From positions 1,054,001 through 1,118,000 of the forward strand of contig NZ_JALKCG010000001.1 in assembly GCF_023016525.1 (NCBI RefSeq): DNA of 64,000 nt, read 5' to 3'. Below the pieces are notes generated by a model, which was given only the letters and a program-made list of their open reading frames with translations, had not been told where the DNA came from and ran no database searches. The translations under genes were made by a program, and so were the position numbers. Below, in pieces: positions 1-64,000 of this stretch. Numbering within the stretch: position 1 is the stretch's first letter; each line of letters starts with the position of its first letter. The DNA is from Ancylobacter koreensis (GTDB lineage: Bacteria; Pseudomonadota; Alphaproteobacteria; Rhizobiales; Xanthobacteraceae).

Positions 1-658
1 CCTTCCACTGCTCGAGGCTCTCGCTCGGGTTGTTGGTGTTGGCCTCGATATGGCCGCCGGCGACCTGGATCGCCGCTTCGCTGCCGCTCTTGTAGGGGAT
101 GTAGGCGATGTCGGTGCCGGTGGCGCGCTCGATCAGCGTGACCACGGTCTCGTCGGCGTCCTTCGCCTTGGCGCCCGCCGCGCGGATCTTGCCCGGGGCG
201 GCCTTGGCCTTGTCGACGAACTCCTTGGCGGTGTTGATGCCGGAAGCCTTCGGGTTCGACCACAGGATGAAGACGTCGGACACCATGGCGGCGAGCGGCT
301 TCAGGTCGCTATAGGCGTAGTTCACCTTGGTGGTGAGCGGCAGGACGTAGGCATCCTGCGTGCCGAAATAGACCTTGTAGGCGCTGTCCGGATTGTCCTT
401 GGCGTAGGCGAAGGCTTCCGAGCCGCTGCCGCCGGGCTTGTTGACCACGAGGAGCGGGACCTTCACCAGGTTGTTCTTGGTGATCGCGGCCTGTACGACG
501 CGGGTGAAGATGTCCGAGCCGCCGCCCGGACCGGCCGAGACGACCAGCTCCACGGGACGGTCCGGCTGCCATTCTGCAAGGGCTGCCCCCGGCATGGCGA
601 AGCCGCAGCCCAGCGCCAAAGCCACCATGGCGCCTGCATGAGAAATGCGAATTGTCAT
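1..658 (-). CDS. Tripartite tricarboxylate transporter substrate-binding protein (Bug/TctC family), 3' part missing
   Basis: Periplasmic binding protein of a tripartite tricarboxylate (TTT) transporter. Only the first 219 codons are present; the rest lies beyond the left edge. The ATG at 658-656 follows a strong GGAGGAGAAG ribosome site. A signal peptide ends near ALA-EWQPDRPVELVV, the usual start of mature Bug proteins, and AGPGGGSD and the later IPYKSGSEA are family motifs. Bug proteins bind carboxylates, but the ligand cannot be read from sequence. It is divergent from ytfQ, so the 435-bp gap holds promoters for both. The membrane subunits (TctA/TctB) are not visible here. Confidence 0.9.
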   Translation of the reverse strand, partial: MTIRISHAGAMVALALGCGFAMPGAALAEWQPDRPVELVVSAGPGGGSDIFTRVVQAAITKNNLVKVPLLVVNKPGGSGSEAFAYAKDNPDSAYKVYFGTQDAYVLPLTTKVNYAYSDLKPLAAMVSDVFILWSNPKASGINTAKEFVDKAKAAPGKIRAAGAKAKDADETVVTLIERATGTDIAYIPYKSGSEAAIQVAGGHIEANTNNPSESLEQWK

Positions 659-911
659 GTCTTCTCCTCCCAGATTCCTGCGTGGCGCAAACATTGCCCA
701 AGCGGTTTTCGTGAGCCGGAAAGTGCCCGCCGCCCGTGGATCGGACGCCTGGCGGGTCTCCGGCTCAATTCCCCTGATGGCGATCGGGCTTGCGGCCGTC
801 CTGGCCGAAGTTCCGGCGCTCCAAGGATTGTTGTTGGCGAGGCTCGAAAGCGCCGCAGATCGTTCAACCAGGCCGGTTCGCCCTGCTCGCGGGGCCAACC
901 GGCATCCGTGT

Positions 912-923
912 ATCATATATGAT
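912..923. promoter_or_regulatory. Palindrome ATCATATATGAT, candidate operator for the GntR regulator at 5762
   Basis: ATCATATATGAT is a perfect 12-bp palindrome, extended by another TATGATA at 925-931. Short AT-rich palindromes of this kind are typical sites for FCD-type GntR regulators, and such a regulator is the fifth gene of the downstream operon. That it is the bound site is inference. Confidence 0.45.
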
Positions 924-990
924 CTATGATAATTTGCACGGAAAGATCAAGCCCTGTGCGGCGGTCTTTGCCCGTGCCCTTGGCGCAAAA

Positions 991-1007
991 AGTCAAACAG
1001 TATGACT
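991..1007. promoter_or_regulatory. Inverted repeat AGTCA-N7-TGACT upstream of ytfQ
   Basis: Five-base inverted repeat with a seven-base spacer about 90 bp before the ytfQ start. It could be a regulator half-site pair or part of a promoter; repeats this short also occur by chance. Confidence 0.25.
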
Positions 1008-1093
1008 ATTCAGCCGCGGTCTCTTGTGCCATAGATTCCCCCGTCCAGAAGCGTCCGAGACGTGGCGCGCAGACGACTTCACGGGAGAACGCC

Positions 1094-2059
1094 ATGAAAT
1101 TCAAAGCTTTGCTGCTTGCGACCGCCTTGTCCGGCACGCTGTTCTCCGTCGGCGCCCATGCCGCGGAGCTGACGGTCGGCTTTTCGCAGATCGGTTCGGA
1201 ATCGGGCTGGCGCGCCGCGGAGACCACGGTCTCCAAGGCCGAGGCCAAGAAGCGGAACATCAATTTCAAGATCGCCGACGCCCAGCAGAAGCAGGAGAAC
1301 CAGATCAAGGCCATCCGCTCCTTCATCGCGCAGGGCGTGGATGCGATCTTCCTCGCGCCGGTCGTGGCGACCGGCTGGGACTCGGTGCTGAAGGAGGCCA
1401 AGGAGGCCAATATCCCGGTCGTGCTGCTCGACCGCGACATCGACCCCTCGGGCAAGGAACTTTACCTGACCGCCGTGACGTCCGACAGCGTCGCCGAGGG
1501 CAAGGTCGCCGGCGAATGGCTGGTGAAGGCCGCGGCCGGCAAGCCGTGCAACGTGGTCGAGCTCCAGGGCACGGTCGGCGCCTCGGTCGCGACCAACCGC
1601 AAGAAGGGCTTCGAGGACGGCATCGCCGGCGCCTCGAACGTCAAGATCGTGCGCAGCCAGACCGGCGACTTCACTCGTGCCAAGGGCAAGGAGGTGATGG
1701 AGAGCTTCATCAAGGCCGAAGGCGGCGGCAAGAACATCTGCGCGGTCTATGCGCATAATGACGACATGATGGTCGGCGCCATCCAGGCGATGAAGGAAGC
1801 CGGCCTCAAGCCGGGCACCGACGTGCTCACCGTGTCGATCGACGCGGTGCCGGACATCTTCAAGGCCATGGCGGCGGGCGAGGCCAACGCCACGGTCGAG
1901 CTGACGCCGAACATGGCCGGCCCGGCCTTCGATGCCGTCGTCGCCTACAAGGCCAAGGGCACGGTTCCCCCGAAGTGGATCCAGACGGAATCGAAGCTCT
2001 ACACCCAGTCGGACAACCCGATGGCGGTCTACGAATCCAAGAAGGACCTCGGCTACTGA
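1094..2059 (+). CDS. ytfQ: Sugar ABC transporter periplasmic binding protein, YtfQ-type
   Basis: Periplasmic receptor for furanose sugars (galactofuranose in E. coli; arabinofuranose-type sugars are plausible). The 321-residue protein resembles E. coli YtfQ along its whole length: TVGFSQIGSESGWRAAET at the mature N-terminus, KIADAQQKQENQIKA, FIAPVV-like APVVATGW, NVVELQGTVGASVA, and VELTPNMAGPAFDA near the C-terminus. Residues 1-27 are a Sec signal peptide ending AHA-AEL. The ATG at 1094 is preferred to upstream in-frame starts because the signal peptide begins there. First gene of the importer, followed by ytfR, ytfT and yjfF in E. coli order. Confidence 0.95.
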   Translation: MKFKALLLATALSGTLFSVGAHAAELTVGFSQIGSESGWRAAETTVSKAEAKKRNINFKIADAQQKQENQIKAIRSFIAQGVDAIFLAPVVATGWDSVLKEAKEANIPVVLLDRDIDPSGKELYLTAVTSDSVAEGKVAGEWLVKAAAGKPCNVVELQGTVGASVATNRKKGFEDGIAGASNVKIVRSQTGDFTRAKGKEVMESFIKAEGGGKNICAVYAHNDDMMVGAIQAMKEAGLKPGTDVLTVSIDAVPDIFKAMAAGEANATVELTPNMAGPAFDAVVAYKAKGTVPPKWIQTESKLYTQSDNPMAVYESKKDLGY

Positions 2060-2069
2060 GCCGACCGCG

Positions 2070-2089
2070 CCGGGCGCCACGGCGCCCGG
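2070..2089 (+). other. Intercistronic hairpin between ytfQ and ytfR
   Basis: CCGGGCGCC-AC-GGCGCCCGG is a perfect 9-bp stem with a 2-base loop, 11 bases after the ytfQ stop. There is no T-tract, so a full terminator is unlikely. Hairpins directly after binding-protein genes commonly stabilise that part of the mRNA so that receptor is made in excess; a similar one follows chvE. Confidence 0.6.
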
Positions 2090-2153
2090 CCCTGCTCGGC
2101 CGTGGCGCGTCCTCGCCGGCGCGCCACGGCTGAAGGTTCCCTTGGAGGCCCCC

Positions 2154-3719
<1,566 letters not shown>

Positions 3720-3730
3720 GGGCAAGCAGC

Positions 3731-4735
3731 ATGAGGGTGAACGGATTGGCACGGCGCCTTCCCTCCATCGGCACCTCGCAGATCGTGGCACTGCTGGTGA
3801 TCCTCGCGGCGAACTGGATCGTGTCGCCGCAGTTCTTCGACATCCGCATGCAGGACGGGCGGCTGTTCGGCAGCCTCATCGACGTGCTCAACCGCGGCGC
3901 GCCGGTGGCGCTGCTGTCCATCGGCATGGTTCTCGTCATCGCCATGCGGGGGATCGACCTGTCGGTCGGCGCGGTGATGGCGATCTGCGGCGCCATCGCG
4001 GCCAGCCTCGCCGACAGCCACGCGCTCCCGGTGGTGCTGGCGGCGGCGCTGGGCGCTGGGCTCGCCTGCGGCCTGTGGAACGGCTTCCTCGTCGCCGTGC
4101 TCGGCATCCAGCCCATCGTTGCGACGCTCATCCTCATGGTGGCAGGCCGGGGCATCGCCCAGCTCATCACCGAAGGGCGCATCGTCACCTTCACCTCGCC
4201 CGACCTCGCCTTTCTCGGCGGCGGCTCGGTGCTCGGCCTGCCCACGCCGGTGGTGCTCACGCTCGGCATGCTGGTGCTGACATTGCTCATCGTCCGCGGC
4301 ACCGCGCTCTGCCTGATGATCGAGGCGACCGGCGGCAATCCGCGCGCCGCCGCGCTGGCCGGCATCGGGACGAAGCTGATCACGGTCGCCGTCTATATGT
4401 GGAGCGGGCTGTGCGCCGCGCTCGCAGGCATCGTCGCCAGCGCCGACATTCTCGGCGCCGACGCCAACAATGCCGGGCTGTGGCTGGAGCTCGATGCCAT
4501 CCTCGCCGTGGTGATCGGCGGCACCTCGCTGTTCGGCGGGCGCTTCTCCATCATCCTGGCGGTGGTCGGCGCGCTGATCATCCAGGCGATGAACACCGGC
4601 ATCCTGCTCTCCGGCTTCCCGCCCGAGACCAATCTGGTGGTGAAGGCGGTCGTCGTGCTCACCGTGCTGCTGGCGCAGTCGCCCCGGCTCGGCGGCTATT
4701 TCGCCGGCCTGCCCTTCAACCGCCCGAAGCCGTGA
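3731..4735 (+). CDS. ytfT: Sugar ABC transporter permease, YtfT-type
   Basis: Inner-membrane permease, one half of the furanose channel. It has multiple hydrophobic segments, the family motif GIDLSVGAVMA, and the block LGADANNAGLWLELDAILAV followed by VIGGTSLFGGRF, matching E. coli YtfT closely, as does NTGILLSGFPPETN near the end. Two in-frame ATGs exist: 3716, overlapping the ytfR stop as ATGA, and 3731, preceded by GAGGG eight bases away. I chose 3731 for its ribosome site; the difference is five residues. Confidence 0.92.
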   Translation: MRVNGLARRLPSIGTSQIVALLVILAANWIVSPQFFDIRMQDGRLFGSLIDVLNRGAPVALLSIGMVLVIAMRGIDLSVGAVMAICGAIAASLADSHALPVVLAAALGAGLACGLWNGFLVAVLGIQPIVATLILMVAGRGIAQLITEGRIVTFTSPDLAFLGGGSVLGLPTPVVLTLGMLVLTLLIVRGTALCLMIEATGGNPRAAALAGIGTKLITVAVYMWSGLCAALAGIVASADILGADANNAGLWLELDAILAVVIGGTSLFGGRFSIILAVVGALIIQAMNTGILLSGFPPETNLVVKAVVVLTVLLAQSPRLGGYFAGLPFNRPKP

Positions 4736-4745
4736 GGAGGCCGCC

Positions 4746-5765
4746 GTGAAGCGTTCGCCCGCCGCCTCACTTCTTGCCCGGCTCATGCCGGTGCTGGCGA
4801 CCACCGCCGTCTTCATCGCCGGCTTCCTGATCTGTTCGGCGGCCTATCCGAACTTCGCGTCGCTGCGCGTGGTCATGAACCTGCTCACCGACAATGCCTT
4901 CCTCGGCATCGTCGCCGTGGGCATGACGTTCGTCATCATCTCGGGCGGCATCGACCTGTCGGTCGGCTCGGTCATCGGATTCACCACCGTGTTCCTGGCG
5001 CTGGCGATCGAGCGGTGGGGTTTTCCGCCGCTGCTTGCCTTCCTGGTCATCCTGGCGGTGTGCGCCATCTTCGGCGCCGCCATGGGCGCGGTGATCCAGT
5101 ATTTCGAGCTGCCCCCCTTCATCGTCACGCTGGCCGGCATGTTCCTGGCGCGCGGGGTGAGCTTCCTGCTGTCGACCGAATCGATCCCGATCACCGCCGA
5201 TCTCTATTCCCATCTCGCCGACCATGCCGTGCGGCTCGGCGGCGGGGCGCGGCTCACCGTGCCGGCCATGATCATGCTCGCCGTGGTCCTCGGCGGCATG
5301 GTGCTGCTGCACCTCACCCGCTTCGGCGCCAATGTCTATGCGCTCGGCGGCTCGCGCACGGCCACCGGCCTGATGGGCATCAACGTTCCCCGCACCACGG
5401 TGGCGATCTACACGCTCTCCAGCGTGTTGGCCGGGCTCGCGGGTATCGTGTTCTCGCTCTACACCTCGTCGGGCTACTCGCTCTCCGCCGTCGGCGTCGA
5501 ACTCGACGCCATCGCGGCGGTGGTGATCGGCGGCACGCTGCTGTCGGGCGGCTACGGCTTCGTCTTCGGCTCCTTCCTCGGCGTGCTGATCCAGGGCCTC
5601 ATCCAGACCTACATCAGCTTCGACGGCTCGCTGTCGAGCTGGTGGGCGAAGATCGCCACCGGGCTGCTGCTCTTCGCCTTCATCGCGTTCCAGCAGCTCA
5701 CACTCCATCTCGCCCGCCGCCCGAGGCGCCGCCCGCGCCTCGCCACCGCAGGAGCCGCGCCGTGA
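4746..5765 (+). CDS. yjfF: Sugar ABC transporter permease, YjfF-type
   Basis: Second permease of the furanose importer, 339 residues. Resembles E. coli YjfF: LTDNAFLGIVAVGMTFVI, GGIDLSVGSVIGFT, VGVELDAIAAVVIGGTLLSG and QTYISFDGSLSSWWAKIA. It starts with GTG directly after an ideal AGGAGG site at 4735-4740. The C-terminal ~20 residues are Arg/Ala-rich and cytosolic. Its TGA overlaps the GTG of the next gene (GTGA), suggesting translational coupling to the regulator. Confidence 0.93.
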   Translation: MKRSPAASLLARLMPVLATTAVFIAGFLICSAAYPNFASLRVVMNLLTDNAFLGIVAVGMTFVIISGGIDLSVGSVIGFTTVFLALAIERWGFPPLLAFLVILAVCAIFGAAMGAVIQYFELPPFIVTLAGMFLARGVSFLLSTESIPITADLYSHLADHAVRLGGGARLTVPAMIMLAVVLGGMVLLHLTRFGANVYALGGSRTATGLMGINVPRTTVAIYTLSSVLAGLAGIVFSLYTSSGYSLSAVGVELDAIAAVVIGGTLLSGGYGFVFGSFLGVLIQGLIQTYISFDGSLSSWWAKIATGLLLFAFIAFQQLTLHLARRPRRRPRLATAGAAP

Positions 5766-6484
5766 CTTCGCAGATCATCGTCATCCCGGCCCGCCGCTCC
5801 CATTCCAACCATGCGGAAGTGGCCCGCACCATCGGCATCGACATCATCGCCGGCCGTTATAGTGAAGGCGCCAAGCTGCCGGGCGATGCCGAACTGACGC
5901 TGATCTTCGGCGTGTCGCGGCCGGTGCTGCGCGAGAGCGTGAAGACGCTGGTGGCCAAGGGCCTGCTCTCGACCAAGGCGCGCGTCGGCACGGTGGTGCG
6001 CGAGCGTGCCGCCTGGAACATGTTCGACGCCGACGTGCTGGCCTGGCATCTCGATGCCGGCATCGACAAGCGCTTCCTGCGCGACCTCTCGGAAATCCGC
6101 CTCGCGGTGGAGCCGCGCGCCGCCGCGCTCGCCGCCGAGCGCCGCAGCGAGGACCAGCTCGCGCTGATGCGCCGCGCCGTCGCCCGGATGAAGGACGAGC
6201 CCGGCGCCTCCGAAGGCTTCGCCGAAGCCGACCTGACGCTGCATGTGGAGGTCGCCGCCGCCTCGGGCAATCCATTCATGCGCTCGGTCGGCGCGGTCAT
6301 CGAGGCGGCGCTGCGCGCTTCCTTCGTGCTCTCCGCCCCGGGCGACGCGCGCGAGCACGACATCGCGGTTGCCGCCCATGAGCGCATCGTCGAGGCCATC
6401 GCTGATGCCGATGGCGAGGCCGCCGCCGCCGCCATGACCAATGTGATTTTCAACGGCCTGCGCCGCCACGGCGCGGCCGGCTGA
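5762..6484 (+). CDS. GntR-family transcriptional regulator with FCD domain (DgoR-like)
   Basis: Probable local repressor of the sugar block. A winged helix (about residues 15-80) contains GVSRPVLRESVKTLVAKGLL followed by the wing RVGTVV. An all-helical FCD ligand domain follows, with the spaced Asp/His pattern DLTLHVEVAAASGNP and a later AAHERIVEAI, which normally bind metal and a carboxylate ligand. DgoR in this subfamily senses galactonate, fitting the aldonate genes around it, but arabinonate or 2-keto-3-deoxy sugars are equally possible. GTG start overlaps the yjfF stop. 240 residues. Confidence 0.88.
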   Translation: MTSQIIVIPARRSHSNHAEVARTIGIDIIAGRYSEGAKLPGDAELTLIFGVSRPVLRESVKTLVAKGLLSTKARVGTVVRERAAWNMFDADVLAWHLDAGIDKRFLRDLSEIRLAVEPRAAALAAERRSEDQLALMRRAVARMKDEPGASEGFAEADLTLHVEVAAASGNPFMRSVGAVIEAALRASFVLSAPGDAREHDIAVAAHERIVEAIADADGEAAAAAMTNVIFNGLRRHGAAG

Positions 6485-6496
6485 ACGGGTGCCGAT

Positions 6497-8263
6497 ATGA
6501 GCGATGACGGAACGAGCAACGACGACAGGAAGACGCTGCGCAGCCAGAAGCCTTTGCGCAGCCAGGCCTGGTTCGGCCGTCAGGACAAGATGGGCTTCTA
6601 CTATCGCTCGTTCCTGAAGAATTCCGGCCAGCCGCAGGACCGTTTCGACGGACGCCCGGTGATCGGCATCTGCAACACCTGGTCCGAGCTCACCCCCTGC
6701 AACATCCATTTCCGCGACCTTGCCGAGCATGTGCGGCGCGGCGTGCTGGACGCGGGCGGCTATCCCCTGGAGTTCCCTGTCTCCTCGCTCGGCGAGGTGA
6801 CGATGCGCCCCACCGCCATGCTGTTCCGCAACCTCGCCTCGATGGATGTGGAGGAAGCGATCCGTGCGCACCCGCTCGACGGCGTGGTGCTGCTGATGGG
6901 CTGCGACAAGACCACGCCGGCCCTGCTGATGGGCGCGGCCTCGGCCGATCTGCCGGCCATCGGCGTCTCCGGCGGTCCGCAGCTGCGCGGAAATTATCGC
7001 GGGCAGATCATCGGCTCGGGCACCAACATCATCTCGATGAGCGAGCAACTGCGCGCCGGCGAGATCACCATGGCCGAGTTTCACGAGGCGGAAGCGGGCA
7101 TGAACCGCTCCTCCGGCTCCTGCATGACCATGGGCACCGCCTCCACCATGGCCTCGATGGTGGAAGCGCTCGGCATCGGCCTGCCGGAGAACGCCGCCAT
7201 TCCGGCGGTGGACGCCCGCCGCAACCTGCTGGCCCGCATGGCCGGCCGGCGCATCGTCGAGATGGTGCAGGAGGACCTGAAACCCTCCGACATCCTCACC
7301 CGCGCCGCCTTCGAGAACGCCATCCGCACGCTGGCGGCCATCGGCGGTTCCACCAATGCGGTGGTGCATCTGCTCGCCATCGCCGGCCGGGTCGGCATCG
7401 AGCTGACGCTGGCCGATTTCGATCGGCTGGGGCGCGACATCCACTGCCTCGTCGACCTGATGCCGTCCGGCCGCTTCCTGATGGAGGATTTCTACTATGC
7501 CGGCGGCCTGCCGGCGGTGCTGCGCGTGCTCGGCGAGCGCGGCCTGCTCAACAAGGACGCCCGCACGGTGAACGGCCGCACGATCTGGGAGAATGTCGAA
7601 AAGGCGCCGAACTGGAACCCGGAGGTCATCACCCCCTTCGAGGCGCCGTTCAAGCCGGAAGCCGGCATCGCCATCCTCACCGGCAACCTCGCCCCGGACG
7701 GCGCCGTCATCAAGCCGTCCGCCGCTTCGCCCGAGCTGATGCAGCACACCGGCCGGGCCGTGGTGTTCGAGAGCGTCGAGGAGATGCACCATGCGGTAAA
7801 CGACGAGACGCTCGACATCGACGCCTCCTGCATCATGGTGCTGAAGCATTGCGGGCCGAAGGGCTACCCCGGCATGGCGGAAGTCGGCAACATGCCGCTG
7901 CCCGCCAAGCTCTTGCGCGAGGGCGTGCGCGACATGATCCGCATTTCCGATGCCCGCATGTCCGGCACCGCCTATGGCACCGTGGTGCTGCATGTCGCGC
8001 CGGAGGCCACCGCCGGCGGGCCGCTGGCGCTGGTGAAGAACGGCGATCTCATCACGCTCGACGTGCCCGCCCGCTCGCTGCACCTGCATGTGAGCGCCGA
8101 AGACCTAGCCGCCCGCCGCGCCGCCTGGGTGGCGCCGGCCCCGCACGCCACGCGCGGCTACCAGCGGCTCTACATCGACCATGTGCTGCAGGCCGATCGC
8201 GGCGCGGATTTCGACTTTCTGGTCGGGCGTTCGGGTTCGCCCGTTCCCCGCGACAATCACTGA
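6497..8263 (+). CDS. L-arabinonate dehydratase-type IlvD/Edd dehydratase
   Basis: Removes water from an aldonate (L-arabinonate, probably also D-galactonate or D-fuconate) to give the 2-keto-3-deoxy acid. 588 residues, the usual length for the sugar-acid branch of the IlvD/Edd family. Fe-S cysteines are visible at C59 (ICNTWSELTPCN), C136 (MGCDKTTPA) and C209 (SGSCMTMGTAS). The C-terminal DARMSGTAYGTVVLH is the substrate-side motif. Neighbours carry the next two steps of L-arabinose oxidation, which is the main reason for the specificity call. Twelve bases separate it from the GntR gene. Confidence 0.88.
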   Translation: MSDDGTSNDDRKTLRSQKPLRSQAWFGRQDKMGFYYRSFLKNSGQPQDRFDGRPVIGICNTWSELTPCNIHFRDLAEHVRRGVLDAGGYPLEFPVSSLGEVTMRPTAMLFRNLASMDVEEAIRAHPLDGVVLLMGCDKTTPALLMGAASADLPAIGVSGGPQLRGNYRGQIIGSGTNIISMSEQLRAGEITMAEFHEAEAGMNRSSGSCMTMGTASTMASMVEALGIGLPENAAIPAVDARRNLLARMAGRRIVEMVQEDLKPSDILTRAAFENAIRTLAAIGGSTNAVVHLLAIAGRVGIELTLADFDRLGRDIHCLVDLMPSGRFLMEDFYYAGGLPAVLRVLGERGLLNKDARTVNGRTIWENVEKAPNWNPEVITPFEAPFKPEAGIAILTGNLAPDGAVIKPSAASPELMQHTGRAVVFESVEEMHHAVNDETLDIDASCIMVLKHCGPKGYPGMAEVGNMPLPAKLLREGVRDMIRISDARMSGTAYGTVVLHVAPEATAGGPLALVKNGDLITLDVPARSLHLHVSAEDLAARRAAWVAPAPHATRGYQRLYIDHVLQADRGADFDFLVGRSGSPVPRDNH

Positions 8264-8271
8264 GGTGCAGG

Positions 8272-9204
8272 ATGACCAGCCTTTCCGCCGCCGGCCCATA
8301 TAAGGGCGTGTTTCCGGTCGCGCCGACCGTGTTCGACGCCGAGGGCCGGCTCGACCTCGCCGGCCAGCAGCGCGCCATCGACTTCATGATCGATGCCGGC
8401 TCGCACGGCCTGTGCATCCTCGCCAATTTCTCCGAGCAGTTCGTGCTGGCGGACGACGAGCGCGATCTCGTCATGACCACGGTGCTGGAACATGTGGCCG
8501 GCCGGGTGCCGGTCATCGTCACCACCACCCATTTCGCCACCCATATCTGCGCCGAGCGCTCGCGCCGGGCACAGGAGGCGGGGGCGGCGATGGTGATGAT
8601 CATGCCGCCCTATCACGGCGCCACCTTCCGCGTGCCGGAGCCGGCGATCTACGATTTCTACCGCGCGGTTTCCGACGCCATCGACATCCCGATCATGGTG
8701 CAGGACGCCCCCGTCGCCGGCACGCCGCTCTCCGTGGCGTTCCTCGCCCGGATGGCGAAGGAGATCGAGCACCTCGCCTATTTCAAGATCGAGGTGCCGC
8801 AGGCGGCGAACAAGCTGCGCGCGCTGATCGAGGCCGGCGGCGATTCCATCGTCGGCCCGTGGGACGGCGAGGAGGCGATCACCCTGATGGCCGACCTCGA
8901 TGCGGGGGCCACCGGCGCCATGACCGGCGGCGGCTATCCCGACGGCATCCGGCAGATCCTCGACCCCTATGTCGCGGGCGACCGCGAGGCGGCGATCGAC
9001 GCCTATATGCGCTGGCTGCCGCTGATCAATTACGAGAACCGGCAGGCCGGCATCGCCACCGCCAAGGTGCTGATGAAGGAGGGCGGCGTGATCGCACACG
9101 ACACCATGCGCGCGCCGCTCGCCGGGCCGCACCCCGCGACCCGCGCCGGGCTGATCGAGATCGCCCGCCGCCTCGATCCGCTCGTGCTGCGCTGGGGCAA
9201 GTGA
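8272..9204 (+). CDS. L-2-keto-3-deoxyarabinonate dehydratase (DHDPS/NAL superfamily)
   Basis: Converts L-2-keto-3-deoxyarabinonate to alpha-ketoglutarate semialdehyde through a Schiff base. A TIM-barrel protein of 310 residues; the Schiff-base lysine is K172 in [20 protein letters not shown] and [23 protein letters not shown] are distinctive for the Azospirillum-type dehydratase rather than for dihydrodipicolinate synthase. It lies between the dehydratase that makes its substrate and the dehydrogenase that uses its product. Start ATG 8272, eight bases after the preceding stop codon. Confidence 0.87.
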
Positions 9205-9217
9205 GAGGGGAAGTGAG

Positions 9218-10804
9218 ATGATCACCGGCGAAACCCTCATCGGTTCGCGCGACGTCACCGCACCGGCGACGTTCCGCGCCGTCGATCCCGCGCGCAACGT
9301 CGCGATCGAGCCGGCCTTCAGCGAGGCGGGGCCGGCCGAGGTCGACGTCGCCGCCGGCCTCGCGGCCGAGGCCTTTCCGGCCTATCGCGCGACCTCGCCG
9401 GAGGTGCGCGCGGCCTTCCTCGATCTGATCGCCTTGAGGATCGAGACCCTCGGCGACGCGCTGATCGAGCGCGCCATGCTGGAAACCGGCCTGCCGGCCG
9501 CGCGGCTCGCCGGCGAGCGTGCCCGCACCACCGGCCAGCTTCGGCTGTTCGCCAGCTGGGTGCGGGCCGGCGGGGCCGACGAGCCGCGCCTCGACAGCCC
9601 GCTGCCGGATCGCATGCCACTGCCGCGCGTCGATCTGCGCCTGCGCCATATCGGCATCGGGCCGGTGGCGGTGTTCGGCGCCTCGAATTTCCCGCTCGCC
9701 TTCTCCGTCGCCGGGGGAGACACCGCCTCGGCGCTGGCGGCCGGCTGTCCGGTCATCGTCAAGGGCCATCCCGCCCATCCCGGCACCTCGGAGCTGGTGG
9801 GCCGGGCGATCCGCGACGCGGTTCAGGAGAGCGGCCTGCCGGAAGGCGTGTTCTCGCTCCTCACCGGCCGCTCGAACGAATTGGGCGGCGCGCTGGTGGC
9901 CGATCCCCGCATCAAGGCGGTGGGCTTCACCGGCTCGCGCGCCGGCGGGCTGGCGCTGTGCCGCATCGCCGCGAACCGGCCCGAGCCGATCCCGGTCTTC
10001 GCCGAGATGAGCAGCATCAACCCGGTGTTCCTGCTGCCCGCCGCGCTGGCGGAGCGGGCCGAGGCGCTGGCCGCCGGTTTCGTTTCCTCGCTGACGCTGG
10101 GCGCCGGGCAGTTCTGCACCAATCCCGGCCTCGTCATCGCGATTGCCGGCGCGGGCCTCGACCGCTTCCTCGCCGCCGCCGGCAAGGCGGTGGAGGCGGC
10201 ACCGGCCGCGACCATGCTCACGCCCGGCATTGCGGACGCCTATGGCAAGGGCGTCGCGACGCTGGAGGGGAGCGCGGAGGTGACGGAAGTCGCGCGCGGT
10301 GCCGAGGGCGGACCGAACGGCTGCCGGCCGGCCCTCTTCGTCACCGAGGCGGCCGCGTTCCTGCGCGAGCCGGTTCTCTCCCATGAGGTGTTCGGCGCCT
10401 CGTCGCTGGTCATACGCTGCGCCGCCGCCGACGAAATGCTTGCCGTCGCCCGCGCGCTGGAAGGCCAGCTCACCGCGACGCTGCATCTGACGCCGGCGGA
10501 TCACACCCTCGCGGCGCGCCTGCTGCCGGTGCTGGAGGAAAAGGCGGGGCGCATCCTCGCCAATGGCTGGCCGACCGGCGTCGAGGTCTGCCACGCCATG
10601 GTGCATGGCGGCCCGTTCCCCGCCACCTCCGACCCGCGCTCGACCTCGGTCGGCACGCTCGCCATCCGGCGCTTCCTGCGACCCGTCTGTTACCAGGACC
10701 TGCCGGAGAACCTGCTGCCCGCCGCCGTGCAGGCGGGAAATCCGCTGCGCCTGCCGCGCCTCGTCGACGGCGCGCCCGAAACCTCCGGGGAGGCCCGCCC
10801 GTGA
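9218..10804 (+). CDS. Alpha-ketoglutarate semialdehyde dehydrogenase
   Basis: Oxidises 2,5-dioxopentanoate to 2-oxoglutarate with NAD(P)+. An aldehyde dehydrogenase of 528 residues with catalytic C300 (GQFCTNPG) and general-base E263 (FAEMSSINP); [24 protein letters not shown] is the Rossmann segment of the KGSADH branch, as is the C-terminal [21 protein letters not shown]. It is the common last step for arabinose/xylose oxidation and hydroxyproline degradation, and the only such enzyme in this window although both pathways are encoded. Its TGA overlaps the next GTG. Confidence 0.9.
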
Positions 10805-11727
10805 GCCCGATCCGCCTCGCCCTTGTCGGCCTCGGCAAGATCGCCCGCGACCAGCACCTTCCCGCCATCGCCGCGACGGAAGGTATCGAGCTGGTGGCCG
10901 TGGCAAGCCGCAACGCGACCCTCGACGGCGTCGCCCATTTCGCCACGCTGGCCGATCTGCTGGCGAGCGGCGAGGCAATCGACGCGGTGGCGCTGTGCAC
11001 CCCGCCGCAGGGCCGGCACGAGCTTGCCGCGCTGGCGCTCAAGGCCGGCAAGCATGTGCTGCTGGAAAAGCCGCCCGGCGCCACGGTGAGCGAGCTCGGC
11101 CCGCTGATCGCGGCGGCGCAGGCGACGGGGCGCACCCTGTTCGCGACCTGGCATTCGCGCTTCGCGCCGGCGGTGGAGCCGGCCCGCGCCTTCCTCGCCG
11201 CGCGCGACATCCGCTCCGTGGCCATCGAGTGGAAGGAGGATGTGCGCGTCTGGCATCCGGGGCAGGAATGGATCTGGGAGCCCGGCGGGCTCGGCGTCTT
11301 CGATCCCGCGATCAACGCGCTGTCGATCCTCACCCGCATCCTGCCGCGCCCGGTGTTCCTCACCGGCGCGAATCTCGCCTTTCCCACCAACCGGGCGGCG
11401 CCGGTCGCGGCTGAGCTGGACATGGCCGACACGGCCGGCGTGCCGATCCGCGCCGAGCTCGATTTCCTGCAGACGGGCCCGCAAACCTGGGACATACGCG
11501 TCGAGACCGATGCGGGCGACCTCACTTTGTCCTCCGGCGGCGCGAAGCTGTTCCACGACGGACGGCCGCTGATCGACGAGCGGGACGCCGAATATGCCGG
11601 CATCTACCGGCATTTCGTCGAGCTGATCGCGGGCGGTGCCAGCGATGTCGACGTCACCCCGCTCGCCCTCGTCGCCGACGCCTTTCTCCTCGGGCGGCGC
11701 AGCATCGTCGCTCCCTTCGAGTACTGA
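10801..11727 (+). CDS. L-arabinose / D-galactose 1-dehydrogenase (Gfo/Idh/MocA family)
   Basis: Oxidises an aldose at C1 to its lactone. N-terminal Rossmann fold [18 protein letters not shown] and the family signature LLEKPPGAT (Lys for catalysis); the second domain contains [32 protein letters not shown], a block characteristic of the arabinose/galactose dehydrogenases of Azospirillum and Pseudomonas. 308 residues is the usual length. L-arabinose, D-galactose and D-fucose share C2-C4 configuration, so one enzyme can serve both branches of this operon. GTG start with GTGA overlap. Confidence 0.85.
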
Positions 11728-11728
11728 C

Positions 11729-13543
11729 ATGAGCACCCCGCACGGCAAGCCTCCCGCATCCGAGCGCCCGCTCCGCTCCCGCGCCTGGTTCGACAACCCC
11801 GATAACATCGACATGACGGCGCTCTATCTGGAGCGCTACCTGAATTTCGGCCTCAGCCAGGAGGAATTGCAGAGCGGGCGGCCGATCATCGGCATCGCCC
11901 AGACCGGCTCCGACCTCTCGCCTTGCAACCGGCACCACCTCGAACTCGCCAAGCGGGTTCGCGAGGGCATTCGCGAGGCGGGCGGCATCGCCATCGAGTT
12001 TCCGGTGCATCCCATTCAGGAAACCGGCAAGCGGCCGACCGCCGGGCTCGACCGCAACCTCGCCTATCTCGGCCTCGTCGAGGTGCTCTACGGCTACCCG
12101 CTCGACGGCGTGGTGCTGACCATCGGCTGCGACAAGACCACGCCGGCCTGCCTGATGGCGGCGGCGACCGTCAACATTCCCGCGATCGCGCTCTCGGTCG
12201 GGCCGATGCTCAATGGCTGGTACAAGGGCGCGCGCACCGGCTCGGGCACCATCGTGTGGAAAGCCCGCGAGCTGCTCGCCACCGGGGAGATCGACTATCA
12301 GGGCTTCGTAAAGCTGGTCGCCTCCTCGGCGCCGTCCACCGGCTACTGCAACACCATGGGCACGGCGACGACGATGAACTCGCTCGCCGAGGCGCTGGGC
12401 ATGCAACTGCCCGGTTCCGCCGCCATTCCCGCGCCCTATCGCGACCGCCAGGAAGTCGCCTACCGCACCGGCCTGCGCATCGTCGAGATGGTCCACGAGG
12501 ACCTGAAGCCCTCGGACATCCTGACCCGCGACGCCTTCCTCAACGCCATCCGGGTCAACTCCGCCATCGGCGGCTCGACCAACGCGCCGATCCACCTCAA
12601 CGCCCTCGCGCGCCATGTCGGGGTGGAGCTCTCCATCGACGATTGGCAGACCTATGGCGAGGACGTGCCGCTGCTGGTGAACCTCCAGCCGGCCGGGGAG
12701 TATCTCGGCGAGGACTATTACCATGCCGGCGGCGTGCCGGCGGTGGTGAACCAGCTCATGGCACAGGGCCTGATCGCCGAGGACGCGATCACCGCCAATG
12801 GCCGCACGCTGGGCGACAATTGCCGGGCCGCGCGCATCGAGGACGAGGCGGTCATCCGTCCCTATGAGCGGCCGCTGAAGGAGAAGGCCGGCTTCCGCGT
12901 GCTGCGGGGAAACCTGTTCTCCTCCGCCATCATGAAGACCAGCGTGATCTCTCCGGAGTTCCGCGCCCGCTATCTCTCCAACCCGGACGACCCCGAAGCC
13001 TTCGAGGGCCGGGCCGTGGTGTTCGACGGGCCGGAGGACTACCACGCCCGCATCGACGACCCCACGCTGGCCATCGACGAGACGACCGTCCTGTTCATGC
13101 GCGGCGCCGGCCCGGTGGGCTATCCCGGCGCGGCCGAGGTGGTGAACATGCGGGCGCCGGACTACCTCATCAAGGCGGGCGTGAACGCGCTGCCCTGCAT
13201 CGGCGACGGCCGGCAGTCGGGCACCTCCGGCTCGCCCTCCATCCTCAACGCCGCGCCCGAGGCGGCGGCGGGCGGCGGGCTCGCTGTGCTGCGCACCGGC
13301 GACCGGGTGCGCATCGACCTGAGGCGCAACAGCGCCAACATGCTGGTGCCGGAGGAGGAGCTGGAGCGGCGCCGGCAGGAACTGGCGGCGGCGGGCGGCT
13401 ACGCCTACCCCGAAAGCCAGACGCCGTGGCAGGAGATCCAACGCCGCTTCGTCGGCCAGCTCGACACCGGCGCGGTGCTGGAGCCGGCGGTGCGCTACCA
13501 GCGCATCGCCCAGACCAAGGGGATGCCGCGTGACAATCACTAG
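11729..13543 (+). CDS. xylD: D-xylonate dehydratase (IlvD/Edd family)
   Basis: Dehydrates D-xylonate to 2-keto-3-deoxyxylonate in the Weimberg pathway. The 604-residue protein resembles Caulobacter Xyl[22 protein letters not shown] at the start, [56 protein letters not shown] and the C-terminal [16 protein letters not shown]. Cysteines in SPCN, GCDK and GYCN are positioned for the Fe-S cluster. Second dehydratase of the operon, so substrates are probably split between the two. The xylose-specific dehydrogenase (XylB-type) is not in the window. ATG at 11729 lies one base after the previous stop. Confidence 0.85.
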
Positions 13544-14456
13544 CGCATCACCCTCTGCCATCCTCCCGGCGCCTGAGACCGTGCCCGTCACGGTGCTGTG
13601 CGACGAGCGCTGCCATCTCGGCGAAGGACCGGCCTATGATGCCGCCAGCGACACCGCCTGGTGGTTCGACATTATCGAGCGCCGCCTGTTCGAGGCGCGG
13701 CTCGGCACCGGCGAGATCGTGGTGCACGCGCTGCCGCTGATGGCGAGCGCGCTCGCTACGGTCGACGACGGCCGCCAGATGCTGGCCACCGAACAGGGCC
13801 TGATGCTGCGCGACATCGCAACCGGAGCGCTGGAGATGCTGGCGCCTGTCGAGGCCGCCACGCCCGCCACGCGCTCCAACGACGCGCGGGTGCATCCGAG
13901 CGGCACCTTCTGGTTCAGCACCATGGGCCGGCAGGCCGAGCCCGGCGCCGGGACGATCTACGCCTATCGCGCCGGCACCGTGCAGGCGCTGTTCCCCGGC
14001 ATCACCATTCCCAACGCCATCTGCTTCTCGGCCGATGGCGCGACCGGCTATTTCGCCGATACGGCGGCGAACGCGCTCTACCGCGTGCGCCTTGACCCGG
14101 CGACCGGCCTGCCGCTGGAGGCGCCGGCCGTTATCCATCGCCATCGCGATGAAGGTGGCCTCGACGGCGCCGTGGTCGATGCCGAGGGCCTGCTCTGGTG
14201 CGCCATATGGGGCGGCGCCCGGCTCAATGCCTATTCGCCCGAGGGCGATCCCGTGCGCAGCGTCGCTGTTCCCGCGCGGCAGGCGAGCTGCCCGGTCTTC
14301 GTGGGCCCCGCCTTCGACAGGGTGCTCGTGACGTCGGCCTGGCAGCATATGGACGAGGCGGACCGGGCCGCCGACCCGCATCACGGAAAGACGTTCCTCC
14401 TCGACATCGGGGCGCGCGGGCGGGCAGAGCCGCGCGCCCGGCTGGGGGCGATGTGA
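13530..14456 (+). CDS. SMP-30/gluconolactonase-family aldonolactonase
   Basis: Hydrolyses aldono-lactones (arabino-, galactono- or xylonolactone) made by the 1-dehydrogenase. Six-bladed beta-propeller of 308 residues with metal ligands in GEGP (Glu), [11 protein letters not shown] (Asn/Asp), TIPNAICFS (Asn) and the Asp in [15 protein letters not shown] start at 13530 lies inside the end of xylD (14-base overlap), consistent with coupled translation. No signal peptide, so it acts in the cytoplasm. Confidence 0.87.
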
Positions 14457-15385
14457 TGGCGGGCGTCGCGCATGTGGTCGTCGACTGGGGAACCTCTTCC
14501 TTCCGCCTATGGGCGCTTGATGGCGATGGCCGCGTGCTGGGGGAACGGCGCAGCGCGCAGGGGCTCGCCGCCTCCGGGGCCGAGGGGTTCGAGGCCGTGC
14601 TGGAGGATCACCTCGCCGCGCTCGGCATCGGCGAGGGCGTGCCGGTGATGATGTGCGGCATGGTCGGCTCGCGCGCGGGCTGGGTCGAGGCGGCCTATGT
14701 GGATACCCCGACCCGGCTCGACGATCTCGTGCGGCGGGCCGTCACCGTGCCCTCGGCGAGCCGCCGCATCTGCATCCTGCCCGGCCTCGCGCAGCGCGAC
14801 CCGTCGCAGCCCGATGTGATGCGCGGCGAGGAGACGCAGCTACTGGCGCTCGCGCAGGAGAGCTTCGACGGCATCGCCTGCCTGCCCGGCACCCACAGCA
14901 AATGGGTGGCGATGGACGGGGGCGATGTTACGCGCTTCGCCACCTTCATCACCGGCGAACTGTTCCAGCTGCTGCGCAGCGGCTCGGTGATCGCGCCGGC
15001 CGTCGCCGGGGCGGGGGATGCCAATCCTCTCGACGCTGCTTTCGCGCTGGGCGTGGGCGAGGGGCTCGGCAGTCCCGAGACCCTGAGTGCCGCGCTGTTC
15101 CGGCTGCGGGCGTCGTGGCTTCTGGCCGCGACGGCGCCCTCAGCCGGCCTGTCGCGCCTCTCCGGCCTGCTGATCGGCGCGGAACTGGCGGGTGCCGCGC
15201 GGCTCTTCGGCGATCTGCGCGCCGTGGCGCTGGTGGCGTCTGGACCGCTGGCGCGCGCCTATCGCGTGGCCTTCGAAACGGCCGGAATTGCCGACCCGGT
15301 TCTGTTCGAAGCCGAGGGCTGCGCGCGCGCGGGACTGCACGCCGCCGCGCTCGCCGCTTTCTCCAGGGAAAGGAGCGTCGCATGA
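14456..15385 (+). CDS. dgoK: 2-keto-3-deoxygalactonokinase
   Basis: Phosphorylates 2-keto-3-deoxygalactonate at C6. 309 residues, family length. Visible DgoK motifs: VVDWGTSSFRLW (phosphate-binding), MCGMVGSRAGWVEAAYVDTP, LPGLAQRDPSQPDVMRGEETQLLA, and LPGTHSKWVAM followed by FITGELFQLL. It overlaps the lactonase stop by one base (TGATG) and is followed by the aldolase, the standard dgoK-dgoA pair. With the upstream dehydratase this gives a De Ley-Doudoroff route for D-galactose. Confidence 0.93.
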   Translation: MAGVAHVVVDWGTSSFRLWALDGDGRVLGERRSAQGLAASGAEGFEAVLEDHLAALGIGEGVPVMMCGMVGSRAGWVEAAYVDTPTRLDDLVRRAVTVPSASRRICILPGLAQRDPSQPDVMRGEETQLLALAQESFDGIACLPGTHSKWVAMDGGDVTRFATFITGELFQLLRSGSVIAPAVAGAGDANPLDAAFALGVGEGLGSPETLSAALFRLRASWLLAATAPSAGLSRLSGLLIGAELAGAARLFGDLRAVALVASGPLARAYRVAFETAGIADPVLFEAEGCARAGLHAAALAAFSRERSVA

Positions 15386-16056
15386 ACTCGGCCACGCCAG
15401 TCCGCATTCCCTGGCCGGCGCTGCGGCGCCCGCTGGTGGCGATCCTGCGCGGCCTGCGGCCGGACGAGGCGGAGGGCGTCGTCGGTGCCCTGATCGAGGA
15501 AGGCTTCGAGGCGATCGAGATTCCGCTGAATTCGCCGGACCCGTTCGCCTCCATCGAGGCCGCCGCCCGCCTCGCCCCGCCGGGCGTGCTGATCGGCGCC
15601 GGCACGGTGCTGACGGTGGAGCAGGTCGACCTGCTGAACTATGCCGGCGGGCAATTGATGGTGAGCCCGAATGTCGATGCGCAGGTGATCGGCCGCGCCA
15701 GCCGGCACGGCATGGTGACCATGCCCGGTGTGATGACCCCGACCGAGGCCCTCGCCGCGGTGAAGGCGGGCGCGTCTGCGCTGAAGTTCTTTCCGGCAAA
15801 CCTGCTCGGTCCCGCCCTCATTCAGGCCATCGCGGTGGTCCTGCCGCCCGGCACCGTCGTCGGCGCGGTGGGCGGCGTGGGCGAGAGTGAATTCGCCGCC
15901 TATGCGGGCGCCGGCATCCGCACCTTCGGGCTCGGCTCCAGCCTCTACCGCCCCGGCGCGACCGCCGGCGAGGTGAAGGCGAAGGCCCGCGCCGTCATCG
16001 CGGCCTATGACGCCGCCATCGACCTTTCACAGGAGACACAGCGCGCCGGCCGGTGA
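15382..16056 (+). CDS. dgoA: 2-dehydro-3-deoxy-6-phosphogalactonate aldolase
   Basis: Cleaves KDPGal to pyruvate and glyceraldehyde-3-phosphate. Class I KDPG/KDPGal aldolase fold of 224 residues: LVAILRGLRPDEA with the catalytic Glu in EAIEIPLNSPDP, GAGTVLTVEQV, and the Schiff-base Lys in ALKFFPANLLGP. LRGLRP and IPLNSP favour KDPGal over KDPG aldolase. ATGA overlap with dgoK. Ends the enzyme part of the block; a 93-bp gap then leads to chvE and may hold a secondary promoter. Confidence 0.92.
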   Translation: MNSATPVRIPWPALRRPLVAILRGLRPDEAEGVVGALIEEGFEAIEIPLNSPDPFASIEAAARLAPPGVLIGAGTVLTVEQVDLLNYAGGQLMVSPNVDAQVIGRASRHGMVTMPGVMTPTEALAAVKAGASALKFFPANLLGPALIQAIAVVLPPGTVVGAVGGVGESEFAAYAGAGIRTFGLGSSLYRPGATAGEVKAKARAVIAAYDAAIDLSQETQRAGR

Positions 16057-16149
16057 GGCGCGCCCCCGGATGCGGCCTGTCCGCCAACAACCCGGCACGC
16101 CAAAGGCGGCCAAGGAAACGCAGAACATGGAACGCTCAAGGAGCTGACG

Positions 16150-17220
16150 ATGACACGCCTCACGACGCTTTTCTCCGCCGCTGCGCTCGCGCTCGGCGCC
16201 GTCTCCCTCGCCCTTCCGGCCTCGGCCCAGGACAAGGGCACGGTCGGCATCGCCATGCCGACCAAATCCTCCGCGCGCTGGATCGCCGACGGCGACAATA
16301 TGGTGAAGGTGCTGAAGGAGCGCGGCTACACCACCGACCTGCAATATGCCGAGGACGACATTCCCAACCAGCTCTCGCAGATCGAGAACATGGTGACGAA
16401 GGGCGCGAAGGTGCTGGTGATCGCCTCCATCGACGGCACCACGCTCTCGGACGTCCTCAAGCAGGCGCACGCCCAGGGCATCAAGGTCATTGCCTATGAC
16501 CGGCTCATCCGCGATACGCCCAACGTCGACTACTACGCGACCTTCGACAATTTCCAGGTCGGCGTGCTGCAGGCGGAATCGCTGCTGAAGGGCCTCGGCT
16601 ATCCCCAGAACAAGGGGCCGTTCAACGTCGAGCTGTTCGGCGGCTCGCCGGACGACAACAACGCCTACTTCTTCTACGACGGCGCCATGTCGGTGCTGAA
16701 GCCGCTGATCGACAACGGCACGCTGAAGGTCGCCTCCGGCCAGATGGGCATGGACAAGGTGTCGACCCTGCGCTGGGACGGCGCCACCGCCCAGGCCCGC
16801 ATGGATAACCTGCTCAGCGCCTACTACACCGACAAGAAGCTCGACGGCGTGCTCTCGCCCTATGACGGCTTGTCCATCGGCATCCTGTCGTCGCTGAAGG
16901 GCGTCGGCTACGGCTCGGGCGGCCAGAAGATGCCGGTCGTGACCGGGCAGGACGCCGAAGTGCCCTCGGTCAAGTCGATCCTGGCCGGCGAACAGTACTC
17001 CACCATCTTCAAGGACACGCGCGACCTCGCCAAGGTGACCGCCGACATGGTCGACGCCACCCTGTCGGGCAAGCAGCCCACGGTCAACGATACCAAGACC
17101 TACAATAACGGGGTCAAGGTGGTGCCGTCCTATCTCCTCAAGCCCGTCGTGGTCGACAAGGGCAATTGGGAGCAGGTGCTGATCGGCTCCGGCTACTACA
17201 AGCCGGGCCAGGTCAACTGA
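16150..17220 (+). CDS. chvE: Multiple-monosaccharide-binding periplasmic protein, ChvE-type
   Basis: Periplasmic receptor binding arabinose, galactose, glucose or xylose; in Agrobacterium ChvE also signals sugar to VirA and chemotaxis. 356 residues with a signal peptide ending ASA-QDKG. ChvE-like features: [75 protein letters not shown] and the C-terminal VLIGSGYYK. Ribosome site AAGGAGCTGACG. Followed by gguA and gguB in the usual order. Whether the host uses it for signalling cannot be judged here. Confidence 0.93.
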
Positions 17221-17254
17221 GGTCTGAACTGACGTCGCGTACGGGCGTCGACGT

Positions 17255-17279
17255 CCGCGCCGGCCGGTGGCCGGCGCGG
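17255..17279 (+). other. Intercistronic hairpin between chvE and gguA
   Basis: CCGCGCCGGCC-GGT-GGCCGGCGCGG is a perfect 11-bp stem with a 3-base loop, 34 bases after the chvE stop and 20 before gguA. No T-tract follows. As with the ytfQ hairpin, it probably protects the receptor mRNA or attenuates read-through. Confidence 0.65.
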
Positions 17280-17299
17280 GTTCGGCGCGGGAGAACCGC

Positions 17300-18846
<1,547 letters not shown>

Positions 18847-18850
<4 letters not shown>

Positions 18851-20040
18851 GCGAGACCAGCGAGAGCGCGCTGAAGAAGCCGCACCATGCCGGCTTCCTG
18901 AAGAACAATCTGCGCGAATACGGCATGCTGATCTCGCTCTGCGCGATCATGGTGTTCTTCGAGGTGGTGACCGGCGGCACGCTGATGCGTCCGCTCAACC
19001 TGACCAATCTCGTGCTGCAGAACAGCTACATCGTTATCATGGCGCTGGGCATGCTGCTGATCATCGTCACCGGCCATATCGACCTGTCGGTCGGCTCGGT
19101 GGCGGGCTTCATCGGCGCGGTGGCGGCGGTATTGATGGTGCGGTTCGACCTGCATCCCATTCCCGCCGTGGTGATCTGCCTGGCGCTCGGCGGGCTGATC
19201 GGCGCGGCGCAGGGCTATTGGGTGGCCTATTTCAAGATCCCGTCCTTCATCGTGACCCTCGCCGGCATGCTGGTGTTCAAGGGGCTCGCGCTCGCCATCC
19301 TCGCCGGCCAGTCCGTCGGCCCTTTCCCCACCGGGTTCCAGCGGCTCTCCTCCGGCTTCATTCCCGAATTCGTCCCCGATGCCGGCGCGCTCTACCCCAC
19401 CTCGCTGGCGCTCGGCGCGGTGCTGGCCGTCTCGCTGGTCTGGCTCAATTTTCGCGGCCGCGCCCGGCAAGAGGCGCATCACATCGAGACCGAGCCCTAC
19501 GGCTTCTTCCTGGCCAAGAACGCGGTGCTGTTCGCCATCATCGTCTATTTCGCCTACCTCATCGCTTCGCATCGCGGCCTGCCCAACGTGCTGGTGATCA
19601 TGGCGGCGCTGATCGCGCTCTATGCCTTCGTGACGACGCGCACGACCATCGGCCGGCAGATCTACGCCGTCGGCGGCAATGAGAAGGCGGCGAAGCTCTC
19701 GGGCATCAAGACCGAGCGGCTCACCTTCCTCACCTTCGTGAACATGGGCGTGCTAGCCGCGCTCGCCGGCCTGATCTTCGCCGCCCGGCTGAACACCGCG
19801 ACGCCGAAGGCCGGTCTCGGCTTCGAGCTGGACGTCATCGCCGCCTGCTTCATCGGCGGCGCCTCGGCCTATGGCGGCGTCGGGCGGGTGGGCGGCGCCG
19901 TCATCGGTGCGCTGATCATGGGCGTGATGAACAACGGCATGTCGATCCTCGGCATCGGCATCGACTACCAGCAGGTCATCAAGGGCCTGGTCCTGCTCGG
20001 CGCGGTCTGCCTCGACGTCTACAACCAGAAGCGGGCCTAG
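18847..20040 (+). CDS. gguB: Sugar ABC transporter permease, GguB/MmsB-type
   Basis: Permease of the ChvE importer, 397 residues, longer than ribose-type permeases because of an extra charged loop (about residues 200-225, RGRARQEAHHIETEPYGFF) between membrane segments, a feature of the xylose/multi-sugar branch. Other family motifs: GHIDLSVGSVAGFIGA, KIPSFIVTLAGMLVFKG, YAVGGNEKAAKLSGI and AACFIGGASAYGGVG. Last gene of the 19-kb block; it ends 18 bp before the convergent gamma-glutamyltransferase gene. Confidence 0.93.
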
Positions 20041-20058
20041 CCGGGCGCGGCGATCGGC

Positions 20059-21648
20059 TCAGAAGCCCATCGCCGCGCCGTCGCTGCGGGGGTCCCCGGC
20101 GCCTTCGAGCGTTCCGTCGGGGCGCCGGACGATGGCGCCGGCATGTCCCATCATCGCGTCGAAGGCCGGCACCATCTCGACATCGTGGCCCGCCGCGCGA
20201 AGCGCCGCGACGAGCTCCGGCGGGAAGCGGTCTTCGAGCTTCAGCGAGACGGTCTCCGCCCCCCAGGTCCGCCCGAGCAGCCAGCGCGGCGCGGTGATCG
20301 CCGCCTGCAGCTCCTGCCCGAAGAAGGCGTAGCGCGAGAACAGCGCGGCCTGCGTCTGCGGCTGGCCCTCGCCGCCCATCGTGCCATAGACCATGTGCCG
20401 CCCGTCGGCGAAGCTGGCCATGGCGGGGTTCAGCGTGTGGAACGGCTTGCGGCCCGGCGCGAGGACGCGCGGCCCGGTGCCGGCGAGGGCGAAGCTGGAG
20501 CCGCGATTCTGCCAGACGATGCCGGTCTGCGGCAGCACGACGCCCGATCCGAACTCGAAATAGATGCTCTGGATGAAGCTGGCGGCGAGGCCCTCGCCGT
20601 CGATGGCACCGAGCCACACCGTGTCGCCGGCGGAGGGCGGCACCGGCCAGGGCAGGGCACGGGCGGGGTCGATGCGGGCGGCGAGACGGTCGAGGACAGC
20701 CGGGTCGAGGAAGGTGCGCGGGTCCTCGCTCATGGCGTCGGGATCGCCGACCACGCGGTCACGCACCAGAAAGGCCTGCTTGGTAGCCTCGACCAGCCCG
20801 TGCAGATGCGCGAAGCCCTCCGCCTCGCGCACGCCGAGCCGGCTGAACAGAGCGAGGATCATCAGCGAGGCCAGCCCCTGCGTCGGCGGCGGGAAGTTGA
20901 ACAGCCGGACGCCGGGCAGATCGACCTGAAGCGGCGCCACGCGCGTGGCGCGGCAGCCGGCCAGATCGTCTTGCGTCACCGGCGAGCCGGCGGCGGCGAG
21001 ATCGTGGGCGATGTCGCGGGCGAGCGGGCCGCGATAGAAGCTCTCGGTGCCCTCCCGGCCGAGGCGCTCCAGCGTGTCCGCCAGCGCGGGGAGCTTCATC
21101 GTCGCGCCGGTGGCGGGCGCGGCGCCGTCCGCCAGAAAGGTGTCGGCGAAGCCCGGCACGTCGGCGAGTTCCGGCCGCTTCTCGGCGGTCAGCTGGCTCT
21201 GGCTGGCGGTGACGGCGAAGCCGTTGCGGGCATGCCAGGCGGCATCCTCAAGGAGGCGGGAGAGCGGCAGCCGCCCGCCGCGCCCGGCGCTGAGCGCCAG
21301 CGCCTCCCCCCAGCCGGCGACGGTGCCGGCGGTCGTATTGGCCGCCAGCGGCCCGCGCTGGGGTATCGCCGACAGGCCCGACCGCGCATAGAGCTCCGGC
21401 GTCGCGGCGGCCGCAGCGCGGCTGCAGGCATCGATGCCGACCGGGGTCTCTCCCGGCGCACCGATCAGCCAGAAGCCGTCGCCGCCGATGGCGGTCATGT
21501 GCGGATAGACCACGGCCAGCGCCGCCGCCATGGCGAGCGTCGCCTCCACGGCGTTGCCGCCCTCGCGCAGGACGCGCAGCCCCGCCTCGCTGGCGAGATG
21601 GTGCGGGGACGTCACCATGCCGCGACGGGCGCGAACAGTATTCAGCAT
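20059..21648 (-). CDS. Gamma-glutamyltransferase-family N-terminal nucleophile hydrolase
   Basis: Self-processing Ntn hydrolase that in known relatives transfers or hydrolyses gamma-glutamyl groups. 529 residues: N-terminal MVTSPHHLASEAGLRVLREGGNAVEA, the candidate nucleophile T343 in GDTVWLGAIDGEG, and the small-subunit motif GTMGGEGQPQTQ. GDTVWLG differs from the TTH of classical GGTs, so the acceptor or acyl group may differ. No signal peptide, unlike exported GGTs, implying cytosolic action on an imported compound. It is the last gene after a TRAP transporter, 15 bp behind DctM. Substrate unknown. Confidence 0.82.
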   Translation of the reverse strand: MLNTVRARRGMVTSPHHLASEAGLRVLREGGNAVEATLAMAAALAVVYPHMTAIGGDGFWLIGAPGETPVGIDACSRAAAAATPELYARSGLSAIPQRGPLAANTTAGTVAGWGEALALSAGRGGRLPLSRLLEDAAWHARNGFAVTASQSQLTAEKRPELADVPGFADTFLADGAAPATGATMKLPALADTLERLGREGTESFYRGPLARDIAHDLAAAGSPVTQDDLAGCRATRVAPLQVDLPGVRLFNFPPPTQGLASLMILALFSRLGVREAEGFAHLHGLVEATKQAFLVRDRVVGDPDAMSEDPRTFLDPAVLDRLAARIDPARALPWPVPPSAGDTVWLGAIDGEGLAASFIQSIYFEFGSGVVLPQTGIVWQNRGSSFALAGTGPRVLAPGRKPFHTLNPAMASFADGRHMVYGTMGGEGQPQTQAALFSRYAFFGQELQAAITAPRWLLGRTWGAETVSLKLEDRFPPELVAALRAAGHDVEMVPAFDAMMGHAGAIVRRPDGTLEGAGDPRSDGAAMGF

Positions 21649-21663
21649 CTGGATGGACTCCGG

Positions 21664-22989
21664 CTACCAGCCGATCGCCTTCGGCAGCCAGGTCGCCACC
21701 GAGGGGAAGGTGAAGAGCAGCGCCACGGCCAAGATCTGCAGCCCGATGAACGGAACGACGCCGCGATAGATGTCGCCGGTCGATACTTCCGGCGGCGCCA
21801 CCCCGCGCAGGTAGAACAGCGCCCAGCCGAACGGCGGGGTCAGGAAGGAGGTCTGCAGCACGGTGGCGATGAGCGCCGCCGCCCAGACGAGGTCGACATG
21901 CGCGTTGATCATCAGCGGCAGGAACATCGGCACCACGATGTAGCTGATCTCGATCCACTCGATGAAGAAGCCGAGGATGAAGATGATCAGCAGCATGAAG
22001 ATGAGGATGCCGTCCGTGCCGCCCGGCACCAGCGCGAAAGCGTCGTGCACCAGCCTCTCGCCGCCGAGCCCGCGAAAGGCGAGGGCGAAGACCTGCGAGC
22101 AGATGAGCACGAAGAACATCATCGCGGTGATGCGCGCCGTGCTCTGCACCGTCGCCACCAGCGTCTTCACGGTGAAGCGGCCGGAGACGGCGGCGACCAG
22201 TATGGAGCCGAGCGCGCCCATGCTGGCGGCCTCCGTCGGCGCCGCGACGCCGCCGATGATGGACCCGAGAACGGCAAGGACAAGGCCGATCGGCGGCAGG
22301 CCGACCTTCAGTGCCTTCAGCCACAACTCCTTGCGCGGCATGGCGCGCCGCTCTTCCAGCGGAATGGCGGGCACTTTTTCGGGCCAGACGATGCCGACCA
22401 CGATCATGTAGATGCAGAAGATGCCGGTCAGCATCAGGCCCGGCATCAGCGCGGCGGCGAACAGCGTGCCGACGGATTCGCCGAGAATGTCGGCGAGCAG
22501 GATCAGGATGGTCGAGGGCGGGATGAGCTGGCCCAGCGTGCCGGAGGCGCAGATGGCGCCGCAGGACAGGCTCTTGTCGTAGCCGCGCCGCAGCAGGGTC
22601 GGCAGGGTGAGCAGGCCGAGCGTGACGATGGTGGCGCCGACGATGCCGGTAGTGGCGCCCATCAGCATGCCCACCAGCACGATGCCGAGTCCCATGCCGC
22701 CGCGCAGCCCGCCCGAGAGATGGCCGATCACCTCCATCAGCTCGTCGGCGAGGCGCGACTTCTCCAGCATCACGCCCATGAACACGAAGAGCGGGATGGC
22801 GATCAGCGTGTAATTGGCGGTGACGCCGTAGATGCGCGCCGGCAGCAGGCCGAACAGCGTCGTGCCGAAGCCCAGCCAGCCGAAGAAGAAGCCGCTGATC
22901 GCCAGCGTGAGCGCCACCGGCACGCCGATGATCAGCATGACGAAGAAGGAGGCGATGCAGGCGATCGCCAGAATCTCGTTATAGGGCAT
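21664..22989 (-). CDS. TRAP transporter large permease (DctM type)
   Basis: Ion-driven carrier subunit with about 12 hydrophobic segments in 441 residues. Family motifs: IPLFVFMGVMLEKSRLADEL, GGLRGGMGLGIVLVGMLMGATTGIVGA, CGAICASGTLGQLIPPSTILILLA and SFLTPPFGWALFYLRGVAP. It overlaps the small permease by 11 bases. The large loop VPAIPLEERRAMPRKELW is typical of the keto-acid/amino-acid-type TRAP subgroup, but ligand class cannot be fixed from the permease. Confidence 0.92.
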   Translation of the reverse strand: MPYNEILAIACIASFFVMLIIGVPVALTLAISGFFFGWLGFGTTLFGLLPARIYGVTANYTLIAIPLFVFMGVMLEKSRLADELMEVIGHLSGGLRGGMGLGIVLVGMLMGATTGIVGATIVTLGLLTLPTLLRRGYDKSLSCGAICASGTLGQLIPPSTILILLADILGESVGTLFAAALMPGLMLTGIFCIYMIVVGIVWPEKVPAIPLEERRAMPRKELWLKALKVGLPPIGLVLAVLGSIIGGVAAPTEAASMGALGSILVAAVSGRFTVKTLVATVQSTARITAMMFFVLICSQVFALAFRGLGGERLVHDAFALVPGGTDGILIFMLLIIFILGFFIEWIEISYIVVPMFLPLMINAHVDLVWAAALIATVLQTSFLTPPFGWALFYLRGVAPPEVSTGDIYRGVVPFIGLQILAVALLFTFPSVATWLPKAIGW

Positions 22990-23533
22990 GGGAAGGCACC
23001 GGCTCCGAGGGCGCCGCCGGCGGCGCGATCGGGTTGAGGAGGGCGGCGAGCGCGCGCGCCGTGGCGGCGAGGCTCTGCAGCAGAAGCAGCACGAAACCTG
23101 CCGGGATCATCGCCTTGAGGATGAAGCGGTAGGGCAGGCCGCCGGGATCGGGCGAGCCCTCCCCGATGTTGTAGGACTGCATCACGTAGCGCCAGGACAG
23201 CAGGATGATGATGACCGACAGCGCGACCACCGCCAGCGCCGAGAACAGGTCGATTGCCTGCTGCACGCGCGCCGGCAGGCGGGCGAACAATATGTCTACC
23301 CGCACATGGCCTTCATGCTTGATGGTGTAGGCGATGCACAGCAGGGTGAGCGGGCTCATCAGGTGCCATTCCAGCTCCTGCATCGCCACCGATCCGGTGT
23401 TGAAGGCGTAGCGCAACAGAACATTGCCGGCCATGACGAGGACGAGCGCGAGGCCCGTCCACGCCGCGATCCAGCCGCAGACCTCGACGACGAGGTCGAG
23501 AGCGCGGGCAAAGCTTTCGAGAACGCGGTTCAT
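22979..23533 (-). CDS. TRAP transporter small permease (DctQ type)
   Basis: Four-helix small membrane subunit, 184 residues from ATG 23533. MQELEWHLMSPLTLLCIAYTIKHEGHVRVDILF is the typical DctQ core. Start chosen because it overlaps the DctP stop as ATGA; a longer in-frame start exists upstream but would lie inside dctP. C-terminal tail is Pro/Ala-rich and cytosolic. Confidence 0.88.
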   Translation of the reverse strand: MNRVLESFARALDLVVEVCGWIAAWTGLALVLVMAGNVLLRYAFNTGSVAMQELEWHLMSPLTLLCIAYTIKHEGHVRVDILFARLPARVQQAIDLFSALAVVALSVIIILLSWRYVMQSYNIGEGSPDPGGLPYRFILKAMIPAGFVLLLLQSLAATARALAALLNPIAPPAAPSEPVPSHAL

Positions 23534-24624
23534 GCGCCCCTGCGGATCTGGGTCTGGTAGACGGCCTCCGACAGGCCGGCCCACTGGCTGTGCTTGGCCG
23601 CGAAGGAGGTGAAGCTGTCATAGACCTTCTTGATCTTCGGGTCGGAGTCGGCGAGCTGCTGCAGCGTGGTGGCGGTGACGTCGCGCAGCTTGTCGACCAC
23701 CGGCTTCGGATAGGGGCCGGCGATGACGCCCTGGTTCTGCACGAGGTCGGCCATGGCCTCGCCATTGGTCGCTTCGCACCAGGTGTGGCTGATGACGTTG
23801 CAGGCCGCCGCGGCGGCGCGGACAATCTCCTTGAGGTCGTCGGGCAGCGAATTCCACGCCGTCTTGTTGACGATCAGCTCGGTGACGTTGTTGGGCTCGT
23901 GCCAGCCGGTGGTGTAGTAATACTTGGCCGCCTTCTGCAGGCCGAGGCGCCGGTCCTGATAGGGGCCGACGAACTCCGCGGCGTCGATCACGCCGCGCTC
24001 CAGCGCGGGGAAGATTTCACCGCCGGGCAGCAGCTTCACGTCGACGCCGAGCTGCGCATAGACCTTTCCGGCAAGGCCGGGGATGCGCATCTTCAGGCCC
24101 TTGAAATCCTCGACCTTCTCGATCGGCTTGCGGAACCAGCCGGACATCTGCACGCCGGTATTGCCCAGCGGCATCGGCACGAGGTTGAAGGGGTCGTACA
24201 GCTCCTCCCAGAGCTGGAGGCCGCCGCCATGGTAGATCCAGGCGTTCTGGCCCTGGAAGTTGAGGCCGAAGGGCACGCAGGTGAAGAACTGCGCCGCCGG
24301 CACCTTGCCCGCCCAGAAATAGGAATTGGCGGCGTTCATCTCGACCGTGCCGGAGGACACGGCATCGAAGCCTTCCAGCGCCGGGATCAGTTCGCCGGCC
24401 GCGAAATGCTGGATGGTCAGCCGCCCGCCGGACATCTTGCCGACGAGTTCGCAGAAATAGGTCGGGCTGCCGGGACCGGTGACGTAGAAGGGAGCGCCCG
24501 GCCCGTAGGCATTGGTCATCTTCCAGCTGAAGCTCTGCTGGGCGCGCGCGACATGCGGCGCGGCGATGGTGGCGACGGCGGCCGTACCCGCCAGCCCGGC
24601 GCCCAGGAATCCACGACGATCCAT
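23530..24624 (-). CDS. TRAP transporter substrate-binding protein (DctP type)
   Basis: Periplasmic receptor, 364 residues. N-terminus MDRRGFLGAGLAGTAAVATIAAPHVARAQ has a twin-arginine-like RRGFL motif, a hydrophobic core and an ARA-Q cleavage site, so export by Tat is likely. The body has GMKMRIPG-like GLKMRIPGLAGKVY (ligand-binding Arg) and GVIDAAEFVGPYQDRRLGLQKAAKYYYTTGWHEP, a segment of the TtmP/keto-acid-type subgroup whose receptors bind 2-oxoacids or amino-acid derivatives. First gene of the TRAP-GGT operon. Confidence 0.9.
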   Translation of the reverse strand: MDRRGFLGAGLAGTAAVATIAAPHVARAQQSFSWKMTNAYGPGAPFYVTGPGSPTYFCELVGKMSGGRLTIQHFAAGELIPALEGFDAVSSGTVEMNAANSYFWAGKVPAAQFFTCVPFGLNFQGQNAWIYHGGGLQLWEELYDPFNLVPMPLGNTGVQMSGWFRKPIEKVEDFKGLKMRIPGLAGKVYAQLGVDVKLLPGGEIFPALERGVIDAAEFVGPYQDRRLGLQKAAKYYYTTGWHEPNNVTELIVNKTAWNSLPDDLKEIVRAAAAACNVISHTWCEATNGEAMADLVQNQGVIAGPYPKPVVDKLRDVTATTLQQLADSDPKIKKVYDSFTSFAAKHSQWAGLSEAVYQTQIRRGA

Positions 24625-24926
24625 TGTTGTTCCCCTTTGGTCCGGATAGCGCCCGCTGCGGCGCCTCGATCAGGCGCCACTAAGCCGCCGTCGCCCGGCA
24701 GGGGCAATGCCCCCAAAGAGGCAAACCGTCCACAGAGCCTCAACGTCTTTGGCGGACTATAAGATGAATATGATATTTTTATCAGATACTTATGTGATCA
24801 TGACGATGATTTGTGCAGCGCGGGGCCTTGGGCCCGCGACAAGTTTTTGTGCGCCATTCGTCAAAGTGCTTCACTGGCGATCCGGCGTGCCCCGGTCCAT
24901 TCCTTCGCCACCGTGAGCTGGCTGCC
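24625..24926. promoter_or_regulatory. Divergent promoter region between the TRAP-GGT operon and the AraC-amidase gene
   Basis: 302 bp without a gene. The segment 24758-24812 is strikingly AT-rich for this genome and contains TGATA-TTTT-TATCA and TGATCA, as expected for promoters and an AraC-type binding area. The regulator-enzyme fusion transcribed to the right probably binds here. Confidence 0.55.
24771..24784. promoter_or_regulatory. Inverted repeat TGATA-TTTT-TATCA
   Basis: Perfect 5-bp inverted repeat with a 4-base spacer in the AT-rich centre of the divergent region. Candidate regulator site or promoter element; function inferred from position only. Confidence 0.35.
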
Positions 24927-27275
24927 ATGAACCGCACCGTACCCATTTCGATAAACGCGTTCCCCGCCTCCAAGCAGGAGGCGGCATGGCGGGAGACGCT
25001 CGCCTCGCTCGGGCTTGCCGCGGAGCTCTCCGATGCCGATGCCTTTCATTTCGGCGAGGTCTCCATCAAGCGCTCGCCGACGCAGGCGACCTTCGCCCTG
25101 CTGCGCTCGACGACCCAGAAGCTCACCGCGTCGGGGCCGGCCTCGCCGAAGGCTCGGGAGCCGGGGAGGAGCGAGGCGCCGATCCTCATCGGCTTCGTCA
25201 CCTACGGGCGCGGGCATCTCACCGATTCCGGCCGCCGCGCCGCCGAATTCGCCGATGGCGACCTCTGGGTCTGCGATCCGGCGACTCCCTTCTCCGTGCA
25301 GTTCCGCAACGATTTCGAGCTGCTGCTGCTGTGCCTGCCGCGCGAGCGGCTGGCGGGCCGTTTCGGCCGCGCCGCCACCGTGCCGACGCTGGTGCTCGGC
25401 GAGACCGTCTCGGCGGCGGCGGCCCGTCCGCTGATGCGGGCGCTGGCCTCGCATTTCGCCTTCATGGAGGATGGCGACGTGATGGCCGCCGAGCCGGCGG
25501 TGACGGAACTCGTGCTTTCCGCCCTGCTCGTCGGCGCCCGGCCGGAGGAGGACAGCGCGACGCAGGTGCAGGCGGCGCATTTCGCCCGCATCTGCGCGCA
25601 GATCGAGGCGCGTCTGCGCGAGCCCGACCTGTCGGTGAACGATATCGCGAGCGCCGAGGGTCTCTCGGCCCGCTATATCCAGCGGCTGTTCGAGGGACAG
25701 GACCGCTCCTTCTCCGATTACGTTCGTCATCGCCGGCTGGAACAGTGCCGGCTCGATCTCGTGAACCCGCAGCACGCCGACCGTTCCATCGCCGAGATCG
25801 GCTTTCGCTGGGGCTTTGCCGATCAGGCGCATTTCAGCCGGGTGTTCAGCGCCGCCTATGCCATCTCCCCGCGCGACTACCGCAAATCCTCCGGCGCGAC
25901 GGTGGAGACGCGCTGGACCCGTGGCCGCCCGATGCATTCGGGTGCGCGCCCTGTGCGGCCGGCTCCCGCAGCAACGGCGACCACCGAAGCTACCGACCTG
26001 CCCGCGCCGGTGCGCCCGCGCGAGGTGATCGAGCCCGGTCATCATCACCTGCCGGTTTCCCGCGATACGGTGCATTGGGGCTACCTCTCGCGCAGCATCG
26101 CGCCCGCCCTGAGGGTGCGCTCGGGGGCGCGGGTGACGGTTGAGACACTGACGCAGCACGCCTATGACGACCATGAGCGGATGATCGCGGGCGATCCGGG
26201 CGCGGAGAGCGTGTTTCGCTGGACCGCCGACTACAAGGCGGTGGACCGCCGCGGCGCCGGGCCGGTCAACGCCTCCATCTTCGGGCGCGGGGCGGGGGAG
26301 GGCTTCGGCGTGCATATCTGCACCGGCCCGATCTTCGTCCACGGTGCCGAGCCCGGCGATGTGCTGGAAGTCGAGATTCTCGACCTGAAGCCGCGCCCCA
26401 GCGCCAACCCGGCCCATGCCGGCTACGCCTTCGGCTCCAACGCCGCCGCAGCGTGGGGCTTCCACCATGACGACATTCTGGACGAGCCGCGCAAGCGCGA
26501 GGTCATCACCATCTATCGCACCGACGCCGCCGGGGAGAGCGGGTTTGCGGAGGCGGTCTATTCCTTCCGCTGGGCGCCGCAGACCGATCCGTTCGGTGTC
26601 GTGCACGAGACCATCGACTATCCCGGCGTTCCCGTCGATCACCGGCTGATCGAAAAGCGCGAGGGCGTGCTGGCCGGCGCCCGCATTCCGGTGCGTCCGC
26701 ATTTCGGCTTCATCGCCGTGGCCCCGCGCGAGAGCGACATGGTGGATTCGGTGCCTCCCGGCTATTTCGGCGGCAACATCGACAATTGGCGCGCCGGCAA
26801 GGGCTCCTCCGTCTATCTGCCCGTGGCCGTGCCCGGCGCGCTGCTTTCCGTCGGCGACCCCCATCTCGCGCAGGGCGACGGCGAAATCAGCGGCACGGGG
26901 CTGGAATGCTCGCTGACCGGCGAGATACGCCTCGTGCTGCACAGGCGCGGAGAGACCGACAAGAGCTTCCTGAACGGGCTGAACGCCCCGCTCATCGAGA
27001 CGCCCGAGGCCTGGCTGCTGCACGGTTTCAGCTACACCAACTATCTGCGCGAACTCGGCCGCAACGCGCAGTCCGAAGTGTTCAAGCGCTCGTCCCTGAG
27101 CCGCGCCCTGCGAAGCGCCACGCGCGAGGCCCGCAAGTTCCTGATGGGGCGCTACGGCCTGGACGAGGACGAGGCGATCTCGCTGATGTCGGTGGCGGTC
27201 GATTTCGGCGTGACGCAGGTCGCCGACGGCAATTGGGGCGTCCACGCACGGATCAGCAAGAGCATTTTTCCGTAA
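24927..27275 (+). CDS. AraC-family regulator fused to an acetamidase/formamidase domain
   Basis: A single 782-residue frame joins two normally separate proteins. Residues ~1-215 form an AraC N-terminal sensor domain; ~220-318 are a double helix-turn-helix (DLSVNDIASAEGLSARYIQRLF and the second motif IAEIGFRWGFADQAHFSRVF ending SPRDYRKS). A Pro/Ala/Thr-rich linker (~319-365) leads to a complete FmdA/AmdA amidase: GPIFVHGAEPGDVLEVEILDL, GGNIDNWRAGKGSSVYLPV and the metal-binding VGDPHLAQGDGEISGTGLE. It could regulate the divergent TRAP-GGT operon and also process or sense an amide. No frameshift or stop separates the halves. Start 24927 is the most likely; an in-frame ATG at 24813 would add 38 atypical residues. 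Confidence 0.85.
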   Translation: MNRTVPISINAFPASKQEAAWRETLASLGLAAELSDADAFHFGEVSIKRSPTQATFALLRSTTQKLTASGPASPKAREPGRSEAPILIGFVTYGRGHLTDSGRRAAEFADGDLWVCDPATPFSVQFRNDFELLLLCLPRERLAGRFGRAATVPTLVLGETVSAAAARPLMRALASHFAFMEDGDVMAAEPAVTELVLSALLVGARPEEDSATQVQAAHFARICAQIEARLREPDLSVNDIASAEGLSARYIQRLFEGQDRSFSDYVRHRRLEQCRLDLVNPQHADRSIAEIGFRWGFADQAHFSRVFSAAYAISPRDYRKSSGATVETRWTRGRPMHSGARPVRPAPAATATTEATDLPAPVRPREVIEPGHHHLPVSRDTVHWGYLSRSIAPALRVRSGARVTVETLTQHAYDDHERMIAGDPGAESVFRWTADYKAVDRRGAGPVNASIFGRGAGEGFGVHICTGPIFVHGAEPGDVLEVEILDLKPRPSANPAHAGYAFGSNAAAAWGFHHDDILDEPRKREVITIYRTDAAGESGFAEAVYSFRWAPQTDPFGVVHETIDYPGVPVDHRLIEKREGVLAGARIPVRPHFGFIAVAPRESDMVDSVPPGYFGGNIDNWRAGKGSSVYLPVAVPGALLSVGDPHLAQGDGEISGTGLECSLTGEIRLVLHRRGETDKSFLNGLNAPLIETPEAWLLHGFSYTNYLRELGRNAQSEVFKRSSLSRALRSATREARKFLMGRYGLDEDEAISLMSVAVDFGVTQVADGNWGVHARISKSIFP

Positions 27276-27451
27276 AGCCCACGGCGTCTCGTCCGGCGAC
27301 GCCCCGCTCTCGCTCCTCGCCCGCGCGGCCGGCGATTCATCCCGGTCGGTAAATTGATCCCTCGGCGGGCTTGGCAGGCGGCTCGTGTGGTTTCAGGTTA
27401 TCTCCCGGCCGCGCCGATGAGCGCGGTCCAATGAAAGTGGGGAAACCGTCC

Positions 27452-29959
27452 ATGAACGAGGACAACGCCATCACACCGCCGGGAGGGCCCGGCGGGCCGG
27501 CCCGCTGGACGTCGAGCGCCAAGGTGGGTGTCGGCACCGCCCGCACGGCGGCGAGCCGCCTGTGGTTCACGCTGAGCCACGGCATTCTCAACGAAATCTA
27601 CTATCCGCGCGTCGATGCTGCCTGCACGCGCGACTTCGGCTTCCTCGTCACCGGGCCGGACGGCTATTTCACCGAGGAGAAGCGCGACGCCGAGCATGAG
27701 GTCGGCGTGCTGGAGCACGGCGCGCCGGCCTATCACCTGCTCAATACCGCGCGCGACGGGCGCTGGCGCATCCAGAAGCAGATTCTTGCCGATCCGCGCC
27801 GCGAGGTGCTGTTGCAGCAGGTGACCTTCGAGGCGCTGGCCGGCGATATCTCCGACTACCGTCTGTTCGGCCTGCTGGCACCGCACATCATCAATGCGGG
27901 CGCCGACAACACGGCCTGGGTCGACGACTACAAGGGCACGCCGATGCTGTTCGCCTCCGGCCGGCGCGGCGTGTCGCTGGCGCTGGCCTGCTCGGTGCCG
28001 TGGAAGGCGCGCTCGGTCGGCTATGTCGGCGCCTCCGACGGCTGGCGCCAGCTGAACGAGGCGGGTTGCCTCGACGAGCGCTACCAGCGCGCCGCCGACG
28101 GCAATGTCGCGCTCAGCGCCGAGCTCGACCTCGCCGCCGGCGACGGCACGATGCTGATCGCGCTCGGCTTCGGCGCCCGCCCGGAGGAGGCGGGATTCCG
28201 CGCCGTCTCTAGCCTGCAGGAGGGCTTCGAGGAACTGCGCCGCACCTATGTGCAGGGCTGGCGGGCCTGGCAGGGCACGCTGCTGCCGCTGGACCATCCG
28301 CAGAACCGCTCGAACATCAACACCTACCGCGCCAGCACCATCGTGCTTGCTACCCACCAGCCGCCTTCCGTGCCCGGCGCCATCATCGCCAGCCTCTCGA
28401 TTCCCTGGGGCTTCAACAAGGGCGACGAGGACCTCGGCGGCTATCACCTCGTCTGGCCGCGCGACCTGGTAGAGAATGCCGGCGGCCTGCTCGCCGCCGG
28501 CGCCATCGACGACGCCAAGGCGGTGCTCGGCTATCTCCGCGCCATACAGGAAGCGGACGGCCACTGGTCGCAGAATGTCTGGCTGGACGGCTCCGCCTAT
28601 TGGGGCGGGGTGCAGATGGACGAGTGCGCCTTCCCGATCCTGCTCACCGACATGATCCGGCGCGGCGGCCATTTCGCCCATGGCGAACTGGCGTCCTATA
28701 TGGACATGGTGGAGCGCGCGGCGGCCTTCATCCTGCGCAACGGCCCCGTCACCGGGCAGGACCGCTGGGAGGAGGATGCCGGCTATTCGCCCTTCACGCT
28801 GGCGGTCGAGATCGCCGCGCTGCTCGCCGCCGCCGACATGATGGAGATCGCCGGCCGCCGGGACGAGGCCACCTATCTGCGCGAGACCGCCGATGCGTGG
28901 AACGATTCGGTCGAGCGCTGGACCTTCGCCACCAACACCGAGCTGGCCGAGAAGCTCGGCGTCGAGGGCTATTATGTGCGCATCGCGCCGGTGGAGACGG
29001 CGGATGCCGCCTCGCCGCTCGACGGCTTCGTGCCGGTGAAGAACCGGCCGCCGGCCGACACCGACCGGCCGGCCGCGCAGCTCATCTCGCCCGACGCGCT
29101 GGCACTGGTGCGCTTCGGCCTGCGGGCGCCGGACGACCCGCGCATCCTCGGCACGCTCAAAGCGATCGACGCGCTCCTGAAGGTGGAGCTGCCGCAGGGC
29201 CCGCTCTGGTATCGCTACAATGGCGACGGCTATGGCGAGCATGAGGACGGCGCGCCCTTCGACGGCACCGGCATCGGTCGCGCCTGGCCGCTGCTGACCG
29301 GCGAGCGCGCGCATTACGAGATCGCCGCCGGCAACCTCGTGCGCGCCGGCCAGCTGCTCGTCACACTGGAGGATTCCGCCGGCCCCGGCGGGCTGCTGCC
29401 GGAACAGGTGTGGGACGGCGAGGACATACCCGAGCGCGAGCTGTTCAAGGGGCGCCCCTCCGGCAGCGCCATGCCGCTGGTGTGGGCGCATTCCGAGCAC
29501 ATCAAGCTGATGCGCTCGCTGCGCGACGGCAAGGTCTTCGACATGCCGCCGCAGACCGTGCAGCGCTACCTCAAGGACAAGGTGACGTCGCCGCGCCGGC
29601 TCTGGCGCTTCAACGAGAAGCTGCGCTCCATTCCCGCCGGCCTGACCCTGCGTATCGAGCTGCCGGCGCCGGCGCTGATCCACTGGTCGCTCGACGGCTG
29701 GGCGACCACGCACGACACCCCCACCGCCGCCAACGCCTTCGGCCTGCACGTCGCCGACCTGCCCACGGCAGGCGCGGCCCATGGCCGGCATCTGCGCTTC
29801 ACCTTCTACTGGCCTGACGCGGATAAATGGGAGGGGGAGGATTTCGCGGTCGCCGTCGACGGCGACGAATCGATGTTCCACGGCAGCCAGGACCCGGCGG
29901 CGCCCGACGCCTCGCGCCGCGTCGCCGAGCCTGCCGAGACCGCCGAGCCGGCGAAGTGA
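27452..29959 (+). CDS. GH15 glucoamylase (glucan 1,4-alpha-glucosidase)
   Basis: Releases glucose from the non-reducing ends of alpha-glucans. 835 residues: an N-terminal beta-sandwich (GHase15 N domain, starting VGVGTARTAASRLWFTLSHGILNEIYYP) and an (alpha/alpha)6 barrel. Catalytic glutamates: E440/E441 in DRWEEDAGYSP and E651 in LLPEQVWDGED; GYHLVWPRDLVENAG is the substrate-site motif. No signal peptide, so it should act on cytoplasmic glycogen or imported maltooligosaccharides. The next gene, a glucokinase, uses the product. Start 27452 has GGGGA upstream; 27431 is an alternative. The last ~25 residues are a low-complexity tail. Confidence 0.92.
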   Translation: MNEDNAITPPGGPGGPARWTSSAKVGVGTARTAASRLWFTLSHGILNEIYYPRVDAACTRDFGFLVTGPDGYFTEEKRDAEHEVGVLEHGAPAYHLLNTARDGRWRIQKQILADPRREVLLQQVTFEALAGDISDYRLFGLLAPHIINAGADNTAWVDDYKGTPMLFASGRRGVSLALACSVPWKARSVGYVGASDGWRQLNEAGCLDERYQRAADGNVALSAELDLAAGDGTMLIALGFGARPEEAGFRAVSSLQEGFEELRRTYVQGWRAWQGTLLPLDHPQNRSNINTYRASTIVLATHQPPSVPGAIIASLSIPWGFNKGDEDLGGYHLVWPRDLVENAGGLLAAGAIDDAKAVLGYLRAIQEADGHWSQNVWLDGSAYWGGVQMDECAFPILLTDMIRRGGHFAHGELASYMDMVERAAAFILRNGPVTGQDRWEEDAGYSPFTLAVEIAALLAAADMMEIAGRRDEATYLRETADAWNDSVERWTFATNTELAEKLGVEGYYVRIAPVETADAASPLDGFVPVKNRPPADTDRPAAQLISPDALALVRFGLRAPDDPRILGTLKAIDALLKVELPQGPLWYRYNGDGYGEHEDGAPFDGTGIGRAWPLLTGERAHYEIAAGNLVRAGQLLVTLEDSAGPGGLLPEQVWDGEDIPERELFKGRPSGSAMPLVWAHSEHIKLMRSLRDGKVFDMPPQTVQRYLKDKVTSPRRLWRFNEKLRSIPAGLTLRIELPAPALIHWSLDGWATTHDTPTAANAFGLHVADLPTAGAAHGRHLRFTFYWPDADKWEGEDFAVAVDGDESMFHGSQDPAAPDASRRVAEPAETAEPAK

Positions 29960-29969
29960 GGGGAAGACG

Positions 29970-30692
29970 ATGAACGAAAAGACGGCCGGCACCACGCCGG
30001 CGGGTATCCTCGCGGTCGATGTCGGCGGCACCGGGCTGAAATGCGCTGTCATCGACGACCACGGCACCATGATCTCCGAGCGCGAGCGGGTCGACACGCC
30101 CCATCCCTGCCCGCCGCAGGCATTGCTCGACGCCTATGCCGGCATGGCGCCGAAGCTGCCGGCCTTCGACCGGATCGCCATCGGCTTTCCCGGCGTGGTG
30201 CGCAACGGCACCGTGCTGACCGCGCCCAATCTCGGCGCCGAGGCCTGGGCCGGCTTCGCGCTGGCCGACGCCATGGCCTCGCGCCTCGGCGCGCCGGCAC
30301 GGCTGATCAACGATGCCGAGATGCAGGGGCTCGGCATCATCTCGGGCAAGGGACTGGAAATGGTGCTCACCCTCGGCACCGGCGCGGGCACGGCACTGTT
30401 CCGCGATGGCGTGCTGATGCCGCATATGGAACTGGCGCATCATCCCGTGCACGACAACCTGACCTATGACGAGTATCTCGGCGTCGCGGCTTACGAGAAG
30501 CACGGGCGCAAGCACTGGAACCACCATGTGGGCCGTGTCATCGAGCTGCTCTACGTCCTGCTGCATTACGACCGGCTCTATCTCGGCGGCGGCAATTCCA
30601 AGCATGTCGACCTCGACCTGCCCGGAAATGTCGTCATCGCCTCGAACGATGCCGGCCTCACCGGCGGCGCCGCGCTCTGGCGCGGCGGCTGA
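29970..30692 (+). CDS. ppgK: Polyphosphate glucokinase (ROK family)
   Basis: Phosphorylates glucose, probably with polyphosphate as donor. 240 residues, with DVGGTGLKCAVID (phosphate loop), GFPGVVRNGTVLTAPNLG, INDAEMQGLGI (catalytic Asp), TLGTGAGTALFRDG and LYLGGGNSKHV. FPGVV...TAPN and length match bacterial polyphosphate glucokinases rather than ATP-only ROK kinases. Ten bases after the glucoamylase, with a GAGGGGAAG ribosome site, so glucose release and phosphorylation are coupled. Confidence 0.85.
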   Translation: MNEKTAGTTPAGILAVDVGGTGLKCAVIDDHGTMISERERVDTPHPCPPQALLDAYAGMAPKLPAFDRIAIGFPGVVRNGTVLTAPNLGAEAWAGFALADAMASRLGAPARLINDAEMQGLGIISGKGLEMVLTLGTGAGTALFRDGVLMPHMELAHHPVHDNLTYDEYLGVAAYEKHGRKHWNHHVGRVIELLYVLLHYDRLYLGGGNSKHVDLDLPGNVVIASNDAGLTGGAALWRGG

Positions 30693-30819
30693 CCGCGAAA
30701 CGTCCACGCGCCGCGTCGCCACGTCCTCGTGACGCTCCCGCCGGCTGTGGTAAGCATCGGCGGCGGCGTGCGCTGCGCGCCCCTCAGTTTCACGCTTACG
30801 GCGAATGGAGAAGCCTCGC

Positions 30820-31311
30820 ATGACCCTTGCTCGCGTAATTCCGGCGGCGGCCCTGACCCTCGCTCTGGCCATCGGCATGGCGCAGCCCTCGCACGCCGCC
30901 GGCGCCTTCGAGTGCCCCGCCAAGCCGCTTGAGGCCAAGCAGGCGGCCGCCATCAAGGCCGTGCTGCCGACGGGCGACGCCTTCGACAATGTCGGGCAGC
31001 TCAATGCCGCCGTCACCGAGCTGAAGGCGAGCGGCGTCGGCCCGGTGCTGATCATCGACAACCTGATCGCCGCCTATTGCCCGACGGTGGCCGCGCAGGG
31101 TGAATTGAGCGACGCGAAGAAGGCCTCGCTGGTCAACCGCTTCGCCGCGCGCATCACCCGCGTGGTGTATTCGCTCGAAGGCGCCGACGAGGTCATCCTC
31201 GACGTTTCCTTCCCGCCGGCCATCGTCGACGCCATCAATGTGAAGGCGCAGGCCGCCGGCGTCTCGCAGCAGGCCTTTATTCGCGGCGCCGTCGACAATG
31301 CGCTGAAGTGA
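30820..31311 (+). CDS. Secreted protein of unknown function
   Basis: Not recognised. 163 residues with a clear Sec signal peptide (residues 1-27, ending SHA-AG). The mature part has two cysteines (FECPAK and AAYCPTV), which could form a disulfide, and is otherwise alpha-rich without a motif I know. Start ATG 30820 has GGAG ten bases upstream; an in-frame ATG at 30805 is possible. A 127-bp gap separates it from ppgK, so it is probably a separate transcription unit; GC-rich hairpins follow its stop. Confidence 0.7.
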   Translation: MTLARVIPAAALTLALAIGMAQPSHAAGAFECPAKPLEAKQAAAIKAVLPTGDAFDNVGQLNAAVTELKASGVGPVLIIDNLIAAYCPTVAAQGELSDAKKASLVNRFAARITRVVYSLEGADEVILDVSFPPAIVDAINVKAQAAGVSQQAFIRGAVDNALK

Positions 31312-31318
31312 GCCCGGC

Positions 31319-31346
31319 GGCGGGCGGGGCATCGGCTCCGCCCGCC
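31319..31346 (+). terminator. GC-rich hairpin after the secreted hypothetical gene
   Basis: GGCGGGCGG, 10-base loop, CCGCCCGCC: a perfect 9-bp stem seven bases after the stop codon. No T-run, so termination efficiency is uncertain. It is followed directly by a second hairpin at 31353-31370. Confidence 0.5.
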
Positions 31347-31352
31347 CTCCGG

Positions 31353-31370
31353 CCCCGCCCGGGGGCGGGG
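31353..31370 (+). terminator. Second GC-rich hairpin in tandem
   Basis: CCCCGCC-CGGG-GGCGGGG, a 7-bp stem with a 4-base loop, without a T-tract. Tandem with 31319-31346; together they probably insulate the hypothetical gene from the Ldh-pxp operon. Confidence 0.45.
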
Positions 31371-31463
31371 ACGAAAGACGAGCCTGTGCCCTATGGGGCA
31401 GGCCGGGACGAAACGGCAAGCGGGTCGCTCCGATGCCGTTGCCCGAGCTTAGGAACCCCGCCC

Positions 31464-32522
31464 ATGTCCGATAGCGCCGCCTCCGCCACTTCCGCCGCTG
31501 TGGAGCCCGGCATGGTGCGCCTGTCGCTCGCCGAAGTGCACGCGCTCGCCCGCGACACGCTGGTCGGCGCGGGGCTCGGCGTGCCGCATGCGGAAGCCAT
31601 CGCCCGCTCCATCGCCCGTGCCGAGGCGGATGAGTGCCATTCGCACGGGCTCTACCGGCTGATCGGCTATGTCGCCTCGGTGCGCAGCGGCAAGGCGGAG
31701 CGCACGGCGCTGCCGGTGCTGACCCGCGCCACCTCCGCCGTGCTGCGCGTCGACGCCAGGCGCGGCTTCGCCCCGCTCGCCATCGAGACCGGCGTTCCGG
31801 CGCTGATCGAGGCGGCACGCACCTATGGCATCGCGGCGCTGGCGATCCATGACTGCTACCATTTCTCGGCGCTGTGGGCCGATATCGAGCCGGCTGTGGA
31901 AGCCGGGCTGGCCGCCTGGTGCTTCACCGTCGGCCAGTGCTGCGTCGCCCCCGCCGGCGGCGCGCGCCCGCTGCTCGGCACCAACCCGATGGCCTTCGGC
32001 TGGCCGGTGCCGCAGGGCCAGCCCTTCATCTTCGACTTCGCCACCAGCGCCGCCGCGCGCGGCGAGATCGAGCTGAAGCGCCGGGCCGGCGCGACGCTCC
32101 CGCCCGGCTGGGCGGTGGGGCCGGAGGGCGCGCCGACCACGGACCCGGCGAGCGCGCTGGCGGGCGCGCTGCTGCCCTTCGGCGGCCACAAGGGCTCGGC
32201 GCTCTCCATGATGGTGGAGCTGATCGCCGGCCCGCTGATCGGCGACCTCACCAGCCGGCAGGCGCTGGCGGCGGAGAACGGCGATGGCGGCCCGCCGCTC
32301 GGCGGCGAGCTGTTCGTCGCCATCGACCCGGCGGTGTTCGGCACTGAGAGCCTCGCCTCCCGGCTGGCGGAAGGCGAGGCGCTGTTCGCCGCTGCCCGCG
32401 AACAGCCCGGCGTGCGCCTGCCGGGCGAGCGCCGCTACGCCGCCCGTGCGCGCAGCGGCAACGGCGTGCTGGTGCCGGCGACGCTTTACGCCGAGCTCAA
32501 GGCGCTGGGCCGGCCCGCCTGA
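31464..32522 (+). CDS. Ldh/malate dehydrogenase-family reductase, possibly pyrroline-2-carboxylate reductase
   Basis: NAD(P)H-dependent oxidoreductase of the Ldh_2 fold, 352 residues. Visible motifs: ADECHSHGLYRL near the N-terminus, IHDCYHFSALWADIE, LLGTNPMAFGWPVPQ, IFDFATSAAARGEIEL and FGGHKGSALSMMVEL. IHDCYHFSALW is like the delta-1-piperideine-2-carboxylate / pyrroline-2-carboxylate reductases (DpkA) rather than malate dehydrogenases, where IKNSNHFG is usual. It precedes pxpBCA by 79 bp. A pyrroline-2-carboxylate reductase would complete trans-3-hydroxyproline degradation begun by the dehydratase at 47185. Function inferred. Confidence 0.78.
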   Translation: MSDSAASATSAAVEPGMVRLSLAEVHALARDTLVGAGLGVPHAEAIARSIARAEADECHSHGLYRLIGYVASVRSGKAERTALPVLTRATSAVLRVDARRGFAPLAIETGVPALIEAARTYGIAALAIHDCYHFSALWADIEPAVEAGLAAWCFTVGQCCVAPAGGARPLLGTNPMAFGWPVPQGQPFIFDFATSAAARGEIELKRRAGATLPPGWAVGPEGAPTTDPASALAGALLPFGGHKGSALSMMVELIAGPLIGDLTSRQALAAENGDGGPPLGGELFVAIDPAVFGTESLASRLAEGEALFAAAREQPGVRLPGERRYAARARSGNGVLVPATLYAELKALGRPA

Positions 32523-32601
32523 ATGTGCCGAGCCGGCGAAGGAGTGGCGGGCCGGCGCACCGCATGGTCTATGTCGAGGGGCGAATGAGGGAGAAACGCG
32601 C

Positions 32602-33357
32602 ATGCCGGACGCTGCCGATGCGCCCGCTGCCCCGCGCCTGCTCGATGCCGGCGAGGCGGGGCTCGTCGTCGAGTTCGGCGACGCCATCGACGAGGCGCTG
32701 AACCGGCGGGTGATCGCGCTCGCCGACGCGCTGGAGGCGCGTGCGCTGGAAGGCGTGCGCGAGCTGGTGCCGACCTATCGCTCGCTTCTCGTGATGTTCG
32801 ATCCGTTGGTGCTGGCCAAGGCGCGGCTGCGCGAGGAGATCGCCGCTCTATGGGCGACCGGCGAGGATCGCGCGGGGGAGGACGCGCCGCGCGGCGTCTG
32901 GCATGTCCCGGTGCTCTATGGCGGTGTGCACGGCGTCGATCTCGACGCGGTGGCGCGGCTGCACGGGCTCACCACGGACGAGGTCATCGCGCTGCATGCG
33001 GGCGCCACCTACCGCGTCTACATGATCGGCTTCGCGCCGGGCTTCGCCTATCTCGGCGGGCTGCCGGAGGCGATCCACACCAGCCGGCGCAGCGACCCCA
33101 GGCTGAAGACGCCGCCGCGCTCCATCTCCATCGGCGGCAGACAGGCGGCGGTGGCGCCGCCGCTGGAGATACCGAGCGGCTGGCATCTGCTCGGCCAGAC
33201 GCCGGTGCGCTCCTACGATCCCGCGCGCACCGCACGCCCCTTCCTGTTCACGGCCGGCGATGCGCTGCGCTTCGTGCCGGTTTCGCCGGCCGAATATGAG
33301 GCACTGTGCCGGGCGGTCGAGGCGGGCGAGGCCGTCGCCGAGCGGAAGGAGGCGTGA
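32602..33357 (+). CDS. pxpB: 5-oxoprolinase subunit B
   Basis: Kinase-like subunit of ATP-dependent bacterial 5-oxoprolinase (KipI/carboxyltransferase subdomain C family). 251 residues, with PTYRSLLVMFDP, HVPVLYGG, YRVYMIGFAPGFAYLGGLPEAIHTSRR and SISIGGRQAAVAPPLEIPSGWHLLGQTPV, all standard for PxpB. Directly followed by pxpC and pxpA. Converts 5-oxoproline to glutamate together with them, in the cytoplasm. Confidence 0.93.
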   Translation: MPDAADAPAAPRLLDAGEAGLVVEFGDAIDEALNRRVIALADALEARALEGVRELVPTYRSLLVMFDPLVLAKARLREEIAALWATGEDRAGEDAPRGVWHVPVLYGGVHGVDLDAVARLHGLTTDEVIALHAGATYRVYMIGFAPGFAYLGGLPEAIHTSRRSDPRLKTPPRSISIGGRQAAVAPPLEIPSGWHLLGQTPVRSYDPARTARPFLFTAGDALRFVPVSPAEYEALCRAVEAGEAVAERKEA

Positions 33358-34388
33358 TGGGCGCGCATCTCGTCATCGAGCGGCCCGGCCTGTTCTCCAC
33401 CCTTCAGGACGCCGGCCGCTTCGGCTATCAGCGCTTCGGCATCTCGGCCTCGGGGGCGATGGACCCCTTCGCGCTGGCGCTCGCCAATGCGCTGGTCGGC
33501 AATCCGCGCGGCATGGCGGCGGTCGAGCTGACCATGCTGGGCCTTTCCGCCACCGTCGAAGGCGGGCCGCTGCGCCTCGCGCTGGCCGGCGCCGACATGG
33601 CGCTTACCATCGACGGCCGGCCGGCGGAGGGCTGGCGCGCTTATGCGCTGCAGCCGGGCGCGCGCATCGAGATCGGCCCCGCACGTGCCGGCATGCGGGC
33701 CTATCTCGCCATCGCCGGCGGCTTCGCGGTTCCGCCGACGCTGGGCAGCCTGTCCACCCATTCGCGCTCCGGCATCGGCGGGTTGGAGGGCCGCGCGCTG
33801 CGCGCCGGCGACCGGCTGGCGCTCAACGGAGCGCCGGCCGGCCCGCTGCTCGCCCTCCCGCCGTCGCATCGGCCGGCCGCGCGCGGGCCGTTCCGCGTGC
33901 TGCTTGGCCCGCAGGACGACCATTTCACGCCGGAGGGCGTCGCCACTTTCCTGTCGTCGGACTACCGCGTCTCCGACAAGGCCGATCGCATGGGCGCACA
34001 GCTCGACGGGCCGCAGATCGCCCATCGCGACGGCTTCAACATCGTTTCGGACGGCATCGTCAACGGCGCCATACAGGTGCCCGGCCACGGTCGACCGGTG
34101 GTGCTGCTGGCCGACCGGCAGACGACCGGTGGCTACCCCAAGATCGCCACCGTGATCGGGCCGGACCTGTGGCGGCTCGGGCAGGCGCGGCCGGGCGATG
34201 TGCTGCGCCTTTCCGCCGTCACCGCCGAAGAGGCCGAGGCGGCGTCGCGCGCGCACGAGGCGGAACTCGCGGCCCTCATTGCGGCGATGGTCGAGGAGGC
34301 CGGGCCGGCAGGGCTTTCCAGCGAGCGCCTGCTGTCGCACAACCTTGTCGGCGGCGTCTGCTCGGCGCTCGATACGGACCACGCGTGA
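33357..34388 (+). CDS. pxpC: 5-oxoprolinase subunit C
   Basis: Second subunit of 5-oxoprolinase (carboxyltransferase domain family), 343 residues. Motifs: PGLFSTLQDAGRFGYQRFGISASGAMDPFAL, GARIEIGPARAGMRAYLAIAGGF, LLGPQDDHFTPEG, MGAQLDGP and VLLADRQTTGGYPKIATVI. ATG shares one base with the pxpB stop (TGATG) after GGAAGGAGG, so the two are translationally coupled. Confidence 0.93.
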   Translation: MGAHLVIERPGLFSTLQDAGRFGYQRFGISASGAMDPFALALANALVGNPRGMAAVELTMLGLSATVEGGPLRLALAGADMALTIDGRPAEGWRAYALQPGARIEIGPARAGMRAYLAIAGGFAVPPTLGSLSTHSRSGIGGLEGRALRAGDRLALNGAPAGPLLALPPSHRPAARGPFRVLLGPQDDHFTPEGVATFLSSDYRVSDKADRMGAQLDGPQIAHRDGFNIVSDGIVNGAIQVPGHGRPVVLLADRQTTGGYPKIATVIGPDLWRLGQARPGDVLRLSAVTAEEAEAASRAHEAELAALIAAMVEEAGPAGLSSERLLSHNLVGGVCSALDTDHA

Positions 34389-34400
34389 ACGGAGCCCGGC

Positions 34401-35171
34401 ATGAAGCGGATCGACCTCAATTGCGACATGGGCGAGAGCTTCGGCGTCTATGAGCTGGGCGACGATGCCGGGATGCTGGAGATCGTCACCTCCGCCAACA
34501 TCGCCTGCGGCTTCCATGCCGGCGATCCCTCGGTGATGGCGGCGACGCTGGCCAAGGCCAAGGCGCGCGGCGTCGCCTGCGGTGCGCATCCCGGCTTTCT
34601 CGACCTGTGGGGTTTCGGCCGCCGGCAGATCCTCGGCCAGAGCCCGGCCGAGATCGAGGCGCAGCTCATCTACCAGATCGGCGCGCTGCAGGCGCTCGCC
34701 CATGCGCAGGGGCTGCGTCTGGAGCATGTGAAGGCGCATGGCGCGCTCGGCAACATGGCCAATGACGACATCGAGCTCGCCCGCACCGTGGCGCGGGCGG
34801 TGCGCGCGGTCGACCGCGAACTCATCCTCGTGGTGATGCCGGGCCTGCCGAGCGAACGGGCCGGCGAGGAGGCGGGGCTGCGGCTGGCGCGCGAGATCTA
34901 TGCCGACCGCGCCTATGCCGCGAGCGGCAATCTCGCCCCGCGCAAGCTGCCCGGCGCGGTGTTGCACGACGCGCAGGAGGCGGCCGCGCGGGTGCTCTCC
35001 ATCCTCGATACCGGTGAGGTGACGGCGCTCGACGGCACGAGCATCCCGGTGCGCGCGGATACCGTGTGCGTGCACGGCGACACGCCGGACGCGGTGGCGA
35101 TGGCGCGCGCGGTCCGCGCGACGCTCAAGGGCGCCGGCTACGCCGTGCTGCCGATGGAGGAGTTTCTCTGA
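34401..35171 (+). CDS. pxpA: 5-oxoprolinase subunit A (LamB/YcsF family)
   Basis: Ring-opening subunit of 5-oxoprolinase. 256 residues starting DLNCDMGESFGVYELGDD, then TSANIACGFHAGDPSVM, GAHPGFLDLWGFGRR, HVKAHGALGNMA and CVHGDTPDAVAMAR. Conserved Asp/His clusters in DLNCDMGE, CGFHAGD and CVHGD are active-site residues. The usual LYN of HGALYN is replaced by LGN. Completes a pxpBCA operon; 5-oxoproline could come from the gamma-glutamyl metabolism implied by the GGT-family gene at 20059. Confidence 0.93.
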   Translation: MKRIDLNCDMGESFGVYELGDDAGMLEIVTSANIACGFHAGDPSVMAATLAKAKARGVACGAHPGFLDLWGFGRRQILGQSPAEIEAQLIYQIGALQALAHAQGLRLEHVKAHGALGNMANDDIELARTVARAVRAVDRELILVVMPGLPSERAGEEAGLRLAREIYADRAYAASGNLAPRKLPGAVLHDAQEAAARVLSILDTGEVTALDGTSIPVRADTVCVHGDTPDAVAMARAVRATLKGAGYAVLPMEEFL

Positions 35172-35260
35172 AGCGTTTTCGAGCGAAGGGACATCCGGTT
35201 CGCGTGAAGAAAACGCGTGAAACAACCAGCTGGAGCAATCCCGCAACCGGAATGCTCTAG
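35172..35260. repeat. Rhizobiales-type palindromic intergenic repeat
   Basis: The stretch between pxpA and the convergent kinase gene resembles a repeat I recognise from many Rhizobiales genomes: AGCGTTTTCGAGCGAAG, then CCGGTTCGCGTGAAGAAAACGCG, ending in a GAGCA...TGCTC inverted pair. GCGTTTTC (35173-35180) and GAAAACGC (35209-35216) form an 8-bp inverted repeat. It may act as a bidirectional terminator here. Recognition is from memory; copy number must be checked in the genome. Confidence 0.6.
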
Positions 35261-36651
35261 CCCCGCCAGCCACGGCTGCGGGCGACGGCTTCCGCGAAGC
35301 GCGCGCGCTGCTCGCCCGTGACCGAGCCGTCCGGCGTAAAGTGGCGGGCCTCCGCGCGGGCGTCGGCGACATCGGCGCCGCACAGCTCGGCGAGGCCGAG
35401 CGCGGTCATCTCGTGCAGCGCCGGCACGCGCACGCTGCGCCCGCTGGCGGCGGCGAGGAAGCCGGCGAAAGAGGCGCTCTGCGACAGGCCGCCGTCTATG
35501 GCGATCTCGCTTATGCTCCCCACCTGCGCGGCGGCCGCCTCGATCAGCCCGACGGTGAGCAGGGCGATGCCCTCCAGCGCCGCGCGCACCATATCGCGCC
35601 GGCCGGTCGCCGCGTCCATGCCGATGAAGAGCGGCGCGGCGGCGCGGTCCCAGTGGGGCGCGGCAAGGCCGGACAGGGCGGGCACGAAGACGAGGCCGCG
35701 ACTGAGCGCGGACGGGCCCTCGAAGCCGTCGAGTTCGTCCGTTCCCGTGAACAGGCCGAGCCGGCGCAGCCATTCGAGCGCCGAGCCGGCATCGTAGACC
35801 CCGCCTTCCAGCGCGAAGACCGGCGCCTCGCCCGCGCGTTGCCAGCCGACCGTCGGCAGAAGTCCGCCGCCGGCCAGCCGCTCGTCTCCCGTCACCGCCA
35901 GCAGGAAGGCGCCGGTGCCGAAGGTGATCTTGGCGTCGCCCGGCCGGCGGCAGCCATGCCCGTAGAGCGCGGCCTGCTGGTCGACGATGGAGGCCTTCAC
36001 CGACACGCCGCCGATAGTGCCGAAGTCGGTATCGACCGGGACGACGGGCGGCAGGCAGGCGAGCGGCACGCCGTGCAGCGCGCACAGCTCCTCGCTCCAC
36101 GTGCCGGTCGAGAGGTCGAGCAGCCCGGTGCGCGAGGCGGTGGCGCTATCGGTCGCGAAGGTGCCGGCGAGCCGGTCGAGGAAGAAGGCGTCGGTGGTGC
36201 CGAGCCGCAGCCGCCCGGCCGCCTGCGCGCTGGCGACGGCCGGGATGTTGCGCAGCAGCCAGGCGAGCTTGGAGGCGGAGAAATAGGGATCGAGCGGCAG
36301 GCCGCAGATCGCGGAGGAACGCGCCCGCGCGTCCGGCCCCAGCGCGGCGAGCGCCTGCGCGGTGCGGGCGTCCTGCCAGACGATGACGGGGGAGAGCGCC
36401 TCGCCTGTGAGCGCGTCCCAGGCGAGGCAGCTTTCGCCCTGATTGGCGAGGCCGATGGCGTCGACCGGCCCGGCCGCCGCCAGCACGGCTGCGACATTGG
36501 CGACAAGCTCCTCCGGGTCATGCTCGACCCGGCCGGGGGCGGGATAGGACTGTGCATGGGTGCGGCTCGCCGCCACCCGCGCCTGCCCGCCGCTTTCCAC
36601 GACGAGGCAACGTGTCGAGGTGGTGCCCTGGTCGATGGCGGCGACGCGCAT
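35257..36651 (-). CDS. FGGY-family carbohydrate kinase, glycerol kinase-like
   Basis: Sugar/polyol kinase, 464 residues. N-terminal AAIDQGTTSTRCLVV (phosphate loop), YPAPGRVEHDPEEL, NQGESCLAWDALTG and VIVWQDART follow the glycerol-kinase pattern, as do ASIVDQQAALYGHG and the ATP-site TFGTGAFLL. Shorter than GlpK (~500). ATG 36651 overlaps the stop of the upstream FAD protein (ATGA). Substrate could be glycerol or a larger polyol: the two upstream FAD proteins look like a polyol-phosphate dehydrogenase pair. Confidence 0.85.
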   Translation of the reverse strand: MRVAAIDQGTTSTRCLVVESGGQARVAASRTHAQSYPAPGRVEHDPEELVANVAAVLAAAGPVDAIGLANQGESCLAWDALTGEALSPVIVWQDARTAQALAALGPDARARSSAICGLPLDPYFSASKLAWLLRNIPAVASAQAAGRLRLGTTDAFFLDRLAGTFATDSATASRTGLLDLSTGTWSEELCALHGVPLACLPPVVPVDTDFGTIGGVSVKASIVDQQAALYGHGCRRPGDAKITFGTGAFLLAVTGDERLAGGGLLPTVGWQRAGEAPVFALEGGVYDAGSALEWLRRLGLFTGTDELDGFEGPSALSRGLVFVPALSGLAAPHWDRAAAPLFIGMDAATGRRDMVRAALEGIALLTVGLIEAAAAQVGSISEIAIDGGLSQSASFAGFLAAASGRSVRVPALHEMTALGLAELCGADVADARAEARHFTPDGSVTGEQRARFAEAVARSRGWRG

Positions 36652-37892
36652 CAGCCGGTCTCCCGGAAGCGGAAGCGCACGGAGCCCGCCCTCGCGGCGC
36701 CCGGTGGGATGGGCACGAGGATGCGCCGTTCCGGCCGCCATGTGCCCGCGCGCGCCCATACCTCGCGGCCGTCGATCTCCAGCGACAGGCGTCCGGATGC
36801 GGTGCGGGAGAAGCGGAGCTGGAAATCGGGCAAGGCCGGCACGGCATTGGCGCCGGCGCGCAGCAGGCTCGGCACGACGAGCTTGATCGGCGCCTCGAAT
36901 CCGACCGGGATCGGGACGCCGGCCTCGGCATCGCGGGCCAGATCCTCCGCGATGGCCATGCCCACGGCACGTCCCTCGCGGAAGGCCCAGCCGCCGGTTT
37001 CCACCGCGCGCAGAAGGTTGCCGCCAGCGAAGACGAGGGGATCGCGGCTGCGTCCGTCCTGGTCGACGGCCGGGCCGGCGCTACCGGGCTCGACGCCGAC
37101 GGCGGACTGGCGGAACAGCGCCGATTCCGGGGTGAAGCGGCCGGTGAGCAGCACGCCGTCGCAGGCGAGCGTGTGGGCGGTGCCGTCGGCGAGGCGGATC
37201 GTGACCTCCTCGACGCGAGCGGTGCCGCGAATGTCGGCGATGTCGGCACCCAGATGAAAGGGTACGCCGACGAGGCGCGGGAACCAGTTGAACGGCGCGC
37301 GGGCGAGGGGATGCGGGCCGGGCTCGATCATCGCCACGGGGCGGGCGCCATGGGTCAGGCAGGTGAACAGCGCCGACTGGCTCACCAGTTCCGAGCCGAC
37401 GATGAGCGGGCGGCGGAACGGCATCAGGCCGTGAAAGGCGGCATAGGATTGCAGCGTGCCGGTGGTGACGATGCCGAGCGGACGGTCGCCGGGGATCAGC
37501 CGGGCCGAGCGCGGCGTCTCGCGCGCGCCGGTGGCGATCAGGATGCGGCGGGCGGATAGGGTGACGACGCCGGAAGAGGAGGCGACCTCCAGCCTTCCGC
37601 CGGGCTCCAGCCGCACCACGGAATGGCCGGTGCGCACCTCGACGCCCGCCTGCGCGGCTTCTGCCGCCAGACGGCGGCCATAGGCGGCGCCGAGATAGAC
37701 CCGGCCGAATTCGCGCATGCCGAAGGGCGAATGGGCGCAATGCCGGGTGGCGCCGCCGAGCTCGTCCTCGCGGTCCAGCAGCACGACGTGGGCGACGCCC
37801 TGCCGGCGCAACTCCACCGCCGCCGCGACTCCGGCCGGGCCGCCGCCGACCACGATGACGTCGGCGGTTGCGCTCTCGAAGGGGCCGCTCAT
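36651..37892 (-). CDS. NAD(P)/FAD-dependent oxidoreductase (HcnB/pyridine-nucleotide disulfide reductase-like)
   Basis: Flavoprotein subunit, 413 residues. FAD fold DVIVVGGGPAGVAAAVELRRQG, second nucleotide region around PLIVGSELVSQSALF, RRILIATGARETPRSARLIPGDRP and the FAD-closing VFAGGNLLRAVETGGWA. Resembles the partner subunits that pass electrons from a DAO-type dehydrogenase (as in hydrogen cyanide synthase and opine oxidases). It lies between the kinase and the GlpA-like gene with 4-base overlaps on both sides, implying one complex or pathway. Confidence 0.83.
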   Translation of the reverse strand: MSGPFESATADVIVVGGGPAGVAAAVELRRQGVAHVVLLDREDELGGATRHCAHSPFGMREFGRVYLGAAYGRRLAAEAAQAGVEVRTGHSVVRLEPGGRLEVASSSGVVTLSARRILIATGARETPRSARLIPGDRPLGIVTTGTLQSYAAFHGLMPFRRPLIVGSELVSQSALFTCLTHGARPVAMIEPGPHPLARAPFNWFPRLVGVPFHLGADIADIRGTARVEEVTIRLADGTAHTLACDGVLLTGRFTPESALFRQSAVGVEPGSAGPAVDQDGRSRDPLVFAGGNLLRAVETGGWAFREGRAVGMAIAEDLARDAEAGVPIPVGFEAPIKLVVPSLLRAGANAVPALPDFQLRFSRTASGRLSLEIDGREVWARAGTWRPERRILVPIPPGAARAGSVRFRFRETG

Positions 37893-39319
37893 TCCTCGCG
37901 CTCCCCGACGGCGAGCGGTGGCGCGAGGCGGCCCTGCGTCATCTCAGCCAGCCGGGCGTTGCAGTAGAAGCCCTGGCAGCGGCCCATGCCGGCGCGTGTG
38001 CGCCGCCGCAGCCCGCCGAAATCGCCGGGCGGAATCGCGCTGTCGAAGGTCGCCTCGATCTCGCGCCGCGTCACCAGTTCGCAATGGCAAACGATCTCGC
38101 CATGGTCCGGCCGCTGCCAGTCGCGCTCGCGCGTCTGCGCGAGGTTGGGCAGGCAGACGGCCGGCGGCTCGGCGGGAACGGTCGCCGGCAGGCCGAAATC
38201 CTCATGCAGCTTCAGCGCATGGCTGGCGAGGCCGAGCGCGGCGGAAAGCCCTGTCGAGCGTATGCCGCCCAGCGTGATGGCGCGCCGCTCCGGCCGGGCG
38301 ATCACCCGATAGGCCTTGCTCTCTGTCGCCGGGCGCAGCCCGGCATAGACCGCCGTCACCGGAATGCCGGCCAGCGCCGGCACGATCTCCGCGCCGCGCG
38401 CCAGCAGGGCCTCCAGCGCGCCGGTCTCCACCGTCGCGCGGGTGCGGTCCTCCTGCTCCTCGGCGGTCGGGCCGATCAGCACATTGCCGAAGGCGGTGGG
38501 GCAGACGACGACGCCCTTGGTGATCTCGGTCGGCACCGGCAGCACGATGCGCGGCACATGGGCGAAGGCCGCCTTGTCGAGCACGACGAACTGGCCCTTG
38601 CGGGGGCGAATCTCGAATTCCGGTTTGAGGCCGAGGCGGGCGTCGACGAGATCGCCGTAAAGGCCGGCGGCGTTGACGACGGCGGCGGCGCGCAGCGTGC
38701 CGGCGGAGGTTTCCAGAATCCAGTCGTCCTCGAAGCGCCCCCCGATCAGCTCCGCATCGCGCAGCAGACGGGCGCCGAGCGCCACCGCCTGCGTCAGATA
38801 GGCGAGCGGGGCGCTCCACGGGTCGATGACGTGCTCGCCCGCCACCTCGATGGCGGCGACGAGGCGTTCGGACAGGCCGGGGCAGGTGGCGCGGGCCTCC
38901 GTGCCGGAGAGCAGGCGCAACTCGTTGACGCCGTTGGCGCGGCCCTGCGCGGCGATGGCGTCGAGCTTGTCGGCCTCCAGCGCGTTCCAGGCGCAGACCA
39001 GCGCGCCGGTCTCGACGAGCGGCAGGCCGAGGCTGTCGCGGATGGCGAGATATTCCGCGCGACCGGCCTGCACCAGCTCCAGTTCGAGACTGCCGGGCGG
39101 GGCGTCGAAGCCGGTGTGCAATATGGCGCTGTTGGCCTTGGACGCCCCGGAGAGGATGTCCGCGCCCTTCTCGATCACCACCACCCGGGCGCCGGCAAGC
39201 GCGAAGCGGCGCGCCACCGCGCAGCCGACCACGCCCGCGCCGATGACGGCGAGGTCGTAAGGTCCGGCGAAGTCGGGGGAGGGGGTATGGAGCACGGGCG
39301 CTCCCTTCCAATCAAACAT
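37889..39319 (-). CDS. GlpA-like FAD-dependent dehydrogenase with C-terminal BFD [2Fe-2S] domain
   Basis: DAO-superfamily flavoprotein of 476 residues resembling anaerobic glycerol-3-phosphate dehydrogenase subunit A. N-terminal YDLAVIGAGVVGCAVARRFALAGARVVVIEKG; NSAILHTGFD; RPRKGQFVVLDK; GLRPATESKAYRV. The C-terminal domain has C411-x-C413 (IVCHCELV) and C448-x4-C453 (CQGFYC), the four ligands of a bacterioferritin-associated-ferredoxin-like [2Fe-2S] cluster. Likely oxidises a polyol phosphate (or the free substrate) with the HcnB-like protein as partner. First 15 residues precede the flavin motif; the start could be slightly downstream. Confidence 0.85.
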   Translation of the reverse strand: MFDWKGAPVLHTPSPDFAGPYDLAVIGAGVVGCAVARRFALAGARVVVIEKGADILSGASKANSAILHTGFDAPPGSLELELVQAGRAEYLAIRDSLGLPLVETGALVCAWNALEADKLDAIAAQGRANGVNELRLLSGTEARATCPGLSERLVAAIEVAGEHVIDPWSAPLAYLTQAVALGARLLRDAELIGGRFEDDWILETSAGTLRAAAVVNAAGLYGDLVDARLGLKPEFEIRPRKGQFVVLDKAAFAHVPRIVLPVPTEITKGVVVCPTAFGNVLIGPTAEEQEDRTRATVETGALEALLARGAEIVPALAGIPVTAVYAGLRPATESKAYRVIARPERRAITLGGIRSTGLSAALGLASHALKLHEDFGLPATVPAEPPAVCLPNLAQTRERDWQRPDHGEIVCHCELVTRREIEATFDSAIPPGDFGGLRRRTRAGMGRCQGFYCNARLAEMTQGRLAPPLAVGEREE

Positions 39320-39363
39320 CGCGCGGGCATCTGGCCCGCCGCGTCACGCGAACGGCCCGCCGG

Positions 39364-39385
39364 GGGCGGGGAGGCGGCCCCGCCC
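39364..39385 (-). terminator. GC-rich hairpin between the TRAP receptor gene and the GlpA-like gene
   Basis: GGGCGGGG-6-CCCCGCCC, a perfect 8-bp stem about 40 bases after the dctP stop on the minus strand. No T-tract. In this position it probably limits, rather than stops, transcription into the three enzyme genes. Confidence 0.45.
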
Positions 39386-39425
39386 GGAGGGCGGAGCCGC
39401 AATGTCGAAGGTCGGCCGCCGCCGC

Positions 39426-40538
39426 TCAGCGGTAGGGGTAGCCGGCCTTCTGCATGGTCTCGTCGTACTTCTTGAAAGCCGCGACGACCTTGCCCGCGCG
39501 CGGGCTGGAGGCGGCGACCTCGTCCCAGAAGCCCTTGGAATCGGCGACGACCTGCGCCCATTCGGCCGGCGGCAGCGACGTCAGTTCCATTTTCTGGCCT
39601 TCGACGCGCAGCTTGGCCTCGCCGCCCCAGTACCAGACATCGCGATAATAGTGGGACTGGTCGATGCTCATCAGGAACAGCTCCTTAAGATGAGCCGGCA
39701 CCTTCTCCCAGCTCGGCGTGTTGGCGAAGTAGCTGCCGAACCAGGCGCCGGTGACCGAGTTGGTGAGCGCGTAGTTGCACACATCCGCCCAGCCCACCTC
39801 ATAGGCCTCGGTGAAGCCGCACCAGGCGACGCCGTCAAGCTCGCCGGTCTGCAGCGCGACTTCCACATTGTCCCACGGGATCGTCACCGGCACGAGGCCG
39901 TATTTGGAGAGGAACTTGCCGGCGGTCGGCACGCCGAAGACGCGCAGGCCCGCCATGTCGGCAAGGCTCTTGATCGGCTTGTTGACGGTGAAGATGTGCA
40001 GCGGGTCCCAGGCGCCGGTGGACAGCCAGGTGACGTTCGGCACCTCGGCATAGGCTTCCGCCCAGATGTCCTTGAGGCCGTAGTAGCGGAACAGCGCCGG
40101 CACATCGAGGCTGTAGCGGGTGGCGAAGGGGAAGTAGCCGCCGAACACGGCGATGTCGACCGGCGAGGCCATGGTGGCCTCGTCCGACTGCACCGCGTCG
40201 AGCGTGCCGGTCTGCAAGGCGCGGAACAGGTCGGAGGTCGGCACGAGCTGGTCGGCGTAATAGAGCTCAATCTCCATCGCGCCGTTGGCCGCCGCGTTGA
40301 AGGCGTCGATCTGCGGCTTGATGACATGGGCGCCGAGCGGGGCGCCCGAATAGGTCTGCAGGCGCCACTTGATGGTGCCGGCCTGGGCGATGACGGCGGG
40401 CGCGGCCAGCGTCGAGCCGGCCAGCGCGGCGCCGGTGCCGAGCGCCGCCTTGCCGAGGAAGCTGCGGCGGGTGGCGAGAATGGCGTCGGCGGCGGGGTCG
40501 ATCTTCTTGGGGAAGGGCTTCTTGGTCTCGTCAGTCAT
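39426..40538 (-). CDS. TRAP transporter substrate-binding protein (DctP/TakP type)
   Basis: Periplasmic receptor of 370 residues. A twin-arginine motif TRRSFLGKAALGTGAAL at residues ~24-40 and AxA-type cleavage after APAVIAQA predict Tat export. Body motifs include WRLQTYSGAP, LRVFGVPTAGKFLSKYG (ligand Arg), ALQTGELDGVAWCGFTEAYEVGWADV and YPYR at the C-terminus. The GELDGVAW...Y region belongs to the subgroup that includes 2-oxoacid and lactate binders; the ligand here is unknown. Confidence 0.9.
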   Translation of the reverse strand: MTDETKKPFPKKIDPAADAILATRRSFLGKAALGTGAALAGSTLAAPAVIAQAGTIKWRLQTYSGAPLGAHVIKPQIDAFNAAANGAMEIELYYADQLVPTSDLFRALQTGTLDAVQSDEATMASPVDIAVFGGYFPFATRYSLDVPALFRYYGLKDIWAEAYAEVPNVTWLSTGAWDPLHIFTVNKPIKSLADMAGLRVFGVPTAGKFLSKYGLVPVTIPWDNVEVALQTGELDGVAWCGFTEAYEVGWADVCNYALTNSVTGAWFGSYFANTPSWEKVPAHLKELFLMSIDQSHYYRDVWYWGGEAKLRVEGQKMELTSLPPAEWAQVVADSKGFWDEVAASSPRAGKVVAAFKKYDETMQKAGYPYR

Positions 40539-40576
40539 CTTTTTCTCCTCTGGAAGGGGGAAGGATGGGCTGTTGC

Positions 40577-41914
40577 TCAGCCCTTGACGTTCATGTGCTC
40601 GGGCAGCCAGAGCGCGATCTGCGGGAAGACCATCAGGATGACGATGGTGAACATCATGATCGCGGCGAACGGCCAGATCGACCGATAGATGTCGACCAGC
40701 GAAATCTCCTTCGGCGCCAGCGAGCGCATCAGGAACAGGTTGTAGCCGAAGGGTGGGGTTATGTAGGCGATCTGGCAGGTGATCGTGTAGAGGATGCCGT
40801 ACCAGATCAGCTGGTTGTTGAAGCCAAGGTCGAGCGCCTTCACCAGCGGGATGTAGAGCGGCGCGACGATGACCAGCATCGCGGTGTCGTCGAGGAACAT
40901 GCCCATCACGATGAAGCTGAGCTGCATCATGATGATGATGGTCCAGGGGTTCAGGTCCCACTGCTTGACGAACAGGAACTCGATCGCCTTCACCGCGCCG
41001 AGCCCGTCGAACACCGTGCCGAAGGCAAGGGCGGCGAGGATCAGCCACATGAACATGCAGGATACGTTCAGCGTCTTCAGCGAGGTGTCGCGCACCACCG
41101 GCCAGTTGAACCGTCGCTTGTAGATCGCCGCCAGCGTCGCCGTGGTGGCGCCGACCGCCGAGCTCTCGACGAGGCTGGTGACGCCGAAGACGAAGAGGCC
41201 GGTCATGAAGAAGAAGATAGCGAAGGGGATGACGCCCGCCCGCGCCAGCGCCAGCTTCTCGCGAAGCGGCATGTTCAGCTCTTCGTCGGTGAGCTTGGGC
41301 GCCAGCTTCGGGTTCAGCTTCACGCGGACATAGATGTAGATGATGAACAGCGCGGCCATCAGCAGGCCGGGGCCGACGCCGGCGAACCAGAGCTTGGAGA
41401 CCGGCTGGCGGGCGATCATGCCGTAGAGCACCAGCACCACCGATGGCGGGATGAGGATGCCGAGCGAGGAGCCGCCCTGGATGACCCCGGAGATCAGCAC
41501 CTTGTCGTAGCCGCGGCGGATCATTTCCGGCAGCGCGATGGTGGCGCCGATCGCCATGCCGGCGACGGAGAGGCCGTTCATCGCCGAGATGATGACCATC
41601 AGGAAGATGGTGCCGATGGCGAGGCCGCCGGTGAAGCGCCCGAACCAGACATGCAGCGCTCGGTACAAATCCTCCGCGATCCCGGATTCCGCGAGGATGT
41701 AGCCCATGTAGATGAACATGGGCAGGGTGAGCATCGCGTACCAGTTGAACAGCTTGAAGACCTGGTTGAACGGCAGGTCCATGGCGCCGGGGCCGTAGAG
41801 CAGCAGCGCGGCGGCGGAGGCGACGAAGCCGATGCCGGCGAAGACGAGCTGCCCGCTGATGAGCGCCAGCACCATCGAGGCGAACATCAGCAGCGCGATC
41901 AACTCATAAGACAT
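40577..41914 (-). CDS. TRAP transporter large permease (DctM type)
   Basis: Carrier subunit, 445 residues, about 12-13 membrane segments. Family motifs: LTLPMFIYMGYILAESGIAEDL, GGLAIGTIFLMVIISAMNGLSVAGMAIG, GVIQGGSSLGILIPPSVVLVLYG and QIAYITPPFGYNLFLMRSLAP. Starts at ATG 41914, sharing one base with the DctQ stop (TGATG). Charged loop VKLNPKLAPKLTDEELNMPLREKL separates the two halves. Confidence 0.92.
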   Translation of the reverse strand: MSYELIALLMFASMVLALISGQLVFAGIGFVASAAALLLYGPGAMDLPFNQVFKLFNWYAMLTLPMFIYMGYILAESGIAEDLYRALHVWFGRFTGGLAIGTIFLMVIISAMNGLSVAGMAIGATIALPEMIRRGYDKVLISGVIQGGSSLGILIPPSVVLVLYGMIARQPVSKLWFAGVGPGLLMAALFIIYIYVRVKLNPKLAPKLTDEELNMPLREKLALARAGVIPFAIFFFMTGLFVFGVTSLVESSAVGATTATLAAIYKRRFNWPVVRDTSLKTLNVSCMFMWLILAALAFGTVFDGLGAVKAIEFLFVKQWDLNPWTIIIMMQLSFIVMGMFLDDTAMLVIVAPLYIPLVKALDLGFNNQLIWYGILYTITCQIAYITPPFGYNLFLMRSLAPKEISLVDIYRSIWPFAAIMMFTIVILMVFPQIALWLPEHMNVKG

Positions 41915-42462
41915 CAGAACTTCTCCCCGCGCAGCGTGGCGATGTGCTTGAAGACGAGGGAGAAGGCCTGCAGCAGCATCAGCACGAGGCAGGCGGTGAG
42001 CAATGCCTTGATCGGGATCACCGAGGGGTTCCAGATCGAGAAGCGCTTCTCGTTGGTGGCGATGGCGTATTGCAGGCTGGAGATCGAGCCCGTCAGCATG
42101 ACGCCGAGATAGAAGATCAGGCACCAGACGGTGGCGAGATCAGCCTTGGCCTTGCCGCGCTCGGAGAGCGAGGAATACCAGAGGTCCATGCGGACATGTT
42201 CGTTGTTCTTCAGGGTGAACGGGCCGCCCATGAAGTAATAGGCGGCGAGCGTGAACTGCGTGAGTTCCACCGCCCAGTGCACCGGCATCTTCAGCAGGTT
42301 GCGGGTCACCGCGTCGAAGATCAGCACGCCGCCCATCATGAAGATGAGCGAGGCGGCGAGATAGCCGACATAGTCCGAGATGCGGTCGATGAAGCGCACA
42401 TAGTGGCCGATGGCCCCCCAGATGCCTCCCGGCCTCGCCGGCGCCGCCTGTTCCACGTTCAC
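41914..42462 (-). CDS. TRAP transporter small permease (DctQ type)
   Basis: Small membrane subunit of 182 residues with four hydrophobic segments; core VELTQFTLAAYYFMGGPFTLKNNEHVRMDLWYSSLSERGKAKAD is DctQ-like. First gene of the minus-strand operon, so its upstream region (42463-43090) is the control region. Gene order DctQ-DctM-DctP-GlpA-like-HcnB-like-kinase. Confidence 0.88.
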   Translation of the reverse strand: MNVEQAAPARPGGIWGAIGHYVRFIDRISDYVGYLAASLIFMMGGVLIFDAVTRNLLKMPVHWAVELTQFTLAAYYFMGGPFTLKNNEHVRMDLWYSSLSERGKAKADLATVWCLIFYLGVMLTGSISSLQYAIATNEKRFSIWNPSVIPIKALLTACLVLMLLQAFSLVFKHIATLRGEKF

Positions 42463-42815
42463 GCTGTCGCTCCGTTGACGGTCGATCGGATGCGCCGGCG
42501 GCCGAAGGGCCGGTTGGCGGCGCGCGGACGCACCGGACCCGTCGCGAGCGGGCCGTCAGCCCCGCTCGCGGGTGCGCGATGCGGATGGTTGGATAGCCTT
42601 GCGGAGGAAGCTTCCGGGTCCGGCGGCGCGCTGCACGCCCGGCCCGTTTCCGGCAGCCGCCCCGGTCGGGCTATGCGGCCGGCGTCGGAATGGTGGTCAT
42701 CTGCAATCCCCTCGTGCGCGGTCTTGCACCTCTTATGTGCATGCTCGCTTTTTTCGCACTTTCGGCACTCTAGCCGGTTTTTTCCGGAAGGGAAGTCCGA
42801 AATTCGCCCATTTCG

Positions 42816-42857
42816 CCCAAACGGTCAATGTATCTTCGCTCGAAGTGACCGTTTGGG
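42816..42857. promoter_or_regulatory. 12-bp inverted repeat CCCAAACGGTCA / TGACCGTTTGGG, probable DeoR operator
   Basis: CCCAAACGGTCA (42816-42827) and TGACCGTTTGGG (42846-42857) are exact reverse complements with an 18-bp spacer, putting the half-site centres 30 bp (nearly three helical turns) apart. The TGACCGTT core recurs at 42878. The arrangement fits a multimeric DeoR-family repressor bound between the divergent genes. Confidence 0.7.
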
Positions 42858-42877
42858 AAGTTGCCGTGCCTTAAAGT

Positions 42878-42891
42878 TGACCGTTCGGTCA
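42878..42891. promoter_or_regulatory. Palindrome TGACCGTTCGGTCA, second probable DeoR site
   Basis: TGACCG-TT-CGGTCA is a near-continuous palindrome sharing the TGACCGTT half-site of the 42816-42857 repeat, 20 bp downstream of it. A shared core in three half-sites strengthens the operator interpretation. Confidence 0.65.
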
Positions 42892-43090
42892 TATTCTGGT
42901 CTTCTTATCCCAAGGTCGGGGGTGGGCGGTCTCGTGCTGCGGGCGATGTCTGCCGTTGCGGGACGATTGACCGCCCTTGCCGCACCACTTAACCGACCGG
43001 TCGGGAGCGGCGGCGCCTGTCAGGCGCCGGCCGGTGTCGCCGGTTGTCCCTCAAGACCCGGGGCCGCGCCCGGTACGGCAGGATGACGAC

Positions 43091-43882
43091 GTGCAGCCCA
43101 CCTCGCGCCATGAACAGATCGTCGCGCTCGTCGCCCGTTCGGGCGAGGTGAGCGTGGAGGCGCTCGCCGAAGCGCTCGACGTCTCGCGCGAGACCGTCCG
43201 GCGCGATCTCGCCCGGCTCGACGCCGACGGGCAGCTCCGCCGATTCCACGGCGGCGCCCGCGCGCTCGGCGTGCGGGCGGCGCCGTCCGCCGCCGTGACC
43301 GAGAAGGAGTGGCCCTTCGCCCAGCGCATGGCGCAGAACGCCGCCGGCAAGGCGCGCATCGCCGCCGCCGCCTGTGGTCTGTTCCAGCCGGACGATTCGC
43401 TCTTCGTCGACACCGGCAGCACGACGGTCGCCTTCGCCGAGGCGCTGGCGGCCTGCCCGCCGCTGGTGGTGATCACCAATGCGCCGCGCATCGCCTCCAC
43501 CCTCGCGCAGGGGGGCGGGCACAAGGTGTTCCTGATCGGCGGCGCCTATGGCGCGGATGCCGGCGAGAGCCTCGGCCCGCTGGCGCTGGAGCAGATCGGC
43601 AAGTTCCGCGCCCGCCACGCCGTGCTCACCGTCGGCGCGGTGGACCAGGCCTGCGTGATGGATTTCGACGTGCAGGAGGCCGAGGTCGCCAAGGCGATGA
43701 TCGAGCGCGCCGACCGCGTCACCGTGCTGGCCGACCACAGCAAGTTCGACCGCCGCGCCGTTTTCGAGGTGGCGCCGCTGGCCGGCATCGACACGCTCGT
43801 GACCGATGTGACGCCTTCCGAGACCATGGCGCGCGCGCTCGCCGCCGCCGGCGTCGAGGTTATCGTCGCCGATCCCGCTTGA
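43091..43882 (+). CDS. DeoR/GlpR-family transcriptional repressor
   Basis: 263 residues. N-terminal helix-turn-helix SRHEQIVALVARSGEVSVEALAEALDVSRETVRRDLARLDADGQLRRFHGGA is the DeoR signature; the C-terminal domain has DDSLFVDTGSTTVAFAEAL and VLADHSKFDRRAVFEV, which bind phosphorylated sugars in this family. Likely senses the product of the divergently encoded kinase and releases the TRAP/kinase operon. GTG start at 43091 is seven bases after an AGGA; the ATG at 43083 is out of frame. Confidence 0.88.
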   Translation: MQPTSRHEQIVALVARSGEVSVEALAEALDVSRETVRRDLARLDADGQLRRFHGGARALGVRAAPSAAVTEKEWPFAQRMAQNAAGKARIAAAACGLFQPDDSLFVDTGSTTVAFAEALAACPPLVVITNAPRIASTLAQGGGHKVFLIGGAYGADAGESLGPLALEQIGKFRARHAVLTVGAVDQACVMDFDVQEAEVAKAMIERADRVTVLADHSKFDRRAVFEVAPLAGIDTLVTDVTPSETMARALAAAGVEVIVADPA

Positions 43883-44031
43883 GCGATGCGTGCGGACGGA
43901 CGCTGCGCAGGCGGGCTCTTTCCGGAGGATATTTGCCGGCGATGCTTGCCATTGCCGCATCGGTGGCTAGGCTAGGTGGCCTGGAGTGACGTCGGCCGAA
44001 AACAGGGCCGGCGGTTGAGGGAAGTTCGGAA

Positions 44032-44139
44032 ATGCGCAAGGCCTATGTTACGCCGGCACTCGTGAAGGTGCAGTCCCTGTCCGCGATCACGGCGGCTCCT
44101 GCGCCGGTAACTTCGGGCTATACCCCTCCCGTCACCTGA
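44032..44139 (+). CDS. RiPP precursor peptide with lasso-type leader
   Basis: A 35-codon gene with a GAGGGAAG ribosome site. The leader fits the lasso consensus Y-x2-P-x-L-x9-T exactly: Y5, P8, L10 and T20, with Gln where Gly is usual (residue 14). In lasso systems cleavage occurs two residues after that Thr position begins, after T-x, which predicts cleavage after A21 and a 14-residue core APAPVTSGYTPPVT. The core contains no Asp or Glu, so the macrolactam ring of a lasso peptide cannot form. It is rich in Pro and hydroxylated residues (three Thr, one Ser, one Tyr, with Thr at the C-terminus). The following genes encode leader recognition, proteolysis and a kinase. Confidence 0.75.
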   Translation: MRKAYVTPALVKVQSLSAITAAPAPVTSGYTPPVT

Positions 44140-44359
44140 TCCTCCGCGACCTACCGGTTTGCCGGCACAGCATTTCCGTGGCGTGATCCTTACCCTGCGG
44201 AAGGGTCGCGCCGCGCCGGTCGCCTGATCGAGCGCTTTCGCGGCGCGGGCTGCTATCGCCCTGCGTCGCAGCTCCGGCTTGCGGGTCGTTTACGGCTTGA
44301 AAAGCGGGCGCTGCCTTGGCAGGGTCCGTCCGGGATCGCGCGCGTGAGCATGGAAGAAC

Positions 44360-44644
44360 ATGTCGGCCATTGAATCGACCACCGTCCTCGTGCTGGCGCC
44401 GATGGCGTCGGTGCAGTCGGTCGGGGAGGGCGCCGTCGTGCTGCTCGCCGACAGCGGCCAGCTCTTCACCTGCAACGAGACCACCGAGGCCTTTCTCGGC
44501 AAGCTCGACGGCCGGCGCAGCTTCGCCGAGGTGATCGAGCTGATCGGCGGCGAGTTCGAGGCCGATTCCGATACGCTGAACGCCGATTTCGCCGCCCTCG
44601 CGCTCCAGCTCCTCGACGAGCGGGTGATCGAGCGGGCCGGCTGA
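44360..44644 (+). CDS. PqqD-family RiPP recognition element protein (lasso B1-like)
   Basis: 94 residues forming a stand-alone RiPP recognition element. VVLLADSGQLFTCNETTEAFLGKLDGRRSFAEVIELIGGEFEAD shows the beta-hairpin then helices of PqqD-like proteins, with the conserved N-x-T/S-x2-x-hydrophobic segment before the helix. In lasso clusters this protein binds the Y-P-L leader motif and presents the peptide to B2. Separated by 221 bp from the precursor gene, a gap that contains only a short ACCCT-5-AGGGT hairpin near 44190; it is followed by B2 seven bases later. Confidence 0.85.
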   Translation: MSAIESTTVLVLAPMASVQSVGEGAVVLLADSGQLFTCNETTEAFLGKLDGRRSFAEVIELIGGEFEADSDTLNADFAALALQLLDERVIERAG

Positions 44645-44651
44645 GGGCGCC

Positions 44652-45086
44652 ATGGCGCCCGCCTCCCGCGCATCCTCCCCCGGTTCGCTGTGGCGCCGGC
44701 TGCGCTTCCGCGCCGATGTCTGGCTGGCGGCGCGGCTGCTGCCCCTGCGGCTGCGCGGACGCCGTTTCGAGGAGGTGCTTCACACGGTGCCGGTGAAGCC
44801 GTGCCCGCGCTATGCCGGACTTTCCGCCGAGTTCATCAGCCGCACCGTGTTCCGCGTCACGCGCCGCCCGCTGCTGATGCGCGACCGGCGCTGCCTGCGG
44901 CAGGGCCTGCTCGGCTTCGGCTACATGGCGCAGGCGGGGCTGAAGCCGGAGCTGCATTTCGCGGTGGCGCGCGATTCCGTTCCCACCGGCCGGCTCGCCG
45001 CCCATTGCTGGGTGTGCATCGACGGGCAGCCGGTGTTGAGCGACCGCACGCCGGACATGGTGACGATCTATGTCCACCGCCTCTGA
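44652..45086 (+). CDS. Lasso-type B2 leader peptidase (transglutaminase-like)
   Basis: Cysteine protease that removes RiPP leaders in lasso biosynthesis. 144 residues with the expected triad: C81 in DRRCLRQGLL, H118 in AAHCWV and D124 in VCIDGQPVLS. The upstream helix LAARLLPLRLRGRRFEEVL is typical. All catalytic residues are present, so cleavage of the 44032 precursor is plausible even though no cyclase is encoded. Overlaps the kinase gene by 17 bases. Confidence 0.88.
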   Translation: MAPASRASSPGSLWRRLRFRADVWLAARLLPLRLRGRRFEEVLHTVPVKPCPRYAGLSAEFISRTVFRVTRRPLLMRDRRCLRQGLLGFGYMAQAGLKPELHFAVARDSVPTGRLAAHCWVCIDGQPVLSDRTPDMVTIYVHRL

Positions 45087-46083
45087 GCCCGGCGCTCCGG
45101 CCCTCGGCGCTTTCCTCGCGCAGTACGATATCGGCGGCCATCTTCTGGCGCTGGAGGCGCAGACCGCTGCGCTGCTTCAGCCCCTCGATCTCTTCCTCGC
45201 CCCCTTGCGGGTCGAGCCCGACCGCACGCCCGATTTCCGCCTCCTGCTGCGGCACGGGCCGCATCCGGCCGTGCAGGCGGGCGACGTCCCGCTCTTCGCG
45301 GGGCCGCTCCTTACCGAGGGCGAGTTCGAAGGCTTCCGCCGCAGCGAGGGGCTGCTGCTGCGCGGGCCGGACGTTTCCGCGCTGATCGAGCCGGCCCGGC
45401 GGCGGGCGGTGATCGTCACCGCACCGGGCGCCGAATTCCGCACGGCAAGCTCGGCCGGGCTGATCGCGCTGGAGATGGTGGTCGACGCCTTCGGGCAGGC
45501 GCTCGTCCATGCCGCCGGGCTGACCCTGCCGGACCGCGACGCGCTGGTGCTGCTGCACGCGCCGAGCGGCACCGGCAAGACGACGACGGCGCTGGCGCTG
45601 GCGGGCGCCGGCTTCGGCCTGTGCGCGGATGACGCCATCGTGCTTCGCGACGGCGAGGCGGGAATTTCCGCCTGGGGCCTGCCGCGCTTCGTGAAGATCC
45701 ATCGCCGCACGGCGGCGTTGCTGCCCTGGCTCGCCCCGGCGCTCGGCCCGGTCTGGGACGCGGGTGGCGAGCAGGCGGTGCCGCTCGCGGCGCTCTCCCG
45801 CCATGCCCGCATCGAGGACCGGCGCCCGCGCGCTGTCGCTGCCCTGTTCATGGTCACGCGCGGCGAAGGACCGACGCAGGTGCATGCGCAGCCACGGGTC
45901 GACGCGCTGGCGGCGCTGGCGGCGGACAATGTGCGGGGCGGCATCGCCGGGCTGGAAGCGCATCAGGCGCGGCGCTGGGCGCTGCTGGCGCGGCTGGTCT
46001 CGGCGACGCCGGTGTTCGAGTTGCGCGTCGGGCCGGATGTCGGGGAGATCGCCGCGCGGGTGCGCGAGGCGCTCGCGCTCTAG
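45070..46083 (+). CDS. HPr-kinase-related kinase of a RiPP cluster
   Basis: 337 residues. P-loop APSGTGKTTTALAL near residues 163-176 and the second HprK-type motif LCADDAIVL at ~184-192. The N-terminal half lacks the standard HPr kinase regulatory domain. Homologues in some lasso clusters (paeninodin type) phosphorylate the C-terminal Ser of the peptide; this core ends in Thr and has further Thr/Ser. Could instead modify another partner. The gene ends with a 4-base convergent overlap with the nucleotidyltransferase gene. Confidence 0.82.
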   Translation: MSTASEPGAPALGAFLAQYDIGGHLLALEAQTAALLQPLDLFLAPLRVEPDRTPDFRLLLRHGPHPAVQAGDVPLFAGPLLTEGEFEGFRRSEGLLLRGPDVSALIEPARRRAVIVTAPGAEFRTASSAGLIALEMVVDAFGQALVHAAGLTLPDRDALVLLHAPSGTGKTTTALALAGAGFGLCADDAIVLRDGEAGISAWGLPRFVKIHRRTAALLPWLAPALGPVWDAGGEQAVPLAALSRHARIEDRRPRAVAALFMVTRGEGPTQVHAQPRVDALAALAADNVRGGIAGLEAHQARRWALLARLVSATPVFELRVGPDVGEIAARVREALAL

Positions 46084-46940
46084 TCGAGAAGTTGCAGCCA
46101 GCGAAAGCCGTGGCGGCGCAGATGCGAGGCGCGCGAGGTGCGCGGGGCGGCCTCGAGCACCGCGTCGACGCCGAGCAGCCGCCGGCCGAGGGCGCCACGG
46201 CGGCCGGCGGGAAAGCGGGCGGCCAGCGCGGCGGTGCGCCCGTCCCCGAACAGCGCCGCCGTCACATGCAGTGCGGCACCGACTTCCAGCTCCGCGCCGA
46301 CGCGCCCGACCGCCTGCACCAGCGCGTCCTCGTCGGTGACATGGCGGGCCGCCTGCAGCAGGTCGACGGCGAATTGCAGCCGGTGGAACTTGTGGCCGCC
46401 CAGCGCATGGATCGCCGCGACGAGAAGCATCCCGGCCGGGCTCGGCTCGGTGTCCGGGCTCACCGCCTTGAGCTGGGTGTAGCCAAAGGACAGGCGCCGG
46501 CGCAGCGCGGGGTAGTGCACGAGGTCGCCCTGCGCCTCGACCATGAGGTTCGGATTGCCCTTCAGGAACCATTTATATTCGAGGTAGCGGGCCGAATTGT
46601 CCCAGACCTTCTCGTGCAACTCGAAGCCGCAATCGGCCAGCGCCGCGCCGATGCCGTCGAGGTCGGAGGGGTCGGCGAGGAGGTCGATGTCGGTGAAGGT
46701 GCGGTCGGAGGTGTGCGCGTAGAGCCTGTCGGCGAAGACCGGGCCCTTGACGATTTCGGCGGGGATGGCGCGTTCTCGCAGCCGCTCGCCGATCCGTGCC
46801 GCATGGTGGCGCAGCAGCATGGCGCGTCCGACCGTGAAGGTGTGCTCGGTTTCCAGCCGCTCGACCTCGGCGCGGAACGTTTCGCCGCGCCCCTCGCGCC
46901 GCGCGGCACCGCGCAGCTTGCGCCAGACGATGGCAAGCAC
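46080..46940 (-). CDS. Nucleotidyltransferase-family protein associated with the RiPP cluster
   Basis: Member of the NTP_transf_5 family: GPVFADRLYAHTSDRTFTDIDLLADPSDLDGI holds the G-x...D-x-D nucleotidyltransferase motif (DIDLL). Such proteins recur beside lasso/HprK genes and are thought to add a nucleotide or sugar-like group. From GTG 46940 it has 286 residues, but the frame stays open to 47102 and encodes a plausible family N-terminus (DARLGAIFEHARGHGVLAIVW) without an ATG, GTG or TTG; a CTG at 47069 with CGGAGG upstream may be the true start (329 residues). Confidence 0.78.
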   Translation of the reverse strand: MLAIVWRKLRGAARREGRGETFRAEVERLETEHTFTVGRAMLLRHHAARIGERLRERAIPAEIVKGPVFADRLYAHTSDRTFTDIDLLADPSDLDGIGAALADCGFELHEKVWDNSARYLEYKWFLKGNPNLMVEAQGDLVHYPALRRRLSFGYTQLKAVSPDTEPSPAGMLLVAAIHALGGHKFHRLQFAVDLLQAARHVTDEDALVQAVGRVGAELEVGAALHVTAALFGDGRTAALAARFPAGRRGALGRRLLGVDAVLEAAPRTSRASHLRRHGFRWLQLLD

Positions 46941-47184
46941 GCCATGGCCGCGGGCGTGCTCGAAGATCGCCCCCAGCCGCGCATCGGGCCAGTCCGCCGC
47001 CTCGGGCGCGGGGGCCTGGGGATCGGCGAGCCGGCAAAGGACGCGCTTCTCCTCATTATCCAGTGACAGGGGCGCGGCCTCCGGTGCGGCGGGAGGCGAG
47101 GCTTATCACGCCGTCCGCCGGGCCGACCAGCCCGGCCGACAGACGGACCTCGTTCCTGCTTCCAGACCGGCCGGCAGGCGGATG

Positions 47185-48222
47185 TCAGTCCGCCATCCAG
47201 ACAGGCCACGTGTCGGAGAGCCGGTAGCCGGTCGGCCACGGATCTTCCGGATCGAGCATGAGCTGGGCGGTATGCGTCACCCAGGCGCGCCCCATGATGG
47301 AGGGGAAGATCGCCGGCCGGCCGCCGACGCTCGTCTCGCCCTCGATCCGGCACTCGAAGCGCGAATCGATGATGGAGCGGCCGATGAAGGTCTCGCCGAC
47401 CTTGAGCTGGCCCTTGGCGTGCAGCACCGCCATGCGGGCCGAGCAGCCGGTGCCGGTGGGCGAGCGGTCGATCTTGCCGGGGCGGATGGCGACCGCGTTG
47501 GCGCCGGTCTTAACGCCGTTCTCCTCCACCACGGGGGCGGCGAACTGGCAGAAGGAGATGTGGTTCCAGTCGGCATTCTCGGGGTGCTTGAAGCCGAGCT
47601 GGCGGTTGGCCGCCTTGACGATCTTCATGCCGGCCTCGGCGAGGTCCCTGGCTTCATCCGGGCGGATGGAGAAGCCCAGCGCATGGGCGTCGACGATGAC
47701 GAAGCTGTCGCCGCCATAGGCGGTGTCGACGGTCAGCGTGCCGAGCCCCTCGACCTCCAGCTTTGCGTCGAGCTTGTCGGCGAAGGAGGGATGGTTGCGC
47801 ACCTTGATGCGCTCGGCCTTGCCGTCGCGGCAATAGGCGGTGGCCTCGATGAGACCGCCCGGCGCCTCCAAAACCATGTGGGTCTCCGGCTCGACCATCG
47901 GCACGATGCCGGTGTCGAGCAGCACGGTCGACACGCAGATCGAGTTGGAGCCGGACATGGGCGGGGTGTCTTCCGGCTCCATGATAATCCAGGCGGCGAC
48001 GGCACGCGGGTCCTTCGGCGGCACCAGCAGGTTCACATGGCGGAAGACACCCCCACGGGGCTCCTGCAGCACGAAATTGCGCAGCGTGTTGTCGGAGGCG
48101 ATAAAGCGCGACTGCGCCCACACCGTGTCGCCGGGCGGCGGGGCGACCCCGCCGACGATGACGTCGCCGACCTCGCCCTCGGCATGGCAGCCGACGACGT
48201 GGATGATTTTGCTGGTGCGCAT
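47185..48222 (-). CDS. Proline racemase-family protein, probable trans-3-hydroxy-L-proline dehydratase
   Basis: 345 residues. The proline-racemase fold normally uses two Cys; here the first position is S90 (MSGSNSICV) and the second is T256 ([12 protein letters not shown], with C260 nearby). Loss of the second Cys to Thr is the mark of trans-3-hydroxyproline dehydratases, which make pyrroline-2-carboxylate, while true epimerases keep both. A Ser/Thr pair could also indicate another substrate. It is separated from the rest of the hydroxyproline operon by 292 bp carrying a plus-strand small gene, so it may have its own promoter. Confidence 0.8.
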
Positions 48223-48287
48223 GGAGGGCAGCCTCGTCGGTTGGGCCTATGTTACGCTTACCGGAATCGGTCACTGGGACAACTCAG

Positions 48288-48518
48288 ATGCGCCCCGACG
48301 ACATCCAATATGCAGACGATGAAATGCCGAAGCGTTTCGTTGTATATCGACTCGATATCGACAATCGGCCGTCCTCTGTCGAAGGCGAGTACGATACAAT
48401 CGAAGAGGTGTTAGCTCATAAGTGGCGGCTAGATCGCAGCTACTCGATACGTGTCGACCGGATACACATGAACCGAATTGAGTTCGACCGCTGGGTGTTG
48501 CTTCAGAAGAAGCACTAG
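48288..48518 (+). CDS. Small protein of unknown function, atypical composition
   Basis: Not recognised. About 76 residues from ATG 48288 (89 from an in-frame ATG at 48249). The sequence is rich in Arg, Asp, Ile and Tyr (for example [12 protein letters not shown]), and its codons use far more A/T than neighbouring genes, which suggests recent acquisition or a non-coding stretch. It is antisense to the hydroxyproline operon, and its stop overlaps the stop of the enolase-family gene. Reality as a gene is uncertain. Confidence 0.45.
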
Positions 48519-49615
48519 ATCACCACCACCGGGTCGCCGAGCACGTCGAACAGCGGCGCGATGCCGAGGCCCGGCGCGTCGGAGGCGGTCATGAAGCCGT
48601 TCACGCGCTTCGGCGCGCCGCTCGCGATGTCGACCGTGCCGTAGCTGTTGAAGTCGGTGGCGGAGAAGGAGAACTCCTCCGGCGTCGAGCGTGCGAGGTG
48701 GGCGATGGTGGCGGTCACGATGTCGCCGCCCCAGGTGTCCTCGATGGTCATCGGCGTGCCGGAGGCGACGCAGATGTCGCGCATCAGCCGCGCCTTGGTG
48801 AGGCCGCCGACCTTGGAGATCTTCAGGTTGATGATGTCCATCGCATCGTCCGCCAGCGCCTTCATCAGCGTGCCGACGCCGTCGATCACCTCGTCCAGCA
48901 CGAAGGGCCGGGCGGTGCGGGCGCGCACCGAGAGGCATTCCTCATAGGTCGGGCAGGGCTGCTCGATATAGACGTCGAGATCGGCGACGGCGGCGGCGAT
49001 GCGCGCGGCTTCCGCCCGCGTCCAGCCGGTATTGGCGTCGGCCACCAGAATGTCGGAGGCGTCCAGAATCTCACGGGTGGCGCGGATGCGGTCGATGTCC
49101 TGATCCGCGTCACCGCCGACCTTGAGCTGGAACTTGGTGTAGCCCTCGGCCTTGTAGCCGGCGATCTTCTTCGCCATCGCCTCGGGCGCCTCCTGCGAGA
49201 TGGCGCGGTAGAGCGCGACCTTTTCCTGCGCCGCGCCGCCGAGCAGCTTGTAGACCGGCAGCCCCGTGACCTTGCCGAGAATGTCCCAGCAGGCGATGTC
49301 GATCGGCGCCTTCACATAGGGATGACCGCGCAGCACCGAATCCATGTGCCGGTTCAGCACGTTGAGGTCGGTCGGGTCGAGGCCGATCACCTTCGGGCCG
49401 ATTTCCTCAAGTCCCGCACGCACGCCATGGGCATAGGCGGGCAGATAGGCCGAGCCGAGCGGGCAGCACTCGGCATAGCCGGTGATGCCGGCGTCGGTCT
49501 CCACCGCGACGACGGTGGAATCGAACACCTCGACGAAATTGCCGTTCGACCAGTTGTAGCGGCCTTCCTTGAGCGGGAGGCCGACCTTGTAGGCCTTGAT
49601 GCCGGTGATCTTCAC
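48515..49615 (-). CDS. Mandelate racemase/muconate lactonizing enzyme-family protein, probable cis-3-hydroxyproline dehydratase or proline-derivative epimerase
   Basis: Enolase-superfamily enzyme, 366 residues. Capping domain then barrel: FQLKVGG (Lys at the end of strand 2), [13 protein letters not shown] and VLDEVID (metal Asp/Glu/Asp), and [10 protein letters not shown] (Lys on strand 6). The [16 protein letters not shown] and [19 protein letters not shown] blocks resemble hydroxyproline-betaine epimerases and the enolase-type cis-3-hydroxyproline dehydratase. Context among hydroxyproline genes supports action on a proline derivative. The exact reaction cannot be fixed from sequence. Confidence 0.82.
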
Positions 49616-49626
49616 GTCGTTTCTCC

Positions 49627-50628
49627 TCAGACCACCACGAAGCCGTGCGCGAAGGGGTCACGGTCGTCGATGAAGATGGTGTTGTAGCCGGTCATGCGGG
49701 CCCAGCCGCCGATGGAGGGGATGATCGCGTCGCGATCCCCCACCTTCACCGCCGCTTCCACCCGGCCCTTGAACAGCGAGCCGATGATGCTCTCATGCAC
49801 GAAGTCGTCGCCGACCTTCAGCCTGCCGAGCGCGGCGAGCTGGGCCATGCGCGAGGAGGTGCCGGTGCCGCAGGGCGAGCGGTCGATGGCCTTGTCGCCG
49901 TAGAACACGGCGTTGCGCGCATGCGCCTGCGGATCGCGGGCGGCGCCGGTCCAGAGGATGTGCGAGAGGCCGCGGATTTCCGGCTTCTCGGGGTGCACGA
50001 ACGTGTATTTCTCGTTGAGCGCGCGGCGCAGGCCCGGGCTCATGCCGACGAGCTGGCCGGCGGTGAAGTCCGCCATGTCGCGGAAATTCGGCTGCGGTTC
50101 GACGATGGCGTAGAAATTGCCGCCATAGGCGACGTCGACGGTGATCTCGCCGAGCTCCGGGCACTGCGCGGTCAGGCCCTGCGCGTAGAGGAAGCCCGGC
50201 ACGTTGGTGATGCGCACCTCTTCCACATATTGGCCGACCTGCTTGTACTCGGCCTTCACCACGCCAGCGGGCGTGTCGAGCATCAAGACGCCCGGCGTCT
50301 TCGGGGTGACGAGCCCGTGCTCGATGGCCATGGTCACGGTGCCGATGGTGCCGTGCCCGCACATGGGCAGGCAGCCCGAGGTTTCGATGAACAGGATGGC
50401 GACGTCGCAGTCCGGCCGGGTCGGGGGGTAGAGGATCGAGCCGGACATCATGTCGTGGCCGCGCGGCTCGAACATGAGACCGGTCCTGATCCAGTCGTAC
50501 TCCGCGAGGAAGTGCGCCCGCTTCTCGATCATGTTCGAGCCGACGAGGTTCGGCCCGCCGCCGGCCACCAGCCGCACGGGATTGCCGCAGGTGTGGCCGT
50601 CTATGCAGAAGAAGCTGTGTCGCGCCAT
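49627..50628 (-). CDS. 4-hydroxyproline 2-epimerase (proline racemase family)
   Basis: Interconverts trans-4-hydroxy-L-proline and cis-4-hydroxy-D-proline. 333 residues with both catalytic cysteines: C90 in [10 protein letters not shown] and C253 in [34 protein letters not shown] is the usual N-terminus of this subfamily. First catabolic step; the D-amino acid dehydrogenase next door takes the product. A 29-bp gap separates it from that gene. Confidence 0.92.
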
Positions 50629-50657
50629 GGGTCTACTCGTGAAAAGGGCTTTGATCG

Positions 50658-51896
50658 TCAGAAGCGGTCGGGACGGAAGGGGTCGAGAGGGATGGAGGGT
50701 GTCCGGCCGGCGACGAAGTCGGCGACCAGCTTGCCCGTCGCCGCGCTTTGCGTGAGGCCGAGATGGCCGTGGCCGAAGGCATAGAGGACGCGCGGGCTCG
50801 CGCGCGAGGCGCCGATCACCGGCAGGCTGTCCGGCAGCGAGGGGCGGAAGCCCATCCACTGCGTGCCGCCCCCGGTGCGCAGGCCGGGCAGGAAGGCGGC
50901 GGCCTTCTTCAGCATGGCCTCGGAGCGCTGGAAATTCGGCTTCAGCTTCAGCCCGCCGAGCTCGACGGCGCCGCCGACGCGGATGCCGGTGACGAGCGGC
51001 GTGACCACGAAGCCGTGGCCGCCAAAGGTGAGCTGGCGGCGCAGGTCGAAGGCGCCGGGCGGCAGTGTGGTGTTGTAGCCGCGCTCGGTTTCCAGCGGGA
51101 TGGCATCGCCGAGCGCGCGGGCCAGCGGGCGCGACCAGGCGCCGCCCGTCAGCACGGCGCGGCCGGCCTTCAGCACCGTCCCATCGGCGAGGCGCAGATG
51201 GACACCCTCCGCGTCGGGTTCGATGGCGCGCACCTCGCCATGGGTGAGTGCGGCGCCGCGCTCCATCGCCGCGCGGAACAGCGCGAGTGCGAAACGGTAG
51301 GGGTCGTTGACCGTCTGCCAGTGCGGGGTGAAGGTGCCGGCGATGAAGCGCGGGGAGAGGCCGGGCTGAAGTTCGGCGAGGCGCGCGCCGCGCACATGCT
51401 CGAAGGCGATGCCCTCCCGCGCCCGCGCGTCCCAGCCGGGCTGGGAGGCGGCAAGCTCGGCCTCGCTCTCATAAAGCTGGAGATTGCCGTCGTGCCGCAC
51501 ATGGCTGGACAGGCCGGCGGCGTCGATCATAGCGCCCATGGCGGGGGCGGCGAAGCGCATCAGGTTGCCCTGTGCTTCGAGCGAGGCGCGGTAGCGGTCC
51601 GGCAGGCTGGCGCGCCAGAAGCGCACGAGCCAGGGCGTGATCTGCGGCAAATAGGAGGGCGGGATGGCGAGCGGACCCAGCGGGTCCAGCAGCCATTTCG
51701 GCGCTTTGCGCAATATGCCGGGCGAGGCGAGGGGAAGGATATCGGTGAAGGCGAGCGCTCCGGCATTGCCGAAGGTCGCCCCCTCCGCCACGCCGCCACG
51801 CTCGACGAGGCGCACGCGATGGCCCTCCGCCAGCAGATGGAAGGCGGTGGCGAGGCCGACGATGCCGGCGCCGATGACGGCGACGTCTTCACTCAT
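50658..51896 (-). CDS. FAD-dependent D-amino acid (cis-4-hydroxy-D-proline) dehydrogenase
   Basis: DadA-like flavoprotein, 412 residues. FAD fold DVAVIGAGIVGLATAFHLLAEGHRVRLVER, the segment ETERGYNTTLP, and the C-terminal GFRPSLPDSLPVIGASRASPRVLYAFGHGHLGLTQSAATG. Oxidises D-hydroxyproline to pyrroline-4-hydroxy-2-carboxylate, feeding electrons to the membrane. Sits between epimerase and deaminase. A REP-like repeat lies just upstream. Confidence 0.9.
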   Translation of the reverse strand: MSEDVAVIGAGIVGLATAFHLLAEGHRVRLVERGGVAEGATFGNAGALAFTDILPLASPGILRKAPKWLLDPLGPLAIPPSYLPQITPWLVRFWRASLPDRYRASLEAQGNLMRFAAPAMGAMIDAAGLSSHVRHDGNLQLYESEAELAASQPGWDARAREGIAFEHVRGARLAELQPGLSPRFIAGTFTPHWQTVNDPYRFALALFRAAMERGAALTHGEVRAIEPDAEGVHLRLADGTVLKAGRAVLTGGAWSRPLARALGDAIPLETERGYNTTLPPGAFDLRRQLTFGGHGFVVTPLVTGIRVGGAVELGGLKLKPNFQRSEAMLKKAAAFLPGLRTGGGTQWMGFRPSLPDSLPVIGASRASPRVLYAFGHGHLGLTQSAATGKLVADFVAGRTPSIPLDPFRPDRF

Positions 51897-51944
51897 TCTG
51901 TTCTGCTCGTGTAACGGAACATTCGTACCGGCCCGCCCCTGCGA

Positions 51945-51983
51945 CCGTCATCCCGGAACGGCCGCAAGGCCGTATCCGGGATC
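51945..51983. repeat. REP-like palindromic repeat, copy A
   Basis: CCGTCATCCCGGAACGGCCG...CGGCCGTATCCGGGATC, a 39-bp imperfect palindrome. An inverted copy with two differences lies at 55177-55215. Located between the D-amino acid dehydrogenase and the deaminase genes, followed by a partial further unit (GCGATCCCGGCTCGG). Confidence 0.75.
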
Positions 51984-52045
51984 GCATGCCAATGGAAAGC
52001 GATCCCGGCTCGGCGGATTGGCCTTGGCGGTATGACGCGAACGTA

Positions 52046-52942
52046 TCAGGCCGCCTTGGCGAGGGCCGGACGGCGGGCGAGGGCGTCGGCGACGATCTTC
52101 TCGACCTTGGCGCGCATCTCGCCTTCCAGCGGCAGGCGGGGCGCGCGCACGCGCTCGGTGGTGCCGGTGACCAGCGCCTCGACCAGCTTCAGGTTCTGAA
52201 CGAGATAGGTCGACACGTCGAGGTCGAGCAGGGGGCGGAACCAGCGGTAGATCGCCAGCGCCTCGTCGTAGCGCTTGGCCTTCATCAGCCGGTAGATGGC
52301 GACCGTCTCGTGCGGGAAGGCGATGACGAGGCCGGCGACCCAGCCGACCGCGCCGACGGCGAGCGCCTCATAGGCGAGATTGTCGACGCCGGTGAACACG
52401 TCGTAGCGGTCGCCCAGCGCGTTGAAGATCTCGATGGTGCGGCGGATGTCGTCCGAGGATTCCTTGATCGCGACGAAGCGCTTGTCCTTGGCGAGATCGG
52501 CCATCACCTCGACGGTGACGTCGACGCGGTAGGCGACGCGGTTCGAATAGATCATCACCGGCAGGTCGGCGGCCTCGGCAATGGAGGAGAGGGTGGCCAC
52601 CGTCTCCTTGTGGTTGGTGTGGTAGACGAGGCTCGGCACCACCATCAGGCCGTCGGCGCCGGCCTGCGCGGCGCGCTTGGCGAGGCTCGCGCAGTCGCGC
52701 GTGGCGGAATCGGCGATGGTCATTAGCACCGGACGCTTGCCGGCCACGGACTTCGCGGTCTTCAGCACCGCGAGGCGCTCGTCATGCGAGAGCATCGGGC
52801 CCTCGCCGAGCGAGCCGTTGACGATGAGGCCGTCGACGCCGGCCTCGATCTGGAAGGCGAAGCTCTTCTCCATCTCCTTGTGGTCGAGGCTGTCGTCTTC
52901 GTTGAACTTCGCGGTAACGGCGGGATAGACGCCCTGCCACAT
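52046..52942 (-). CDS. Pyrroline-4-hydroxy-2-carboxylate deaminase (DHDPS family)
   Basis: Converts delta-1-pyrroline-4-hydroxy-2-carboxylate to alpha-ketoglutarate semialdehyde plus ammonia. TIM-barrel of 298 residues; Schiff-base lysine K160 in FVAIKESSDDIRR, Tyr in MIYSNRVAYRVD, and IVNGSLGEGPMLSHDERLAV near the N-terminus. Context (epimerase, dehydrogenase, transporter) fixes the role. The product is handled by the dehydrogenase at 9218, as none is encoded nearby. Confidence 0.88.
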   Translation of the reverse strand: MWQGVYPAVTAKFNEDDSLDHKEMEKSFAFQIEAGVDGLIVNGSLGEGPMLSHDERLAVLKTAKSVAGKRPVLMTIADSATRDCASLAKRAAQAGADGLMVVPSLVYHTNHKETVATLSSIAEAADLPVMIYSNRVAYRVDVTVEVMADLAKDKRFVAIKESSDDIRRTIEIFNALGDRYDVFTGVDNLAYEALAVGAVGWVAGLVIAFPHETVAIYRLMKAKRYDEALAIYRWFRPLLDLDVSTYLVQNLKLVEALVTGTTERVRAPRLPLEGEMRAKVEKIVADALARRPALAKAA

Positions 52943-52980
52943 GGAACTGCTCCTTGGTGCTCGATCTGAACGGGTTCGTC

Positions 52981-53706
52981 TCAGAGGACGGATTTGAGGA
53001 AGTCGATGGTTTCCGGCTGCTGCGGGTTGCCGATGACCTGCGAGGGCGGGCCGATCTCGTGGATCCGGCCCTTGTGGAAGAAGGCGACGCGGTTCGACAC
53101 CTCGCGGGCGAAGGCGATCTCATGGGTGACGACAATCATCGTCATGCCCTCGGAGGAGAGCAGGCGCATCGTGTCCAGCACCTCGCCGACGAGCTGCGGG
53201 TCGAGTGCCGAGGTCACCTCGTCGAAAAGCATGTAGTCCGGCGACATGGCGAGCGCGCGGGCGATGGCCATGCGCTGTTGCTGGCCGCCGGAGAGCTTGG
53301 AGGGATAGACCTTCAGCTTTTCGGCGAGGCCGACATGGGAGAGCTTCTCCACCGCGATGGCCTCGGCTTCGGCCTTCGACTTGCCGAGCACCTTGCGGGG
53401 GGCGAGCATCACGTTCTCCAGCACGGTGAGGTGCGGGAAGGCGTTCCACTGCTGGAAGACGATGCCGATCTTCTGGCGGAGCCTGTTCAGGTCGGTGCCG
53501 CGGGCGTGCACGTCGGTGCCGTCGACGAGGATGCGGCCGGAATTGATCGGCTCCAGCCCGTTGATGCACATGAGCAGGGTCGACTTTCCCGAGCCGGAGC
53601 CGCCGATGACGGAGACCACCTCACCCTTCTCGACGGTCATGGTGACGCCCTTGACGACTTCGAGCGAGCCGAAGGATTTGTGGACGTCCTGGATATCGAT
53701 CGACAT
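52981..53706 (-). CDS. Polar amino acid ABC transporter ATPase
   Basis: 241 residues with Walker A GGSGSGKSTL, Q-loop FQQWNAFPHLTVLENV, signature KLSGGQQQRMAIARAL, Walker B MLFDEVTSALDP and the H-loop VVTHE. The Asp-Glu-Val-Thr-Ser variant is normal for HisP/GlnQ-type ATPases. It serves the permeases at 53716 and 54393 and the binding protein at 55228; the substrate is probably hydroxyproline. Confidence 0.93.
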   Translation of the reverse strand: MSIDIQDVHKSFGSLEVVKGVTMTVEKGEVVSVIGGSGSGKSTLLMCINGLEPINSGRILVDGTDVHARGTDLNRLRQKIGIVFQQWNAFPHLTVLENVMLAPRKVLGKSKAEAEAIAVEKLSHVGLAEKLKVYPSKLSGGQQQRMAIARALAMSPDYMLFDEVTSALDPQLVGEVLDTMRLLSSEGMTMIVVTHEIAFAREVSNRVAFFHKGRIHEIGPPSQVIGNPQQPETIDFLKSVL

Positions 53707-53715
53707 GTCTGGTCC

Positions 53716-54381
53716 TCACTCGTTCTCGCGCCAGCGCTTCTCAAGCCGGGCGCCGAGGCGGGCGATGGGGAAGCTCATCAGGAAATAGATGAGTCCGGCG
53801 ATGGAGAGTACGAAGAGCGGCTCCTGGATGCGGGTGACGATCACCTGCGAGGAGCGCAGCAGTTCGACGATGCCGATCCACCAGACCATGGCGGTGTCCT
53901 TCATCACGCCGAGCGTCAGGCCGATCCAGCTCGGCAGGGCGACGCGCAGTGCGATGGGGAAGACGATGAAGCTGAGGTCCTGCCAGTAGCTCATGCCGAG
54001 CGAGCGGGCGGCGCGGCGCGTCGTCGTCGGGACGGCGAGGAAGCCCGAGCGCACGATCTCCGTGCAGTAGGCGGACATGTACAGCGCCAGCACCACGCAG
54101 CCGACCGTGAAGGGCGGCCAGTTGATGCCGACGATGGTCTTGAACGAGTTGGCGACCACGAGCTGGATCAGCAGCGGCACCGAGCGGAACACGTCGAGCA
54201 CCGCGCCGAGCGGGGCGTTGATCCACCAGGGCGAGACCGCGCGCACCACGCCGAAGACGACGCCGAGCAGCGTGCCGCCGATCACCGCCCAGAAGGTGAG
54301 CGCGAGGGTGACGCCGGCGCCCTTCAGCATGAACCACAGGTCGTTCAGCGAGAAGGAGGTGTCGAGCAGGGAGGAGAACAT
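53716..54381 (-). CDS. Amino acid ABC transporter permease
   Basis: HisM/HisQ-type permease, 221 residues with five hydrophobic segments. The EAA-like loop is AVPTTTRRAARSLGMSYWQDLSFIVFPIALRVALPSW. Start 54381 lies 11 bases after the stop of the next upstream permease, with an AGGAGACGC site in the gap. Forms a heterodimer with the 54393 product. Confidence 0.92.
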   Translation of the reverse strand: MFSSLLDTSFSLNDLWFMLKGAGVTLALTFWAVIGGTLLGVVFGVVRAVSPWWINAPLGAVLDVFRSVPLLIQLVVANSFKTIVGINWPPFTVGCVVLALYMSAYCTEIVRSGFLAVPTTTRRAARSLGMSYWQDLSFIVFPIALRVALPSWIGLTLGVMKDTAMVWWIGIVELLRSSQVIVTRIQEPLFVLSIAGLIYFLMSFPIARLGARLEKRWRENE

Positions 54382-54392
54382 CGCGCGTCTCC

Positions 54393-55055
54393 TCAGTAGC
54401 GGAACAGGCGCCACGCCATCAGGCGGGCGGAGACGGTGACGAGCTTGGCGAGCAGGTAGTAGATCACGGCCGCGAGGGCGAAATATTCGAAGGTGCGGAA
54501 GGAGCGCACGTTCAGCTCCTGCGTCACGCCGGTGAGGTCGCTGTTCAGGCCGACGACGACGCCGAGCGACGTCATCAGGATCGCCCACACCATCTGGTTG
54601 GTGAGGGGATAGAAGACGATGCGGAACATCTGCGGCATCACCACCAGCCGGAACGCCTGCACCTGCCCCATGCCGAGCGAGCGCGCCGCGCGCATTTGCG
54701 TCGCCGGCACGGCGCGCAGGCCGCCACGGAAGGTCTCGGCGAGGTAGCCGGCATTGTTGAAGGTGATGCCGGCGAGCAGCGCGACGAAGCTGTCGAGATG
54801 AATGCCGAGCGAGCCGAGGCCGAAATAGGCCATGTAGATCTGGAACAGCGCCGGCGTGTTGCGGGCGAGCTCGACCCAGCTGGCCGCCGCCCCACGCAGC
54901 GCGCGGTAGGGCGAGTTGCTCGCGACCGCCAGCACCACGGCGAAGAACACGCCGAGCAGCATGGAGAGGAGGGCGATCTCAAGCGTCACCAGCGCGCCCC
55001 ACAGCATGTCGGGCAGGGCGCGGAAGGCGGGCAGCCAATGGAAGGTGTAGTGCAT
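54393..55055 (-). CDS. Amino acid ABC transporter permease
   Basis: Second HisM/HisQ-type permease, 220 residues from ATG 55055. Family loop ETFRGGLRAVPATQMRAARSLGMGQVQAFRLVVMPQMFRI and ELARNTPALFQIYMAYFGLG. An in-frame ATG at 55085 would add ten residues but the chosen start fits the family. Separated from the binding protein gene by 172 bp containing repeats. Confidence 0.92.
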   Translation of the reverse strand: MHYTFHWLPAFRALPDMLWGALVTLEIALLSMLLGVFFAVVLAVASNSPYRALRGAAASWVELARNTPALFQIYMAYFGLGSLGIHLDSFVALLAGITFNNAGYLAETFRGGLRAVPATQMRAARSLGMGQVQAFRLVVMPQMFRIVFYPLTNQMVWAILMTSLGVVVGLNSDLTGVTQELNVRSFRTFEYFALAAVIYYLLAKLVTVSARLMAWRLFRY

Positions 55056-55106
55056 GGTTCGCTCGTCGCCCGGCGGAAGCTGCAACCTGTCGTCGTCATA
55101 TCACGG

Positions 55107-55147
55107 CCGTCATCCCGGCCGGAGCCGCAGGCGGAGAGCCGGGATCG
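55107..55147. repeat. REP-like repeat, divergent unit
   Basis: CCGTCATCCCGGCC...GAGCCGGGATCG, about 41 bp, a variant of the 51945/55177 element with a different centre. It forms a pair with the unit at 55177-55215 in the binding protein-permease gap. Confidence 0.6.
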
Positions 55148-55176
55148 TCGTTTCAATTCCGGTCAGAAGCCCGCGC

Positions 55177-55215
55177 GATCCCGGATACGGCCTGACGGCC
55201 GTTCCGGGATGACGG
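55177..55215. repeat. REP-like palindromic repeat, copy B (inverted relative to copy A)
   Basis: GATCCCGGATACGGCC...CCGGGATGACGG, 39 bp, is the reverse complement of 51945-51983 except for two bases in the loop. It lies 13 bases past the end of the binding-protein gene (minus strand), where REP elements often stabilise the upstream message. Confidence 0.75.
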
Positions 55216-55227
55216 TGTCGTGGACGA

Positions 55228-56040
55228 TCAGCGATAGACGCCGGGCACCGTCAGGTCGGGCGCCTCGCCGAGGCCGATCCACTTGTCGTAGAGCGCCTTG
55301 TAGCGGCCGGTGCGGACCTGCTGGTTGACGAACAGGTTGAGGTAGTTGATCAGGCCCTGCTCGTTGCGCAGCGCGATCAGCGCGACGTAGTCGATGTCGT
55401 AGGGGGCATCGCCGCCCATCATCAGGCCCTTGTACTTGCCTTCCTTCACGATCGCGGCGGCGACGGTGGAGGTGACGACGGTGGCCTCGATCTGGCCCTG
55501 CGAGAGGGCGAGGAACACGTCGGCCTGCGTCTGGTAGCCACGGAACGAGCCCGTGCCCCACGCCTTCACGTCCTTCTCAAGCGCCAGCGCCTCGAAGGTG
55601 CCGGAGACCGAGCCGGTCTTCTTGCCCTTCAGGCTGGCGTAATCCTTGATGCCGAGGCCGTCCTTGGTGAGCACGACCATCTTGAAGGCGAAGTAGGGGA
55701 TGGTGAAGCCGGCGGTCTTGGCGCGCTCCAGCGTGTCGGAGGTCGAGGCGACGCCGACATCGACGCGGCCGGAGACCAGCGCCGGGATACGGTCGGGGAA
55801 CGGCGTCTCGACGATCTCGGCCTTCACGCCGAGCACCTTGGCGAGGTCGTTGCAGTAATCGACGTCGAAGCCGATCGGCTCGTTGTTCGCGTCGCGCGAG
55901 CCCATCGGCGGGAAGTCCAGCACCACGGCGCAGCGCAGCGTGCCGGAGGCGATGATGTCGTCGAGCTTGTCGGCCTGCGCGGGCATGGCGGCGGCGAGCG
56001 TCAGCACAGCAGCGGCGAGAATGCCGATTCCCTTAGCCAT
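55228..56040 (-). CDS. Amino acid ABC transporter substrate-binding protein
   Basis: Periplasmic receptor (SBP_bac_3 family), 270 residues. Signal peptide 1-24 ending AQA-DKLDDI. GTLRCAVVLDFPPMGSRDANNEPIGFDVDYCNDLAKVLG and RVDVGVASTSDTLERAKTAGFTIPYF are the family's ligand-site segments. First gene of the transport part, divergent from the GntR gene. Hydroxyproline is the likely ligand by context only. Confidence 0.9.
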   Translation of the reverse strand: MAKGIGILAAAVLTLAAAMPAQADKLDDIIASGTLRCAVVLDFPPMGSRDANNEPIGFDVDYCNDLAKVLGVKAEIVETPFPDRIPALVSGRVDVGVASTSDTLERAKTAGFTIPYFAFKMVVLTKDGLGIKDYASLKGKKTGSVSGTFEALALEKDVKAWGTGSFRGYQTQADVFLALSQGQIEATVVTSTVAAAIVKEGKYKGLMMGGDAPYDIDYVALIALRNEQGLINYLNLFVNQQVRTGRYKALYDKWIGLGEAPDLTVPGVYR

Positions 56041-56134
56041 TACGGCTCTCCTCTGAGGAAGGTTTGATTGGCTGTTAGTGGCCGGCAGCATCGGCGGTCG
56101 AACGCCGTCCGGCGACAGGGAAAGCTTCCGATTT

Positions 56135-56144
56135 TTGGATCCAA
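56135..56144. promoter_or_regulatory. Palindrome TTGGATCCAA, candidate GntR operator
   Basis: Perfect 10-bp palindrome in the 259-bp divergent gap, about 95 bp before the binding-protein start. Short TTG-x4-CAA palindromes are common targets of FCD-type GntR proteins such as the one encoded at 56300. Confidence 0.45.
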
Positions 56145-56299
56145 GTTTCAATATCCTTTTTGCGCTCACTGTGCGAATTTATGCGGCAACGGGTGCCCTC
56201 TGGTGCGCAGGCTGGCGAAAAGGCAGTCTGTACGGGATGTTCGGCACCCCGAATCGGCACCAAGGCCGGCCGGGCCGGCGGCGTCGCAGGGGGTATGAA

Positions 56300-57016
56300 G
56301 TGAAGGTGAAGGCCACGGACATCGCGCAGATGGCATCCGCTTCGGACGTCATTTTCGATGCCCTGCGCGAGGCGATCGCCAAGGGCGACATCGCCGAGGG
56401 CCAGACCCTGCGGCAGGACCATATCGCCCGCATGTTCAACGTCAGCCGCATCCCGGTGCGCGAGGCGCTGACCCGGCTGGAGGAGCAGGGCCTCGTCTCG
56501 ACGCAGCGCTATCGCGGCGCGGTGGTGACGACGCTCTCCACCGACGAGATCCGCGAGATCTTCGAGTTCCGCGCCGTGCTGGAGCCGGAGGTGCTGCGTT
56601 ATTCCGTCGAGCGTATCACCGAGGCGGGGCTGGAAGTCGCCAAGCGCTTCGCCGACGCCTTCTGGACCGAGACGGATTCCTCGCACTGGGGCGAGCTGAA
56701 CCGGCGCTTCCACTACAGCCTCTACGAACCCTCCGGCCGGCCCTATTACCTCCAGACCATCAGCGCCGCGCTCGACCGGGTGGACCGCTATTTGCGCGCC
56801 CAGCTCGTGCTGACCTCCGGCATGGCGCGCGCCCGGCGCGAGCATCAGGGCATTCTCGACGCCTGCATCCGGCGCGACGCCGACGAGGCGGCACGGCTCA
56901 CCCGCGAGCACATACTGGGCGCCAGCGTCTCGCTCATCAGTTTCCTTGAACGTACGCGCGCCGAACAGGCGGGCGAGGCGGGCGGCGCGAATGGGGCCGC
57001 GCGCCCGCGCGACTGA
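56300..57016 (+). CDS. GntR-family regulator with FCD domain
   Basis: 238 residues. Winged helix with QDHIARMFNVSRIPVREALTRLEEQGLVSTQRYRGAVV and a helical FCD domain with ELNRRFHYSLYEPSGRPYY and REHQGILDACIRRDADEAARLTREHI supplying metal-site residues. Divergent from the hydroxyproline operon and so its likely repressor. GTG start at 56300 follows AGGGGG; the ATG at 56295 is out of frame. Confidence 0.87.
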   Translation: MKVKATDIAQMASASDVIFDALREAIAKGDIAEGQTLRQDHIARMFNVSRIPVREALTRLEEQGLVSTQRYRGAVVTTLSTDEIREIFEFRAVLEPEVLRYSVERITEAGLEVAKRFADAFWTETDSSHWGELNRRFHYSLYEPSGRPYYLQTISAALDRVDRYLRAQLVLTSGMARARREHQGILDACIRRDADEAARLTREHILGASVSLISFLERTRAEQAGEAGGANGAARPRD

Positions 57017-57414
57017 CGGTCCCGACGGACTGGCGCGATCCGGAGCACCGGCGGCCGGGAAGTGCCTCTCCCGGTCCAGCCGAGACGGATACCCCGATAT
57101 CGCCCCGTTCGAGCAACGGTCGGAAACATTCGGACGTAAGACCGCAATCCGGGGGGGGGCGAATTTGGCGGTGTCCGGGCGGCGGGCGTCGCGCCCGTGC
57201 CCCCCACTAAACGCATGCGCGTCGTCCGGGCACCCTTCCAGCATCGCCGTCGACGCCATCCGGCCGGCCGCCTCGTCCGGGCGGCATCCGCGTGTCGTGG
57301 AACTGTCACAGCTTCGTCGTGTTGGCCGGCTTAAACAGGTCGCCGGCAGTGTTTGCCGCAGGTGCGCAAGGCCCCCCGCGCCTGTCCTTCCGCAAGCCAG
57401 ATCAGGGACGCCCC
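57017..57414. other. Intergenic stretch between GntR and PPK2 genes
   Basis: 398 bp without a supported gene. It contains a run of nine G at 57151-57159 and presumably the ppk2 promoter. I see no clear terminator, repeat or RNA. Confidence 0.5.
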
Positions 57415-58326
57415 ATGTCCAGCGACACCAAAGACCAGTTCGCCCGCATCCGCGAAGAGATCGCCGACAGCTTTGACGAGGAGCTGGAGACCCAGCTCGA
57501 CGAGGACCGGCTGGACGAACTCGTCGCCGAAGGCATGGGGCTGGGAGCGGCCACGCTCGACCGCCGCATCTATTTCCGCGAGCTGTTCCGTCTCCAGCAT
57601 GAGCTGATCCGCCTGCAGGACTGGGTGCAGCACAAGAAGCTCAAGGTCGCCGTGCTGTTCGAGGGGCGCGATTCCGCCGGCAAGGGCGGCGCCATCAAGC
57701 GCGTGACCCAGCGCCTCAACCCGCGCGTCTGCCGCGTCGTCGCGCTGCCCGCGCCGACCGAGCGCGAGCGCACCCAGTGGTATTTCCAGCGCTACGTGCA
57801 GCACCTGCCGGCCGGCGGCGAGATCGTGCTGTTCGACCGGAGCTGGTACAACCGCGCCGGCGTCGAGCGCGTCATGGGCTTCTGCACGCCGGACGAGCTG
57901 GAGGAGTTCTTCCGCTCCGTGCCGGATTTTGAGCGCATGCTGGTGCGCTCGGGCATCATCCTGATCAAGTACTGGTTCTCGATCACCGACGAGGAGCAGG
58001 AATTCCGCTTCCGCATGCGCATCGAGGACCCGCTCAAGCAGTGGAAGCTCTCGCCCATGGACCTGCAGAGCCGCGTCCACTGGGAGGAGTACACCAAGGC
58101 GAAGGAGGAGATGCTGGAGCGCACCCACACCGGCGACGCCCCCTGGTGGGTGGTGCAGGCGGTGGACAAGAAGCGCGCGCGCCTCAACTGCATCCAGCAC
58201 CTCCTGGACCAGATCCCCTACGAGACCGTGCCGCGTCCGGAGATCGTGCTGCCCGAGCGCGTGCGCAACGCCGACTATCTGCGCCACCCGGTGCCGCCGG
58301 AGATGTATGTGCCGGAGGTCTACTAA
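57415..58326 (+). CDS. ppk2: Polyphosphate kinase 2 (PPK2 family)
   Basis: Transfers phosphate between polyphosphate and nucleotides, in most relatives favouring nucleotide synthesis. 303 residues, one PPK2 domain: Walker A FEGRDSAGKGGAIKRV (~residue 84), lid IEDPLKQWKLSPMDLQSR, Walker B LFDRSWYNRAGVERVMGF. RBS ATCAGGGA eight bases before the ATG. Stand-alone gene. With the polyphosphate glucokinase at 29970 it points to polyphosphate use as an energy currency. Confidence 0.93.
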   Translation: MSSDTKDQFARIREEIADSFDEELETQLDEDRLDELVAEGMGLGAATLDRRIYFRELFRLQHELIRLQDWVQHKKLKVAVLFEGRDSAGKGGAIKRVTQRLNPRVCRVVALPAPTERERTQWYFQRYVQHLPAGGEIVLFDRSWYNRAGVERVMGFCTPDELEEFFRSVPDFERMLVRSGIILIKYWFSITDEEQEFRFRMRIEDPLKQWKLSPMDLQSRVHWEEYTKAKEEMLERTHTGDAPWWVVQAVDKKRARLNCIQHLLDQIPYETVPRPEIVLPERVRNADYLRHPVPPEMYVPEVY

Positions 58327-58416
58327 GCGTCGCCCGAAAGCCCCGGCGACCCGGCGCTCGACATTCCATAGGCCGGCACGATAATCGCCCGTTCGATCAT
58401 CGCGCCGGTCTATGCC

Positions 58417-59373
58417 ATGAAGCCTTATGAGCAGCGCCTGCCCTTCCATCTCGACTGGAACCTGCTGCGCACCTTCATGGTGGTGATCGAGCAGGGCGGC
58501 ATCACCCGCGCCGCCGAATTCCTCGGCCTGCGCCAGCCCACCGTGTCGAGCGCCCTCAAGCGGCTGGAAGAGACGGTCGGCAAACGACTCCTCGACCGAG
58601 GGCCCAGCCATTTCGCCGTCACCGAGGCGGGCCGCATCCTCTATCGCGAGGCCCGCTCGATGTTCGAGGCGGTGACGCAGATCCCCGGCCTGATGAGCGC
58701 CGCCGAGGGGCGGGTGAGCGGACATGTCGCCATCGCCATGACCAGCCACGTCGTCTCGCCCCATTTCGACGCGCTGCTGGCGCGCTTCAATGCCGCCCAT
58801 CCCGACGTGACCTATTCCATCGTCGTCACCGAGAGCGCCGAGGTGCTGAACCGGCTGCGCCAGAACCGCGCCACGCTCGGCCTGTGCCTGATGAGCCGGC
58901 CCGATCCGGCGCTGGCGGCCCGCGTGCTGTTCCGCGAATATTTCGGCCTGTTCTGCGGCCCCGGCCATCGGCTGTTCGGCCGCGAGGAGCTGGTGCTCGC
59001 CGATCTCGAAGGCGAGGAATCGGTCTCCTTCCAGACCGACATCGAGGGCGGCTCGCTGCATTCGGTCACGCAGCTGCGCGAGCTCGCTCTGCTGCGCCCC
59101 AAGCTCAAGGGCGTCTCGGCCAACCTGCCGGAGGTGCTGCGCATGATCGTCGCCGGCATCGGCATCGGCGCGCTGCCCGTCCATGTCGCCCGCCGCGAGG
59201 TGGAGGACGGCCGGCTCTGGCCGCTGCCGCCCCGCGACGGCCTGCCGGCGGTCGACGTGTTCCTCGTCGCCAACCCCCAGCGCAGCCTGAACCCGGCCGA
59301 GCGTCTCCTCGTCGAATGGCTCGGCGCGATGCTGGACGAGGTGCCGCTGGAGGAGCGCAGCTACGCGCAATGA
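58417..59373 (+). CDS. LysR-family transcriptional regulator
   Basis: 318 residues. N-terminal helix-turn-helix LDWNLLRTFMVVIEQGGITRAAEFLGLRQPTVSSALKRLEETVGKRLLDRG, then a periplasmic-binding-like effector domain. It precedes and is co-directional with the aminotransferase operon, 117 bp upstream, and probably activates it. Inducer unknown; the cluster suggests an amino or keto acid. Confidence 0.88.
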   Translation: MKPYEQRLPFHLDWNLLRTFMVVIEQGGITRAAEFLGLRQPTVSSALKRLEETVGKRLLDRGPSHFAVTEAGRILYREARSMFEAVTQIPGLMSAAEGRVSGHVAIAMTSHVVSPHFDALLARFNAAHPDVTYSIVVTESAEVLNRLRQNRATLGLCLMSRPDPALAARVLFREYFGLFCGPGHRLFGREELVLADLEGEESVSFQTDIEGGSLHSVTQLRELALLRPKLKGVSANLPEVLRMIVAGIGIGALPVHVARREVEDGRLWPLPPRDGLPAVDVFLVANPQRSLNPAERLLVEWLGAMLDEVPLEERSYAQ

Positions 59374-59490
59374 CATAGCCGTGCTCTATGCTCGGCATGG
59401 CTATTATCTATTTGCGCGATGACGGCGGGCCGGCCACGCTTCTCCTACCGGGCTCCGCTCTTGCGGACGGCCGAACGCAGCGAGCGTGCG

Positions 59491-60846
59491 ATGAGCAATC
59501 CTCCTCCGTCCAACCTGTTCTACCAGACCCGCCTGCGCCGCCCGGTGCTGGCGCGCGGCGAGGGCGTCTATCTCTGGGACAGCGCGGGGCGGCGCTATCT
59601 CGACGGATCGAGCGGCGCCATGGTCTCCAATATCGGCCATTCCAACCCGGCCGTGCTGGCGGCGATGCGCCGGCAGATGGACCTCTCCACCTTCGGTTAT
59701 CGCCTGCATTTCGAGAACGAGCCGGCCGAGGCGCTCGCCACCCGCATCGCGCAGCGTATGCCGGAGGGGCTGGACCGCGTGTTCTTCGTCTCCGGCGGCT
59801 CGGAGGCGGTGGAGAGCTGCCTCAAGCTCGCCCGGCAATATAAGCTGGCGCGCGGCGAGGGGCAGCGCTGGAAGGTGATCTCGCGCTTCCCCTCCTATCA
59901 CGGCTCCACGCTGGGGGCGCTCGCCGTCACCGGCATGTCGCTGATGAGCGCGCCCTTCGCGCCCATGCTGCGCGAGATGCCGAAGATCCCCGCGCCGACC
60001 TGCTATCTCGACCGCGACGGGCTGAGCCATGAGGCGCGCGGCCTGCGCTACGCCCGCCTTTTGCGCGAGGAGATACTGGCGCAGGGGCCGGAGACCGTGC
60101 TCGCTTTCATCATGGAGCCGGTCGGCGGCGCCTCGACCGGAGCGCTTGTGGCGCCCGACAGCTACTATTCCGAGATCCGCGCCATCTGTGACGAATTCGG
60201 CATCCTGCTGATCAGCGACGAGGTGATGAGCGGGGCCGGGCGCACCGGGCGCTACCTCGCCGGCGAGCACTGGGGGCTGCGGCCCGATATCGTGGCGCTC
60301 TCGAAAGGCTTCGGCGCCGGCTATGTGCCGCTAGGCGCCATGGTGGCGGACCGTCTCATCGCCGAGACGGTGATCGACGCCGGCGGCTTCGTGCACGGCC
60401 ACACCTATGCCGGCAACCCGCTGGCCTGCGCGGCGGGCCTTGCCGTGCTCGACGAGATCGACCGGCTGGACCTCATCGCCGCCGCCGCCCGGCAGGGCGC
60501 GGCGCTGAAGGGGCGGCTGGAAGGGCTGATGGCCTGCTACCCCTTCATCGGCGACGTGCGCGGCAAGGGGCTGCTGCTCGCCTTCGAGCTGGTGGCCGAC
60601 CGCGAGACCATGGAGCCTCTGCCGACGGGGCTGAACGCGCATCTGCGCCTCGTCGACATCGCCTATGAAGCGGGGCTGATCATCTATTCGCGCCGCACGC
60701 GCGGCGGGCGGATCGGCGACCATTTCCTCGTCTGCCCCCCGCTCATCGTCAGCGACAGCGAGATCGACGAGATCATGGAGAAGCTCGACCGCGCCCTCGC
60801 TCTCTTCGCCGCCGAGGCCGGCCTGCCCGTGGAGGCCCGCCCATGA
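59491..60846 (+). CDS. Class III pyridoxal-phosphate aminotransferase
   Basis: Omega-amino-acid:keto-acid-type transaminase, 451 residues. PLP lysine K272 in ALSKGFGAGYVPLGAM; ISDEVMSGAGRTGRYL (cofactor Asp); VFFVSGGSEAVESCLKLARQY; HGHTYAGNPLACAAG. Substrate amine not deducible. Coupled to the next gene by ATGA, so its product or substrate is probably a beta-keto or amino acid in the same pathway. Start 59491 chosen for the family N-terminus; an upstream start adds 24 atypical residues. Confidence 0.9.
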   Translation: MSNPPPSNLFYQTRLRRPVLARGEGVYLWDSAGRRYLDGSSGAMVSNIGHSNPAVLAAMRRQMDLSTFGYRLHFENEPAEALATRIAQRMPEGLDRVFFVSGGSEAVESCLKLARQYKLARGEGQRWKVISRFPSYHGSTLGALAVTGMSLMSAPFAPMLREMPKIPAPTCYLDRDGLSHEARGLRYARLLREEILAQGPETVLAFIMEPVGGASTGALVAPDSYYSEIRAICDEFGILLISDEVMSGAGRTGRYLAGEHWGLRPDIVALSKGFGAGYVPLGAMVADRLIAETVIDAGGFVHGHTYAGNPLACAAGLAVLDEIDRLDLIAAAARQGAALKGRLEGLMACYPFIGDVRGKGLLLAFELVADRETMEPLPTGLNAHLRLVDIAYEAGLIIYSRRTRGGRIGDHFLVCPPLIVSDSEIDEIMEKLDRALALFAAEAGLPVEARP

Positions 60847-61760
60847 GCCGTCCGGTCATTATCACCTGCGCCGTCACCGGGTCGATCCACACCCCGACCA
60901 TGAGTCCCTATCTGCCGCTCACGCCGCAGGCCATCGCCGATCAGGCGGTGGAGGCGGCGCAGGCGGGCGCGGCGATCCTGCACCTGCACGCGCGCGATCC
61001 TGCGACCGGCCTGCCCTCATCCGATCCGGCGCTGTTCGAGGAGATCGTCGGGCGCATCGGCGCGCGGTGCGACGCGGTGCTGAACCTCTCGACGGGCGGC
61101 TCCTCGCGCATGACGCTGGACGAGCGCCTCGCCGCCGCCCGCCGCCTGCGCCCGCAAATGTGCTCGCTCAACATGGGCTCGATGAATTTCGGCCTGTTCC
61201 CGCTCGCCGGCCGCTACACCGACTGGAAGCACGACTGGGAGCCGGGCTTCCTGGAGGCCACCCGCTCGGTGATCTTCAGGAACAGCTTCGAGGATATCGA
61301 GACCATTCTGGGCGACCTCGGCGGCGCGGGCGGCGCCCGGTTCGAGCTGGAATGCTACGATGTCGGCCATCTCCAGACGGTTGCCTTCTATCTGGAGAAG
61401 GGGCTCATCAAGGCGCCTGTCTTCGTGCAGTTCGTGTTCGGTGTGCTCGGCGGCATCGATGCGGCACCCGAACAGCTCATGCACATGAAGGCGACCGCCG
61501 ACCGGCTGCTGGGCACGAACTACCGCTTTTCCGTGCTGGCCGCCGGCCGCCACCAGATGCCGCTCGGCACGATGGGTGTCATTCTCGGTGGCCATGTTCG
61601 CGTCGGGCTGGAGGACAATCTCTCCATCGCGCGCGGCCGGCTCGCCACCAGCAATGCCGAGCAGGTCGCCAAGATCCGGCGCATCGTCGAGGAACTGGGC
61701 CACCGGATCGCCACGCCCGACGAGGCGCGGGCGGAGCTCGGTATCGGCACGGGCGGGTAG
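60843..61760 (+). CDS. Beta-keto acid cleavage enzyme (BKACE, DUF849)
   Basis: Zn-dependent TIM-barrel that condenses a beta-keto acid with acetyl-CoA to give acetoacetate and a new acyl-CoA. 305 residues. VIITCAVTGSIHTPTMSPYLPLTPQ at the start, the metal motif AILHLHARDPATG, NLSTGGSS, and ECYDVGHLQTV, all BKACE features. Family members act on 3-keto-5-aminohexanoate, dehydrocarnitine and others, so the keto acid here is open. It is flanked by an aminotransferase and a CoA-thioesterase, which fits making then hydrolysing the acyl-CoA. Confidence 0.92.
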   Translation: MSRPVIITCAVTGSIHTPTMSPYLPLTPQAIADQAVEAAQAGAAILHLHARDPATGLPSSDPALFEEIVGRIGARCDAVLNLSTGGSSRMTLDERLAAARRLRPQMCSLNMGSMNFGLFPLAGRYTDWKHDWEPGFLEATRSVIFRNSFEDIETILGDLGGAGGARFELECYDVGHLQTVAFYLEKGLIKAPVFVQFVFGVLGGIDAAPEQLMHMKATADRLLGTNYRFSVLAAGRHQMPLGTMGVILGGHVRVGLEDNLSIARGRLATSNAEQVAKIRRIVEELGHRIATPDEARAELGIGTGG

Positions 61761-61769
61761 GGGAGCGCG

Positions 61770-62828
61770 ATGAAGGTCATCTATGACGAGGTGCAGAAGC
61801 GCCACCATCCCGGCTTCTTCCTCACCAGCGGGGCGCGGGCGCCCAATCCCGAGACGCCGGCACGGGCGGACATGCTGTTCGCCGCCGCCACCAAGGCCGG
61901 GCTGATCCACGAGGTGCCGCCCGATCTCGGCCTCGCCCCGGCGGCGTCGGTGCACACGCCGGAATATCTCGCCTTCCTCGCCACCATCTACACGCGCTGG
62001 CAGCGCATCGAGCTTGCTTCCGAGGAGGTCATCCCGAACATCCACCCGGACCGGCGGGACGGCGCCTATCCGCTCTCGGCGGTGGGGCAGGCCGGCTATC
62101 ACATGGCCGACACTTCCTGCCCCATCGGCGCCGATACCTATGAATGCGCCCTGCGCAGCGCCCATGCCGCCGCGCAGGCGGCGCGGCTTGTGAGCGCCGG
62201 CGATCCGGCGGCCTATGCGCTGTGCCGCCCGCCCGGCCACCACGCCTTCGCCGACCTCGCCGGCGGCTTCTGCTACCTCAACAACGCCGCCATCGCCGCG
62301 CAGGCGCTGCGCGCGACGGCGGATCGGGTGACGATCCTCGATGTCGACCTGCATCACGGTAACGGCACGCAGGGCATCTTCTACGCCCGCCCGGACGTGC
62401 TCACCGTCTCGATCCATGCCGATCCGGCGCGCTTCTACCCCTTCTTCTGGGGCCATGCGGACGAGCGCGGCCGCGACGCCGGGCTCGGCTACAATCTCAA
62501 CCTGCCGCTGGAGCGCAAGACCGGCGACGAGGGCTTCCTCGCCGCGCTCGACCGCGCGCTGGAGCGCATCGCCGCCTTCGCGCCGGGCGCGCTGGTGGTG
62601 GCGCTCGGGCTCGACGCCTATGAAGGCGACCCCTTCGCCGGGCTCGCCGTCACCACGCCCGGCTTCGGGCGCATCGGCGCGCGCATCGCCCAGCTCGCAC
62701 TGCCGACCGTCATCGTGCAGGAGGGCGGCTATGCCTGCGAGGCGCTGGGGGCGAACCTGGTATCTTTTCTCGACGGTTTCCGCGCCGGCCATCGCGTGGG
62801 TGTCGCGCTTGGCGGAGAACGGCCGTGA
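61770..62828 (+). CDS. Histone deacetylase-like amidohydrolase (acetylpolyamine amidohydrolase type)
   Basis: Zn-dependent deacetylase, 352 residues. CRPPGHHAF (active-site His pair), VTILDVDLHHGNGTQGIFYARPDV (Asp/His metal ligands), and ALGLDAYEGDPFAG (third Asp). ADMLFAAATKAG and HTPEYLAFLATIYTRW are the acetylpolyamine-amidohydrolase style of N-terminus. Probably removes acetyl from an amine or amino acid intermediate of the pathway. Nine bases after the BKACE gene. Confidence 0.9.
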   Translation: MKVIYDEVQKRHHPGFFLTSGARAPNPETPARADMLFAAATKAGLIHEVPPDLGLAPAASVHTPEYLAFLATIYTRWQRIELASEEVIPNIHPDRRDGAYPLSAVGQAGYHMADTSCPIGADTYECALRSAHAAAQAARLVSAGDPAAYALCRPPGHHAFADLAGGFCYLNNAAIAAQALRATADRVTILDVDLHHGNGTQGIFYARPDVLTVSIHADPARFYPFFWGHADERGRDAGLGYNLNLPLERKTGDEGFLAALDRALERIAAFAPGALVVALGLDAYEGDPFAGLAVTTPGFGRIGARIAQLALPTVIVQEGGYACEALGANLVSFLDGFRAGHRVGVALGGERP

Positions 62829-63244
62829 CGATCCGGACCTTCCAGGGCGTGGTCTATCCCGCCCAGTGCGACGCCATGGGGCACATGAACGTGCAGCATT
62901 ATGTCGGCGTGTTCGACCAGGCGACATGGCACCTCTTCGCCGCCTGCGGCTACGATTCCGGCTGGATCGAGACGCGCCGCGAGGGCTGGGCCGATGTGCG
63001 CCACGAGATCGACTACCGCCAGGAGGTGCGGGCGGGCGAGCTCTTCGTCATCGACAGCGCCGTGCGGCGGGTGGGCACCACATCGCTCACCACCTGGCAC
63101 CGGCTTTCCACCGCGCGCGGGGTTAGCGCCGAGATGCTGGCGGTGACGGTCTATTTCGATCTCGCGGCGCGGCGCGCCCGCGAGTTGCCGGAGGGCGTGC
63201 GCGCGGGCGCGCGGGCGCTGCTCGAACCGGGCGAGGGCGCATGA
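62825..63244 (+). CDS. Hot-dog-fold acyl-CoA thioesterase
   Basis: 4HBT-type thioesterase of 139 residues. QCDAMGHMNVQHYVGVFDQATWHLF carries the catalytic Asp and helix of the fold; DYRQEVRAGELFVIDS continues it. Overlaps the preceding gene with GTGA. Beside BKACE, such thioesterases hydrolyse the new acyl-CoA (betainyl-CoA in carnitine breakdown), but the acyl group here is unknown. Confidence 0.87.
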   Translation: MTIRTFQGVVYPAQCDAMGHMNVQHYVGVFDQATWHLFAACGYDSGWIETRREGWADVRHEIDYRQEVRAGELFVIDSAVRRVGTTSLTTWHRLSTARGVSAEMLAVTVYFDLAARRARELPEGVRAGARALLEPGEGA

Positions 63245-63720
63245 GCCTCCTCATCCGTCCGGTGGAGCGGGAGGACCTGCCTGCCGTCGCCACCCTGCTG
63301 GCGCGGCTCGCCGACCATGTGCAGCCCGGCAAGGTGCCGCGCGCGGGCGTCGCCGAGCTCGAACGCTACGGGCCGGCCGGGCTTGGGCTCTTCGAGGCGC
63401 TGGTGGCGTGGCGCGGGGAGGCGGCGGTGGGGCTGTGCCTCTATACCTACACCTTCTCCGGCTGGCGCGGCCGTCCCGGCCTGCGGGTCGAGGACCTCTA
63501 TGTCGAGCCCTCCGAGCGCGGCGGCGGGCTCGGCCGGGCGCTGCTTGCCGCCGCGCTCGGGCGCGAGGCGGACAAGGGCTGCGCCTATGTGAAGCTTGCC
63601 GTCGACCGGAGCAACGAGAGCGGGCTCGGCTTCTACCGCCGGCTCGGCTTCACGCTGGAGGAGCACGACCACGAGATGCTGATCGAGGGCGCCGCGCTGG
63701 CGGCGCTCCTCGATCCGTAG
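63241..63720 (+). CDS. GNAT-family N-acetyltransferase
   Basis: 159 residues with the acetyl-CoA motif VEDLYVEPSERGGGLGRALLAAAL and the C-terminal NESGLGFYRRLGFTLEEHDHEMLI. Overlaps the thioesterase stop by four bases (ATGA). With the amidohydrolase three genes earlier it gives both acetylation and deacetylation of an amine. Target unknown. Confidence 0.85.
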   Translation: MSLLIRPVEREDLPAVATLLARLADHVQPGKVPRAGVAELERYGPAGLGLFEALVAWRGEAAVGLCLYTYTFSGWRGRPGLRVEDLYVEPSERGGGLGRALLAAALGREADKGCAYVKLAVDRSNESGLGFYRRLGFTLEEHDHEMLIEGAALAALLDP

Positions 63721-63729
63721 GGGCGAGCC

Positions 63730-64000
63730 TCAGGCGTTCTCGCTCTCGATGGCCTCGATCACGCCGGCGGTCACGTCCGCCGTGCGGGCGGTGCCGCCGA
63801 GGTCGGGCGTGTGGAAGCGCGTATCGCCCGTCACCCGCTCGATCGCCTTCATCAGCCGCGCCGCAGCGGGCTTCTCGCCGAGATGCTCCAGCAGCATCAC
63901 CGACGACCAGAAGGTGCCAACCGGATTGGCGATGCCCTTGCCGATGATGTCGAAGGCCGAGCCGTGGATGGGCTCGAACATGGAGGGGAAGTTCCGCTCC
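63730..64000 (-). CDS. Isocitrate/isopropylmalate/tartrate dehydrogenase-family protein, 5' part missing
   Basis: Only the last ~90 codons are inside the window; the frame continues past 64000. [31 protein letters not shown] is the family's NAD-binding and substrate loop, and [21 protein letters not shown] the C-terminus. HGSAFDI with GKGIANP suggests a beta-decarboxylating dehydrogenase of the tartrate/malate/isopropylmalate type. It is convergent with the GNAT gene, nine bases away. Confidence 0.85.

Follow-up and report, generated by a model that had tools for sequence, protein, structure and literature searches.

Cyclase-less, kinase-bearing relatives of lasso peptide clusters are already known in kind: they are the systems for linear polyphosphorylated peptides (LPP), which the available text of the study describing them gives as confined to Bacillota (PMC13381572, Nat Commun 2026). 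As reported there, the LPP kinase phosphorylates Ser3 of the core and does not act on Thr or Tyr variants. A preliminary description of the locus analysed here had stated that known kinase-bearing lasso clusters have a cyclase; this stands for the paeninodin type but, going by the same part of the LPP study, not for LPP.

The locus lies in a 64,000-nt stretch of the Ancylobacter koreensis genome, hereafter the window, and consists of a precursor gene (A), genes for a PqqD-like recognition protein (B1), a B2 peptidase and a kinase (K), and a convergent nucleotidyltransferase gene (N). This order, first proposed from the bare sequence, was verified by coordinates and by Pfam and NCBIfam matches (Table 1). 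The matches of B1 to PqqD, of B2 to Transglut_core3 and lasso_biosyn_B2 and of N to NTP_transf_5 are all above cut-off, and that of K to Hpr_kinase_C is below it (18.7 bits). The reading frames of B2 and K overlap by 17 nt. Compared with shuffled sequences, the 204 nt separating A from B1 fold better (z -2.7); they contain no promoter-like site and, on the + strand, no terminator-like site. No ATG, GTG or TTG start for N lies ahead of 46940, yet homology extends to about 47066, leaving as candidates a GTG at 46940 (286 aa) and an upstream CTG near 47069. In agreement with the preliminary description, no exporter was found among the nine flanking proteins scanned around the locus, nor was a signal peptidase; an ABC exporter-type protein adjoins the gene set in locus L020. 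A DUF6065 protein yielded a weak model (pLDDT 68.4) with no PDB match at E ≤ 0.001.

Table 1. Features of the Ancylobacter koreensis locus (window positions 44032 to 47069).
Feature	Position	Strand	Length	Attributes
Precursor A	44032..44139	+	35 aa	leader MRKAYVTPALVKVQSLSAITA, 44032-44094; predicted core APAPVTSGYTPPVT, 44095-44136
B1, PqqD-like RiPP recognition element	44360..44644	+	94 aa	PF05402, 33.7 bits
B2, lasso-type Cys leader peptidase	44652..45086	+	144 aa	PF13471, 43.3 bits; NF033537, 57.1 bits
K, HprK/PEPCK-superfamily kinase	45070..46083	+	337 aa	H147-K170-D187-D188
N, NTP_transf_5 nucleotidyltransferase	46080..47069	-		convergent with K; PF14907, 82 bits; start uncertain

Relatives of B2 at E ≤ 1e-3 occur in 9 of 61 near genomes, including its own, and six of them are strong. 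Across the order, the B2 profile matched 18 of 397 genomes (E ≤ 1e-6). Of the sixteen fetched, fifteen hold B1, B2, K and N and one (L112) is a lasso locus; the motif check that finds no synthase at the 24 loci compared here did detect that of L112. To the 15 from this search the comparison adds the window locus, five loci from Ancylobacter and three named ones from Mesorhizobium, 24 in all; L025 also holds the four genes but was excluded from the 24-locus residue count, and one pair of loci comes from a single genome (L024 and L097). At all 24 loci across the order the B1-B2-K-N set is present with no cyclase in the fetched flanks, mostly about 8-10 kb per side and shorter at contig ends (L103, L108). 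The relatives thus share the order B1-B2-K throughout, and only N varies (convergent, co-directional or upstream). A scan of named genomes gave at least five Mesorhizobium loci and at least four weak ones, and further matches exist besides the resolved loci (B2 hits L009-L013, kinase loci L026-L029). At the level of the class, the kinase profile found the own genome alone in 385 genomes when up to 5 candidates were scored in each, and the B2 profile gave the same result with up to 10.

The catalytic residues of the set are well conserved. B2 of the window carries C81, H118 and D124, intact as first noted; the Cys and His are kept at 24/24 loci and the aligned Asp at 18/24, being absent at the other six. 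B2 has no sequence relatives in the PDB at E ≤ 0.1 and none in plasmids. The H-K-D-D residues of K and the KG and DxD motifs of N are retained at all 24 loci, and dN/dS between the window and G010 (Ancylobacter sp. TS-1) is about 0.2-0.35 for B1, B2, K and N. The predicted model of K (mean pLDDT 94.6) aligns to PEPCK structures across residues 5-337; its best 50 PDB matches are all PEPCK, with no HprK chain among the matches listed, whereas by sequence HprK chains are the top PDB matches, weakly (E 0.014). In trees, a branch supported at 100/99 for B2 and 100/100 for K separates the 24 loci from the lasso sequences of the order, a limited test in which the latter were three B2s, joined by one unresolved hit, and two kinases. 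Since the cyclase-less B2s and kinases split from the sampled lasso ones, an old separate lineage would fit better, on thin sampling, than recent loss; the co-loss of acid and cyclase from a lasso cluster, as first proposed, is not supported in that form.

Searches of the window genome, which is 99.3% complete, with PF00733 and the curated lasso-cyclase model NF033535 turned up no lasso cyclase. In line with the preliminary description, PF00733 has no match in the window; its two matches elsewhere are MnmA and an N-acetylglutaminylglutamine (NAGGN) amidotransferase (TIGR03104, 989 bits) that adjoins its synthetase (TIGR03103, 863 bits). We ran NF033535 on 27 genome entries: the lasso control G752 and 26 that bear the set, two of which (G448 and G629) are the same genome. 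Scores above cut-off came from nine entries, which represent eight different genomes and belong without exception to the Mesorhizobium group. Matches at E ≤ 1e-5 were lacking in G010, G020, G552, G581, G664, G702, G803 and G814, and G008, G026 and G580 gave sub-cut-off matches of 256-281 bits, possibly divergent cyclases elsewhere in the genome. The control cyclase itself (L241 in G752) scored 512 bits, just under the cut-off of 525, and was split genome-wide as 372 and 138 bits; that of lasso cluster L239 reached 791 bits, above cut-off.

The leader of A is of lasso type, as had been proposed: from its Tyr to residue -1 it counts 16 residues, the spacing also found in three lasso precursors from this order, on which the core start, 17 residues past the Tyr, was modelled. 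The corresponding pattern, composed after the window sequence was known, has one match in the window and none in 40 Markov-made windows. The frame at 44032, on whose conservation the preliminary description had made its reading depend, is kept in homologous precursors, including three syntenic copies in G010 with ...PVTSGY... cores (APPPPVTSGYVHYT, ASLPVTSGYTPVG and ATLPVTSGYTPTV); dN/dS of these against the window is about 0.45, 0.32 and 0.27, over 34 codons only. A second leader-bearing ORF of the window genome (L143) matched the full profile at E 3.6e-5 but not the one built on the leader alone (E ≤ 1e-3), and it has no relative in the protein collection searched. It is acid-free too. Neither a lasso cyclase acting in trans nor a second precursor with an acidic core, which together would have told against the preliminary reading, was found in this genome.

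Precursors are numerous and often remote from the machinery. Precursor arrays with GANFSGKK cores occur in G022 and G020, cores are Pro-rich in G026 and G008, and the Mesorhizobium precursors are dispersed, one in G649 also standing directly before B1; one Mesorhizobium genome has 11 leader matches and G022 has 14 profile matches. The precursor profile A4 matched all 21 set-bearing genomes searched (E ≤ 1e-4), 11 of which had supplied profile rows and one of which (G629) is identical to a genome that did, and none of 36 genomes without the set, chosen among genomes with no B2 match. In nine independent set-bearing genomes the profile matched 9/9 (Fisher P = 1e-9 versus 0/36, kinship ignored). 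The cleanest test of the core is profile A5, built from leader columns alone with no core columns. It gave 72 matches at E ≤ 1e-3 in 12 of 14 set-bearing genomes and missed G580 and G581, which counts against our main reading. In all 72 a Ser falls within core positions 1-12, and in 50 it stands at +5.

The window core has 14 residues and no Asp or Glu, as first described, with three Thr, one of them C-terminal, and its sole Ser at +7 within TSG. Among all 138 unique cores collected (128 plus ten recounted matches, each with a Ser), Ser is present in 138, stands at +5 in 99, and 89 cores are acid-free. The first core count left out four ORFs below 17 bits and one 95-aa "core" (fusion L102), and kept two rows that may be spurious (L100, 17.4 bits; L090, 20.9 bits). 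Apart from the +5 Ser, no residue exceeds a frequency of 44% at any core position (128 cores, before the recount). SG occurs in 69 of the 123 cores of the first set, compared with a mean of 22 and a maximum of 35 in 2000 shuffles; in this set the median length is 11 aa and the C-terminal residue is variable (Ser in 4/123). These cores are not independent, since 49 of the 123 come from the Mesorhizobium group and others are near-copies in two arrays. Asp or Glu at core positions 7-9 is found in 13/138, all in cores shorter than 13 residues, and in 0/44 cores of 13 or more. Asp or Glu somewhere in the core is found in 49/138, which, like the 13, counts against the main reading. A core of fewer than 13 residues leaves no room for a threaded tail. 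The window core also departs from its family in having Ser at +7 rather than +5 and three Thr, again a point against. The leader-only test strengthens the main reading, while the G580 and G581 misses and the three recounted short cores that bear an acid at 7-9 tell slightly against it; on balance its probability stays the same.

We consider it likely that the locus encodes a RiPP pathway whose products are short, linear peptides phosphorylated on serine and whose leader handling is of lasso type, its chemistry and function being predictions. B1 would bind the YxxP leader, as its homology suggests; B2 would cleave after the 21-residue leader, going by lasso geometry; and K would phosphorylate a Ser of the core, for which Ser7 of APAPVTSGYTPPVT is the likeliest candidate in the window. 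Because both the cyclase and the acceptor acid are absent, no ring would form. The weakest step is the last, in which N might add a sugar or nucleotide onto the phosphate, a role left unsupported by the LPP study, where, in the available text, deletion of lppN made no detectable change (PMC13381572). One maturation locus would serve precursors elsewhere on the chromosome, as the co-occurrence of precursors and machinery suggests. The scheme resembles that of Bacillota LPP, with B2 replacing the SpI-like LppS. Further points against it are the loss of the aligned B2 Asp at six of the 24 loci and the lack of an exporter in the flanks scanned around the window locus. What the comparison of genomes does establish, at the level of predicted genes, is a conserved machinery and frame, a missing cyclase, the lack of an acceptor acid in longer cores, a universal core Ser and the co-occurrence of precursors and set; of the preliminary reading, the lasso-type leader and its processing machinery lacking a cyclase, the core free of acids and the likelihood of a linear phosphorylated product are supported. 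We regard as doubtful a bolder version in which one locus acts in trans on dispersed, hypervariable Ser mini-peptides and phospho-Ser becomes, by way of K and N, an activated or glycosylated phosphodiester, the products being attached to polysaccharide of the cell envelope or secreted, a lasso-derived form of peptide tagging.

A lasso pathway completed by a cyclase in trans, the acid-free precursor being a variant and the true rings made elsewhere, could draw on the separate lasso clusters of the eight Mesorhizobium-group genomes, which in G556 lies some 10 kb away from the set, and on the sub-cut-off matches in G008, G026 and G580; however, the own genome and eight of the 26 other set-bearing entries gave no cyclase, and the two Mesorhizobium-group lasso clusters examined have their own B1, B2 and Asp9 precursor, making this reading very unlikely. 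Scarcely more probable is the view that the locus is what is left of a lasso cluster in decay after the loss of its cyclase. A lasso-type leader and B2, with the aligned Asp gone at six loci, would suit decay, but it sits poorly with intact K and N residues throughout, the low dN/dS of all four machinery genes, separate B2 and K lineages and precursor arrays.

The target of K and N might instead be Thr, the C-terminus or an envelope substrate that is not a peptide, with the leader peptides merely recruiting or regulating them; the Thr at the end of the window core, the exopolysaccharide-looking genes (by eye) around the Mesorhizobium loci and the action of paeninodin kinases on a C-terminal Ser, as given in the available text of PMC9266682, are consistent with this. 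The variable C-terminal residue, set against a universal internal Ser, and the co-occurrence of precursors with the machinery argue for the core Ser instead, and we think the other target unlikely. The very short cores and the many diverse paralogues per genome would also suit unmodified signal or antimicrobial peptides released by B1 and B2, with K and N providing immunity or regulation, but cleavage alone needs no Ser, and Ser is retained in otherwise hypervariable cores; we hold this to be highly improbable.

Linear serine phosphopeptides, the reading we prefer, would mean that lasso relatives with a kinase and no cyclase occur beyond Bacillota, in the order to which Ancylobacter and Mesorhizobium belong, and suggest that an ordinary lasso B2 peptidase may serve a cyclase-free pathway. 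Dispersed precursors like these, in soil and nodule bacteria, are easily overlooked by cluster-based genome mining. No cyclase-free B2-type system of Proteobacteria was found in the literature searched, which took in few subscription papers.

Among known systems, the lasso clusters of the same order (L239 in G556, L240 in G526 and L241 in G752) share B1, B2 and leader spacing with the window set, and L239 and L241 also have an HprK-like kinase. Unlike the window core, all three have Asp at core 9; L239 and L241 contain a cyclase, and lasso B2 and K lie across the tree branch. Some bacteria of the Mesorhizobium group have a lasso cluster close to the set, kinase-bearing in L239, and the genes around it resemble, by eye, those for polysaccharides. 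Set against lasso systems in general, the window has the YxxP leader, the B1 RRE and B2, and lacks the cyclase and an acid at core 7-9. With paeninodin-type lasso peptides, as covered by the available text of PMC9266682, it has in common an HprK-like kinase with H-K-D-D and, with pseudomycoidin, a nucleotidyltransferase; the paeninodin type has a ring as well as a cyclase and carries its phosphate on a C-terminal Ser, whereas the window set has no cyclase and its core ends in Thr.

The likeness to LPP, drawn from the available text of PMC13381572, is closer in a discrete RRE, a YxxP leader, an HprK-like kinase, an NTP transferase, the lack of a cyclase and a linear product (here predicted), together with lasso clusters and polysaccharide loci in the same genomes. 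The SpI-like LppS of LPP is not among the nine flanking proteins, nor is its MsbA-like exporter in the flanks scanned around the window set. Of the LPP leader motif YxxPxVLxHQxIxFETxxS the window family shares YxxP alone. LPP precursors are 35-200 aa long, with one to three per cluster, whereas cores here are far shorter and often distant from the machinery, and the phospho-Ser of LPP lies at core +3, compared with a conserved Ser mostly at +5 here and at +7 in the window. What appears to be new is B2 in place of an SpI-like peptidase, another leader, shorter cores and precursors that are often remote. Judged by its genes, the locus is a proteobacterial, B2-type variant akin to Bacillota LPP, with a predicted chemistry and function.

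Around the window locus (37892-51896) there are two genes of the proline-racemase family, several DAO-type oxidoreductases and one TRAP transporter; these surroundings look like a hydroxyproline catabolism setting and are partially syntenic with those in Ancylobacter sp. TS-1. Between the precursor gene A and the PqqD-like gene B1, the gap (44137-44340) folds better than shuffled sequences (z -2.7). Although homology extends further, the stretch of the nucleotidyltransferase frame (gene N, minus strand) upstream of 46940 (46940-47069) contains no ATG, GTG or TTG start; CTG codons occur at 47063 and 47069.

The second precursor-like ORF of the window genome, with the predicted core QVVVSGFVPVVPPPPPPPPP, is kept in Ancylobacter sp. 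TS-1 (L144), with a dN/dS of about 0.17. Poly-Pro precursors are accompanied by DUF6065 genes at four loci; the DUF6065 gene is split across two frames in the window genome, and in L019 and its L020 relative it is fused to a PqqD domain. A structure search with a DUF6065 model of low confidence (pLDDT 68.4) gave no PDB match at E <= 0.001. At L017, AMP-ligase, GNAT and acyl-carrier-like genes located between N and a precursor array suggest an additional acyl modification.

Features in the window genome and its relatives (L, fetched loci)
Feature	Location	Strand	Remark
Second precursor-like ORF	L143:4985-5116	+	Window genome, contig C12, far from window locus
DUF6065 gene	L143, about 5300-5980		Window genome
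DUF6065 gene	L144:3985-4713		Ancylobacter sp. TS-1 (G010)
DUF6065 gene	L019:6396-7475		
DUF6065 gene	L020:5239-6303		
AMP-ligase, GNAT, acyl-carrier-like genes	L017:4470-6704		Between N and precursor array
Precursor-family leader fused to Peptidase_S74 (endosialidase chaperone) domain	L102:7857-8204	-	
Lasso cluster	L239:11808-15820		Mesorhizobium group
Lasso cluster	L240:16840-19761		Mesorhizobium group

Both lasso clusters encode B1, the leader peptidase B2, a cyclase and cores with Asp9. The one at L239, about 10 kb from a cyclase-less set, has an HprK-like kinase as well, together with an ABC-type gene.
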